From: Ceratodon purpureus
Lineage: Eukaryota; Streptophyta; Bryopsida; Pseudoditrichales; Ditrichaceae
DNA length: 64,000 nucleotides
Direction of reading: 5' to 3'
Assembly: GCA_014871385.1 (NCBI GenBank)
Contig: CM026426.1
Location: forward strand, 98,482,861 to 98,546,860
Within the stretch, counting starts at the first letter, position 1. Each line of letters starts with the position of its first letter. The notes below the pieces were generated by a model, which saw nothing but the letters and a program-made list of their open reading frames with translations, had not been told where the DNA came from and searched no databases. Shown in pieces: positions 1 to 64,000 of this stretch. The position numbers and the translations under genes were made by a program.

Positions 1-1073
1 TGCTGCAAATACCCCTTATGGACCCGGTCCATAATACAGATCAGTGCCCAAGCTAGCTTGGCCCTATGGGTGCGGAAGGCCTTAACACGGTCACGTGTTT
101 CCATGGGCATATCGGTTTGCTTGTGGATGTTACGGTTCTGAGTACCCTCACCGATATTTGAATTGAACCTGTTCAGAAAATTCTGCAGGCAATCCCCATT
201 CCACCAAAGCGTGTAGGCTTCCATCGTCCAGTCATTGACCGCAAAAAACTTAATAACGCCGGGATGGTCAATCCTGCAAACCATGGCTTCTATTGATGTC
301 TCGTACCGCTGCAGGGTCTCGTCAGGAGCCTTGGACATCTTCCCTGCAAAGACACAAGTCTCAGGTATGGTTTCCATGCCAACAATACGTAATTTTCGGA
401 CTTTACCATAACCGCCTTCCTTTGTGCCTGTCAGCGGAACCAACTTGACCCCTCTTCGAACTCCAACCAGTGCTCCCCACAAGTACTTCTCCATTGCGCT
501 TTTCAGCCCAGCTTCAAGCCATGGCCTCACCCTCGTCCGACTACTCGAGAATCTCGTGCACGAATCTTGGACATATTTGAGCTTCTCTATCTCCTCCTTC
601 TGTGCCCGCGAGTAGCCCTCCTTCTGCTTCTTGTTGACACACTCAAAGACATGCACAATGTTTGTAGTGTTTGTTGTTATTTGTTGCTCCATCCACTTAG
701 GGAAATGAAAGTAATGAATACAATCATTATATCTCTCGGAACTGTCCAGCTTCTTCTACAAATACTCTTCCAACTCAGTTTTCAAGTTCTTAATTCCGGT
801 CTCCCCCTTGTCAACGTATGTACGGGTAATCATCTCCCGTTTCCAACATTCGTACCACTCCAATGTTAGCACTCGAACGAAGTCCTGGTACCGCTGAGGT
901 GGGTAGTCCGGGTCCTTGTCATTTGCCCGTTTTCGGTTCTTCTTTCCCGATGAGCTTGATGATGGGTTTGAGCCTGTATGAGATGGTGTTGTGAAGGTTG
1001 CCACCACCTCATCTACAGGAGCATCAAGATCTAAGTAGGCGGGACGTCTCCTGGATCCACGAGAGACCGACAT
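1..1073 (-). pseudogene. Protein-kinase-like gene, 3' part beyond the window edge
   Basis: The first ATG at 1073 opens a basic, Ser-rich N-terminus (MSVSRGSRRRP) with a nuclear-signal-like KKNRKRA. Reading continues in one frame to base 1, apart from a single TAG at 756-758. The distal part looks like a protein kinase N-lobe: glycine loop GGYGKVRKLRI, a candidate ATP lysine in VFAGK, a Glu-bearing helix, an HPGVIKFF stretch where kinases have HPNIV, and an alpha-E-like LAWALICIMDRVHKGYL that would lead to the catalytic loop just outside the window. Without the HRD and DFG motifs, activity cannot be judged. It lies downstream of its own TATA and GC array and next to the hAT transposase, so it may be element cargo. 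Confidence 0.55.
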
Positions 1074-1247
1074 AGTTGGAATAATGAACTGGACACACAA
1101 TAGAAAAAAACAAAAGTTCCCCCCCACCCAATCTGGTTGCTCCCACTTCCTGCAGTTCCAAGCAGAGCACGTGGAGTCACGAGCTAGGACAAGGAGCCAC
1201 CTGGAAGAGGAGACTTTGAAAAGTAGAAAATAAGGGTTAAGGGGCGC

Positions 1248-1257
1248 CTTTTATGCT
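1248..1257 (-). promoter_or_regulatory. TATA-like box of the kinase-like gene
   Basis: The minus strand reads AGCATAAAAG about 175 bases before the ATG at 1073, directly downstream of a GC array. The same TATA-then-array layout recurs before the hAT gene and the RING-like gene. Confidence 0.4.
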
Positions 1258-1259
1258 CC

Positions 1260-1575
1260 CCTCGGATGATCGCGCCCGTAAGCGCGCGTACAGGGCCTCC
1301 ACACGCGCCCGTCCGCACGCGCCCGTCCACCGCGTGTGCGCGCCCGTGCCCATGTGCGCGTCCGTTAGTCCACATCGGGCGCGCCCGGCACCGCAGGCTC
1401 CCGTGTCCGCGTGCTCGCGCCCGTAACCTTGCGCGCGCCGGTTATCTGTACGCGCGAGCACGCTTCACGCGCCCGTGACCGTGCACGCGCCCGTCCCCGC
1501 GCACGCGCCCGACTCCGTGCACTCGCCCGCCTTCCTGTACGCGCCCATCCCTGTGCACGCGCCCGGATATGCAGC
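1260..1575. repeat. GC array 1 (GGGCGCG-type words)
   Basis: Many spaced copies of CGCGCCCGT and CGCGCCCG (GGGCGCG on the minus strand) are separated by 6-12 variable bases. The words run in the opposite orientation to those in arrays 2 to 5. Open frames across it are compositional shadows rich in Arg and Ala. It sits just upstream of the kinase-like gene's TATA box, so a promoter-upstream role is plausible. Confidence 0.65.
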
Positions 1576-1907
1576 GTTACATACACTGTACACGTTCGGT
1601 TACGGTATACTCGTATATTGAACAGAATACAAAAAAAGATCACTACGAAATTACTCAATGGAAATATATTAACCGCATTTAGCGCTGATAAAATAATACA
1701 GAGCACAACCATACAATTCCTTCGAGTGTGAGATAATGAACTAGGGTTGACTCTAAGTAACAGTATAAGTCCACGTAATAAGAAGGTGCTACCAAAAAAA
1801 AAAAAAAAAAACATTAAGAATAACATAGTATTTTTTTTGGGTTTTTAGCCGGTAGATTTTATGGTTAGATTTACTGCTACTTCATGCGCTAAAAAAGTGA
1901 CCACAGT

Positions 1908-4900
1908 CTAGACTATCCTTGCTTTGCGGGGCTTCTTCTTGCGTGAAGATTGTCTTTTCCGAGCCAAAGTGGACCCCAATTCGTGCCGGATTATCACATC
2001 TTCGTCATTAGGCGCCTCATCGCAATTCGGGTCTTCCTCGTCTTAGCGATCGTCGTCACCTTCATCCTCAGGATCACCGACCACTGGAGCTCGTACCTCT
2101 CCTTCCACCTCTGATGTAATATTGCGCACTTGCATGGAAACTTCATCGGTATCGCCATCTCTGGCACTTACTAGGCGCTTCATAGGCCTCTTCTTTCCGG
2201 AATTACCGATGGCTGTGATGCCATCTTCACTGATTACGCGTGTGCGAACAACCCCAGTTCCAGAAGATGCCCCCCCTTCAGTGTACCCTGTATAGAATGG
2301 CAGGGGATCAGGTCCGGTTCTTTTGCTTGACTTTCGTGTTCCTCCACGGGGTTCTTGTGATGGTGGTTTCCTAAGAATCTTGTCTGTCGACTTCTTCGCA
2401 CCACGTTGGGCCACATTTTGTAGGGCGTAGTCTATAGCTGGCGCCACGGCGACTTGGTTGGCGGTGAAGGCACCACGCCGACTACCACCAGCTCGATTGA
2501 GTGGAGGCCTCGCCGCTGCAGATGATCTAAGGAGTCGAGCTATTTTTGCGCCCATTGAACCCCTGGGCCTCCGAGCCAGGCCTCCATCCATGATTGTATC
2601 TGGTTCGTTAGCCCTCATATCAGTGGGTTGCCATGGAGGCACAGTCCGTGCGGGGATTGCGTGAACGGTCCTTCTCTCCTCAGCAGGAGGAATCTCTTGA
2701 AGCAAGCTTGAGTCTCCTTGAGCCGGAACGGTTCCCCAGTTGCCCTCCCCACTAACGAGGCCGGTCCAATGAGGTCCATCTGCAGCCCGTCCATGACTTC
2801 CATCACCCCCTTCGTCATTGTCCTCGTCATCATCGCCAGCATGGATATCGTTTCCAAGATGGTCCTTGCTGGACGAATCATCCGCAACCCCGTCATATTT
2901 CTTGGGATTGATATGGACTGGAATAGCATCTTCTTGGTCACATGTGTCTCTTCCTTCTGCATTAGCCGCTTCATCAAATACCGGGAGTGTGGGTAATTCG
3001 TCTCCATAGATGTTCATGTCCGGGTTTCCCTGGTTATATTCTGGTTCATTGTTGAAGTCGTACGCATCACCGTTATCATCGTGGTTGTTGAGGTCACGAG
3101 GATTCTTGCGGTTAGCGTCATCGCGCCCGTTGCCATTACCGTCGTTCTGCCCATTCGTGTTAACGTCGTCGTTATCATGTCCCCTGACATCATCATCCCC
3201 ACCGTCTGCGTGGTCAACTGGTATGTAATGATCGTCGTCATCTCCGTCCTCTTCGCTTGGATCTCTCTCCGGATCTGACTCCTCTGACCATGCATTGTTC
3301 TCGTACCATCTGAGGGGGTTGGGCTTTGGGCGTTCGCGGAGGAGTCTGCTATTCGTATAAATGTACACCAAGGCCTCAGACTTCTCCAACCCCAGGCGGT
3401 TGCGTACCTTGTTGTGGACAAACGAATACATGCTCCAATTCCGTTCACACGATGAGGCGGAGCAGACCTGAGATAAAATGCGCTTCGCAATGACTGCCAA
3501 TGGTCCCCCTCCAATCCTCTGCCACCATTGATGGGGTTCCAGATTCAAACCTCTGATATCGATGGTCACTTCGGGGCTGTAAGGGCCACGTCCCTCGTCG
3601 AACTTGATCATCTCTTTCATAAGATCGGCAAATGGAATTCTCATTTGCCCACCCACCTGACGAAACACCTGATTGAGAGCCGCCTTCGCTTCTCCTATGG
3701 CTTGTAAGCCCTTATGCGTTTTGGTCCAAGGGTTCAAGAGCGCCGCGGCATAATGAAGATCGGTGTGCATCATGTCCCATCTACGGTCGAATGGCATCTC
3801 CATCCTTGTTGCCGTGACTGGTGGGAAAAAGCAAGGGTGTCCTCAGAGACTGTACACGTGATCCTTTAGGTTGCTCATTGTAACCCATGCCTTGCCCATT
3901 TGGGGCTGGTTACCATCGAACATTCTGAGAGCAACCAGGGCTGGTTTCACCAGGTGCTTGAAGTTGTCACACTGATAAGAGAACCCATCATCACGAATTG
4001 TTTGACGCACTAGGCTTGCGCGTGCATGATTACGCTTCCCCTCGGTTTGGTTGAATAAACCGTCGACATAATCGACCACTCCGCTGCCATGACCACTTGC
4101 TCCAAAGCAAATTTAACCTCCATAAGGCGCCCTATCATCAGATAGTTACAAGCGAATCTGGTTTTAGCGGGAACCACCAAGGACAACTTGGGTTCAAATT
4201 TGCGGAAAAGGGCCATGGGAACATGATGTCTCCGAATGTAATGACACACGTGTTTAGCCTTGGCGACCAAATCCTTCACAAAGAGTTCCTTGCCCCAGTC
4301 CTCCATAAGAAGATCTAGAATATGGGCACAACAGCCCTACTTGTACATGTGAGGATACTCCACTAGGATATTATCCATGGCGCCAAGCATGTTGCTTGCA
4401 CTGTCCGTACAAATCTGGACAACATTCTGAGGGCCAATTTCTTGAATATATTTCTTCATCTCCCCCGCAATGTATCCCATTGACTTCTTCTCGCCAGTCG
4501 TATCAACAGACCCAAGAAATACATCGCCTGCCGGACATACTAGCATGACATTCATCAACGGTCGGCGATTCACATTATCCCAACCATCGGAGAAAATGGT
4601 AGCCCCGTATAACTCGGTCAAGGTTTTCGTACGTTCATCAATCTTTGCCTTGATTAACTTTTTTTTTTTCTTGATGTGCGTTGTTCGCATCGCGTCATAG
4701 GAAGGAGGACCGTAGTTAAATCCGGCAGCCGCGGTTGTGCTCACCGCCTTAATAAATGCTGGGTGCTTGGCCACGTTGAATGCGACGTTGGCTTCGTAAA
4801 AGAAGGATGACCACAACATGTCCAGCTCCTTTCGCTTGGCGATCTGGAGTGCTTCACTCATGTCCTGTTGCCGCAAGCTCCTAGTGGTATTCGAACCGGC

Positions 4901-5353
4901 CCTACTAGGTGCAGCACTAGAGACATTTCGGTCCTCTTCGGTATCATTATACGAGGGTTCGGATCCACCGTACAGAGTGCCGTGTGTAGAAGCACTGGAA
5001 CATGGACGTTGAACTGACGCGGGGTACATTGGCCTCATACCATCCATCTCCTCCTGTGTCAAAGGGCCGGGAATCTTCCCACCGCAAAACTGAAATTTCC
5101 TCTTCACTACGGTAGGTGCCTTTAAGCAAACCCTCGAGAGATTGGACTGGTCCCAACCATAATGCTGAAAGCACCTAGACTTCACGTACAAAAACCTGGT
5201 CCTGCAATACACATATTGGGCTACCTTATGTGACAGTGACCCTTCCTGGAGCTTGACCGTAAACCATGGTGCCCACTCTCTCGTACCTAGTCTCGGAATG
5301 GCTCTAGCCGGAGCAACCACTCCAACCGGTTCAACCGCTTCAACCGGTTCCAT
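1908..5353 (-). pseudogene. hAT-superfamily transposase with long acidic C-terminal extension
   Basis: It would cut and paste a hAT DNA transposon. The ATG at 5353 follows a clear TATA box. The N-terminal third has a Cys/His-bearing, BED-like stretch (FQHYGWDQ, CGGKIPG). Next come the first catalytic Asp in TIFSDGWDNV, a second in ICTDSASNML, the CCAHILDL motif, and the C-terminal dimerisation region with the catalytic-type Glu in SSCERNWS and the VRNRLGLEKSEALVYI helix. Beyond the usual hAT end lie more than 400 extra residues, mostly Asp/Asn/Gly-rich. A basic KRKQ/KKKPRKAR-like tail lies just past the stop at 2043, in the same frame, ending at 1908. There is a TAG at 4337, a frame change near 4080, another stop near 3843 and the TAA at 2043: largely complete but not translatable as it stands. 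Confidence 0.85.
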
Positions 5354-5596
5354 AGTGAATGATTAGGGAAGTCTCCGGACTAATAGGACCGGTAGAACCA
5401 AAAGATTATTATTTGATATAACTTAGTGTGTCTGAAAAGTGCTTGACACATTGATTTATGGAGAGAAGAATTTTTACATTCCCCCCACCCAAACCAAGTG
5501 TCTCCCCAAGCTAACAGTTTCAAGCAAGGAGCCCTCAAGGAGACCCAGGACATGAAACACGCAAGGAGGTAAGGTGAATGTCAAATCAAGGGGGCA

Positions 5597-5605
5597 GTTT
5601 ATATA
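5597..5605 (-). promoter_or_regulatory. TATA box of the hAT transposase gene
   Basis: The minus strand reads GTATATAAAC about 245 bases before the ATG at 5353. It lies at the exact edge of GC array 2. Confidence 0.6.
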
Positions 5606-5965
5606 CTGCCGCCCTCGACCGGGCGAGTACTGTCCGGACGGGCGCGACCGAACGGGCGCGCGCGCACCAGGGGATCGGGCGCGCTCCGCTGCGAACAAGC
5701 GGGCGCAAGTGGGTGCGCGCGATTGCAGGCGCGCGTGGCGGAGCTCGCGCGCGCGCGCGCACGGGGCGTAGTTGGGGACGGGCGCGAATAGGCGCGCGCG
5801 ATCGCTTGCGCGCGGACGGTTGGGCGCGAGCAGGGCGCGCGCAGTTGGGCGCGCACGCGTACTTGAGGGCGCGGGCGCGCGTGTGGGCAGGTTCAATGGA
5901 ACGACCGCGGACGCGATCGCGCGGGCGCCTGCAGGCGCGGACGGACGGGCGCGATCAAACAGGCG
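5606..5965. repeat. GC array 2
   Basis: This is a dense run of GGGCGCG, GCGCGCG and GGGCGCGAGCA words on the plus strand with short variable spacers. It lies directly upstream of the hAT promoter. Long alternating CG tracts could adopt Z-DNA, which is an inference. The open frames across it encode only Arg/Ala-rich shadows. Confidence 0.65.
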
Positions 5966-6104
5966 CGTAGTGAAGTTTAAAAGTCGGAAGTTCCAAAAAA
6001 ATAAAAATAAGAAAAGTTCAGGGAGAGAATGGATTACACAGAAATGTAATACATTAGTATGGGAGATTGGAGTAACCAAAGGAAAAAAAAAATAAAAAAA
6101 AATT

Positions 6105-6462
6105 AAAGAGCGTAGGAGTATTGAATAAAAATAGGGCGGGAGGATGGGGGAGAGGCGGAATTATAAAAATGAACGGACGAAATGAGAGAATGAATTAAAT
6201 GAAAGCGAAGTGTTTAAAGAAGGGGAAAAAAAAATAAAAAACATTTTAAAGAGCGTAGGAGTATTGAATAAAAATAAGGCGGGAGGATGGGAGAGTGGTG
6301 GAATTATAAAAATGAATGGACGAAATGAGAGAATGAATTAAATGAAAGCGAAGTGTTCAAAGAAGGGGAAAAAAAAATAAAAAACATATTAAAGAGGGTA
6401 GGAGTATTGGATAAAAATAAGGCGGGATGATGGGGGAGAGGTGGAATTATAAAACTTATTTG
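6105..6462. repeat. A-rich tandem repeat, 143-bp period, about 2.5 copies
   Basis: The unit starts with AAAGAGCGTAGGAGTATTG, includes AATGAGAGAATGAATTAAATG and ends in an A-run. Starts at 6105, 6248 and 6391 give a 143-base period. The copies differ by a few substitutions. The unit separates GC arrays 2 and 3. Confidence 0.8.
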
Positions 6463-6464
6463 AG

Positions 6465-7045
6465 GTGCTCGGGCGCGTGCAAAACGGGCGCGAGCACTGA
6501 TGGGCGCGAGCGCGTGCGGGCGCGTGCAAATGGAAAGAAGGAGTTCGGGGGGAGAATTTAGTTCCATGATACGGTTGCAGTGCTCGCGCGCGAGTATTGA
6601 CGGGCGAGAGCAGTGGGGCGCGTGCAAGATCGGGCGCGAGCGGAACGCGGGTGACATTGTGGGGGGAGAATGAGTTCCTGAATTTGGTATTCGTGCGCGC
6701 GCGGTTGGTTTGACGGGCGCAATCAGGATGCGCGCGTGCAAATGGAAAAGGGAGTTTGGGGAGAAAAAATAGTTCCATGATAAGGTTGCAGTGCTCGCGC
6801 GCGTGCAATGTCGGGCGCGAGCAGTCGGGCGCGTGCAAAATTGGGCGCGAGCGGAACGACGGAGACACCGTGGGGTGTTCCACATTTCGGTATCCGTTCG
6901 TGCGCTGTTGGTGCGACGGGCGCGAGCAGTTCGCGCGCGCGCGTACGGGCGCAATCCTGAGTTTACTCTCGCTGGGGGAAGGTTTGCGCGCGCGCAGGTA
7001 CGCACACTACGGGCGCGCGCAAACGCGCGCGTGCATGCGGGCGGG
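6465..7045. repeat. GC array 3 with a 212-bp higher-order duplication
   Basis: GGGCGCGAGC and GGGCGCGTGCAA words recur through the block. A larger unit beginning GTGCAAATGGAAA starts at 6524 and again at 6736, so a segment of about 212 bp was duplicated in tandem. Unlike arrays 1, 2 and 4 it has no open gene immediately downstream on the minus strand, so it may be a promoter whose gene has been lost. Confidence 0.6.
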
Positions 7046-7461
7046 TTCAGAGTTCAAATCCACGTAACATAAAATTCAATCTATAAGTTAAATACACTTA
7101 CAATAACTTCAGTTTTCTTACCGTGACTTAAATCCACTGAACATATTAAACATTTTGGTGTTCAACAGAGATATTTATACACTTATCATACGATGGTAGG
7201 AGGAGAGACAACGGGCGGAATGAATAACATGATTGGCAATCAAAAAAAGGGAGGCCAATGTATTATGTAGGGAGAATAAAAGCGTCTTGGGAACCACGCA
7301 AAGATTTCGGAAAGAAAATTATCATCCATTGTATGAGTTTAACAAACATTAAACATGTGAATGTAATCCTAAACCTATCCAATTCCCTATGCCTTCTACA
7401 TGTATTTATATTCCGATATCTTTTTACATAACGTGGTCTTCACTCATGGATCTCCACGACG
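7046..7461. other. AT-rich spacer, no gene seen
   Basis: This is non-coding sequence between GC array 3 and the 3' end of the RING-like gene. It probably includes that gene's 3' untranslated region. No repeat or RNA signal was recognised. Confidence 0.5.
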
Positions 7462-9962
7462 TCACGTGCCCGGTGCAGAGGAACTCGATCCACCCTCATC
7501 GTGTCGTGCACGAGAGCTACCGGCTGCACTACTTTCTGCTCCATCGTTAGCGATGAGTTTCCGCTTCGCAAAACGGGTTCTCTTTGCTATGCCATCTCCT
7601 CCAAGCATTGCTTCCATGAAGTTGTTGTTGCGCATCCAACGGAGCACTGTTACGGAGTATGTTGCGCATATAGAAATCCACAGCTTGAGATTTGAACAAT
7701 ACATCCCATTCAGATTCCGCGGTTTGTAACTCATTAACGATCTCGAGATCCTGTTCAGTTATGTCGTGCAACTCCTTGCGCTGATCCGCAACCAACTTCC
7801 CTTTGGAATTCCACTTAAATCCAAGAGGATGGGGGCCGTACTGGAATGTACGAGTTTGAATATCCCAGTGCCCATGTAGCACTTGGTAGAAGAAATTCCT
7901 CCTTCCCTCGAGTTCGTCCTCCGTCCCGCCGTTGATGGGTTCGTGGCAGATCCTTACAATCTCCGCAGGATCCTGGTCCCACCTCCACTGATCGCTCATT
8001 TTTTTAACATAAGACTGGTGCATTCCCGTAAGCCAATTCCAAATCAAGTCCTCACCCCACTTGTCCGGAAAGTCAGGAGTATTTTCCTTATTTTGCTCCC
8101 AATGCGGTGGCATCCAGGTCGCTAAGCCGAACTGCTCATAAAAACGCTTGTGTAAGGGGGCCTTACATATTGCACACCAACGACGTATCAAGGCATGGGA
8201 AATCAAGCATTGTGGATGATACATGCAGTGACAAGATCCCAATGACCAGCCCCCTCTGGCCCAAATGGATTGTAACAAACGGGACACTTGGTCCCATCCA
8301 ACACATACTTCTGTGGATTGGGCCAGAGCAATCTTGGCTGGGCAGTACTATTCTCAGGGATCTTTTCATTAGATCTGGCAATCTTGTACTCCCACTCCAA
8401 CTGCGTCCAATCTATTTCCTTACCAATCATCGGTATGTCGTCAAGGAACATTTCATCTGGATCTGCCCACTTGGTAAGTCCGAAATATCTCTTGGAGTTA
8501 AGCTGGAGGTAGTCGCGGTCAATCCTCTTGAACTCACTGTACATCTGTCTATGACGGTCAACGTTCATGATGCATGCAATCTTCCATTGGTAGTACTGTC
8601 TGCTCATCTGGATCAGATACTTTCTGAGCATCCCGTTGGTAGCTTGCAATTCGGAGACAGTGGGTACCGATGGCTGTTGAAATCCCAAAGAGTCCTCCGT
8701 CTCTTGAGAATCCACAAACATGATTTGCCGCTAGGGGGGTGCATCACTTGACTTGATGACGCGAATGGGATGATTGGCTTACGGGGAACTCACACCGGGG
8801 TATCTTCCAGGAGACCGTGCGTGGCCGATTCAATGATGGCATTCACGTTGTCCTCGTTCATTCCAGGGCTACCAGGGATTGGAGCTTGGCTTGCCTCGGG
8901 TACGTAAGTCAGAGTCTTCGCAGATCTAAGTTGCGAAATCTCTTCATTCTGCTTCCGTATAATCTCATTCATCCTATCAGCTTCTTCGTAGAAGTTCTGG
9001 ATAGTCTTCTCCATCTCAGAAATTATTGCATTTTTTCCTTCAAGCTCCTTCTGCAATGCATCGCCTTGCGGGCCCTGGGCATCAGCGGCGGCTATTGTAG
9101 CCTCCAACTCATCTGCAAACCCAGTGTCATCATCTTCCATTACATCGCTCGGGCCCGCAATCTGTGGATTCAGTACATGAGGAGCAACATCAACATTGCT
9201 CGGGCCCCCGACGATTGCTAGAGGAGCCTGATGAGGAATACCCGGTCTAGTAGGATATGCAGGCGGTGCACGATTCCTCGTCGACAAACACGCAGCTATC
9301 TCAGGATCCTTCTTTTTTAACCGTGTGATTCTAGCACTAGTCGCTGCTCTTGTTTGTGACTGAGGGGGACGGTCTATTGTACCATCAGAATCATTATCCG
9401 CTTCTGAGTCACTCCAATCAACAGGCGCATGATCCTCAGGATCATCCAAGTATTCCCTGTCATGATCTGGAAATTTTAGGACCCCTGTAGGTATCACCAT
9501 CTCTCGTGGACGCTGCTGGACGCTAGGAGTCAACCGTATGGTCCTCCAATCCACCTGCCTTTGAAGCATTACCTTGGCATATACCATTCTACAAATAAAG
9601 AGCGGAACCTCGTTTCTATCGTTCATCGCTCGGTTGTATAGAACCTGCCACACCTCCAAACACCGCCTCCCGAACTGACGGTTCTTGCAAAATCTCATGT
9701 TCGCCTTGTTTGAAGTACGATTTTTATTATGGCGGTGCAACGGGAATAACTTCCCAATGTGGCACCATTCAATGAATTGTTCACACGTTGCTAGACTCCA
9801 CGGTTGCGGTGCAGCTTCCCACCCTCTGAATGCTAGCTTTGCAGGATTCATTAAGACGTGAACTCTCTTATTTTGGAGGGTTCCATGCCTGACCCGTCCT
9901 GCATCCTTCAGCATTTTCCTCTGCTCTGCCGCCGTGGGCTGATCAGGTCCTCGCCGTTCCAT
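7462..9962 (-). pseudogene. Coiled-coil / RING-like zinc-finger protein gene
   Basis: The ATG at 9962 (MERRGPDQ) opens a protein of about 830 residues. The first part is basic and Trp-rich, then acidic, with a clear coiled coil just before 8796 (EMEKTIQNFYEEADRMNEII). A likely 65-base intron (8731-8795, GTGTGAG to CCCTAG) joins it in phase to MFVDSQETEDS. The second part carries a RING-like metal cluster near 8200-8270: CPVC, then CHCMYHPQC, SH and CAIC. The C-terminus has a basic KRTRFAKRK and a Ser-rich end. RING-like proteins often act as ubiquitin ligases, but no substrate can be inferred. Two frame changes, one in a G-run inside the RING-like part near 8245 and one near 7600, make it a pseudogene or reflect sequence errors. 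Confidence 0.55.
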
Positions 9963-10234
9963 AGCTGCTCGAGGTAGACCGTTCTTCGAAGTCTTCCAAA
10001 AGTGCAAAATTAAAAGCCTACGACTACCCCAAAACCTCAATCACATTAACAAATTATAAACATTTACAAAATTCTCAAATGTACCAGAAAAACACCATAG
10101 AGTTCTGGAGAACTAAAGCAAAGACACGTGTCAGAGTGCTGGGACCCACCTGAGTACCATGCAATCAGCTACCCGGGGCTATTGAAGGCAAGGTGCTCAA
10201 AGGGGGGGAGTGCAAAATGAGGGGGCAAATCGCC

Positions 10235-10243
10235 CTTTTATAG
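10235..10243 (-). promoter_or_regulatory. TATA box of the RING-like gene
   Basis: The minus strand reads CTATAAAAG at the edge of GC array 4, about 275 bases before the ATG at 9962. A close relative of the segment 10165-10250 recurs at 29745-29840. Confidence 0.6.
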
Positions 10244-10244
10244 T

Positions 10245-10582
10245 CACGGGCGCCAGTGAACGGGTGCGAACATCCTGCTACGGGCGCGAGCAGAAACCCC
10301 ACGGGCGCGCGCGGGCACCGATGGCGGGGTTTCGGCCGTGTATACCTCCGCGGCCGCGCGGGTTTCAACGGGCGCGAGCAGTTCCGTGGCGGGTATATGA
10401 CGCACGCGAGCGGGTAGCGACCCGGTCGTCGTGGGGCGCGCGCGGGCGTCGTCCGGGTACCTAAGCGGCGCGCGCGCGGACGTCGATGCGGGCGTGCGGA
10501 TATTATTCGGGCGCGATCCGAATTGCACGGGCACGAACGCTGGATGGACGGGCGCGAGCACTGGTCCAAGACGGGCGCCACC
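10245..10582. repeat. GC array 4
   Basis: GGGCGCGAGCAG, GGGCGCGCGC and GGGCGCGAAC words run along the plus strand, directly upstream of the CTATAAAAG box. The array closes with GGGCGCCACC, as does array 5 at 30155-30165. Confidence 0.65.
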
Positions 10583-10703
10583 ACAAACTAGAACATTGTT
10601 AAAAATCAGAGTAATCAAAGAGAACTATCAAATTCAGAGTTAAAAAAAAATACTCTATTTATTTTGAAAATTTATCACTTCATTGTAATGTCAATTACAG
10701 TGC

Positions 10704-11098
10704 CATGCACTCTAGGTACCGGTCCTCTAGGTCTTTCAAGTGCGTCTCGAAATGGTTTGTTTGAGCACTAGAGACAATATTGGGGACACAAAGTATTGCC
10801 ATCTCCTTCTTCAGTTCTTTGATGAGATCGCCAATCTCACAGTCAAGTTTTTGACAGTCGCTTGGGTTGCCAACTGCTCTTCAGTGGTTGGAGGCAGAGG
10901 GCGTCCATTCTCTGCGTAGGCCACCAATTTGTCATGGCGAGAGATCCAATCCTCGAAGAACTTAATCAGTTGACGGAGTCGCTCCAGCATTGACCAAATA
11001 ACTGTGTCCGTTCGCTGTGCAGTGCCCGGTTGGGTGGCACCATTCGTTACACTCATGTACGACTTGATTTGTTGGCAATTGCACGCGTTGGAATTCAT
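10704..11098 (-). pseudogene. Short coiled-coil protein, unrecognised
   Basis: The ATG at 11098 opens MNSNACNCQQIKSYM and runs through amphipathic, Leu/Arg-rich helices (WSMLERLRQLIKFFEDWISRH). Near 10850 the open frame changes by one base. The second frame continues with KLDCEIGDLIKELKKEM and ends in LKDLEDRYLECMAL at a stop at 10704, so the intact protein would be about 130 residues. It resembles small helical accessory proteins, but no family is recognised. It lies closest to the presumed right end of the large element, so its promoter would have to lie in the terminal repeat. Confidence 0.4.
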
Positions 11099-11149
11099 GT
11101 TGGACGGTACAAAAATTGTTGAGAAACCCACCGTAACACTAAGCAATGG

Positions 11150-11275
11150 GGAAAGTTCGTATGTGAGCGGAGAGCGTAGAGCGGAGAGCGGAGAGCACAG
11201 AATGGAGAGCACAGAGTTGACAATTAGCAAAAAAATTAAAAGCAAAGTAGACCCTATAACCGTGGATAATTACTA
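11150..11275 (-). repeat. Presumed right terminal segment of the large element
   Basis: On the minus strand this reads TAATTATCCACGGTTATAGGG, then several GCTCTCCGCT words, then GCTCAC. The same order occurs on the plus strand at 29555-29740. Because that copy is inverted and also sits at the outer edge of a GC-array unit, this is best read as a terminal inverted repeat. Confidence 0.5.
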
Positions 11276-11279
11276 AATT

Positions 11280-11800
11280 AAGGCTTGATTTTGACACTTT
11301 TTTTAGGAAAAGAGTATATTACCGTGGAGATCAGGGTTTTTTTTGGTAGGAATTTATGAAGTTTGTTCTCTAATATACAAATTAGGGCTGATATCATGAT
11401 GACGTCATGCATATGTTTTGTTAGATTTGTCATGGGTTTAGGCAAGATACAATGATCAGGCGTTAGGTTTCAGATCAAACAAATAATTCTTTCATAGGAT
11501 TATATAGATGCACAAGGAAACCAACCCATCCAACCTTTACACCACCCCAACCAATCATCTATGCACGACCATACACATTGCACTCAGATTTCTTAAAACT
11601 CATTCAAATTATCTCCACTTCTCATTCCATAATCGTTCAATCCTTCACATACTGTCTATACATTGCACAGGCCGTGCTCCGCCCCTTTACAGCAAGCTAT
11701 CCCTCCCCTTACAAAAATTCACCGTTTTCCCATAAACAGTCTCTCCACCCCAACCGCCATCACCCCCCACCGACACAGTTTCTCTCCACTCGCGCTGCCC
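11280..11800. other. AT-rich to C-rich spacer, no gene seen
   Basis: This lies between the presumed element end and the next coding block. It has several T-runs and a CATGATGACGTCATGC palindromic core near 11395-11410 (ATGACGTCAT, a CRE-like word). No coding potential beyond short shadows was seen. Confidence 0.4.
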
Positions 11801-11803
11801 TCC

Positions 11804-12770
11804 TCAATCACGCTGTGAAGACGACTCCATCATATACTCCAGCTCCTCCGACGTATACTCTCGGCTGCAATTCGCCACACTACTCACCACCTGCGTCCCG
11901 CCCTCCACCTTAGCATTCTGACCCCCTTGCACCTCGTCCTCACTGATCTTTGGAGCTACCTCTACGGAGCCTCCCTCGGTCTCGTCCACCTCTTCAGAGC
12001 TGCTCTTAGTCGACATTTCCTCGCGCTCCTCGTACACCCCACCTCCTAATGCGGCCAACTGTCGAAGAATGTCCGCCACGCTGGGTGGCATCGGATCCAA
12101 TAACTCCATTGCCTGCGCTCGCCACGCCTCCCGCTCTTTTGCCCCGCCCACTGTCCGCGCTGCCGCATTCCCTCCTGGCCCTGTCCACACTGCCACATCC
12201 CTTCCCGCCACTCCTCCCACACCCTCCCTCACCCCATTGGCACCAGCGATATCGCCCCCTTCACCCGCCACCCCAAACTGTTCCGCCACATACTCCTCAA
12301 ACGTATACCCCGACGCTACCCCCAATGCCTAAACCTCCTGCCGACACTGATCCGACCAAATGAACACCTTTGAGTCCGCCACCGCGCGGCTCAAGCGAGG
12401 CAGATCCGGCAACTTAGCTCTTTCCTCCCACTCCTTCTGAAGCCCCCGTCGCAGATACACCTGCCCCACCCACGATAGCACCATCCCCTTCTCAAAATCC
12501 ATCGCTGTAGTTCTTCACAATCCACACCACCCCGGCTGCCCTCACCCTCCCCACTTCCAAAAAAGCCTTCCCCACCCTCCTCTGCCCCACTCGCCATATG
12601 CCTCGCCCCACCCTACACTCTCCCCCACCGCCCCCTTCTTCACTCCCCTCAACACCCAACATGTCTCTTCCCCCATCACTCCCCCTCTCCGCAACTAATG
12701 CTCCGACCCCCACAAGTCCCATCTCTGCACTGCTGTCAATTACACCACTCCAAAACAGACCCACTCCCAC
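11804..12770 (-). pseudogene. Unrecognised G-rich coding block
   Basis: The minus strand has coding-like sequence in neighbouring frames: a segment ending VVWIVKNYSDGF, then GMVLSWVGQVYLRRGLQKEW, then after one stop ALGVASGYTFEEYVAEQFG, and finally an acidic Glu/Ser-rich tail ending at 11804. The strong strand bias (C-rich plus strand) resembles that of the LINE at 53-57 kb. That suggests a mobile-element ORF from the same compositional class, but I recognise no domain. At least one stop and one frame change are present. Confidence 0.35.
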
Positions 12771-12786
12771 CCACTGCTACTCCGCA

Positions 12787-12788
<2 letters not shown>

Positions 12789-12839
<51 letters not shown>

Positions 12840-12847
12840 ATATATGT

Positions 12848-12886
<39 letters not shown>

Positions 12887-12890
12887 CTTC
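12789..12890. repeat. TA microsatellite
   Basis: Two long ATAT tracts (about 12789-12836 and 12853-12882) are joined by CAAATATATGTACACACA. They continue into TACATA-type degenerate sequence. Confidence 0.95.
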
Positions 12891-13103
12891 TACATATCTA
12901 TAAATACATATATATCTATACATACATCTCCCCATTTTTTACCCTACCCAGTCCAACTCATTCTATATCCACCCCGCATCTCTATGTTTCTCTAGTTTTG
13001 GTTACTATAATAGCCATCCTTGAAAGAGGAGAGTAGTTGAGTCACACTGTCCCTCTGTCCTGTGGGCACCGGGTCATTGGCTCTACAAACGGCCACTTCA
13101 TTC

Positions 13104-13128
13104 ACGCTGGCCCTCAAAGGGCCAGTGT
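13104..13128. other. Perfect short hairpin
   Basis: CTGGCCC (13107-13113) pairs with GGGCCAG (13119-13125) around a TCAAA loop, and flanking pairs extend the stem. It lies in non-coding sequence. Its role is unknown; it could be an RNA 3'-end structure. Confidence 0.5.
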
Positions 13129-13183
13129 TTCTATCTATGCACAAGCAAAAAACAAATTACACAGAACATAAAGGAGGCAAGGT

Positions 13184-14132
13184 TTGAAAACTTCCTTGAA
13201 TATTTCAAAATTCGTGTATAATATCTTAACTGCTGAAACCAAGATATACCTTGTTTCAGTCCTTGTCTTCATCGAAGATTACTCTCTCTTCCTAGGCAGT
13301 AAAGCATCTTCATTTGAGTGATACAAGGAGATTTTCATCATGAAACAGCACTTGGTAAGCTGGGTTCCAGAGAAGGAGGTCACCCTTGGTTTCTTGAGCT
13401 TGTTTCTAGGTGGCGTATTAGGATAGTGACACAGTCCTTGGCATTCTATGCTGTATGCGAAGGTTGCATAGGAGTTCGGGGGGGTCAATCTACAAGCTTG
13501 CGTGGAACGTTTTAAGACTACGACAATTTAGTGTGTTGCGCGATGCCGAAGGTGTGTAATGCGAGATCGAGGAGGACGAGAGCGGCTGTAGGTTTGCCCC
13601 TAAAGGCACCGGCGAGTTATCAAGAGCTGCGGCCCTGGCTGTTGGAGGTGGAGCGCGCCAGAGAACGAGGCATGGACCTGCCACCGTTTAGGCACATCGG
13701 AAGCCTCCATGTTGGTGAAGGTGAATGGCATTGGACAGTGCTTTGTACCAATGAGCTTCTCCGTATTATGGAGTTGTCCCTAATCCCGTATCCCTTGCTA
13801 TCGAACGTCGATGAGAATCCAGTTGTTCAGCTGCCCGAAGTGATCATATCGGATGGCGAAACTTGCTGGTTTGATATGGACAAGAGTTGGACTGTATATC
13901 CTCCGAAGGATTAGTACTGTGAAGTCTAGTTGGGTGTTCGAATACAATCCTTTAGATTTGGTCCCTTATTGGATCTAGATACGAGTATTCCAGCATGATG
14001 GCTTTAGATAATATAGACGATTCTAGGAATAAGACAACTCGAAACCAACTAAAAGAAATGGTCTTAAAAGTTCGTGGAATATTTCAGAGTTCGTGTACAA
14101 TAACGGAGTAGCAGAAACCAAGATGTACACCA
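13184..14132. repeat. Diverged direct repeat pair (13184-13252 and 14064-14132)
   Basis: Both arms share GAATATTTC, TTCGTGTA, CTG/CAG and GAAACCAAGAT in the same order and spacing, at roughly 80 percent identity by eye. They flank the unknown ORF at 13540-13914. The right arm lies just beyond the 3' end of the methyltransferase-like gene, so the left arm may be the 3' untranslated region of a deleted sister copy. Confidence 0.45.
13540..13914 (+). CDS. Unknown 124-residue protein
   Basis: An ATG at 13540 (MPKVCNARSRRTR) opens a complete ORF ending at 13914. The product starts basic, has an amphipathic helix (ELRPWLLEVERARERG) and continues with a globular-looking part containing GEWHWTVLCTNELLRI and an acidic, aromatic end. 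No signal peptide, membrane segment or known domain was recognised. Balanced amino-acid use suggests a real coding origin, possibly one exon of a longer gene. Confidence 0.4.
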   Translation, partial: AMPKVCNARSRRTRAAVGLPLKAPASYQELRPWLLEVERARERGMDLPPFRHIGSLHVGEGEWHWTVLCTNELLRIMELSLIPYPLLSNVDENPVVQLPEVIISDGETCWFDMDKSWTVYPPKD

Positions 14133-14423
14133 AGTCAAGAATAGGTAAAATGGCTATGGAAATGTGGGAATTTGAATGATTAAAATATAAGTTACAGCGC
14201 AGTTTAAAATTTGAGCATTTCTTTTGTAACATTTCATTCTTCATAAGTCATGTCTTAGAAGACTTGCAATTTTAGAACTTTACATACACGAGTAAAACTG
14301 GAAATGAGAATCATGAATATTTTAGTGGTTTGCAATAGAGTAGACAATGTAGTATGTAATCAACTGCACTGAAATCAAATCAAATCAAATGGATACAATG
14401 ATAGAGCGAGGCCTCTTTCAAAC
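13915..14423. other. Spacer, probable 3' untranslated region of the minus-strand gene
   Basis: AT-rich sequence between two genes pointing toward each other. It includes a CAAAT run at 14375-14391 and the right arm of the direct repeat. No RNA gene was seen. Confidence 0.4.
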
Positions 14424-17400
14424 TTAGAAGATGCTACAGTCGCTACTTCCACTCTCAGAACCCGATGACTCAGACTCTCCTTCTGCAGCCTCTTCATCGA
14501 CAAATAGAAGGGCCCTGGGATCAAAATTAGTGGGCCGACTAGGAACATATCTAAGTGCACCACATTGAAGCGCTTGTGCTAAGCCCTCTGCATAGTCCGG
14601 AAGTATAAAAGGCTGAACCGGGCTGGAATTAAGACGCCACGATGGAGTGAACACGGCTCTATGCCCACTTGGCGGTGTTGTCACAACTACTCTGCAATAG
14701 AAAGCCAGAAGTGGTTAGATCGAATAGGTAAATTTGCGTACAGAAATAATAATAGATGAATTGCACGAAACATACAAATTCTAGAGTAAGACTTACAATA
14801 CTTAGTGGGTCTTTGTTTCTTTGCTGGTGCTTCCTCTGCTGCTGCCGGTCTAGGATGTTTAGGGGGGCCCATGGGAGATTTTGCTGCCATATACGGTTTG
14901 AGAAGGGCGTTGAATATGGCTTCGTCATCCTCAAAAGCTATAATATGACGACCAATAGCCTGGCAAGCCTTGACAGAGGCCCCTGCAACTCAAAGCAAGG
15001 TGAAGACGTGAGAAACTGAGGAAGGAATCAGAGAAATAATTCTTTAGAGACATGTAAGAACGGTTACCTGTTCCTGCCTTCCAGTCCAAGACTATGTCGC
15101 CGGGCTTCGAGAGCTCTCCAATTATGCTCTCCATCATCTCAGGGGCTTTCTCCCTTGGCCCTCTCCATGGAACATCCCCATTCATTTGCTGAGAATCAAC
15201 GTCGATAAAGTTGAAAATCGCATCACTCTCGGTAATGTTGAGGTCGCCATGTATGACATCGGATTTCTTCGTTTGAAAGGAGAACTTGGATGGCGGCTCG
15301 CCACCACGAACGAAGACGCGGATCCAGAACCAATTAGTCTGCAATCAACCAAATTATGTCAGAATGAATAAACGGAAGGGATAGTACTAAGTAAAGTGAA
15401 GGAAAGGAAAGGATGAAATTACCAGGTTTCCGGGGTTCGTAGGAGAAGTCAGGCCGAGCACATTGAAGCCCCACCAGTCTTTGTAAAGGACGAACTTAGT
15501 GGCGCTAGCTTCTTCGAGAATCTCCGTTGCCAACGCTTGATCATTGTTGTAGATGATGCACAGAGCGCCATCATTTTGCAAGTAAAGAGTTGCGAAATAG
15601 AAAATGTCGTACACATAATCCTTTTCACGGGAGTTCCAAGGAGGAATCACTGTAGGGGGATCGGAAACGAGAGGGACAGGAAGATTCTCAGGGATGTCAA
15701 CGATGATCAAGTCGACTCCCATAGGGTTAGACTATATGAAATTAATTGAAGTGTATGTAATATTGTATTATATAAGAAGAGAATCATACCTTGCGCACGA
15801 ACTCTAGAGTTTTCATCCAATCCGGATGGCCACCCTTGTCTTTGAGCTCCATGTTACGAACCAGTAACGGGGTCACGGATGAGTTGATGATAGAAACACC
15901 AGTGGAATGGGGAGTTCCAGCGGAGGAGGTGCTTGCCGAGAGAATTCTGGCCTTCCTTTGCTCCAGAAGACCTCTGGTGATAGCGGATGCACTGACCGAT
16001 GAAGGCGCAGGAGTAGGGGACAGATTGGGAACGACAATAACAGGAGTTGGAACGGCAGCGCCCTTCTCCGGTGCGGAGGACTCTGCACGAGTCTCCTGAG
16101 AGCCCTGGGACTTAGCACCCAACTTTCGCAGTCGCCGCGCCCGCCCTTTCTTCGGTGGAGGTGCAGATGACTGATCCTGAAGGCCTTCGGCCTCATCAGA
16201 ACCGTCTCCAGAATCATCGACTGCTATTGATTCCACGTCAAGCTCAGCTTTGAGCTCCGCTTCAGACTCAATAACGAATCCTCGAATGCAATCGAGGTAC
16301 CAACACCGAGCGGCTAGGTGGGGCGAGCTGTACCTCTTCAGCTGCAGAGGAGTATAAATACACTGATCAGAGCCTCTCTGAATCCACGAGGCGAAGTATG
16401 AAGGGAACTTCTCAGGGTCAATTGCACCTTTTGGAAGCAGCTCTCTCTTGAAGTACCTAATAAAACTCAATTGCCATGTATCACAAACATATTATTGACA
16501 ATGAATAAATGCGAAAAGGAAAAAAGATACGAAGTCGAAGTTCATATATGTCCTACCGGTATGTTACACGCTTGACAACATCTGCTGCTCCCGGAAAAGT
16601 GGAAAAATCAGACTTCTTATCAAAAGGCTTTTCTGCGCGGGTACTTATAAATGCGGGGAAAGCCTTTTCCCAAAGGAGAATACGCCAACTCTCCACATAT
16701 GCGTCTGGCCGCAACAGTCCCGGTAAGGACTTCCACTTGATGACAAGGTTCTCGGTCTTACAGATGTCATCAAACTCCCAGGTAACAGCATCCTCCAAGT
16801 GCCACAGAAAGGTAATGTCGTTGAGGTAAGCATGGACATTAAACAAAGAAGAAGAGGTTTCAGTGATTGTTACGAAGTTTGAAGAGTTCTACCGCAGCCC
16901 AGAATGTGGCCTTGTTCAACCAAGGGTCCAACTCGGCCTCCTTAAATTCTTGGGGCAGAAATCTGTAAGATTGTCGTGCACTTGGTGAAGAGTTCCACCA
17001 CTTCAGCCAACGGGCTTTAAATCTGGCATCAACATTTGCGGGAACAATCCTCTGAAGCTTATCCACTGTCATCTCGGGCTTGGAAAAATCACTGTAATGC
17101 CGATTGATCTGGGAAGAGAACAATACATGATAGGAAAGATTAGATTTGGAAATAGTTTTAGAAAAGTAAAGTAGAAATTTCAAGGGTTGAAACTCACCTC
17201 CGCAAGGAAGTCATCACTGTTTTTGGGATTGGCAATGGTCAGGTACTTGGTGAAGTCCTTCTTCTTAATGTAGTTGATCATGTCGGACAAAGCAGCAGAC
17301 ATAGCATCCCAGACCCCTGCGGCAGTTTGCTCTGTAATGGGTGTCTTCTCCTTCTAGGTCCTGGCTGCTTCGTCTGAAGCAGCCACGATTTCTCTCTGGA

Positions 17401-18141
17401 AAAAAAACATTATCAACTTCTGAGTGTACTGAGCACGGCAATTGATGACATTTAAAATCGTGAGGGGGGGTGGAGAAGAAGTGCTTACACGATAAAGAAA
17501 TGCGATGAAGATTTTGGTTGGCAAAGTAAACCATCCAGGAATCGATGGTTTGTGATTCAAACATAATTGATACTCCGCTGGTGAGAGCAGATCCTTGAAT
17601 TCCTCCAATTTCATCACACCAAAAGAGCGAATACGAAAGAGTTTTGCAGGAAGATTACTCTTCACATGATCATTTTTTGTAGACCTGCTCGAAGATATGG
17701 TAGTTAGTAAAAGCCTTGAAGTGGAAGTACAAGCAGCTTTCAAGAAGTGGGGACAAGAAGTAGTGTGGAAAGTAATTTCCACGGTTGACACACCGGAATA
17801 CTAATTCCGGTAGGAAAATGATAAAAATTTAAAAATTTTGTGTTAGGAATACGGAAGTACTACTTAGATAAGTGAAACAACCGGTTAAGACGGTTAGCCG
17901 AATAAATAAGAGAACCGGAAGGTCAACCGGGTGAGATCAGGTCGACTGCGGGGGAGGAGTGGGAGCACCGTCCGTATGACAGAACCCTGACCCCGCAGAC
18001 TTAAGAATGACCACCGAAAGGTACAACGCACGCGGGGAGAATGGCTGCAACCATTAAAACGCCGCCGGTCGCGACCGTCCAATGATGAAAGGCTACGACC
18101 GTCCGTCATGATGAGCTACGAACGGGTGGACGTGAGTGCAG

Positions 18142-18149
18142 GTATAAAA
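18142..18149 (+). promoter_or_regulatory. TATA box inside the LTR
   Basis: TATAAAAG lies about 205 bases before the LTR ORF start and recurs at 34740-34747 in the sister LTR. Transcription from here would place the ORF first on the element RNA. Confidence 0.6.
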
Positions 18150-18351
18150 GGAGGAAGAACAGCGGTGCTCCTCCTTTCTTTTTGTCATTTTGTGGCACGC
18201 CGGGTCCTTGTGTCTCACGACGAAGGGCGCAGTTAGGGTTGGACGGTAGGAGAGAGACGGTGAGACGGAAGTGTTTCCGTTAGGTGAGAGATTGTGGTGA
18301 GGATCGTGCGTGCAGGTGTTACCGGAGTGACGGTGAGGAGGACTTAGCAGA

Positions 18352-20217
18352 ATGGGTAGAAAGGGGAAGGAACCGGCGGAGGAAGGACAGTTGGTTAGGG
18401 TACAGCGGGTAATGCCGTTGATGCCGCCAGACGAGGGGGAGCAGGAGCTCCTCCGGACCGCCTTAGAAGCCATGGGCTGTGAGCTCCTACTGGACAAGGC
18501 ATGGGGTTGGAAACATGCTCTTCCGGCCCAAGAGATCCTCGTCAAGAATCCCGAGAATCGAGGAACCATCCGAGGAGAGCCGGATAAGTGGACGGCACAA
18601 CTCTGGAGGGAGACGTATGGTTTCAAGAACTCTGGAGAGATCTCGACACCAGAGACCCGGGACTTTGTATGGGGGTATATCGAGGGGTCTGGGGACCCGA
18701 GAGAAGGATGGGAGCTGGAGGACATCACGAATCCGGAGGCCCGGAGAGTCGTAGGGTTTATGAACCCTATTTTCCATCCGGAAAAGCCCAAACGGATAAC
18801 CATCAAGTGGGCGTCCGTTTTCATTGGGGCCATGATCGGTGAATTCACGGTAGACTGGGGCGTCATGATGAAGACGATAGTCGACCGGCAGGTAGCCAAT
18901 CTCCGGAAGACCAAGAAGCAGGCCACCTGCCTTCCGTCTTTCCTCATTCACCTCTACCGTCACAAGGGGCTGTTGAGCCCTAAGGAGATCCGGGAGTACG
19001 ATGAAATCAAAAGTTATCTGCAGTACGCCGAACCGGAAGAGGTGTCTGATCAAGACGATGATGATGATGTTATCGAGGTCTCCCCCACGCCGGCTAAGAG
19101 ACCCCGTTCCAGCCCGGAGAAGGGACAGCCATCCGGATCACCTCGGACTCCCACACCGGCCAAGGGAACCTTGAACACGGAAGTCCAACAGCCCACTGGA
19201 CCACCGGAGCACACCGGGGACCCGTGCCAGGACTTAGTTAACCTTTCGGAGCAGATGACGACGTATGCTCGGTTCCTACAGTCGACTAGGCAGACGGAGG
19301 GCCGGTTGGCTACGGAGGTAATTGCCCTTACGGGTTCGTACCCGTTGGAGGAATGTCTGAATATTCTTCGCAAGAACCGGGATTTGGCCAGTCTCCAGAA
19401 CAAGCACATGGACCGGCTAGAGAAGTACCAGGAGAAGGTGCTGAAGCTCGAGCAGGAGGTGCTTGATGCCCGGAAGGATTACAGTGACGCCCGTGACCGG
19501 GCAGCGGAAGCCATTCGGTCGGTGGTCGAGATCAAGGCCACTTTAGCCCTTCCGGTGGATGTGGCCAATCAGTGCGCCGTTTACCAAGCCTTCTTGACCC
19601 GTCAACTGGATCCGACTGTCAAGAATATTATAAAGTTCATGCACGACCGGACGCAGGTGATGAAGGACACTTGGACGCAAATGAAGAACATGGTGGAGAT
19701 CATCAGTTCCGCAGAGGCCGGTCCGTCATCAGAGCCACCGGCAGATCGGGAGGAGCCCAGACCACCGTCCCCACCCAGGGAACCGGCGCCGGTGCCACCT
19801 CCAGCCTCTCCGATACGGTCGGCCATCCGTTCAGTTCAACAGGAGGTAGGACATCCGCTGGAGGATCCTATCCCGGATACCTTGAGCAGTCTGCACACTC
19901 TGCCCAATTTGGCTGGAGTCGAGACTGTTAAGCCCGGAAACATCCCTTTGGAACCGGACCAAAGACCACCACCGGAAGGCTTTATGCCGGTACACGGATC
20001 TCCGGAAAAGCTCCAGGTGGATCTCAGCGCAGTTCCGGTGGCGGCACGATCTCCATCCCCGGCGGTTCAAGCAGAACGATCCCGGAAGTCCAGTGAACCG
20101 TCGGCATCTGAGGCTCCGGAAGAAGGCCCCTCGTTGAAGAAGCTGAAGAGGGTACAGAATAAGGAACGGATGGATGGAACCCGGCACAGTCCCCGGTTCG
20201 ATAAGCACAAGGAGTAG
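18352..20217 (+). CDS. LTR-encoded ORF, 621 codons, unrecognised product
   Basis: An uninterrupted ORF lies wholly within the solo LTR. The ATG at 18352 follows the TATA box. The N-terminal half is a compact basic domain with GFMNPIFHPEKPKRITIKWA and TCLPSFLIHLYRHKGLL. An acidic Asp run (SDQDDDDDVIEVS) follows, then a Pro/Ser-rich linker, a coiled-coil region (EKYQEKVLKLEQEVLDARKD) and a Pro-rich tail with basic RFDKHKE at the end. The sister LTR and element A's LTR encode relatives. No gag, protease or polymerase motif is present. It may be a regulatory or structural accessory protein of the retroelement; the function is unknown. Confidence 0.75.
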   Translation: MGRKGKEPAEEGQLVRVQRVMPLMPPDEGEQELLRTALEAMGCELLLDKAWGWKHALPAQEILVKNPENRGTIRGEPDKWTAQLWRETYGFKNSGEISTPETRDFVWGYIEGSGDPREGWELEDITNPEARRVVGFMNPIFHPEKPKRITIKWASVFIGAMIGEFTVDWGVMMKTIVDRQVANLRKTKKQATCLPSFLIHLYRHKGLLSPKEIREYDEIKSYLQYAEPEEVSDQDDDDDVIEVSPTPAKRPRSSPEKGQPSGSPRTPTPAKGTLNTEVQQPTGPPEHTGDPCQDLVNLSEQMTTYARFLQSTRQTEGRLATEVIALTGSYPLEECLNILRKNRDLASLQNKHMDRLEKYQEKVLKLEQEVLDARKDYSDARDRAAEAIRSVVEIKATLALPVDVANQCAVYQAFLTRQLDPTVKNIIKFMHDRTQVMKDTWTQMKNMVEIISSAEAGPSSEPPADREEPRPPSPPREPAPVPPPASPIRSAIRSVQQEVGHPLEDPIPDTLSSLHTLPNLAGVETVKPGNIPLEPDQRPPPEGFMPVHGSPEKLQVDLSAVPVAARSPSPAVQAERSRKSSEPSASEAPEEGPSLKKLKRVQNKERMDGTRHSPRFDKHKE

Positions 20218-20409
20218 GAGTTAGGATAGGGACCGGATAAAATGGCAGCGACTAACGATGGGACTCCAGTGCACCCGGCTGCCAATCCGGATAGATAGCG
20301 GCAGTAACTAGGAATAGAAGGCGGCCACCGGTCCGGGATTCCCGGATCCAAGATCCGGAATTTCTGGATCTCGATGGGCCACTTGGTCGCTTTAGGAATC
20401 GATAGGTTT

Positions 20410-20452
20410 TAGTATTTAAGCTGAACGTTTTTCCAAGGCCGGGGCCTTGTTT
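20410..20452 (+). promoter_or_regulatory. Second TATA-like word and hairpin within the LTR
   Basis: TATTTAAG is followed by CAAGGCCGGGGCCTTG, a GC hairpin, and a TTGTTTTGTA-rich stretch. The segment is nearly identical in the sister LTR near 37015-37058. It could mark RNA start or 3'-end formation (the R region); this is an inference from position. Confidence 0.35.
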
Positions 20453-22223
20453 TGTACGCCGTTTTGTTGTTGCAATTGAGAATATACTTTTGGATTTGTT
20501 GTGTCAACCGGCTGCTGACGGGTCCATTGCCGTATGGGTTGTTAGTACTATTGTCTCCAGTAGTGTTCCGGAGGAGTGTTGAACAGTAGGATAATCTGGA
20601 GAGCGCGCGGAGAGACTGGGGAGGTGTCAAGCGTTGAGTGTTGACGGTTTCTAGTCCGGGAAGGAGTCGGTAGGGAAGGAGAGACGTATTGCAGCAGGGC
20701 TCGTAGTCTCAAGGACACGGAGAGCCGTGTGTACACCGGAATCCGGAAACGGACCGGTCGCTTCCTGTAGATGGGATAAAAGCCGGATGTCCTACTACGA
20801 ACCAATCCGGAAGGGAGATAGTATAGTAGAATACTGTGCAGCCGTAAGGTGATGTCATTGTAGTATGATTTCCGTACCCATAACCGGCAATGAGTAGCTA
20901 TCTGGACCGGTACCTAGCCATACGGAAGGATTATTACTCCACTCTCCGGGTGGTAGATAGGAATAGTTGGGTGTCCAGCCACTTTAAGTCACGGGACGGT
21001 GGAGAATCGAGCCACTTGAAAGGATAGACGGATCAGTGGGAACCGGCCACTAGTCTAAAAAGCCGGAAAATAGGAACGAGGCAAAAACTACCGGATCAGG
21101 CCGACCGGTCGTGAGACGGAAGACTGTTGGATTCGGGTGGTGATTTCCGTTATGATCTAAAAGGAGGAAAACTATAGGTCTTCGTGGGAACGAACACGGA
21201 GTGGTTCACTTTGGAGGGTATTTAGTGTCAATTAAGTGCCTTCCGGAGGAATACGGATACCACGTCGTGCTACAAGTAGGGAAAAAATTCTTACCAGTTG
21301 ATGTCGTGCATGGCATGAAGAAGGTTTCCCACATGACCGTGGGGGTCAAGAACAATGCAATGCACGGAGATGTGCCAAGCTGGATCATCATAGTGATGGT
21401 TGTTGATATGTCTGAACCATGCGGCAAGGCGATGGTTACCTTCCCAGACATAGAACATTTTCTGAGAACTCCTTCCAGTCCGAGTCTGCCAAGAGCTCAT
21501 CTTCGAAAGCATCATTGACTTTTTGCCAACAAGGGCTCTAGTCAGCCTTGATCTCCGGAGTGACTTTGGCTGTCTTCTCTTCGTGGTTGTACATGGAAAT
21601 GTACATGACCCAGTCCCCATCTCTATATCCATTGACAAACTCGCGCTCCAGATGTTGAACTTCCATTTTGCCTACCGGTCGCACTCTTGCCATTGACTGC
21701 ATCCTGCAGAGGGGTACAAGGATACGGGACTTCGTCTTTGGGAGTATTCGGAGATCGTTGATGACGGTTGTAGAGTCCAATTTGAAATGTTTCCTGTGTT
21801 CCAATTCACTGTCCATTGCATTCGTCAAATCAGTAGGACAAGATGGCGCTGGCAACTGATCCTGTGTTAGAGTTACCTGTCAAAAGTCATACGTATTTAG
21901 AGTTGATTCGAAGTCAATGAACGTAAGCAAATCAAAAACAATAAAGTAAAATAAAAGAATTACTTCTCTGACTGGTACATCTCTTTTGAGAACACAATCA
22001 GTTGCAGCAGAAATAAGTAGAGCTTAGGCCACTATGTGCGTCGTGCACGACTATAATACTCCCTAGCCTGTCTACAGTTCCAGTGACGGCGCCTCTTCCA
22101 AAATCGCCTGGTTTGTTGGACAGGGCATGGCAATACCGCCGGGAGGGCGAAGACAACATGGGCTGGCCTCCTCAATCTAATAGGCGAGGATGGAGAAGGT
22201 GGAGACATAGGCGGGGTCCCAAG

Positions 22224-22286
22224 TCTTGGAGAGGTAGGCATGTAGCCCGGGGATGTAGGCTCATAGACAGGAGACGTAGGCATGTA
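22224..22286 (-). other. Three RNA polymerase II CTD-like heptads
   Basis: Exactly 63 bases encode YMPTSPV, YEPTSPG and YMPTSPR, matching the CTD consensus YSPTSPS at Y1, P3, T4, S5 and P6 in every copy. They lie in an exon of the methyltransferase-like gene and run on into a Pro/Ser-rich tract (LGTPPMSPPSPSSPI). Confidence 0.75.
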
Positions 22287-22771
22287 CTGAGGAGAGTGGA
22301 CCTCAAGAGGTCCACTACCTAAACCTACAGGGTTGCCCAAATCACATCTACATAAATGGGGCTGATCAAATGAATCCGAGAGGTTGGAGACATTGATCAC
22401 TGAGATCGGCGAACTGATGGACAAGGGTGCATCTCAGAATACCTAGAGAAAAAGAACAAAAACATTGTCATATTCCCAACTAAGCATTCAGAAGAAAATT
22501 AGAAATGACTATGGAAGTTCAATAAATCAGGCTATGTTCAAATCCGAAAACAAATGAAAACAAATTACCTCAGTTTCTGCTGGAGTTGGGCCATCAAAGT
22601 CACTTGCGGTGAATTGCTCAGTGAGCTCCTACAACACAAAAGGTATTCACCAAATGAGATTTATATACAAAGCATAAAAGAAATAGAATAAAACAAAGAG
22701 TTGCAGATTATACAAATCATTTTCCCAATATTAAGATTAAGTTTTATTTTCCCAATCATCACACCTCCCCC

Positions 22772-23290
22772 CACATCCTCCCCCTCCTTGTGGGGGGGTT
22801 TCGGATCCGAATGCGCCCATGTGAGGGGCTCCTCCCCCGGGGCCGCATCAAAATCATGAGCCTCCACTGCTGCTAGCAAGTCCGCAAGGGCCGCGGCCAT
22901 GGCTGTAGCAAGGAGGCGCTGCCTAGCAAATAACTCCCCCCCCACATCCTCCCCCTCCTCCTAAGGGGGTTTCGGATCCGAATGCGCCCATGCGAGGGGC
23001 TCCTCCCCCGGGGCCGCATCAAAATCATGAGCCTCCAGTGCTGCTAGCAAGTCCGCAAGGGCCGCGGCCATGGCTGTAGCAAGGAGGCGCTGCCTAGCAA
23101 ATGTCTCCCCCCCCACATCCTCCCCCTCCTCGTGGGGGGGTTTCGGATCCGAATGCGCCCATGCGGAGGCTCCTCCCCCGGGTCCGCATCAAAATCGTGA
23201 GCCTCCACTGCTACAAGCAAGTGCGGAAGGGCCGCGGCCATGGCCGTAGCAAGGAGGCGCTGCCCACCAAAAAGTCTCCCCCCCCACATT
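22772..23290 (-). repeat. Tandem repeat, 171-bp period, three copies (57 codons each)
   Basis: Unit starts at 22772, 22943, 23114 and a partial 23284 give periods of 171, 171 and 170. Because 171 is a multiple of three, the minus-strand reading stays open: each unit encodes an alanine-rich helix (LLATAMAAALADLLAAVEAH) followed by a Pro/Glu segment. The copies are very similar, so the expansion is recent. The copy nearest the gene start differs in a C-run that shifts the frame. Confidence 0.85.
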
Positions 23291-24630
23291 CTCCTCCGCC
23301 TCCCCAACAATCTTCTCCGCGACCTGTACTTCTATATCTCTCAAGGATTCACTCCTCTCTCCAAGTGCATCGACACCCACAATTCCAACACATCTATCTA
23401 CCCACATTTTGACCAACCCCAACACCATTTGAAGTATGCTCACCTGATCAGTAGCAGGGCCGCGGTCCGAGCCACCTCCCTCACTCGCCATCTCCTGTTC
23501 TTCAGGCTCCTCTCCTCGCCCCTCCATCTCCTTCTCGATCTCCCCTTTGGCGGCGGGTGTATGTTGCACTGGGGCTTGCGAAGAGCCCTTCCCCCTCCCA
23601 CCTCGACCCTTACCCCTCCCACGACCCCTCACCTCAGCCCTTCGACCTCTCCCTCGGGCCAACCCCTCATCAATGTCCGCTTCTCCTGGGCCTACCGCAA
23701 TGTCGAGCAAATCACTATCCTCCCCACTAGTTTCAGTAGGACTACCAGGGTGCCCTCGCCCCACTCGTGTAGCAGCAAGTGCTTCCCCACCTTCGCCCGC
23801 CTCCATAATTTGGCGTCTCGCTCTCGTAGCGACTTTTCTCAACGTCTCATGATCTGACTCCTCACCCGTATCCACTTCTGGCGTCTTCTCCTCTACAATC
23901 TCTTGCTCAATCCTAAAGCAGTCGCCAGTCTGCGCAAATGTTTACGACTAAGACGAGAATTACTACTCCTCTTTTATTTTGAACAACTGTTCAGTTTAAT
24001 GCAGCTTCACTATTCTAAACAGTAAAACAATGAACCCGCAGCAAAGGCATTACTTCTAACCAAATATAACTCTACAAAAATACATAATTTAGATTTAGCA
24101 TTTTTTAATTTATGGATTATGGAACTTACCACATCCGTATTAGCATGGTCGCCCGACTGAGAATCCGTCCCTCTTGTTGAACACTCCTTGAATCGGAAAG
24201 AAGGTTGCGGTGTCTCTAAAGTCGGACTGCAATTGAACCCTAGCTCTTCCGTCATCTCCAGATGTTTCTCTCCGCTGCTTATTACCTCATGCTCCTCATG
24301 CTCAACTGCGGTATCCTTTAAAACCTCATCTTCCGCCTCTACTATGGACTCTAGAATGAGTTTACGGATGCTACAAAATTTAATTGCCACAGGCAGCCCA
24401 GGTCCTCGAACCTTTAGAGGTGCACTCAAGAGGTTGCCTTTCGACTTTGACTTCCTACGTAATTCTCTCCTCTTCCTCGATCTCCTGTTAGTAAAATCTG
24501 TACCACCTGGTTTTCTTCTAGGCCTAGGAGTGACATAAGTGGAGGGAGCTGACCCTCCACTCTCCTTCATATGTCTAACTAACGAGAGAACTCTCCTCAC
24601 AATATAGCTCTCCTCCTAACTTCCCTCTAA

Positions 24631-24640
24631 CTTATATATC
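24631..24640 (-). promoter_or_regulatory. TATA box of the methyltransferase-like gene
   Basis: The minus strand reads GATATATAAG about 60-70 bases before the ATG at 24570, supporting this as the real gene start. It is preferred to the GTG ten codons upstream. Confidence 0.6.
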
Positions 24641-24644
24641 CCAA

Positions 24645-25173
24645 ACCTTCAGCCCGCCTGACTCAGCCCTAAATACTTCCCATATTCTAAACCTACTTGA
24701 ATTAATGAAAACTATAAATAAATTTCATTTTGAATTAAAGCTGATGAGATCAATCTATATTTGAAGAGAATAAACCAAGCCCACAAAATATTAAAAGATT
24801 TGAATTAAGCACAGGAATACTTGTATTAAATATGGATGCAAGTGACAGCTCACTCTAATTTCACCAAACTGCACATCGAATAGAATCGGTTCCACGATTC
24901 ATATAATAGATGCGTAGTTCTAATAACTCCTACCCTGTTAACTTCGGCCTGCAAAAAGAAACATTCTAATTAGTTAGCGCCGTCTCTCTTTAATCAATCA
25001 TTCGTTACTTAACAGAATGAATCATTACCTAGTGGTTTACATGGACATTCCAACTAGAATAAAATGATCAACAGCGATGCATCATTCCTCTCACTTTGCT
25101 CTCGCGATACTGCTTCGCTAGTTCAATCCCTCTTCTCCCGTCTTCCTCTAGTATCTCTAAGTTGCCTGCGAAT
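24645..25173. other. AT-rich intergenic region between divergent genes
   Basis: Separates the promoter of the minus-strand gene from the MULE ORF. It may contain the left end of the MULE, but I could not identify a terminal inverted repeat in it. Confidence 0.35.
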
Positions 25174-28075
25174 ATGGGGATGGTCTGTCTGTACGCCCAA
25201 GGCATGGGCATCCCTCTTAGGTTTCGCGTAGATGACGATGGTTTAGCTACGATGTCCTCTCTTCGCCTCAGTCTCAGATTCCATTTTCGTGAGGATTCCA
25301 TCAGTATAGAGGAGGAGATCTTTGATGACGTTACTACCGAGGTTACCCACACTCTCGGGCAACCTTCAGTGAGAGATGAGAACAACATGTTGCAGTGGAG
25401 ACTCTTCCCTGGATCCTATAGAGTCTATGGTCTTATGGATTCTCTTATGGCTGCATCCACTGAGATCTTCACCCCCCGTCGCTCTTCTACTTGCACAATT
25501 CAGACTCCCTTACCTCGTGATGTCAAAGTCAAAGTCGAGCCTGGTACCGAGACTTCGGATGTAGAGAAACCTCCTCCGACTGTCATATCTCTCTCTTCTG
25601 ATGACGAAGTCAGTCCCGTCAAGTTGGTGCCTAAGGTCCACGCAGATGCTCCTCCTTCCAATGTGTCTCCTCCATTGTCCCAGGTCACAGTTAGCATTGT
25701 TCCGCTCCTTAAAGAGATTGCTAAGACGCGTGGGTCCAAAAACATTTTGAAGAAGATAGACTATTCCACTTTTAGACACGAGAGAGTTGAGTTCTTGCCT
25801 GCGAAGTTTGATGGTCCAATTCTTTTTGAGTTGCCCCCAGCTGCTGCAGGATCCTCTAAGCTCGCCGCCAAGTCAATGCAGGGAATGGACAAACGATACG
25901 ACGGACATTTGTGGACCAAAACCATCACAACAAACATCAAAAACGACTTCGGACTCTCTTTTCGAAGTTCCACCTGCGTCGGATGGCTGCGCTGCACCAA
26001 CGAAGAGTGTGATTTCCTGAAGCGTGTTCCCAAGATCTTCGAGGTTAACGAGACAGAGTTCGAAGGCTGTACCCTTCAAGCTTTTCTCATGGATCAACCT
26101 CCTCCATCTGACTCCACGCTAGTGTGCAAGGTATGTAAAGACCCTCCATCATGTGTAGCTACATGCGAGGCTAAGATTTATTACGTTGTGGGCAAACCGA
26201 AACAGACTAGAGCTTGTATTCACATAGGAACACATGATCATCCAGTGAAAGTTGGAGACTACAGAGACTCTAAAGCAGAGATTAGTAGCTTAATAGAAGA
26301 GCAGGTAGAGATGAACAACAAAGTAACAAAGAGCGCCGTTGTCCTGGAGGCGAGCAAACTCCTCATCGGGAGCTACCTTCTACAGCCCGAGGATGCACCA
26401 CCGAGGAAGCTGACGATGGAGGAGCTGGTTCCTGTTCTGGATCGATGCAAAGACATGGCGTCACCAAACATCCGCAACAAAGTCGCCACCTTCAAAAAAT
26501 TCAAAAGGTACGGAATCATGGACGGTATCACCAAGCTCCGTGGAAACATTCTCTGGGCGTATGTCCAGGAGAATAGGTTTCCTGGTCAGGGATCTATGCG
26601 TGACAAAGTCTTCGTCTTCAAGATGTCGGAGGTCGGGCCGAGAAGTGGTGTCGACTTGGTCAGCCGTATGCAAGCTGGTGGCGACTTGGAGAACGCATGG
26701 ATCATGTTCGACCATGTAAAACGCGTCAAAGACTGGTCGACGATGGCGTGCCATGTGTACGACGCCACCTACTGCCGCGTGATGACAATCGCCACTTGCG
26801 ACATGCAGTCCGAGGACACGGAGATGGGGAAATGCTACACTGCTCGACAAGCCCATGCTCGATATGCCAGGCGCGGATGAGTTCTGCACCCGTCAGCCTA
26901 TCATGCCAGGAGCGGAAGTCTTCGGTTCAAAGTTGCGAAAAGCCGACGTCCTTATCGGAGCTGACGAGGAGTCTCATCGCCCGGATAAGACCAACTTCTC
27001 ACGCCCAAGAGGCCCAAGACGTGCCGTCAGGGCTCGCCCTAAGCAGATGCCTGTCATTGTGGAAGACGACTCCGAACACGACCCCGAGGTAGAAGGTACC
27101 CAATCTCCTGCCCAGGAAGTTGATTCCCCTTTACCTTCACCTCTGAACAAGTCCGGCATTCGCCATGTCAACGCGGTTGAAGAAACCAAGGTCGACGTGA
27201 AGGAGTGGCACATTTCGAGACTTCACAAACTTTCTGCAAAGTGCTGCTGGGCCCAAAGAGCTGAAACGAAGAAGAAGTGCACTGAGAGAATTGTCAGGGG
27301 GCCCCATTGCACAGCTGCCCCGACCTACACTGGGCTCTGGACTAACTATCGCAGGAACCTAGTCGAGAAGACTGAGTTCTTCTTCTGCTCCGACGATATT
27401 GAGCGCTGCGTGAAAGGCTCTAAGCGCAAGTGGGTAGCACACTACTCAAAGGACCAGGAATTCCCCTCCATTCCTGAGGTCTGGCCAGTGAAACTAGGTA
27501 CTAACCTAAAACTGACTGAGATTCTAGCCCTCGAAGCAGCGGGCTTTCAACTTCCGCCGAAGAAACCGGTCTGCCCAAGACGCCTGTTCTCTTGTGCCCC
27601 GCCCCCTGCAAATCTCAGCTCGGTGCCAGTCCCTGCAGACGCTGACCGCTACCCAGGCAAGAGAGACGGCAAGATGGTGAAGCGCACTGCCACTCGTCCC
27701 AATCAAGCGCAGCGACTCTCCATGGGCTCCTCCGAGTCTCTTAAAGCGCGCCTCCGTTCCGTCACCATGATACCTGAGCCGGGCCACGGTTGCATCATTG
27801 GGCTGGATTCGGGCGTCGCTCCACACTTCACACGGTACCAGATTACCATCAGTTCTTACCCTGGTTGGACTTGCGTAGCATTCAAGAAGACGATGACTAC
27901 GTTATGTGGCAAGACTCAGTTCACGTATTGTAAGCACCAATACTACATACTCTTGAAGGTCTGCAACCGTGATCTGGAGGCCGAGTTTTTCATCCATGCG
28001 CCTACCTTCAGCTTCAACGAGGTCAAGCTACTCTTAGAGAGTGGAATCTTGCGTCACCCCTTGGCGAAGAAGTAG
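25174..28075 (+). pseudogene. MULE (Mutator-like) transposase remnant
   Basis: The ATG at 25174 opens a protein with an N-terminal domain and a SUMO-interaction-like VISLSSDDEV near residue 140. A WRKY/FLYWCH-type zinc domain follows (WLRCTNEECDFL ... CIHIGTHDHPV), as in many MULE DNA-binding regions. Next comes the start of the catalytic core (CHVYDATYCRVMTIATCDMQ), whose DAT aspartate fits the first DDE residue. The frame changes near 26860 and the expected middle and end of the core are missing. The continuing frame encodes a C-terminal region with a SWIM-like CxH (FTYCKHQYYILLKVC) and a final helix. It is a decayed transposase with an internal deletion and could not transpose. Confidence 0.65.
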
Positions 28076-28329
28076 GTAGCCCTCCTTCTTTAGAACTGCC
28101 ATTTCCACAATGGCCATTTGTCACGTAGTGAATGATTTTAGTAATACACCATGTACTAAGTCAGCTATTCAGAAGCTGTATTGACTTTTTCATTATATTA
28201 AAGGTTTTGTCGTTCTCATTGATTGCACTCTATTTCAATACATTCTATCTTGAACAAGTGCACTATATACTTCGTATCCCCTGACATGTATCTTTTATTA
28301 CAGCAAACATATACTTGTTATTAGATGTC

Positions 28330-28782
28330 TCAATCTTCGAACCTAACACGTTTAGGGTTGCCCACTACACTATCAGCAGGACTGCCAGCCGCTGACTGTA
28401 CTACAGGACAAACTACATTCGCATTCACTTTCGTTCCCACACTTGGAGCGTGTCCTTGGTATGAACGTTTCAGCAATGGCCCACCTCCCCGCCTCCGATT
28501 AACTGATTCCCTGGAATAGGTTCCCCTTGGGATCTTTCCAACCTTCGAGTATACATGTGGTTGCAAAGGCACATCTGCGTCCTTCTCTAGAACTATGATA
28601 TCATCCGAATTTTCTGAACGTCGAGGGTCAGCTCTAACATCCGGTTGTACGTCAACATCTGTTGTCAAAGGACGCCCTTGGCTGTTGGCCATCACCTCTT
28701 CTTCGTCCTCCACCCCAGCATATGGTTGAAATGGACAAACATCGTCAGCAAGTGAAACAACAATATCTCTGACGTCTTCCAT
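28330..28782 (-). CDS. Convergent 150-residue ORF of the MULE
   Basis: Complete ORF from an ATG at 28782 to a stop at 28330. The product is acidic at its start (MEDVRDIVVSLADDV), basic and Gly-rich in the middle (NRRRGGGPLLKRSY), and ends NPKRVRFED. A TATA-like word precedes it. It converges on the MULE transposase with only about 250 bases between the stops, an arrangement like mudrA/mudrB of MuDR, although no sequence likeness to MURB was recognised. It may equally be the 5' exon of an unrelated gene. Confidence 0.4.
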   Translation of the reverse strand: MEDVRDIVVSLADDVCPFQPYAGVEDEEEVMANSQGRPLTTDVDVQPDVRADPRRSENSDDIIVLEKDADVPLQPHVYSKVGKIPRGTYSRESVNRRRGGGPLLKRSYQGHAPSVGTKVNANVVCPVVQSAAGSPADSVVGNPKRVRFED

Positions 28783-28860
28783 AGCTGCTGTCCCGCACTA
28801 CGGAAAAGAGCTTCACATAACACCAACACAAAAGAGGCAGAGACATTCCCTACTCTTATC

Positions 28861-28867
28861 TTAAATA
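28861..28867 (-). promoter_or_regulatory. TATA-like word of the convergent ORF
   Basis: The minus strand reads TATTTAA about 80 bases before the ATG at 28782. Confidence 0.35.
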
Positions 28868-28869
28868 TC

Positions 28870-29010
28870 CCTGAAGAAGATGCTTGGCGCCCTTGAAAAT
28901 CGACTATTCATTCATTTAAAAGTTGTCATCGTCCTAAACCGAATGGAAAAAGATGAAGGTTTAGCAGTGGTCATTTAGCATTTAAATTTTTTTTTAAGAA
29001 TTAAAGAATG

Positions 29011-29049
<39 letters not shown>

Positions 29050-29554
29050 ATTTATATAAATTGAAATTAAAAAGATTAAAGTAAAGAATAGCAATATTTA
29101 ATATGAAGGTTGAAAATAATATGAAGGAGATTAACAAATTGAATGTGAAAATTATATGATTCTGAAAATAAAATGAAGGAGAGAATTAAATGAAAGGAGG
29201 CTTTTGACCCCTCTAACAAGATAGATAGAATAAACAAAATTTTATAAAAAATACAAGACAAATATCAAAAAAATAAAATAAAAAATAAAAAAAAGGAGAA
29301 AGGCATGCAGACTATGGTGGATGAATTCTAGCAATGTTAAGAAAATGTTACGAAATTAAATGTTACTTGATCCCTGTTCAGAGGTTCAATACCAATACAT
29401 TTTAAGTAGTAATTTGCATATAAATTTAAGGAGATAAGGGGAATTACTGTATGCCTGAACTAGTAAGGAGGAGCTAGAGCATAGTAATTGGTGCACGTTA
29501 AAAAATTAATCTCCAAGAAAAGAGAAAACGGACTACAAATTCAATGAAAATACT
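28870..29554. other. AT-rich spacer with a 40-base A-run
   Basis: It is strongly AT-rich and non-coding. A pure A tract lies at about 29009-29048, possibly an old retro-insertion tail. No gene was seen. Confidence 0.5.
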
Positions 29555-30190
29555 GTAATTAGTCCACGGTTATAGGGTCAATAAAATTACTAAAATTAGT
29601 AACTTTCCAATAATACACTAAGAATATTCGAATCTTCTAATTTTATAATTTATTTTTAGTAAAAAAAGTGCTATTTTAAGGTTCTGTCCCCCATTCTGTG
29701 CTCTCCGCTCTGCGCTCTCCGCTCACGTACAAGCTTCCCTCACTAAGCAATCAGCTACCTTCGGGCTGTTGAAGGCAAAATGCACAAAGTGGGAGGGGGG
29801 GGCAAATCAGTGGAGGAGGGTGGCAATTTATACTCACGGGGCCGACAGTGTGGGCGCGAGCAGGTTGGGCGCGCGCAGGCTGGTACGGGCGCGAGCACGT
29901 TCATCCTAAGCTACGGGCGCGCGCGACCGTGATCGGGCGAGGGTAATCGGGCGAAATCACTGTGCGCGCCCGAGACAGACAACGGGCGCGATCTTTGCGA
30001 GCGCGCGAGATAGACGTCGGGCGCGGACGACCCTGATCGGGCGAGGGTAATTGGGCGCGATCACCGCGTGCGCGCGAGACTGACGACGGGCGCGATCAAT
30101 CACATATGACAGGCGCGAGCAGGCGCAAAGACGCGCGCGGACATGACGACGGGCGCCACCCATGGTAAACAGTAGTAAACTGTGAGGACA
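29555..30190. mobile_element. Small derivative of the 1-11.3 kb element
   Basis: The left edge GTAATTAGTCCACGGTTATA, then GCTCTCCGCT words and GCTCAC, match the right end of the large block in inverse orientation. At 29745 the sequence switches to a close relative of 10165-10250 (CAATCAGCTACC, TTGAAGGCAA, a G-run, a TATA-like minus-strand word) and then to GC array 5. No gene is left. The outer edges AAAATACTGT and ACAGTAATTTT are nearly inverted, which may be terminal repeats. Likely a non-autonomous deletion derivative. Confidence 0.45.
29830..30165. repeat. GC array 5
   Basis: GGGCGCGAGCAGG, GGGCGCGCGC and GGGCGCGATC words on the plus strand, in the same orientation as array 4. It ends in GGGCGCCACC, as array 4 does. 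Confidence 0.65.
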
Positions 30191-30295
30191 GTAATTTTGC
30201 TCGCGGTCAAGAGTTCGTCCGATAAGCGTCCGTTCGATAACCGTCCGTCACGTTCGTCACGTGACTACAGGACAATTTTGTGGCCCGTCCGTCCA

Positions 30296-33200
30296 TTATG
30301 ACAACCCTGCTTCACGGTTGTAATTCTTCACCCGTGATCCGTTCACCCGGGTTTCTAAGCTATTTCCCTGGAGATCTGCCAGTTGTAGTGATCCGTTCTC
30401 GAAGATCCGCGTGACTCGGTAAGGTCCCATCCATCTCGTGTGTAACTTCCCCGGAAATTTTTGGTGCCGATTTTCATATAGGAGCACTAGGCCTCCCTCT
30501 TCCACCTTGTTATCCTTGGGAATTCTCTTGTCGTAGATCTCCTTTCGTTTTGCCTGGACATCCACAGCTTGCTGAAGCGCGCCCCTTCTGACTTCCTCCA
30601 GATCCTGTAAGGCCACGATCTGGTACACCGGATCCTCGACTCTAGTTCCGTGCCAGGCAGCCATAACTCGTAACGTTTCGACCTCTAGCTCCACTCCGTG
30701 CACTGCGGATTGTCCAAAGACTAGAAAGAATGGACTCTTACCCATGGTGTTCTTCTCACTGGTGTTGTAGGCGCGTACCGCTGAAGGCAGCTTCCGATCC
30801 CAATTCGTCTTGTGAGCTGAGACCATCTTGTTCAGAATCTTTCCGACGATGCCATTGGCTTGTTCCGTCAGTCCATTCGCTTTCGGATTATAACGAGTTG
30901 TCTTCCGGTGCTTGATGAGATATCGTTCCGTGATATTGATGATGACGTCATTTAGGAAGTGTTTTCCCCGGTCACTCACCAGTTCTAACGGATGTCCAAA
31001 CCTCATCATTATTTCCTCAAAGAGGAATATGGCTGCGGCTGCAGCGTCGTTCTTCACCGTCGCTCGGGCTTCCACCCACCTTGTCGCATAATCCGTAGCC
31101 AGGATAATATATCTTCTCTTCCGGGCTGTGACCGGATTGATCGGCCCAATAAAATCTATCCCCCATTTTTCAAACGGGGCCAAGGGAATAATGGGGGTGA
31201 GTGGCCAGCGCTTACGGAACGAAGGTGCCCCGGTTCTTTGGCACTAGTCACACTGCCCTACAAATTCCTTCACATCTCAGGAGAGTAAGGCCACCAATAT
31301 CCGGTTGATTGGATCCGATTGATGGTCATTACCGAGGCGAAATGTCCTCCCGAGGGTCCCGCGTGTAAGGCCCTCATGACCTGCCTTCTTTCGGACTCCT
31401 CTAGGCATCTCCGTAATACATCATCCGGTTCCATCCGGAAAAGTACTCCTCGGATCAGCGTGAAAGGAGCTACCGAATTCTGGAACACCATCTTTTCCTC
31501 CCGCGTGAATCCATCCAGGTACTTCCGCTGTATTGGATACTAGATAATTTCCGAATAATCGGATTCCTCCGTTCCGATAATGTGAAATACCTCCGCCTCT
31601 TCCGGGAACTCGTTCGAAAAGATGGTGGTGATGTCTGAAACTGCTTCCGGGCCGCGCATCCTTGACAAATAGTCAGCGTTGGCATTAGTTTTACCCGGTT
31701 TCACCACTACCTCGTAGTTGAATTCTTGGAGCAGCAAGATCCATCTTGCAATACGCCCTAAGAGATCCGGTTTGTTCACTAATTATTTCAGGGAGTCATG
31801 ATCCGTGTGGAACACGATCTTGTATCCGAGGAGGTAGTGCCGGAACTTCTTGCAGGCATATACTACTGCCAAGGCTTCTCGTTCCGTGGTAGTGTATTTC
31901 CGCCCCGCCAGGCTCATCTGTCTGCTGGCGTAATAGATCGGATGCTCCTTCCGATCTTCCCCCTGTTGCCACAGAATCGCCCCTAGGCACCACGCGAAAG
32001 CGTCGATGGTCACATAGAATTCCTTCGACCAATTCAATGCCGACAGGATCAGAGCGGTGGTCAAGGCTTTCTTCAGCTCCTCGAATGCTTGTTGTCTCCG
32101 TTCCGTCCACAAAAACTCTTCTTCCTTTTTCAACTCTTCCGTCAATGGGGCTGCCAATTTGGCATACGCAATAATAAACCTCCTATAGTAACCGACGCAT
32201 CCTAGGAATCCCCGGACCTCTCGGACGTTGGTGGGACATACTAGAATAAGGATAGCTCGCACCTTATCCAAATCATCCTCCAACCCGTTCCGACTTACTA
32301 TGTGTCCGAGAAGAATCCCGGAAATCAGCCCCATAAAACATTTTCCGGGATGTAACTTCAGTCTGGCTTCTCTACACCTCTGGAAGGTTTTCTGGAGGTA
32401 CTGGAGATGCTCCTTCCACTTACTAAAGACCGCAAAGTCATCAATGAAGACTTTTAAGAAATGTCTCAAGAAATCTCGGAAGATATCCACCATCAGCCTT
32501 CAGAATGTACCGGGGCCTTACATAATCTGAAGGGCATTCTGTTAAAGGCGAATGTCCCCCATTCCGTGGTGAAGGTCGTTTTCAGCTGATCTTCCTCCCG
32601 GATCGACACCTGGTTGTAACTAGAAAATCCGTCAAGAAAGCTGTAGCACTCCTGCCCCGCCACGTGATCGAGGATAATGTCCGTAAAAGGTAGCGGGAAG
32701 TAATCCTTCTTCGTACCTGCATTCAGTATCCAAAAATCTTGACAAACTCGGATCTTGACTTTCCCATCCGAGCCAACCTTTTTCGGAACGACTACTATGG
32801 GTGATACCCACTCGGAGTTATTCACCGGATAAATGAATCCGGCCTTCAAGAGGCTATCGATCTCCTCCTTCACCATCAGAGAATACTTCAGGTTGAGCCT
32901 GTACTGACATTGTCTGACCGGAACGGATCCGTCAACCAAGTCAATGTGATGCTGGCCTAGTTCTGGAGGTATTCCCTTGAGGTCGGATGGTGACCAAGCG
33001 AATACATCTAGGTATTCCCTTAGTAGATCTACATACTCCCCCCTCTGCTCCTTGCTCATGCTTCGCCCTAACAGAAATGTCTTTCCGGGGGCTACTTCCA
33101 CCTTCTCATAGTCGGATGGTTTCACAACATTCTTGACCCGTTTCGATTCCTGTTCCTCCCCCTGATCCGTCCATGCGCTCCACACCCGTACAGGGGTGTC

Positions 33201-34350
33201 CGGACCGAGACCCATAGCGGGTAGGTTCCCTTCCTCGACCTGCTGTCGGAACCATTCGGCCGAGAGTGGGACACGTCCCTCTCCAAGAGAGCGATCCTCC
33301 AGTACCGGGAACTTCACGCGATCCGGTCCTGGTTGGGGTTGCTCACTGATCGGATTATGAAATCGGAAGTCATCTTCGGTAACTTTTGAGAACTGATCTA
33401 CGAAGTAACTAAATACCTTGTTATCCTCTTCTTCCGGATCGGACCAATCCGACATATAACCATCGGAGCCACTAGTTTCTCCGAGGTATCCATCCATCTT
33501 CCACGGAATCCGCTGATTGGTCTTTCCGAGCACAAATTCCTTGGCTTCCCAATCAACGAGGACTCGTGCCATGTATAACCAAGGTCTTCCTAACAGCATC
33601 GGAAAGGGACGACCCGCACTAACTCGGATTATCACATAATTCAAGAGGTAGGTTACCTCTCCGATCGTGGTCGGAACTTAGGACAGTCTTCCCACGAGTT
33701 TAACCCTAGACTGTTCAGCCATTCGTAACACCTGATCGCTAGATTCGAATGAGGTGTATCCGAGCTCAAAGGCCGTATCTTCCAGCATCACGTTTACACC
33801 GGATCCACCATCTACCGGAACCTTCGGAATAGCACATCCTTCCACTAGCACTGTCAGTTCCGGTGCTCCGTGATCCTCAACCTGTAAGAAATTAGTAGCC
33901 ATAGACGGAAGTTTCACCCCTCGGCGCCTCCGTTTCGTCCAAGCCTCTCGGATTACCTTCTGGTAATTTACATTGTCATGGAGCAACTGTCCAATCGTGG
34001 CATTTGCTTTGAGGGACTTGATATCTCCAAGAATATCATACTCATCCACCCTCGGATCGGAAGGAATGACCACCGGAGTGTCATCAAACCGGACCGAGGG
34101 CTTGGTGATCTTTCAAACAGGAGGATCCGTGAGCTCCTTCTGAACTTCCTCGCTGATATCATCTGGCAGGTTCTCTCTTTCCACCCCATTTTCCGCTCTT
34201 GGACGGTCGTCTTCTTCTGGTAAAGCTCGGGTTACCGTAGGAGGATCAAATTCTGAATCCGTATCCACTCTCCTAGATCTCACTCTTCTTCTGGTCTTCC
34301 GGGTTTTCGGAAGCTCCGGTTCTTGGGCACGTTCTCTAGCGGAACTACGG
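30296..34350 (-). pseudogene. Element A pol region: protease, reverse transcriptase, RNase H, integrase
   Basis: Read right to left. A retropepsin-like DGGSG motif lies near 33800. A reverse transcriptase with typical Gypsy context lies at 32490-33640. The RT end and RNase H-type segment (FYVTIDAFAWCLGAILWQQ) and the TDHDSL motif lie at 31783-32493. Integrase with the zinc-finger-side remnant and DDE core (GIDFIGPINP, VSDRGKHFLN) lies at 30296-31183. The domain order is that of Ty3/Gypsy. It is a fossil with several breaks. Confidence 0.88.
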
Positions 34351-34950
34351 GTTAATACTTGTGGAAAGTGATTTCCACGGTTGGCACGCCGGAATACTAA
34401 TTCCGGTAGAAAAAAATGATAAAAATTAAAAATTTTGTGTTAGGAACACGGAAGTACTACGTAGATAGATGTAACAACCGGTTAAGACGGTTGGCTGAAG
34501 AAGTAAGAGAACCGGAAGAGCAGCCGGGTGAGATCCGGTCGTCCAAAGTCGGATGAGATGAAGCACCGTCTATGTGACGGAACCCTGACCCAACGGACTT
34601 AGGGTAACAGCCAGAGGGTATGTTTCACGCGGGAAAGGTGGCTGCGACCATCAAAGCGCCGCCGGCCGCGACCGTTCAACGATGAAAGGCTACGACCGTC
34701 CGTCATGATGAGCTACGAACGGGTGGGAGTGAGTGCAGGTATAAAAGGAAGAAGAGCAACCGTGCTCCTCCTTTCTTTTGTCGTTTTGTGGAGCGCTGGA
34801 CCCTTGCGTTCCTTGGCGGAGTTTGCAGTTAGGGTTGTGACGGTAGGAGAGAGAGACGGTGAGACAGAAGTGTTTCCGTTAGTTGAGGGATTGTGGTGAG
34901 GATCATGCGTGCAGGTGCTACCCGAGTGACAATGAGGAGGTTTTAGCAGG

Positions 34951-36821
34951 ATGGTTAGGAAAGGGAAAGAGCCGGTGGAGGGGGGACCGTTGTTGAAGGT
35001 ACAACGGGTCATGCCGTTGATGCCGGTAGACGACGGAGAGTGGGAGCTCCTCCGAACCACCTTAGAGGTCATGGGCTGTGAGTTACTATTGGACAAGGTG
35101 GGGGGTGGAGACAGTCCCTTCCGGCACAGGAGATCATCGTCAAGAACCCCGACAATCGAGGAACCATCCGGGGAGAGCCGGAACAGTGGACGGCACAAGA
35201 TTGGAGGGATACGTACGGCTTCACCAACGTTGGGGAAGTTTCGGTACTAGAGGCCGGGGATTTCGTGTGGAACTACATCACGAGGTCCGGAGACAAGAGG
35301 GAGGGGTGGGACCTGGATGACATCAAGGATGCGAGAGCCCGGAGGGTGGTAGGGTTTATGAACCCAATTTTCCATCCGGAAAAGCCCAAACGGATCACCA
35401 TCAAATGGGCTTCCATCTTCCTTGGAGCCATGGACGGTGAGATTTCCGTGGACTGGGGCCTCATGATTAAGACAATAGTCGACCGGCAGGTAGCCAACCT
35501 CCGGAAGACCAAGAAGCAGGCCACCTGCCTTCCGTCTTTCCTCGTCCACCTCTACCGTCACAAGGGACTGTTGAACCCTAAGGAGGTCCTGGAGTATGAC
35601 GAACTGAAGAGCCTCCAACGGTACGCTGAACGGGAGGAGGTCTCCGACCAGGAGGATGATGACGATTGTATGAAGGTCTCACCCACGCCGGCTAAGACAC
35701 CCCGTCCTAGCCCGGAGAAGGGACAGCCGTCCGGATTACCTCGGACTCCCACCTCGACTAGGCGGAACTTGAACACGGAAGTCCTCAAACCCACCGGACC
35801 ACCGGACCACACCGGGGACCCGTGCCAAGACCTAGTCAACCTGTCGGAACAGGTGTCGGCGTATGCCCAGTTCCTACAGGCAACTAGGCAGCTCGAGAGC
35901 CGGTTGGTGAAGGAGGTAGTTCAACTTACAGGCACTAACCGGTTGGAAAAATGCCTTGTTATCCTTCGCAAGCACCGGGACCTAGCCTGTCTACAGTCCA
36001 AGCACGTTGACCAGATGGAGCAGTACCGGGAGAAGATCAACAAGCTCCAGCAGGAGGTGCATGATGCCCAAAAGGACTTCAATGACGTCCGTGACCGGGC
36101 TGCCGAGGCCATCTAGTCTGTTGTAGAGGTCAAGGCTACCTTAGCCCTTCCGGTGGATGTGGCCAATCAGTGCGCCGTCTACCAAGCATTCTTGACCCGC
36201 CAACCGGATCTGGCTCGAACGTTGATCGTGAAATTCATGCACGACCGGACGCAGGTGATGAGGGACACATGGTTGCAGATGAGACACTTCGTGGACATCA
36301 TCTGCGCCGGAAAGGATGGTCCGTCAAGACCACGAGAGCCACAGGCAGATCGAGAGGAGCCTTGACCATCGGCACCAACCATGGGACCAGCACAGGTACT
36401 CCCCTTAGCCTCTCCGGTACAGTCGACCATCCGGCCAGTTCCATCGGAGCCTGGACAACCCTTGGAGGATACTCTTCCGGACACATTGGACAGTTTGCAC
36501 AACCTGCCCAATCCGGATGGAGTTGAGATTGTTAACCTCGGGAACATCCCTTTGGAGGGGGAACAGGGCCCACTAGCGGGAGACTTTGTTTCGGTACGAG
36601 GATCTCCGGAACGTATCCAAGTGGATCTCGGCGTAATCCTCGTGGCTGCACGATCTCCCTCCCCGGTGGTCCAGGCAGGAGGAGCCTGGAAGGCAATTGA
36701 CCCTCCGTATGCAGATACACCGAGAGACGGCCCCTCGCTGAAGAGGCTGAAGAAGGTACAGAAGAAGGAACGGATAGATGGAACCCGGCACAGTCCCCGG
36801 TTCGATAAGCACAAGGAGTAG
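34951..36821 (+). pseudogene. LTR-borne ORF, broken copy in element B
   Basis: Counterpart of the 621-codon ORF in the solo LTR, at the same place within the LTR and behind the same TATA box. The basic core (GFMNPIFHPEKPKRITIKWA) is unchanged between copies, while the linker and tail differ more. It is broken in a few places. Confidence 0.8.
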
Positions 36822-37889
36822 AAGTTAGGATAAGGACCGGATAAAATGGCTGCGACTAACGATGGGGCTCAAGTGCACCCGGCTGCCAATCCGGATAGAT
36901 AGCGGCAGTAACTAGGAATAGAAGGCGGCCACCGGTCCGGGATTCCTGGATCCAAGATTCGGAATTTCTGGATCTCGGTGGGCCACTTGGTCGCTTTAGG
37001 ATCGATAAGTATTAGTATTTAAGCAGGATGTTTTTCCAAGGCCGGGGCCTTGTTTTGTACGCCGTTTTGTTGTTGCAATTGAGAATATACTTTTGGATTT
37101 GTTGTGTCGACCGGCTGACTGACGAGTCCGTTACCGTAATGGTTTGTTGGTACTATTGTCTTCAGTAGTGTTCCGGAGGAGTGTTGAACAGTGGGATAGT
37201 TTAGAGAGCGCCCGGAGAGACTAGGAAAGTGTCAAGCGTCGAGTGTTGACGGTTTCTAGTCCCGGAAGGAGCCTGGAGGGGAGGAGAGACGTACTGCAGT
37301 CGGGCTGGGAGTCTTAAGGACACGGAGGGCCGTGTGTACACCGGAATCCGGAAACGGACCGGTCGCTTCCTGTAGATGGGATAAAAGCCTGATTTCCTAC
37401 TGCGAACCAATCCGGAAGGGAGATGATATAGTTGGAATACCGTACAACCGTAAGGTGATGTCGTTGTAGTATGATTTCCGTACCCATAACCGGCAATGAG
37501 TAGCTATCTGGACCGGTACCTAGCCATACGGAAGGATTATTACTCCACTCTCCGGGTGGTAGATAGGAATAGTTGGGTGTCCAGCCACTTTAAGTCACGG
37601 GACGGTGGAGAATCGAGCCACTTGAAAGGATAGACGGATCAGTGGGAACCGGCCACTAGTCTAAAAAGCCGGAAAATAGGAACGAGGCAAAAACTACCGG
37701 ATCAGGCCGACCGGTCGTGAGACGGAAGACTGTTGGATTTGGGTGGTGATTTCCGTTATGATCTAAAAGGAGGAAAACTATAGGTCTTCGTGGGAACGAA
37801 AACGGAGTGGTTTAGTTTGAAGGGCATTTGGTGTCAATTAAGTGTCTTCCGGAGGAATAAGGGTACCACGTCGTGCTACATGTGATTTT

Positions 37890-37909
37890 TGGCGCCGCTG
37901 CCGGGGATC
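37890..37909 (+). other. Primer-binding site of element B
   Basis: TGGCGCCGCTGCCGGGGATC, nine bases after the LTR end. It matches the known tRNA-Asp-type primer site of plant Athila/Tat-like Gypsy elements. Confidence 0.8.
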
Positions 37910-38933
37910 TATACTTTTTTCTTCCTACCGGACTGTTACGGTTGTCACTAACCCAAATCAGGTTGTAAAAATGCATGAATCCGAATTCTAAGGAGACGGA
38001 AGGATTACATAGGTCGAGTAGAAAGAAGAAGGGAGACCAGGAGCCGGAAGCTAGACCTTTCGTCACCACTAGGGTCGACTTTGGGGAAGACATAGATCAA
38101 GAGATAGCCGGGACTTCCGGATCCGTAGGACAGGATGGGACGGTACCACCGAAACCAGAGGACGAAGGGCAAGTAGCGGGAGTCCCCATGGCACGGACGT
38201 TCTCTAGGTTAAAGTATGGGAAGTTCAGGGGCGATGGCCGGGAGGACGTGGACGAATGATAAGTGAGTTTAACGCCACGGCTGCCGTCAACCAAGAGGAC
38301 GAAGCAATCAAATTACGGTTATTTCAGGGACTGCTCAAGAAGGAGGCACTCCAATGGTACCAAGAGGAACCGGACAACGTACGAAAAGATTGGGGTTTGC
38401 TATCTGCCGCCTTCCGGAGGGCATTCCGAGAGGTAGGAGGAGAAGCCCGTACATTGGGAAAACTTAGTAAAATCCGGATGGAGTCGGAAGAGTCAGTCCG
38501 CCGGTACGGACAGAGAGTTAGGATTTTAATTCATAAACTAAGTCCCGGAATCGCAAATTGCATCCACGTAGAGTGGTACGTCGCTGGTTTACCCGACCGG
38601 ATGGGTTTTCAAGTAAGGCAGACCCGACCCCAGACACTACCGGAGGCTATGGAGGCCGCTCAGAACTATGAGAATTCCAAGCAGTCCATACGGCAGTACC
38701 GTAAGGCAGGGAAGACTTCTAAGCGTCTACACAAGATCCGCAGAAACCGGGATTCCAATTCAGAATCCAGTGGGTCCAGTTCCGAAGATAGCTCAGAAAC
38801 CGGAAGTAGCAGCAGTGAAGAGGATCGTTCACGCCGGAAGGCGTCGGGTAGCAAGGGCTACCGGAAGGAGAAGGAAAGAACCATAGTCCGGGTGAAGGAG
38901 GAGTAGCCATCGGAGTACGCACCTTCCCTTTAA

Positions 38934-39948
38934 TCAACTCTCGGTTCCGTCTAGGCCGGGAGTTTCCACTGGAACCACCTCGTTGTTTCGAGGCTCCCCT
39001 GGAATCGTCTTTCGGCTGATCGGAACAGGATGAAGTGGAATCACTCCTACTCGTAGACCCGGAGTCTTCCGAGGAGGACTCGTGTCTTCGCCGACGTTCC
39101 CTCTCCTGCCGGATCTGCTTACTCCGCTTCTCGGCATGCTTCAAAGACTTCCGTAGCGATTGGGCCGAGTTCTCATAGTTTTGAGCAGCTTCCACGGCCT
39201 CCTGTAGTGTAGCGGGTCGGGTTTGTCGGATCTGAAACCCCATCTCCTCCTTGAATCCGGCAACAAACCATTCCACTTGTACACTCGGAGCTATGGCTGT
39301 GGTGAGCTTCTGTATGAGCGCCTTCACCCTCTAACTGTACTTCCGTATTGACTCAGTAGATCTCATCGTCATCCGGCTCAACTTTCTGAGTGCACGGGCT
39401 TCTCCTCCGGCTTCACGGAACGTGCGTCGGAACTAGGTAACAAAACTGGTCCAATCGTTACGTGTACGTTCCAGAACGTCTTGGTACCATTGCAGAGCTT
39501 CTCCCTTCAGAAGACCTTGGAATATTCTTCTCTTCGCATCCGGGTCCTCATGGGTGGCCAGAGCGATGGATTCGAACTCACAGAGCCATTCGTCCACGTC
39601 TTGACTTCCGTCTCCTTTGAATCTCCTGTACTTCAGTCGGGTAGAGGAGGCCATCGGATTCTCTTCCTTGTCCTCTTCTTCTTCCTCGACCTCCTCCTCA
39701 GCTCCCGCATCGGCTTCGACTTCGTCGGTTATGACTTCTTCTCCTTCCAGATCTTGAGCTATACCCGCTCCGGCTGCTGAGGTTCCGGCCAAGGATACCA
39801 CGATCACGTCTCCTTCTCGTTCTACAGCTGTCTCAATCCGGGGTAGTGGATTCGTACCCGGTAGATCGTGTACCAAAACCCTACCCCTCTTCTGTAGCAA
39901 CCGAGTGGATCTTCTTCCTCCAATCTCTTCCCGTTGCGCCCCAACCAT
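38934..39948 (-). pseudogene. Element A gag remnant
   Basis: Gypsy-type gag with RLKYRRFKGDGSQDVDEWL, IFQGLLKGEALQWYQ and a Ser/Arg-rich C-terminal part, preceded by a long acidic stretch (EEEVEEEEEDKEE). It is clearly related to element B's gag but diverged. Broken, with a few breaks. Confidence 0.8.
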
Positions 39949-40116
39949 GAAAGAGATTGGGAATTCTTCTTCCGACTCCTTGGAAGGCTGGACTTGCGCG
40001 TAAGACTTCCGCCTACCGCATATCCACCTAAATGTAGCCTTTACTGTCTAGCTCCACTTTTCTTCAAATATCCACTCGCTTATCTTCCGAGTATCCACCT
40101 GGTTCACAGCTTAATG

Positions 40117-40136
40117 AATCCTCGGCAGCGGCGCCA
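40117..40136 (-). other. Primer-binding site of element A
   Basis: The minus strand reads TGGCGCCGCTGCCGAGGATT, ten bases inside the LTR end. It is nearly the same as element B's tRNA-Asp-like site. Confidence 0.75.
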
Positions 40137-40146
40137 CATTTTTACG

Positions 40147-42126
40147 TGTCGGAACACGGAAACGCAACTAACATCCGGATAGCACTCCACTGAGCGTAAA
40201 CTTCCGTATTGTCACTGGGTTCCGAGTATCGTCCAGGGACTCAATAGTGTTTCACCAAATAGTTACTCATAATACTTCCGAGCCTCGCCACTGCTCGGAT
40301 AGTGTTTCCGGAACGTAACTCCTCGACTATCTGTCTCTCTCTCTCTCTCCTTCTCTTTCTCGTCAGGTGTTTTGTCCACACCCCCCAACGTCTCGGAAAA
40401 GATGGTGTTTCACAATTGACTTAGAGTACTTTGACCAGCAGGTCACACAGACGACCACTTCCGATCCGAAAGACTACAACGACAAACCAATCCGGATCTG
40501 GGAGAACCAAGATCCGATTATCCCTAGGCGACCCGTGCCACGTTCCGAATCCCGCAACTGAAGCTCCAACTGCTTCTTCTCGCTCCGAAGCTTCGGGGCG
40601 TCCTTCAAAAGCTCCACCTCTCGGATCACCTCTTCCGTTAAACAACCCCCGATCAACGTGCAGACTCTCCGGAACAGCGTCTCGAGCCGATCGTAAGAGG
40701 CCTACGCCCGATGAGTTTCCTCCCGGATTCCCCGGAATGGTTCCACCGGAAATCCTCGCTCGGAATTGACCTCCTTCTGTTCCGCATCTCCCCGGGCCGT
40801 GGAGGGCTCCGCGTGCTGCGATGTGGCGCGTTCTGATCGCGACTTGGAGTGGGCTTTCATAGCGCTGGGATTCGGAATGATCGCCGTATCATCATCCCGT
40901 TCCGTGGACGCCGTATCCGAGGTTTCGCCGTGCGGTCCGACATCAAACCCTAGCAGAATCTCCTGAAAATAGAGGAGGTTCTTCGCCACCGTATAACTCT
41001 CCTCCTCCTTATCCATCAGCAAGCTGTACGCGTGATAGAGGTGGTAGAGAAAAGGGGTGATTGGGGTCGGCTTCTTCCCGATCGATGGCACCATCTTTTG
41101 CACGATTTCCGCTATGAGTGCAGCCCAATTCACCGGACGCTCCCCCGTGTACGCTCCAAGGATGGTGTTTCCGACCGTGATGGTGACCTGTTCCGGTTTC
41201 AACGGATACAGGATCGGAACGAGGAAGGCTAGGACCTGTCTCTATCTCCTATCTTTGCAGGCGTCTATCAAGTAACCGTTGTTCTTATGGATCTTCCCGT
41301 GGAACCTATCCTGTACGTACTTATCTGCCCGGGTTGCCCAAAGGAGTCCGTTCTGCTCGAAAGTGTAAGTTTCCGCCCATTGTTCCACGCACCACAGCGT
41401 GGGCTTGCCCCGGATCGTGTTGTCCCACCTATTGTGCGGCCCGTCCAGGATCTCCGCCACCATCGCCTCATCCTTCAACAACCGTGGCCGTGACAGCAAA
41501 CCCTCGCATCTCATCCGGGTGAGGTCGTCAATCAACTCGTTCATCGCTGACTCTCTCTCCGGAGTGGTGGGGCTAAGAACCCTACACTGAACGTGCGCCA
41601 TTTCTACGCCTCACTTCTCTCCCTTTGCGATCCGACAACAAGAAACCTGGCAATCCAACTGCCAGTGAATCGGAAAAGACAAGACACCTCACCGCTCTTT
41701 CACTCTCTACTTCCAGTCCGCAAAAAGGAACTCCAAACCCTAACACCCTCGCTTATATACCCAGCGCATCATAAACGCTGCGGCGGTCCGTAATTGCAGC
41801 CGCCACCGTACCGAGCTCGGCACCTATCCGAGTCATGATGACTTCCGCGTCGTTTCGGATCCTAGACCCGGTTATAGTAACGGTCAGTTCTCGGATCGTC
41901 GACCCGTTCCGAGTTTTCTCTTCCGAGTTCCGGGATCAAGGTTCCGAGAATACTTCCTGCGTTAACTGTTTTAAGGTTCCTAGAGTATTTGGTTTGTGCT
42001 ATCTCTTAATGTGGCTAGTGCCTAGCTAGTTTTTACCTTATTAACCCAAAAGAAATGAAAATTATAATGAAATTCTAACTCCGGATGGAGCTCTTCCGGT
42101 TTATTCTGAGTTTCTCAAATCCCACA
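40147..42126 (-). repeat. 5' LTR of element A
   Basis: Bounded on the minus strand by TGTGGGATTT and GTTCCGACA. It contains a TATA box near 41751-41760 (GTATATAAG on the minus strand) about 150 bases before the start of an LTR-borne ORF. At about 1980 bp it is shorter than the LTR of B. Confidence 0.65.
40474..41601 (-). pseudogene. LTR-borne ORF in element A, relative of the 621-codon ORF
   Basis: The start at 41601 lies behind the LTR TATA box. The product shares order and spacing of key stretches with the solo-LTR ORF: VQ near the start, NTIRGKPTLW against GTIRGEPDKW, PEQVTI against PKRITI, VNWAALIAEIVQK against VDWGVMMKTIVDR, and PFLYHLYHAYSLL against SFLIHLYRHKGLL. Overall identity is low, so the ORF is old and shared by two families. 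Broken in a few places. Confidence 0.65.
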
Positions 42127-44109
42127 ACCTGGTCTCCCTTCCTGGTCTTTATAATGGTCCTGGCTCGGATTCTTATCCTTGGGCTCGTCCTTTAGCCTGT
42201 ATTGAGTCTTTGACTGGGGCTGGTGCTGGTCTTGCGACTTGAATTGGTCCCTGTCCTTGCCCTTGCTCTGGTTCTGGTCCTTGGTCCTGTATTGGTCTTG
42301 GTCTTGGTCCAGTGGTGGTATAGTGACTGTCCCAATTGCCATCAGATCCTGTTCTATAGCTTACCACCTTGCTTCCTCCTCATCTGTTAGTCCTTCAGTG
42401 AAATTGTAACAGACTAGGACCTCAGGCAGTTTAGGTCTGGGCCCCTTCCTCTGACTGACTGAGACAGTTTTAACTGTCCCATTACCTCTAATAGTGACCA
42501 GATTATTATCCCAGTCATGATTCACCTTAGCATCAATTAACCAAGGACGACCTAGCAACATACTATATGCTTCATTGACCTCCTTGTTTTTTATTACTGT
42601 CAAAGTGATAAGGTAAGGGATACCATGAATGTGAATCTTCACGTTTCGTATCATCCCCACCAGATCCACCACTGTCTGGTCTGCCATCCTTAGTCTAAAG
42701 GGTGCAGGCTGGGGGTTCTTCAATCCCAAACGCTTACGCTCCTCCTCAGTGATCACGTTGACACCAGATCCACCATCCAATAATACATTGTCCACGGTTC
42801 CACTGCCAATCTTCACAGTCAACACCGGCAGTTCTCTGTCAACATCTATAGCCAAACTGCTAATCGAATCTGGCTTACTTACCTCACTGGTCTTTGGCTC
42901 CACTGCTGGTATCGGGTCTGGTCCAGAATTCTTCTCTGGTCCTAACTCTGGGAACAGATGTGCCTTCAGATAATCAGTGATGTTTGGGGCAACCTTAAGT
43001 AACTGCCCCAATGACACTGTGATTGGGCTGTCCAGTATCTTCCTGCCCACCAGGTCCACGTAGTGCTGCTCCCGGCTGCCCTCTGAACTGGTTGCTGTCA
43101 GAATTCCTAGTTCTGATTGCATAGTCTTCTGATTACATTATTGACCTGATGGTCTGGTTTCTTGGTTCCCTGGTCTCTTTGTGCTCAAAACTGGTCCCAC
43201 TAAGCCTTCAGAGGGCAGTTTCAACTCCCGTGCCCTGTTCCCCCATACAAATAACAACATTCAGGCTTGTCACCATAACTTCCCTGCTGGCCATTACCTA
43301 TTCTGGTGTTAGATGACCTCTCGTACCTTTGGTTGTAGTTACTGTTGTAGGTGGCTGTTGGCTTCGGGGCAGACACTTCATTCACCCCTACTGGTTCCTC
43401 TCCTTCTTTCTTCATAGGAGGTCCCCTCTGATTTGCTGGATTGTACCAGCAGTCACGATCTTCATGGCCTAGCTTCTTGCAGGTGCCACAGATTCGCCTA
43501 GGGGCACCTTGACCTGGTTCTTTCTTGGTCACAGTTGCTGGCTTACTAGTCGGCTCCACCTTCTTAACTTCAATCTTGGTTGGCTTACCACTGGAATCGG
43601 TGCAGTTTTCTTCACACCTCAGAGCAGCATCCACCAACTCTGTCAGGGTCTTCACTGGTGCAATACTGGTCGTAATCTTGATGTACTCCAGTAAACCTGC
43701 CTTGAAATTAGTAATCCAAAATCCCTCTCCAGGATCCGACTGCAGACACTTGATCAGGGTCATAAACCTGTCATAGTAATCCTGCACCTTCTCCCTATCT
43801 GCCTGCTAGAAGGACTTCAACTCCCTGTAAACTGCTTCATCGGCTGTCTAGTCCCTGTACCTCCTCCTGAAGGCTGCTTTGACCTCCTCCCATGAACAAT
43901 AAAGATGACTCTCCAGAAAATTCTCATACCAGGCCCCAACCTTATCCAGTAAGGTGGTTCCCATCAGGTTGATGATAACCTGCTCATCAGTTTCCCCAAT
44001 GTGAGACAAGGTTCGCTCAAACTGACGAATATGAGCATCAGGATTTGTACCTTCTTTGTACTTGGAATATGGCAGTGGCTTCCTATGTGCCATACTGACT
44101 GGTCCTGAT

Positions 44110-44320
44110 GCTGGCAGTCCGGCTGGTCCTCTAGCTGGTGGATAGACTGGTGGTACGCCTGGTCTGCCCACTGGTGGATAGACTGGTAACACCCCTGGTC
44201 TTCCATCCGGTGGATACACTGGTGGAATGCTTGGTCTTCCGACTGGTGGGTAGACTGGTAACACCCCTGGTCTTCCATCCGGTGGATACACTGGTGGAAT
44301 GCTTGGCCTTCCGACTGGTG
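44110..44320 (-). repeat. Short tandem repeat inside element C gag
   Basis: Units encoding PPVYPPDGRP and LPVYPPVGRP alternate several times. At the DNA level the pattern is GGTGGATA(C/G)ACTGGT with a composite period of about 90 bases. A Pro-rich linker expansion. Confidence 0.7.
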
Positions 44321-45969
44321 GATACAATGGTGATACCGGCTGCTCTAGATAACAGTTGGCCGTAGGGGCCACTGGTACTCCGATTCCCACTGATGGTCTG
44401 GTCCCAGTTGATGTTCCTCCAACTGCTTCCGCTGTTCTTCGAAACCCTGTACCTATACTGGGGGCTCCTGTTCCTATGTCTGTTCCTCCCCCTGGCCAGT
44501 ACACCAATTGGGATGCCTCTGGCTGGTATAGATCACCAGTCAGGTGATCCACATAAGACATTGATGCTCCCCTTCCTAGCAATGGTCCTGCTGGTCGGGT
44601 CGGAGGTTGGAAGTGGCTCTCTGTTGGTCCCTAGAATACAGCAGTTGCTTGAACTGGTACTCCCATTTCCTCTGCTGCTCCTGAAGGACCAGCTCTTCCA
44701 CCCAGTATCTCAGACTGTTCATATCTTGGCCACAGGTTCCCCTTCTGCTGAGCCTGTAGCTTCTGGCTTTCTTCCCTTAAAACCTCCTGCCACCTATACA
44801 AGGTTGCCTGGCGGTTTGCTTCTTGTTTCTCCTCCTCCTTCTTCTTCTGGTCCTCTAGCCTCTGGGCCTCTTGCCACAGGTGCATAGCCTCCTGGCATAG
44901 CAGGTCCTGCTGCATGGCCTCCTTCTTCTTTGCTGCGTGCTTGATCTCTTCCCTCCTTTGAGCCTCCCGCCAGATTCTAAGGGCTTCCTGCCTCGGTCTC
45001 TCGTGGTCCTGCTCTTCTATCCTCTTGGACTCCTGTCATAACCTCATGGCTTCCTTCAATTGAATGTCCTCCCTGTTTTTCTGCTCCCAAGCCTGCATGG
45101 TTTCCTTGAACCTGGTGGCCTGTCCTAATTCCTCCATCTGGCGCTTGTACACCTCTTCCATTATTTGCTGGTTCCTTCTGTCCCTCTCAGCTTGCCTCCT
45201 AGCTTGCTGTTGGGCCTTGAACTGCTCCAGTTGCCTCCTGTCTTCTTCATCTTCATCCAGCTCTGGTCCTTGGAACTGGAGTGTCTGCTTCCTTGTGGTC
45301 TACTGTCCCTGTCTGCTGGTCCTGGTCGGGTCTGAAGTGAGTATTGCTTCTCCTGTGACCCTGTCTTCACTCTTGACCTGGTCCAGCTTCTTCTTCAGTG
45401 ACTCCAGCGTCCCCACCAAGTCTCCTGGTGTCTGTATTCCTGGTCTTGGTCTATTACGTCGGCTGGTGCTTCTCCTCTCCTCCTTTTGAAACTGGTCGTA
45501 TGCTACTGTTGTCTCCAGTTGAGGATTCCAACTGTGATGGATGTCTCCACCTCCTGGTCTTGGAAGCTCTCTTCTGCTGGTCGTTGGTGATGGCATTGAG
45601 CCATCATACTTCCTGATCTCCTCATCCTCCTGCAAGTTCTTGAAACTGGGACCAGGTTCGCCCTTAGCTGATCCTGTCCTTCTGCTTATTCCAAGCAGTG
45701 TCTCTTGGCTTGAATTTTTGCCCACCAGCTCCATGTCAATCAAGTCCCTGGTCTTTCTTTTGGCAATGCTCTCCTCCGAGCTGGGCTGCCCACCCATGTT
45801 CCTTCCTGGTTCAACTGCTGCTCTCTGCTGCTCCCTGAGCTCGTATCTAGCTAGTCTCTCTGCTGCCTCTCTTCTAGCCAACTCTTCCTTGTCCCACCCT
45901 TGGTAGCCGCCTTCCATGTTAGGGCAGTCACTGCTTCTCCTTCCTGGTCCCTTCTGCTGGTGATCTTCT

Positions 45970-47045
45970 GGTCTGTCTGCTTCTCCAGTAAGTCAAGTCT
46001 GCCCCTCCAAGTGAACTCTTGGGTAGGTACTGTGGATCTCTGTCCCAGTCCTCCCCTGGTCCTTATGTGCTAGTCCTTCGTACTCCTGAATCTGTCAATA
46101 CATCCCTCTGCCACCCCAGTCTGGTCCTTTGTGGATCTGTCAGTAGCTACTGGTCCTACTTAGGTTGGTCCTAACTGCCTTTAGGTTGAAAAATTCGTCC
46201 TTAGTCTAGATTTCTACCAGATTTCAAAGCAGTTCAGTCTTACAGTTTGTTTCTAAAGGGCTGTCGTGGTCCTGCTCCTTTACTTTTTAGAGAAACTGGT
46301 CCAATTTTTCACACTCCTAGTCCAGTTAGACTGTTTTTTAACTTGATCTAGTGATTTTTAGGTCCAGTTTCCATTCTAGACTCCTATCACTAGTCTCTAG
46401 CTTCCTTTCGTCATTTACATCTGGTTCTCGTTTTTTTTTTTTTTTACTGTCACTTTTTTACCTTGACTTTTTACTGCTCCATTTTTTACCTCAATTTTTT
46501 ATTGCTTCGTTTTTACCTCTCCTTTTTACTGCGTCATTTTTATTGTCTTCACATTTACCTAGACTGTAAATCTACGACTGTTTTACTGGCTGTTCATTTT
46601 TTTTCACTGCTGGTCAAAAATTCCTCCTACTCTTCATTGCAGTGCACCCTCAAATCAGTGGTAAACAGCAACTTACCAGGATCTGGTTGACTATCCCCCT
46701 TTTGCTGTAGAGCTGTCCTCAGCTCCTGAGATGCGCCTCCCCTCCAGCTTGCTGTTGACTGCTCCCACCGGTTCTGGACTGCACACGTCCTGTCGTCACT
46801 GTTAATTTCCTCCCCATCGTTACTCAAAACTGCGACTGTTGCAGATCTGGTCATTGTAACTTCCACTGCCACAGATCTGGTTATTGTGACAGTCACTGTC
46901 ACAGATCTGACACTGACACTGTCAGATCTACTCTTGCCCTGCTAGATTGCCACTGTACCTACCACTTCTAGAACTGTACGGATCAGGTACTGTCCTGGCG
47001 TGTGCAGCTAGAGCCACATGGTTTGAACTATTGCATGGTCGCCAA
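45970..47045. other. Leader region of element C
   Basis: Sequence between the LTR and the first long frame of element C, T-rich on the plus strand, with repeated CAGATCTG-type words near 46845-46935. No separate gene was recognised. Confidence 0.4.
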
Positions 47046-47837
47046 TGTGAAAGGAGTATTTTTACTCACTCCTTCAAAAATAAATACTGTCCTTAAACTC
47101 TCTGAAATCCTGTGAAAAATTACTGTACTGTCCCCCTGAAACTGCCCCAAATCCTGCCCTAGATCTGAAACTGTCCACCTAGATCTACGAAAATTCTGGA
47201 GGTATATCCTAAGATCTGATACATATTCCTACTCTCCTTGGTCTAATCTACAATACCCACTCATTTAAACACTTGATCTACTATACCCACCAGGTGAATT
47301 AACCAATCTGGTCCTTCAACCACTCATTACTGCAAATCTAAGCATGTACACACAAATGTAATCAATTCCTGTCCTTTACTCACTGTAAATCAGTACATCA
47401 TACTGCTCCCTACTGCTAGCAATCCCTGGACCCTCCAGGATCCTCAAAACTTTCCTAGCAGCAACTCTCCTACAATCCTACAACACATCCTACACACTAA
47501 AATCTGAGAGCTCCAAAGAAAACTCCCAAGGAGAGAGAGAGAGAGAGCTTCGCAGCCCCCTCCCTCACAACCCCACCCAAAATCCTAGCCGTCACCCTAA
47601 ACCCTAACAGTTTTCATCCGACCACCAGACTTCATCCAACCACCAGATTTCATCCATCTGGCAGTTTTCATCCAAAATTGACAGTTCATCCAAAATAGAG
47701 TTACTGCAGGTCAGGACAGTAACTTAACAATTTACTATCCCCCCCAGTAACTACAATTTTACTGCTCCTACAAATTTACTGCCCCTCTATTCTACTACCT
47801 TACATCCCTGTTAAGAGTAGACACAGAGAGAGAGTCG

Positions 47838-47842
<5 letters not shown>

Positions 47843-47868
<26 letters not shown>

Positions 47869-47870
47869 TT
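47843..47870. repeat. GA microsatellite
   Basis: A GA run follows two GAGTCGACACAGAGAGAG-like words. A shorter GA run lies at 47531-47548. Confidence 0.9.
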
Positions 47871-47960
47871 CGTTTCAGTCTTTACACCCCAGATCAGGGC
47901 ATTTTCTTCACCTATCAACTATCTTGATATAGTCATGTAGGATTCAACATGTCAAAAGGA

Positions 47961-49414
47961 AATTTAATTCAAAAACCCATATCATTAGAGCCATGATTAA
48001 CATGTACTCAGAAAGCTTAAATGGATAAAATAGAGAAAACATCTCTCAAAATTAAGAAATTAGATAAATCATCATTAATTTAGCAAATAGGAACAAAAAG
48101 GAAAAGAGAAAGGCTGCCATAGTTGTAGCGCAAAGCTCCAAACTTAGGAAGTCACGCCTCACCTGTGCCCATGCCACCCCAACATATAAAAATAGATCAG
48201 AGGACGTGCACAAGGTGTCTACAGCGTGACTTCTGGTTGTTATCCCTGTCAAAGTTGAAAATTTGCACACAAAATAGCAAAAATGAAATGGAAAGGTGGT
48301 AATAAAGAATGAAACCCCTTTCATTGAAATGGTGCATCCAGCTCTCAATTATACACACACAAACATGTAATGGAACCTGAGTAGAAGGACCCGATTCCAT
48401 ATCAAGAAAGTAATAAATAAAAAACTCCAGGCGTCAATAGGAAAAGACGGAGCAGGCTGAAAAGCTCCAAAGCAAACTGCCAACAAAGAAGCTGATAATA
48501 CCAGGTGTCAAAGGCAGAAAATGAGTAGGCTAAAAAGCACCACAACACAAAGCTAACAAATAAACCAATCAAATTGCATTGTCAATGAGCTATATCAAGG
48601 CTGAAAATAAAAGTAACCTTCCAGCCAAAAGACCGCAGCTGCCAGAAACAGGATCAAAGAATCCAACCAGATATATCAAGGCCGAAAACAATAGAAACCT
48701 TCCAGCAAAAAGACTGCAGCTGCCAGAAACAGGATCAAAGAATCCAACCAGATGGGATTTGAGCAGGCAGTCAAAAAAGGAATAGTTAAATTGGAAAGAA
48801 TCAAGCATGAAATAGCTACTAGCTGACCTGTTAACGGAGAGCGTGTAGAAGGCAACAAGTGAACAGTGTCTTAAAAATTGAGGAAAGTCAGCAGAGTGTC
48901 CCCAAATTCCAAACAAGCAGCGTGTACCCAGAGTCCAAATTCTGACAGAAAACTGATACCAAATACAACAATTGCAAAGGGGAAAATGTAGCACCAGAAT
49001 CCCAAAGCTCATTGAAAACTAAGAAGATCTCTCAACTGGATTCACAGCACGGCAATGAAGAGTTCCACAACCGAAGCGCCAGAGGCCAAGGAGAGGAGAG
49101 ACGGCTGAATAAGTTGTGAAATTAGGACGCCACATGTGGTGCTTAAATACACCAAGCAGCCTCGGTATCATCCACGCATGCTCAGGGTCGACAACTACTT
49201 TGACAAGGAGAAAAACTGAGCAAAAGCAGAAAAGAGAGATAGAACACAGAGCGAGCAGGACATAGAGATCATAATACATCCAGTGCCACATGGAGATCAG
49301 TGGGGTTTGCATCTGGAAATCAACTGTCTGCAACCACAAACCATTTGTTAACGTCCAAAAGGTATAACTTTCAGACGTAGCAAACAGGATAACTGATAGT
49401 GAAGGAGAATCCTT
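47961..49414. other. Unassigned region with an 81-bp tandem duplication
   Basis: The plus strand is A-rich without convincing coding. A segment beginning TATATCAAGG at 48591 repeats at 48672 (81-base period, two copies, ending CAATCCAACCAG-like near 48752). Several GT/AG-compatible words exist, but no gene model could be supported. Confidence 0.5.
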
Positions 49415-49467
49415 GTGAAAAACAGTACGAGTGAAACACTCGTCAGGTCTTTACTTCAGTTTAACAT

Positions 49468-50298
49468 TCACACTACGTGGTTGTCATCAATTCCACTAAA
49501 GCCACACATGAAGATCGCATCATACAACACTTCAGTCTGCAAATCCACATGGGTAAGCTCGGGCCACGTCCCAGGCAGCGAATACGAGAACATTGACGTT
49601 GCTCTAGAAGGATAGCATGCAAAAGACCGACTGATCGTCGACATCAGTTTCCAAGCGCAGTTCGAGATTGCCAGGCCTACTTCCCAATACGCCACAGCTC
49701 TCAAGAGCCTCCCCACTGTGTTCGTTGGCACAGCTTCTAAGCTCAAGCAGGATCTCCACATCATGTCGGAGGCTGCCAAAGTCTCCCTCGAACAGAGCGA
49801 CAAGCATTTCCTTCATAGAATTTCACTTTCAGGTCTACCATCAAAGGAGGCCGATTGAAGTACAGAGGATGAGAAGGTAGTTCTTTAAACTGCCTTATCA
49901 AGGGATTGCACACTGATATGCGCAATGAACTCTCCTCCGTCACCAGTTTCTTTACAAGGTTTGTTAACAGCTTCGAGCTAGAAACGCAGCATACCAACCC
50001 TTGTCTGCAACCTCCACTTGCAGACATTATTTTACCATACTCCTACCATAGTCGCCACAGGCTGTCATTGAAATTGTACATGTAACTTTCAGAAAAGCAA
50101 AAATCATCGGTTGCCCATACATGGTCCAAAAAGCATTGCGAAGAACTTAGGATTAACCTCTGAACGCGCCCGATTCAGCTCAGAGTCACCTGCTGCCGCA
50201 TTCCACTTCCATTGTTTGGAAAGAAGTCGAAGATCCTGATACACCTGAGGAAATGGCAGGCTAGCAAAAACCATCTGCAACAGATCTATAGGAAGCAT
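49468..50298 (-). pseudogene. F-box protein remnant
   Basis: The start at 50298 is MLPIDLLQMVFASLPFPQV, a good F-box (the SKP1-binding motif of SCF ubiquitin ligases), followed by RLLSKQWKWN. Further on, another frame reads ISVCNPLIRQFKELPSHP, the typical NPLT..W..LP phrase of plant F-box-associated or kelch-type domains, then a TWPELTHVDLQTEVLYDAI stretch. Two or more frame changes and a stop shortly after the F-box make it a pseudogene. Confidence 0.65.
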
Positions 50299-51034
50299 GC
50301 TTCAAAGAGCAGGGTGCATGAAGCTACAAAAATGCTCACAGCATTCGTTTTGGTTTGTCTTGTGACTTGAAACCAGGCTTGGGTGTAGTCGGAGAGAAAA
50401 GGCTCCATATCGCGACTCAGTAAAACGATGGAGGTTTTGATGTTCCCGTGGAGTAGCTTCACACTTCTCCTTGTGCAAGTATGCCAGTACCCTGGCTGTG
50501 CCAAGGGCGATCTTTTGCCGCGCGAATCGTCATCTTTGTCACCGTGGAAGAGAGTAGCCAACTTTCCTTGAGCCATGTAATCCGAGACAATTTTACGTAC
50601 TGCAATCGCAAGCTCTAAGTGAGCGGTGCTTGACTTCGCAGCAGGATTTGATTTTTTCAGAGATGATTCTATCGGCGACCTTGCCTTCAATTCGGAGCAG
50701 AACGAGAGCTTAGACTGGTTTAGCAGCGCAGGCATTCTCGTAGCTTAAGAAAAGCTCCATAACCATCACAATTTTTCTTTCGAAAGGGGAGCCACGAGCT
50801 CTCCAGTATTCCTTTCGGTTACGATTCATTACCTCACTCTGGGAGGACATCGTAGCTATTAGATGCCAACGCTGCTTTGTGCTGCTTCGTCGATCGTCGA
50901 CACTCGTCACTCGGCGCATGCAAGTGTGTTGGAAGGCGAGAGGGCGCACAACAGTAACTCGCGTGAGGTTGGTGAATCAAAATAAGTGGTACCGTCGGCG
51001 CAGCAAAGTTAACAGAGATGTCAAGCTTATCCAT
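50299..51034 (-). pseudogene. Receptor-like kinase fragment
   Basis: A minus-strand frame reads LHGNIKTSIVLLSRDMEPFLSDY, which matches the catalytic loop to DFG region of plant receptor-like kinases of the pseudokinase-leaning type (HGNIK in place of HRDLK). In the neighbouring frame, TARVLAYLHKEKC matches the helix before the loop. The upstream part (AIAVRKIVSDYMAQGKLATLFHG) fits the hinge region. Frame changes and missing N-lobe motifs show decay. It abuts the F-box remnant on the same strand. Confidence 0.55.
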
Positions 51035-51708
51035 CGATACAGAGTTGTAGTTGCCTGAAGTCTCAAGATCAGCAATCCTGTTACACTAGACGTCCTGCAT
51101 CATGCAAATACTCAAGGGAAAGTGTGCCGCAAAGTTCGTGGTAATTTGGTAATGACCCCGAACCTGTCGACTGACCTCGAACTTGGGGATGCGAGGTAAC
51201 ATAGTTTATTTAATAAGGACCCTTTTTTTGGTTCTGGAGTCTTTGGAGGCTCGCTCCACCAAATTTTGTAGCGTTTCTGCCGAGTCGGCTAGAAGCTGAT
51301 AGCTGGGCATGAGTAGGTAGATTATTTATGGTACTGCAGTGAAGTGTTACCATGAGCTGAGTATACATTAAGAACAGTTTTCCTAATGAGCAGCAATGCT
51401 CGGAGTTGAGATTGTTATAGATTGGGAGATAGGAAGAATTAGTACAAGACTCTACAAGTATGAGACTTTGCCACCCTTTTTTGTTGTACGATACATAATG
51501 GATAACCGAAATGCCGGATTATCATACTTCCTAGCCTCTTGAGTTTCTTTCGAAAGGGGATCCACGAGCTCTCCAGTATTCCTACAGTAAATGTAGTGCA
51601 TTTGAAACTGAATCAGTGCAAATAGAATATTCTGTTTGAGAAAGGATTTTTTCCAAAAGGAAAATTTTCCTTATGTTTGTGGTATATAAAAATTAAAAAA
51701 TGTATAAT
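51035..51708. other. Spacer, no gene seen
   Basis: Mixed-composition sequence between the kinase fragment and the Penelope-like remnant. It contains only the 44-base duplicated segment noted separately. Confidence 0.4.
51545..51588. repeat. Second copy of a 44-base segment from 50771-50813
   Basis: TTTCTTTCGAAAGGGG, CCACGAGCTCTCCAGTATTCCT recurs with one mismatch in the same orientation about 770 bases away. The first copy lies inside the kinase fragment. Confidence 0.85.
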
Positions 51709-51726
51709 CTAGGAGAAACCTAGACT

Positions 51727-51848
<122 letters not shown>

Positions 51849-51849
51849 T

Positions 51850-53103
51850 GTAAGAATATATAATCCTAGACATATGCCTAAATTGAAGTATGTATATGTG
51901 TGTGTTTTTTGATGTCATAGTCTCGATCAAGAGAGAAATTTCTTCAATCGCATTAGGCGTGTCATTGGATGTGTATAACACTGGAAGAACTTGAGATACG
52001 ATCACATTGTACGATTGTTTCACAGGTCGATTCGAATGGAATTTTATGAACTGGGTGTATCGAAACGGTAGGGACCGTCGCTTGTCAAATTTCATCATCT
52101 GGAAGTTCCCATGTCGGTTGCAATCCAATTTAATTTGGATGTTCATGAAATGAGCCATGATTCCTCTGGAGGGGTCATCCAGATCAAAAGCTTCAGTCTC
52201 AGGTTTAACATCAATAATATGGAGAGGATAAACCCACCAGGGATTATCCTTAGTCTGTGGTTGCTCATGTGCCATGAAATCCATCGGAGACTGCACATTT
52301 AACCAGCATATGTCATCAATATATCGAAATGCGTAGCGAAAGCGTCTTAAGAGATCTACTCGTCCCAATCTCGCTAATCGCTGTATGAATCTTACTTCGT
52401 ATGAGACAAGGTACATGTTGCACCAAAGCCGTGAACATTTGAACCCCATTGGGATACCTCGAGTTTGCCTCCAGACTCTATCACCAAGAGTCACATAACA
52501 GTTTTGGCTGAGCCATGAGTGCAGAGCTAGAAACCTTTGCTTGGATAAGCAAATCCAGAGGTCAGATTTTGGTTGAGTTGTGAGCCACTTTGCATAGACG
52601 GGAACACCCTGCTGGTCAAGTTTCACCCAAAGTGATGTCACTAAGCGAGGGTGTACTCTGGCAGCTTCTCTAAAGCCAATGCCGCTTAGAAATTTCAGTG
52701 CCTCAAAAAGGTTGTCTTTTCCCTCCAAAGGGATAGACTCATAGCAACGTTCGACATCAGCAACAAAAATATCATTAATTCAATCAGGCATGTTGAGCGC
52801 AACGGTGAGAATGGAATCAACCATCATGAATATTGAGGTATCACATCCCAAGAAAGTTTGATACCTTTGGTCTGTGTTTTTAGCCCAAGCTTTGATTGAA
52901 TCCAGTACGGTAACAGAAGCTACCGTCAGTAAAGTGGCAATATTTGTGTACACCGTCTGGTGTGCATAAGTTAGCCATCTATATTTTTGTTTGTGGAGCT
53001 TATACGCAGCCATGAGGAATGGGAGCGCATTATATGGCGCAAGGGATTCAGGTAACAGTTCTAATATCTCGGATCTGACCTGGTCAAATATGACCGTAGG
53101 CAA
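51850..53103 (-). pseudogene. Penelope-like reverse transcriptase remnant
   Basis: Read right to left: a helical N-terminal part (ALPFLMAAYKLHKQKYRWLTYAHQ), motif A-like FVADVERCYESIPL, then the RT core with QTRGIPMGFKCSRLWCNMYL (motif B) and FRYIDDICWL (motif C with the Asp pair). RYIDDI plus GIPMG is characteristic of Penelope-like elements rather than of LTR elements or LINEs. An in-frame stop lies near 52780, between the N-terminal part and motif A. No GIY-YIG endonuclease was seen downstream, so it is either an endonuclease-lacking type or truncated. The AG tract lies just beyond its 3' side. Confidence 0.6.
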
Positions 53104-53602
53104 GAGCCATAAACCATTATCACGTTAGGGTGTAAAATCATCACCCATGAGCCGATTAAAAGCTTGTAAGCGTATGTGCTTAATACACATTCTACGCTTC
53201 TCTCCCCCCACACCGCAATCCTCATCCCACCTCACCCGCACGTGTCAATCCGTTGCGCTGCCCTTCCCCGCCTACCACCTGCTCTCATTGCCTCCTCCTC
53301 CATCTCTCACCTCCCCACCCCAGCTGCCCACAGCACCAATTTCCCACGCCATTTACCTCCTCCCCATACACCTCTACCATCCCCAACCCGACCCATCTTC
53401 ACACACTCCGGTGCCCATGCACATCGTCTGCACCCCACCATCACCTTCTGCTCACGCCACAGTGTCCCCAATTCCCCGATCACCTCTTCCTCCCTCACCC
53501 TCGGCGCCTTTCTTCTTACTCCACACTCTCGCTCCACACCTTTGGTGCACCTCGCCCCGCAACAGTGTGCACACACACCATAGACAGACCCCAGCCCCCT
53601 CC

Positions 53603-53606
<4 letters not shown>

Positions 53607-53640
<34 letters not shown>
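53607..53640. repeat. Poly-C tract
   Basis: More than 30 consecutive C residues within the Pro-rich first frame of the LINE, flanked by further C-runs. It is likely a slippage hot spot and a place where sequencing or assembly may err. Confidence 0.9.
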
Positions 53641-53641
<1 letters not shown>

Positions 53642-54281
53642 CACCCCCTCCACACCCGGCCCTTACCCAGCCCTCTTACCTGCCTACATGCCCGGTCCTC
53701 AACCTACCCCCTTACCCGCCTCCTTACCTGCCTACATACCCACCTCCGTACCCGGCTCCCTCTCCTCAACCCAGTCCTTGTGGGCCGGGTATCACCCCTC
53801 CTCCCCCCCTCTCCCCTCCCAACACCCACTCTTCCTTCCACCTCCCACTATCTCCTCCCCCACATTCCCCCTCCATCCCCCTCCATTTTCCAGGCACAAC
53901 TTCTTATTCCACCACAATCTTCACACACACACACTTCAGTTCCTTTCTCTCCCACACATTCCCGCACGACAATGGACGAGGCCTCCCGGCCTCGTCCTCA
54001 AAAACCTCTTCCCTCTCTTCTCCCATCCCTTACAATGGCACTGGCATCATGGCCCCGATAACCCTCCCTCTTGTACACGCTCTTCCACCTCCCCTCCCCC
54101 TTCCTCTCCCCCGCTTCCTCCTCCTCCCAACACCCCCCCCTCTCGATTCCTCATATTCCCCCACTTTAACTCCTTCCATCTCACCTTCACCACATACTCT
54201 CACCTCCATCAACGCCGCCCTAAACCCCGCTCCCTTTCTTATTTTATCACACATCACCCCCAACTCCTTATTCTTTGTGGA

Positions 54282-54305
54282 GACATCGAACTCAATCCAG
54301 GCCCC
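54282..54305 (+). other. 2A-like peptide motif in the LINE
   Basis: Codons 344-351 of the first LINE frame encode DIELNPGP, preceded by a hydrophobic LLILCG. This fits the D(V/I)ExNPGP ribosome-skipping consensus known from viruses and from several LINE families. Confidence 0.75.
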
Positions 54306-57249
54306 ATGCCTAACATCCTACATACCCACCCCGCCATACACCGGAAACGAGCCCAAAAATACTTTATCCCTAGCACCATCAAACTCCACCCCGAATACCG
54401 ACATCTTGCACAAACTTTTTCCCCCCTCTTCACCCCCACACATCCCCTCCACTTACAGACCACCACTATACACCCCCATCACTACCATTACATCCAAAAC
54501 CAAATTCACTCTCCACCCACTCACATCCTTTATGACCTCATTGTTACTATACACCCTTCCATAACTATCTGTAACAATACTTTTGCCCACCCTCACACTT
54601 ACCATTTCAACAATATATGGACAAACACAATCCTTATCCGTTTCTCCCGCCTCCAGAACGCCACATCCTAACACAACATACCTACACCTCCTTTCTTGAC
54701 AACCATCATCACCTCATTTCCGCCCCTAATACCATTCACTGTGAATTGTACCACTTCATCCACCAACACCCTCCTCCCCTCACTCTCCAGCACTTGTTTG
54801 ACAAATTCCCATACCTCCCTGTTAGTTTACTAGCAGTATCTCTCTGAATCCATGAATCCCTATCTGAATATACCCACCCCCCGCCCCCACCCCCCATCCC
54901 CAACTCCACGCCCCATCCTTCCCGCACACTTCACCACTCCACCCATTTTATCACTTGGAATGCCTCCTCCCTCAACAATGCCCTTCCCACCCTCCCAGAA
55001 CTCATCACTAATACTCCCAATGCCCCCACTATCATTACTATCCAAGAAACCAAACTCACTGCTACGAAGTCTACCAAATACATCCAAGCACTTTTTCCCC
55101 AATACAAACTCATCTTTAACAACACCCACTCCCAGGTTACTTGCTGCGTACAACAACGAATTCCTTACACTCCAGCCCGTGGCGGCCTCCTCACCTTAAT
55201 ACACCAAACATACGCCTACCCAGGCAACATTACCAAAATCCCCACTCCTAAAGAATTCTCCCCTTACCTCCAAATTATACAAATTCTCAATCAACCCCTC
55301 CAATCTTTCCTACTCATACACCTATACATGCCCTCTCACACCGATGACCTACCCCTTCTTCCACGAATACAACAACACATCATCCAACAACTCCACCTAC
55401 ACCCTACACATCTCCATCTCCTCTGTGGTGACTTCAACAGAGACATAGCTCTTATTGATAGACATGATGACCACAACATTACCCCCCCCCCCTCCCAACC
55501 AGAGGACACTGCTTGGAGAGCATTCACAGACTCTATCCACCTAGAATACATCCCAACCAACCACCCTTTCACCAGACAAGGCGGCCACAACTATTCTCAA
55601 ACCAGCCTCATCGATGGCTATTATCTCCACACCCCCGACGATTCCTTCTACACCTCTACCACTGATATTCACCATCACCTCAACTCTGATCATTCTCCAG
55701 TCACTCTCCATATCCCACCCAACACCCTCATCGCCCGACCTGTTCCCAACCGCATACACACACCCCGCATCCTCAACCCCATTCCCCCGGCCAACTTAGA
55801 ACAATTTCAAACTGAATACTTTGAGGAAATGCACTCGCCATAAATGACCTCACAACCCTCCTCTCCACTCACAACCTCACACCCGACCAATGGCAAACAG
55901 CCTGCTCCGCACTTGATCTTATAGTCCACAACATCTCCACCAAAATCAAAGCCACCTGTAGCGCCCCACCAATTCCCACTCTTACACCCTGCACCTCCCT
56001 CCAAGGTGGATTCCTTCCTAGAAAACTTCAAAAAACTTGGAAATAACATCTCTCCACCTACCACCTCATCCGCAAAGTCATCTACCTCACTAAACACCTT
56101 CCCAATTGGCAAACACACCCCATCATTCTCGAACTCAGTAACCACACACACACACTCCTCTTCCCCCTCTACCCCCCACACCTGATCTCCACCCTGCTTG
56201 GATCCAATCTTTAGCTGCCACCGCCAAACAAGCTAAAGCACAAGCCCGCAAAATCACTACAACATACTCCCAACACTGTATCAGAAAATCCATCACTAAA
56301 TACAGACAATTGTATGACAAAAGCCCTAAAAAGATCAATAACCGCGTCTTTAAAAATCAAGATTCACGACCCCTTGACTGTCTCCTAGACCGCTCCAATA
56401 ACATCCTCACCAACCCTGACAACATAGCTAACAAAATTCACATTCAACAATCCTTAAGCAACCACCCAACAGTCCCCACATGCTACTACCAACCTAATCA
56501 ACCTTCTCAATGTACCTGCGGTGTTCGGCAATACCCCTGGATTGACTTGGATGGATTTATCCTTGAAAAACGTGGGTATCCTGACATTCCCTTATCTACC
56601 TACTTCACTAGAGATATCTTTGACAATTGCCTCAAACACCTTTCTAGCAACAAAACCCCCGGACCCGATAAGATCCCCAACTCCATTCTCAAGAACATGC
56701 CTACCAGCTTCCTCAACCTTCTTTCCTTATTCTTCACACATTGCTACAAACAGAAACAAATCCTTGCCTCTTGGAAAACCAGTCTCACTATTCTCCTCTA
56801 CAAAAAAGGCGATCCTACCCAACTCCCCAACCACACACCCATTGCCCTTGCAAACACAATCTACAAACTTTTTACCAGTACTCTAACTTACATCCTCTCC
56901 GCCTATGGTGAACAACATCAAATTCTTCATGACAGCCAAGAAGGATTTAAAGCAGAACGTAGCACCGCTCGGCAACTCCAACTCCTCGTTGCTGCACTTG
57001 AAGATGCCAAATTCACAAACCAAGACATTTACCTACTCTACATTGACTTCAAAAACGCCTTCGGATCACTCGACCACGCCCGTCTCCTTGCTATCATGAA
57101 AGACCTTGGCTACCCCACCGATGCCGTTACATTAATTGGCAATATCTACTCTCACTCCAACACTATCTTTACCGGCGTATATTTCGATAATCAATTGATA
57201 TCTAGATGAATTTCTTGCTTCCGGTGCCAATCAACCTCCTCATCCAAGC

Positions 57250-57769
57250 GTGGAGAACAACGGCCATGGTGGTACATCGGAACGGCACCTCCAAGAATGC
57301 AGCCCGGGCATCACGCACCTTCCTCGGCCGTTGCAAGACTCACCATGCCGTGACGGGGTCAGCAAACGGGGGATGATACTGGAAGAACAGACACAGGTAC
57401 CGGCACAAGGACCCCGCCCACGCTTTGAAATAGATTCGAATCTGCAATGGTGCACTTGCAGCAAACTGTTTGTGTTTTATCTTACACCCAGACAAAGGGG
57501 ACACGATTGTGGCTGAAGGGAGGACGGGTGGCAGCTGGAAGAGTCCGAAACAAAAGTTTGGCAACCTATGCAAAGATGGTGAACAAATGGTACAGATTCA
57601 TAAAATCAACGTTCCGAACTTGCCACTCTTATACATTGAAGATCGTCAACCGTTCACACTCATGGAGCATGCGTTGGTTAAAGCGTCTGGGAGCAGTGTA
57701 TACGTGAAATGGACTTCACGTTATTTAGTGAAGAAACCGAAGTCAATCCAGACAAAGAAATCAATCTGA
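57250..57769 (+). pseudogene. Unrecognised coding remnant
   Basis: Two overlapping frames look protein-like: one with ECSPGITHLPRPLQDSPC, the other with GKSPKQKFGN-like basic sequence, PNLPLLYIEDRQPFTLMEHA and a basic end (VKKPKSIQTKKSI). A frame change near 57455 joins them. No domain was recognised. Confidence 0.3.
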
Positions 57770-57779
57770 AGATGTCTAA

Positions 57780-58880
57780 TTCATATGTTTCCGAAACAGA
57801 TGTGCAGTATAGATGACTCACGATTCATACTCCAGCGAACATGACTAGAAGACCTAACAGATTTCAGAGCAGAGTAGGTCGGGACTGCACCGCATGGTGG
57901 ATAGAGAGGACCATGTTGGTTTCGAGAGGATGATTTCTCTTAAGGAAGACGTCTCCTGCACACTTCTAATCCGCAGCGGGAAATATTTGAAATGTATCAG
58001 TTGACGATGGAATTTGCATATAGAATTCTGTGATCTGTGCTTTCGATTCTCACGGACTACTACCGTCTCATGCATGACTACAATACACGGGTTTCGTATT
58101 TGCATGCAGACCTAAATTAAGCAGCAGGCTTTCAAAATTGGTATCGAATGTGCTAAATTTAACCCATATCGATTTAAACCAAATCCACCTCGAAAACAAT
58201 GATTCCGGGTATAGTGGCCCTTATATACCCACAACGTGCGGGTATGAATATTCCATAACCGCCCACTCCAGGGTACGAAAGAGACTCGGATATCAGTATT
58301 CCTTAGTATCAACATCAACGGCGACATGAAATTATGAATTGAGAACCGCGGTCATATGTTCGTATGGCGGTCATCCTGACATCCGGGCAAATCGCAATGG
58401 GTAACAAGCAAGCCCTGCCAGAGCCTGGACCCTACCCAATATCAACATCATATCCGGGTACCGAAAAATCCCCTAGACAGGTTAAATGAAAATTCCAATT
58501 CACCACGGTGTCGTAACCTTCGCAACGGACGGAAACACAGTTCATCCGATCTGAATCTGGAGCGAGACTTTACCTGCCGGGCCCCACGCCGTTTCACCCT
58601 CCCCGCGATCACTGTTCCCATGCGACTCCAGTCTCCCAAAAATATCGACCCATTTGCTGGGACGCTCGTTTGTAATTGCAATGATGAATAGTACGTTTGG
58701 GGGGCTGCCAGGTGCCGGATTACATCAAACAGTCCCCCCAACTACACCATTTGATTTAGCTGAAATTAGACTCCATTTCGGTGTACAAACTGGTATTCTT
58801 GCACACCCTTCCCACTACTGACGATTTACAGAGGATTAAGTAGCAAAACTTCCAAGAACAAATATACTAATATAGATGAA
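57780..58880. other. Unassigned region, no gene supported
   Basis: Mixed composition. Short minus-strand frames near 58448-58741 and 57854-58105 lack recognisable motifs and are probably chance. TATATACCC words occur near 58220. Confidence 0.35.
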
Positions 58881-58884
58881 CTGT

Positions 58885-59492
58885 CTACTGTTCTACTCTA
58901 CTGGTGTACCATTGCCTAGGTGATCTTCTACATAATTCCCCATCCATGGGAGTTTTCTGAAGGAACTCAGTAACGGAGTCATAATGAACCAAATCCATAA
59001 TGAATGGAAGTAAGGCTGTGCCGACGTCTGGTATGACGTTTCGCGGATTAGGTAGGTGCATTTCACCCTTCCAAGGAGTCGGGAAATAGCAGGAATGATT
59101 TCCATTCATTACATTCTTCCATTCACAGTCATCTACCATGAGAACCTTACCCGGTTTGCAAAACCTGCGAGTTTTTTTATCCATACGAAGTCGTTGCATG
59201 AACTTCTGAAAGAATGGATAAGGCTTTTGTCGAACACACTTGTCGTGACCATACACAAAAATTTAATGCGATCTAGAAGCTCTAGTGGAAGCAGATGCAC
59301 TAAGACAAGGTCCAAGCGGGATGGGGGCATACATGACCATACTCCGACATGGAAATCTTGAAGAAGCTTTCGAAAGAACGGTCGAATTCCAGGACGGCAA
59401 ATGACATTCCCTAAGTCCAGTAACGGCGGACTGATTCCTTTATAATCCTTGAAGCACAGGACGCCATTAACCGAGAGAACTATCGCCTTCTG
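58885..59492 (-). pseudogene. FCP1-like HAD phosphatase remnant, copy 1
   Basis: It reads from an IVLSVNGVLCF phrase, which stands where FCP1/TIM50-type phosphatases have the catalytic DxDxT, through RPGIRPFFRKLLQDFHVGVW to a second frame with KVLMVDDCEWKN (HAD motif III) and FIMDLVHYDSV near the end. The first catalytic Asp is replaced by Ser, so the active site is lost even where the frame is open. One frame change lies near 59230. The stop is at 58885. A tandem relative lies at 60080-61138. Confidence 0.6.
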
Positions 59493-59499
59493 CACAGTT

Positions 59500-60079
59500 G
59501 AAATAAAAATATCAGGACATTTCTACATCTGAGACTAAACATCGGGGGATCTTCCGATGTTTGTAAATGACGAATTCGCTAACATAGTTCATAGGGGGAT
59601 ATCTCGATGGCGCCTTCCAACGCCATGGCACACAGAGGTGGTCAAACCATGTCTTGAAAGAGTATTACCACAGCAAAGCGATTTTAAAACAAAACAAATT
59701 CAAAGTTCCAAAACTCCATTGCATTCAGGAAGACAAATGCAAATTTTCAGGAACTTGGTTAGTTTCATTTTGCTATCAAACATGAGGGAGCTACAGCTTC
59801 ATTACATGGTCATGTGAGAGAATGTATGTGTTGACAATGAAGAATTCTGAATAAGGTGAGTGTTCCATAATCCAAAGTCATTTGCACTAAACTACAATCT
59901 TCGCTTCATTAAATGGTCATGTGAGAGAATGTAAGTGTTGACAATGAAGAACTCTGAATAAAATGAGTGTTCCAAAATCCAGAGTCATTTGTACTAAGCT
60001 ACAGCGCCCCTCAATATCTTCAGTGCCAAGTCCGACGACCGGTCCATGGGTAACTGACCAAACGGAAGCGGGGCCCGTT
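59500..60079. repeat. Spacer with a 107-bp tandem duplication
   Basis: Between the two phosphatase copies. A unit including GGTCATGTGAGAGAATGTA, GTTGACAATGAAGAA and GAGTGTTCC starts at 59808 and again at 59915, two copies differing by a few bases. The rest holds no gene. Confidence 0.7.
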
Positions 60080-61138
60080 TCACATACTCTGGGACAGCTT
60101 CCCCTGATCTGAATAGACCCTCCAGCACGGTTTCAGTGTCATCGTAAGAAACCTATCATTATCATCCCCGGACCAGGTTGGGGGGTGGACAGCGTTATGA
60201 GGATTGTTGAGAAGGTTCTTATATGGACTATCATCCACTAGTAGGACTTCCTCAACGGACTCCAATACCAGCAACTTTGCAAAGACACGGAGATCCTTTA
60301 GAAAGAACGGCTTGTCTGGTTTTGACGACTCCACGTATGACAAACGTATGCAATTGTTCTGGCTAAGAACCTGCACATCTGGCAGCTTGAAGAAGGTGCC
60401 CTGAAGAACAACAGGAAGAGTTTGAGGTATATTCCTAGCCGCGATGTTGGTCCAAAAGGCTACCATTGCATGATTAGAAAGCCAGTTCAGGAATTCCTAG
60501 CAGCCAGGTCTGATCATTATAGGGCGCTTTTTTCCCTTGACAAAATTCCTACGGTGAACGAGAACCTCGTTTAAGTCTAGTACAACCGAATACCTTCGAC
60601 CAGGTACCTTTCAGATCACCTTTGCTGGAACGGAGGATGGAAGAGGGGGCCCTAAAATATGCAACAAAAAAAGGTCTCATCAGAATTCAGCATCGGGAGA
60701 TCCCTCGATACAGATGTTCACTAAAGTCCTCAAGCATCTACGGGAGACACTACACGATCTACACATGTCCAATCTGAGGACATGAAAACAATCAGTCCTA
60801 CAATTAGAATCCGACTAGATACCTTTCGCACTGTCTTCCGAATTTGGATCTTGGACTTCCGATGAAATGCCCACCGTCTTAGACGTTGGCATCTGGTAAA
60901 GGCTTTTTTTCAAAGTTATTAGTAAATGGGATGGTATCATTATAGTCCTTGAAAAGGAACTCGTGAGCCTGTCTAACTGCTTCAATATATTTAGTGCTGC
61001 GATGGACTCTGACTACAGCATTTCCAAATGTGATAAAGGAATTATGTCACTAAGCATAGAATTTGAGATTAAGAAAAAAACTTACGGGTCCTCCCAGATT
61101 CTTGTGGTCGTTGACCCTCTGGGTGAACTGCCTGCCAT
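60080..61138 (-). pseudogene. FCP1-like HAD phosphatase gene, copy 2, three exons
   Basis: Exons 61138-61086, 60892-60823 and 60607-60080 have GT/AG ends and consistent phase. The product would be about 215 residues: a short head (MAGSSPRGSTTTRIWED), a basic stretch (RRWAFHRKSKIQIRKTVRK), then the phosphatase core with VVLDLNEVLVHR (motif I, second Asp replaced by Asn), MVAFWTNIAARN (motif II region) and VLLVDDSPYKN (motif III). Related plant proteins dephosphorylate protein substrates such as the polymerase II CTD, but the altered motif I makes that doubtful here. One in-frame TAG in exon 3 (after RPGC) marks it as a pseudogene. Confidence 0.65.
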
Positions 61139-62788
61139 AGCTGCCTGCAAACTTTGCACGGCGATGGCACGATGCACGGGAAATTGGAAACAAAAAATGA
61201 GAATGAGAAATAAAAGAACACTTTAGAGGAGCAAACAATGTGACGAATCCTTCGTTCAGCTCTCTCTACTCGTTCCGACAATGCAAGTAACCATACCAAC
61301 GCATAAGACTTGTGCAATTATGCAAGAGATTGGCAACTGCAAACACAAAAGAGGAGACACAGACTCAATTGACCAAAGAATGTGCGCAAGAAGTACCTGC
61401 GAGTGCAGTCGCAGGTGGAAAACCCCCGATCCGTTGCTTCGTCTTCCTTCTCAAATCCCGCTCCGGCAATCTGATTTCCTTGTCCGTCCCCCGATCCAAA
61501 AGCTCCGCCTCGATTGAGAGAGAATGCCACTCCCAAACACCTCCCAAATGCTGAAAAAAACACCTCTCACTCGCCTCCCAAACACCTCTCAATCGCCCTA
61601 AACCGAGAGGAAAAGAATTACTCGCCCTAAACCTACAACCAGCTCTCAATCGCCCTAAACCTCCCTCGCAAATCGACACACGGAAGCGAATTCCCACGAC
61701 GACCTAGCCCCCTCGATAGAGAAGAGTCACGGGAAGCGGACAGACGCGGGAGAGGAGCGACCTACAACAAGGTGGCGCGAAAGCGAGGTACAGCGCAAAA
61801 TCACTCGAGCGACGCCGTCTTTGCACTGTACAGTGGAAACTTAGTACCATAATAAAAAAGAAAACGGGTTAGCACGTTCTTGGAGGAAAACGACGTACAT
61901 TAAGGGGCACCAATCTCTGGCTCATGAGTGCATGCACTCAATTGAAGTGACCCCTTCATATTAATTGGAAATTAATGAACGATGGGAAATGAACAAAGAA
62001 AATAGAAAATTAAATTGGATATTCAGAATAACGAAAAAAAATACGCCTTTCGAGATTTCATGAATTAGATAGATCCTCAAGAGATTTATGTCACATACTA
62101 GAAGATGCAATAATAGATACTCCCAGATAAATAAACCTGGAGCTCGAAGAACTAATATGGAGTTCCTCCACATGGTACCGTGCATGGATTATAACTCTAC
62201 CATTCTCAAAAAACCACCATTAACTTTTTTTATATATATAATTTTCATGTGAATACCTTAAATAGTGGCAACCACTATTGATATATTGTAAGTTATAAAT
62301 CACCCTCACGTTTTCATACTTGATAAATTCAGACTCATAGTGGATCCAACAAGATTCATTATGAAATCATTACTTTTAAAAAGAAATTGGTGCAAGTCAT
62401 TTTTCTTTGAAATTAGTTTCACGCGAACTGTTAAGTCATTCATTTTACCCTTATATTATCTTCTTAAAATTTCCCGTTATAAATTAGAGCACCATGTTAT
62501 CAGAAAATTTCCCGTTATAAATTAAAATCATTGATAACAAAGGTTAGGTGATATAAAAATACCTTAATTAAAATTTAGCATTTTTATACAACGTTACTTC
62601 GACGCTTTTTAAAGAAATTACTTACATGTGTGACTTAAATACATAAACCATTCACATCATAATTCAGATCGAATTCAATTTTTACTTTGTGATGCACTAT
62701 ATTTTAAATGGAAGTACATTAAATCCCTAGAAAATTACAAAGAGTCACGATTAAATTACCAAACAACTATGTAGCACGTTAAATTCGA
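61139..62788. other. Promoter-side and AT-rich spacer, no gene supported
   Basis: From 61240 to 61830 the sequence is GC-richer, with repeated TCGCCCTAAACC words (near 61595, 61622, 61650) that resemble plant telo-box elements (AAACCCTA). This may be upstream control sequence of phosphatase copy 2. From 61850 on it is AT-rich with no coding. Confidence 0.4.
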
Positions 62789-63300
62789 GACACCATAAAT
62801 TAAATTGACCCTCACGAGATTTATGTGACTTCAAAAAAAAAAAAAAAAAAACATTTGAATGGTGTATAAATGCAAAATGGGGGCATTTCGGTGTTGCTTG
62901 TCATTTACTTCAAGACACCATAAATTAAATTGACCCCCACGAGATTTATGTGACTTCAAAAAAAAATTAAAAAAAAAAAAATATTCAAATGGTATGTAAA
63001 TGCCAAATGGGGGCATTTGGTAGTGCTTGTCGTTCACTTGAAGACACCATAAATTAAATTGACCCCCACGAGATTTCTGTGACTTCAATAAAAAAAAAAA
63101 AAAAACATTTGAATGGTGTGTAAATGCAAAATGGGAGCATTTGGTGTTGCTTGTCATTTAATTCAAGACATCATAAATTAAATTGACCCCCATGAGATTT
63201 ATGTGATTTCAAAAAAAAAAAAAAAAAAAACCATTTGAATGGTGTGTAAATTAGATAGTCCCTCCAAAGATTTATGTGACCTCAAAAATTCAAAAATGGA
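62789..63300. repeat. A-rich tandem repeat, about 125-bp period, four copies
   Basis: Units begin GACACCATAAATTAAATTGACC at 62789, 62914, 63042 and 63167 and contain GAGATTTATGTGACTTC, an A-run of 15-20 and a CATTTGAATGGTGTGTAAATGCAAAATGGG-like part. Periods of 125, 128 and 125 vary with A-run length. The fourth copy is truncated and leads directly into the telomere-like patch. Confidence 0.9.
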
Positions 63301-63301
63301 T

Positions 63302-63362
63302 AAACCCTATACCCTAAACCCTAACCCTTAAACCCTGAAACCTGAAACCCTAAACCCTGAAC
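63302..63362. repeat. Degenerate interstitial telomere-like repeats
   Basis: About eight tandem words of CCCTAAA/CCCTGAA type (TTTAGGG on the minus strand), the Arabidopsis-type plant telomere unit, with several substitutions. Confidence 0.8.
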
Positions 63363-64000
63363 CTTCAAGCTTGGACTCAGAAATGCACCTATTACCCCAG
63401 CACTCCCATGAAAAGTGTGGGAACAGAAACGTGTACGCATTGGAAGCATATTAGGTACAACTGAATGGTATTCAGTACAAATTTAGTGTTCCTATGGACA
63501 TTACTGTGTGTAAATATCGTATATGTTGCTTAAAGGACGTGGTACGTGAGTCTGATAAATCATGCCCTAGAGTGGCTATTTTTGTAACAGATCTTGACAT
63601 ATAAATACATCTTGGTCCTTCGTAGAGAGCGACTATCGTACAATAGTGGACCAGGTGATGATATGGACACTCCTACAGAAGTAGGGGGGACAGATCGAGT
63701 GGCGCTGCATCATGAAATGGAAACCACCCTCACGAAAGTACTGCTGGATGGTTTATGCATCATGACATGTATGTTCCCTTCGAATTCAAACCTGAAGGGC
63801 TTGATCTTGTTTCCCCCTTCTGAATTGGCGGGGATTCTCCGTTTGAATTCTCTGCTCGACCGCCATCTCCTGATTTATTGACATGAATTCAGAGCAGTCT
63901 CCTCAGAGTTGTTTCATTAGCGCGTTTGAGAGTACGAGTTTCCTGCAACATTGCATGTCGTAGACGGGTGGTAGAACCTTAGACGGGTGGTAGAACCTGA
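63363..64000. other. Spacer with a 19-base direct duplication at the window end
   Basis: No gene was seen. At 63961-63998 the unit TAGACGGGTGGTAGAACCT occurs twice back to back; it may continue beyond the window. Confidence 0.6.

What the first reader, a model, noticed from the sequence alone, without database searches (positions are those of the whole stretch)
1..11275. Candidate cargo-carrying hAT-type mega-element with kinase-like and RING-like genes
Seen: a hAT transposase lies in one transcriptional orientation with a protein-kinase-like gene, a coiled-coil/RING-like gene and a short coiled-coil gene, three of them behind the same TATA-plus-GC-array layout, with a right-end sequence that recurs elsewhere. 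Known: hAT elements normally carry only a transposase. Inferred: these genes travel together, perhaps as signalling or ubiquitin-related cargo. This is the best candidate for an undescribed system in the window.
Basis: partly seen in the sequence, partly recalled or inferred. Interest (0 to 1): 0.8.

Follow-up and report, generated by a model that had tools for sequence, protein, structure and literature searches.

The report
Four-gene hAT transposon with kinase
A jumping gene of the hAT family carries three extra genes, among them a protein kinase and a RING-finger-like protein, and many near-identical copies of the set lie in this plant-like genome, which makes it an unusually elaborate member of a family normally thought to carry only a transposase.

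Summary
It begins 1,060 bp left of the window and ends at 30309. Four copies read end to end have matching terminal repeats; three have perfect 8-bp target duplications, the window's matches at 7 of 8. One 15.2-kb copy has all four genes open. Capped searches listed 82 full-length kinase, 52 RING, 46 hAT and 150 short-gene places. 61 of 83 kinase places have a listed short gene 10.3-14.3 kb upstream, same strand; random placement gives 0.4. Kinase and RING gene show purifying selection like the transposase. What the cargo does is unknown; my best guess, about one in three, is countering silencing via CpG-rich promoter arrays. Ceratodon purpureus is the inferred source.

The parts
1..1073 (-). 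Protein-kinase gene, 5' part; the gene runs off the window's left edge to about -492; the element's left terminal repeat begins at -1060 (G000:C6:98481800)
   Evidence: Pfam Pkinase on the full protein of the C8 copy; in-frame stop at about 756-758
1074..1907 (-). Kinase promoter: TATA box about 1247-1255 and GC/CpG array about 1261-1570
   Evidence: TATA box read by eye
1908..5353 (-). hAT transposase gene, decayed in this copy; intact relative 1148 aa
5354..6080 (-). hAT promoter: TATA box about 5598-5605 and GC/CpG array
   Evidence: TATA box read by eye
6084..6454 (.). 143-bp minisatellite, 2.6 copies here
   Evidence: more tandem matches in the C8 and C6:39.09-Mb copies
6455..7100 (.). 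Further GC/CpG array (GGGCGCG 11 times)
7462..9962 (-). Coiled-coil plus RING-finger gene, one gene, decayed here; open relatives 850-867 aa
9963..10620 (-). RING-gene promoter: TATA box about 10235-10242 and GC/CpG array
   Evidence: 5' leader alignable with that of the short gene in the C8 copy
10695..11098 (-). Short gene (134 aa in relatives), function unknown, frame broken here
11137..11147 (.). Left copy of the 11-bp target duplication CACTAAGCAAT made by nested element X; the other copy is 29741-29751
   Evidence: single copy at the uninterrupted site of C8 and C6:39.09
11148..29740 (.). Nested element X (18.6 kb, own terminal inverted repeats), not part of the hAT element
29741..30281 (-). 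Short gene's own promoter (TATA box about 29827-29833, GC/CpG array), cut off from its gene by X
   Evidence: TATA box read by eye
30282..30309 (-). Right terminal inverted repeat of the hAT element
30310..30317 (.). Right 8-bp target duplication CTTCACGG (left copy, outside the window, CTTCAGGG; 7 of 8 match)

Best explanation
It is one hAT DNA transposon of about 13-16 kb with four co-oriented genes: short protein, RING/coiled-coil protein, hAT transposase, protein kinase. SHOWN by sequence: it has moved as one unit, with short terminal inverted repeats (CATGGTTGTCATAATGGACC on the left) and 8-bp target duplications; kinase and RING gene stayed under purifying selection like the transposase. 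INFERRED from near-identity of many copies: it multiplied recently and is or was autonomous. The window copy is an old decayed member, split by a second transposon. INFERRED: the transposase cuts and pastes the element in the ordinary hAT way. INFERRED, about 1 in 3: kinase and RING protein work in trans for the element, as regulators that keep it expressed and unsilenced, with the CpG-dense GGGCGCG arrays in front of every gene as the sequence tag through which an element protein finds its own copies. In that it would work like, without being, the VANDAL/VANC anti-silencing system. Regulating the transposase itself by phosphorylation and ubiquitylation is about as likely.
For: Unit of movement: terminal repeats and target duplications in four full copies; the 10 best-scoring kinase loci (of 84 rows; loci for the rest not fetched) share the left terminal repeat at ten different flanks. 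Co-location; controls 0-4, random placement mean 0.4 (maximum 2 in 200 trials) against 61 observed. Recent multiplication: 20 of 82 full-length kinase rows score the same as the query's own match, the query's place included; no stops in 71 of 82 kinase, 139 of 150 short, 34 of 46 hAT and 45 of 52 RING rows. Selection: dN/dS kinase 0.45 (bootstrap 0.33-0.59), RING 0.51 (0.39-0.66), hAT pieces 0.44 and 0.56; shifted frames of these genes 0.70-1.32. Key residues in the C2 copy: kinase FAGK, HND...N, DWG, APE; hAT D, D, CxxH, E; eight possible RING ligands (what the motifs mean is recalled). Arrays.
Against: Nothing here tests what kinase, RING or short protein do. Selection on the short gene is not significant (dN/dS 0.55, bootstrap 0.24-1.50). 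The dN/dS sets are 3-5 related, partly dead copies; one single pair reaches 1.07. zf-RING_2 is below Pfam's cut-off. High CpG in the arrays may be selection for the motif and not absence of methylation. VANC homology was not tested beyond Pfam. AlphaFold models of kinase and RING protein failed (mean pLDDT 30.6 each). 9 of 83 kinases have no listed partner and 2 of 46 hAT genes neither listed kinase nor short gene.
Confidence: 0.85

Rival explanations
1. The extra genes are host gene fragments caught by chance (Pack-TIR style) and carried along without function.
For: TIR elements do capture host sequence (recalled). Cargo function is untested here.
Against: Each gene is full length with its own promoter of the same design; open frames in most scored rows; purifying selection on kinase and RING gene; same order, strand and spacing at many places.
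Confidence: 0.05
2. Kinase and RING protein regulate the transposase or its complex directly (phosphorylation, ubiquitylation, timing of excision), and the GC arrays are subterminal transposase sites plus promoters.
For: Arrays lie in both subterminal regions as well as at internal promoters. hAT transposases use subterminal repeats (recalled for Ac; the Kat1 abstract in the listing says terminal and subterminal repeats matter for its endonuclease activity).
Against: Arrays stand in front of every gene, not only near the ends, which fits gene expression better; their orientation at the kinase promoter is opposite to the others.
Confidence: 0.33
3. Segmental duplication of a host gene cluster with a hAT gene by accident inside it.
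For: Multiple copies share the whole block.
Against: Similarity stops at matching inverted repeats flanked by 8-bp duplications at unrelated sites.
Confidence: 0.01
4. Kinase and RING protein are host-manipulating or selfish-drive cargo (spread or survival of the carrier) and not helpers of transposition.
For: High copy number; kinase-like modules occur in fungal Spok drive genes carried by large transposons (recalled).
Against: No toxin-like domain among the Pfam matches; in a many-copy element a drive gene gains little from each added copy (inference).
Confidence: 0.08

Closest known systems
hAT superfamily (Ac, Tam3, Tol2 and others)
   Same: Transposase domains, catalytic residues, short terminal inverted repeats, 8-bp target duplications
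   Different: Four genes and 13-16 kb instead of one transposase gene and usually a few kb (typical size recalled)
hAT7 and IS3EU transposons of rust fungi (Kojima 2025, PMC12730594; outline, abstract and passages seen)
   Same: DNA transposons with accessory genes: hAT7 with a TET/JBP dioxygenase; IS3EU with TET/JBP plus an alpha-kinase gene
   Different: Different accessory enzymes, 'ring' has no whole-word hit in the main text, 7-bp (hAT7) or 6-bp (IS3EU) target duplications, fungi. These show that 'hAT elements carry only a transposase' has exceptions
VANDAL21 with VANC anti-silencing protein, Arabidopsis (PMC5735166; passages seen)
   Same: Multi-gene element whose non-coding regions hold tandem repeats of a short motif, which vary between copies
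   Different: VANDALs are MULEs (recalled) and VANC is not a kinase or RING protein (recalled); no VANC homology shown here
Kaonashi-type MULEs with ULP proteases (recalled, nothing read)
   Same: Plant TIR element with a ubiquitin-like-pathway gene
   Different: Protease instead of RING, MULE instead of hAT

Membership tests
hAT superfamily | hAT transposase domains (DUF659, C-terminal dimerisation) | tested here: met
hAT superfamily | Catalytic D, D, CxxH and E motifs | tested here: met
   SDGWD 255, TDNA 316, CCAH 341, CERNWS 636 in the C2 copy; which motifs count is recalled
hAT superfamily | Short terminal inverted repeats | tested here: met
hAT superfamily | 8-bp target-site duplication | tested here: met
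   3 of 4 full copies perfect, window copy 7 of 8
hAT superfamily | N-terminal BED zinc finger | tested here: inconclusive
   CxxC at residue 47 but no Pfam BED match at E up to 1
Active protein kinases | Pkinase domain with Lys, HxD...N, DxG, APE | tested here: met
   Pkinase 1.3e-7, exactly at the cut-off; residues; activity not testable here
FunK1-like fungal kinases | Match to a fungal kinase profile | tested here: not met
   no such family among the four listed for the full kinase at E up to 10 (HMMER's filters drop most weak matches)
RING E3 ligases | RING domain with full set of metal ligands | tested here: inconclusive
   zf-RING_2 2e-4, below cut-off; pattern C-x2-C-x15-C-x-C-x2-H-x2-C-x10-C-x2-C found, with Cys at the fourth place where His is usual (usual pattern recalled)
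Pack-TIR gene capture | Captured host fragments, mostly not full genes under selection | tested here: not met
VANDAL/VANC anti-silencing elements | VANC protein and demonstrated hypomethylation of its targets | not testable with these tools
   only the array layout was compared

The most novel reading that the evidence does not exclude
A hAT transposon has evolved its own signalling and ubiquitin machinery to escape host silencing: kinase and RING protein act together on silencing factors recruited to, or kept off, the CpG-dense arrays that tag every promoter of the element, and this is why one plant-like genome holds scores of nearly identical copies.
Probability: 0.25. Interest if true: 0.85.

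Novelty: new variant of a known kind. Interest (0 to 1): 0.66.

Why it matters
hAT elements are usually described as carrying one gene. A multi-gene, apparently recently active hAT with a conserved kinase and RING gene is a natural case for asking whether DNA transposons recruit signalling and protein-degradation enzymes to control their own expression or to beat silencing. The many open, nearly identical copies, the decayed older ones and the repeated promoter tag make that question directly testable.

Tried and rejected
My early thought of Chara as source was dropped: 362 Mb with one 110.5-Mb contig fits Ceratodon purpureus, 360 Mb with U and V above 100 Mb (PMC8000587, passages and section 22); this is inference, not a tool statement.

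Led nowhere: PDB sequence search gave only weak kinase hits (E 1 for the piece, 0.0094 for the full kinase). Scans of viral contigs gave no relative of kinase or RING protein (each scan used six short peptides). AlphaFold models unusable, so no fold search was run. Paper searches gave no published kinase/RING hAT or such an element in moss: Chara; 0 papers; 15 of 397 listed; 10 of 110 listed; 2; 0; 1. The library lacks most subscription papers, and the Ceratodon genome paper that I tried is not held. A search for all terminal repeats, to find short derivatives or hAT-only copies, did not complete. The DNA search with the block scored only 4 of 1,894 first-look candidates, so it missed most of the family. 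A minisatellite word count (3, 4 and 5 in window, C8, C6:39.09) did not reflect the array lengths and is not used. Not tested: relatives in other species (none held for this genome).
Full report
WHAT IS THERE. The window is G000:C6:98482861-98546860 of a 362-Mb genome in 151 contigs. Of the ten block pieces scanned, two of those from the hAT gene (1908-5353) match Pfam hAT families (DUF659 1.6e-27; dimerisation region 1.9e-5) and none of the kinase, RING or short-gene pieces has a significant match: the window copy is broken by stops and frame shifts. The same genes in another copy (contig C8) are open: a 522-aa protein with a Pkinase match (1.3e-7) and an 850-aa protein with weak coiled-coil-family matches and a zf-RING_2 match (2e-4, below the curated cut-off). 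The hAT gene of that C8 copy itself has a frame break.

WHERE IT ENDS. The first DNA search returned four other places for the left half of the block (92-95% identity). Fetching 40 kb around each and comparing all with all showed shared sequence from 1,060 bp left of the window to 11147, and then, in the C8 and C6:39.09-Mb copies, directly on to what the window has at 29741-30309. At the outer limits lie inverted repeats, CATGGTTGTCATAATGGACC on the left and CA(T/G)GG(T/C)TGTCATAATGGACGG on the right, flanked by 8-bp duplications: TTCTCAGT (C8, perfect), CAGTTAAG (C6:39.09, perfect, if the first base of its left repeat has changed), CTTCAGGG/CTTCACGG (window, 7 of 8). A fourth full copy on C2 has CATCTGGA on both sides.

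THE FALSE RIGHT END. The uninterrupted C8 and C6:39.09 copies have that word once at the same place. So X jumped in just upstream of the short gene and cut it off from its promoter. The C6:39.09 copy is likewise split by an 8.35-kb insert with TGTTA...TAACA ends and a 5-bp duplication GCATT, as LTR retrotransposons make. The C4 and C13 copies break off inside the hAT gene at other sequence; a short gene on the matching strand lies at C4:914259 (25 kb 5' of that hAT) and at C13:16225963, so these too may be whole copies pulled apart (inference).

ANATOMY. Gene order 5'-3': short (134 aa), RING/coiled-coil (850-867 aa), hAT (1148 aa), kinase (522 aa); all four are open without stops in the 15,213-bp C2 copy. 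Each is preceded by a TATA box (by eye) and an array rich in GGGCGCG. In the C8 copy the word (both strands) occurs 9-13 times in each of the four promoter segments, the left subterminal segment and segment 27450-29865, 3 times in the minisatellite segment, and 0 times in all four genes; resampled expectation was 1.0 or less per segment. It occurs once in X (11301-29500) and once in window 38001-64000. CpG observed/expected is 1.3-1.9 in these non-coding segments, 0.74-0.87 in the genes, 0.77 in X and 0.64 in window 38001-64000. RING and short gene have alignable 5' leaders (score 89 against a maximum of 30 in 200 shuffles); kinase and hAT share only a short stretch (25 against 24), and the other four pairs do not exceed shuffles.

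FAMILY SIZE AND CO-TRAVEL. Protein searches of the own genome score only the best candidates, so all counts are of capped lists and include the query's own place. They gave 84 kinase rows (82 full length at 97-100% identity, 71 of these 82 without stops, 20 scoring the same as the query's own match; 83 of 1,372 candidates scored), 150 short-gene rows (93-100%, 139 without stops; 150 of 323 scored), 46 hAT rows (93-100%, 34 without stops; 46 of 1,512) and 52 RING rows (95-100%, 45 without stops; 52 of 1,735). Of 83 kinase places (the 82 and one of two rows of a split match), 61 have a short gene 10.3-14.3 kb 5' on the same strand and 69 within 40 kb; controls with the wrong side or strand give 1-4, random placement a mean of 0.4, maximum 2 in 200 trials. 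Of 46 hAT places, 28 have a listed kinase 812-928 bp 3', 41 a listed short gene 5' within 40 kb, 25 both, 2 neither; controls 0 and 1. Of 52 RING places, 49 have the short gene 750-773 bp 5', 39 a listed kinase 7.6-10.7 kb 3', 36 both, 13 all four listed; controls 0, 3, 1. Nine of 83 kinases have no listed partner; 81 of 150 short genes are not paired with a listed kinase (69 paired). Missing partners may be real losses or rows that were not scored. The ten best kinase loci, the only ones cut out, all have the same left repeat at ten different flanks.

SELECTION. Pooled pairwise dN/dS: kinase 0.45 (bootstrap 0.33-0.59, 5 copies), RING 0.51 (0.39-0.66, 3), hAT pieces 0.44 (0.29-0.69) and 0.56 (0.44-0.74) (5 copies each, two of them partial for the first piece), short 0.55 (0.24-1.50, 3, not significant); the same alignments read in shifted frames give 0.70-1.32. 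Single pairs range from 0.27 to 1.07. The copies are related and some are dead, so these values are rough, but kinase and RING gene behave like the transposase gene.

HOW IT WORKS. Shown by sequence: a hAT element that has moved as a four-gene unit. Inferred: ordinary cut-and-paste by the hAT transposase. Inferred with about one chance in three: kinase and RING protein help the element escape silencing, the promoter arrays being the address tag. The model is VANDAL21, where VANC binds a short motif, its targets often form tandem repeats, and methylation is lost (PMC5735166, passages). About as likely: direct regulation of the transposase complex. Nothing here decides between them.

COMPARISON. 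Accessory genes in DNA transposons are known: Kojima (PMC12730594; outline, abstract, passages) describes hAT7 with a TET/JBP dioxygenase and IS3EU with TET/JBP and alpha-kinase genes in fungi. So a hAT with cargo is not without precedent, but the set kinase, RING, hAT and short protein did not turn up in the listings that I saw (for some only 15 of 397 and 10 of 110), in a library that lacks most subscription papers. I file it as a hAT (transposase, ends and 8-bp duplication tested and met) and as a new variant.

ORGANISM. Not stated by any tool. Genome size and the 110.5-Mb contig fit Ceratodon purpureus, whose U and V sex chromosomes exceed 100 Mb in a 360-Mb genome (PMC8000587, section 22); then C6 would be a sex chromosome. 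Of the 150 short-gene rows, those at 100% identity to the query lie on C6 in 5 of 31 cases, at 99% in 7 of 35, at 97-98% in 25 of 36, at 96% or less in 40 of 48, so more diverged copies sit mostly on C6.

Noticed in passing
window 11148-29740: Element X, 18.6 kb, terminal inverted repeats and an 11-bp target duplication, carries a piece similar to N4/N6 DNA methylases (14934-15344, N6_N4_Mtase E 9e-4, below cut-off); an X-like copy lies in C13 beside the broken hAT copy. Possibly a MULE-type cargo element; nine other X pieces scanned gave no Pfam match and its transposase was not identified.
   Followed up: partly
G000 contig C6 against the other contigs: Short-gene copies closest to the query lie mostly off C6 and more diverged ones mostly on it (5 of 31 at 100% against 40 of 48 at 96% or less), as if a non-recombining sex chromosome kept old insertions.
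   Followed up: partly
window 17764-21277 and 34360-37883: Two 3.5-kb direct repeats, 84% identical, one inside X and one outside the hAT element, with a long open frame without Pfam match in the first.
   Followed up: no
window 30310-34112: The hAT element sits in what looks like the pol region of a Gypsy-like retrotransposon (judged by eye from the open frames).
   Followed up: no
window 53184-57206: Open frames that by eye resemble a LINE endonuclease and reverse transcriptase.
   Followed up: no
window 63301-63363: Short array of TAAACCC, the plant-type telomere unit (recalled), far from a contig end.
   Followed up: no
L024-L025 (about G000:C6:39095664-39104018): 8.35-kb insert with TGTTA...TAACA ends and GCATT duplications inside the hAT gene of that copy.
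   Followed up: partly
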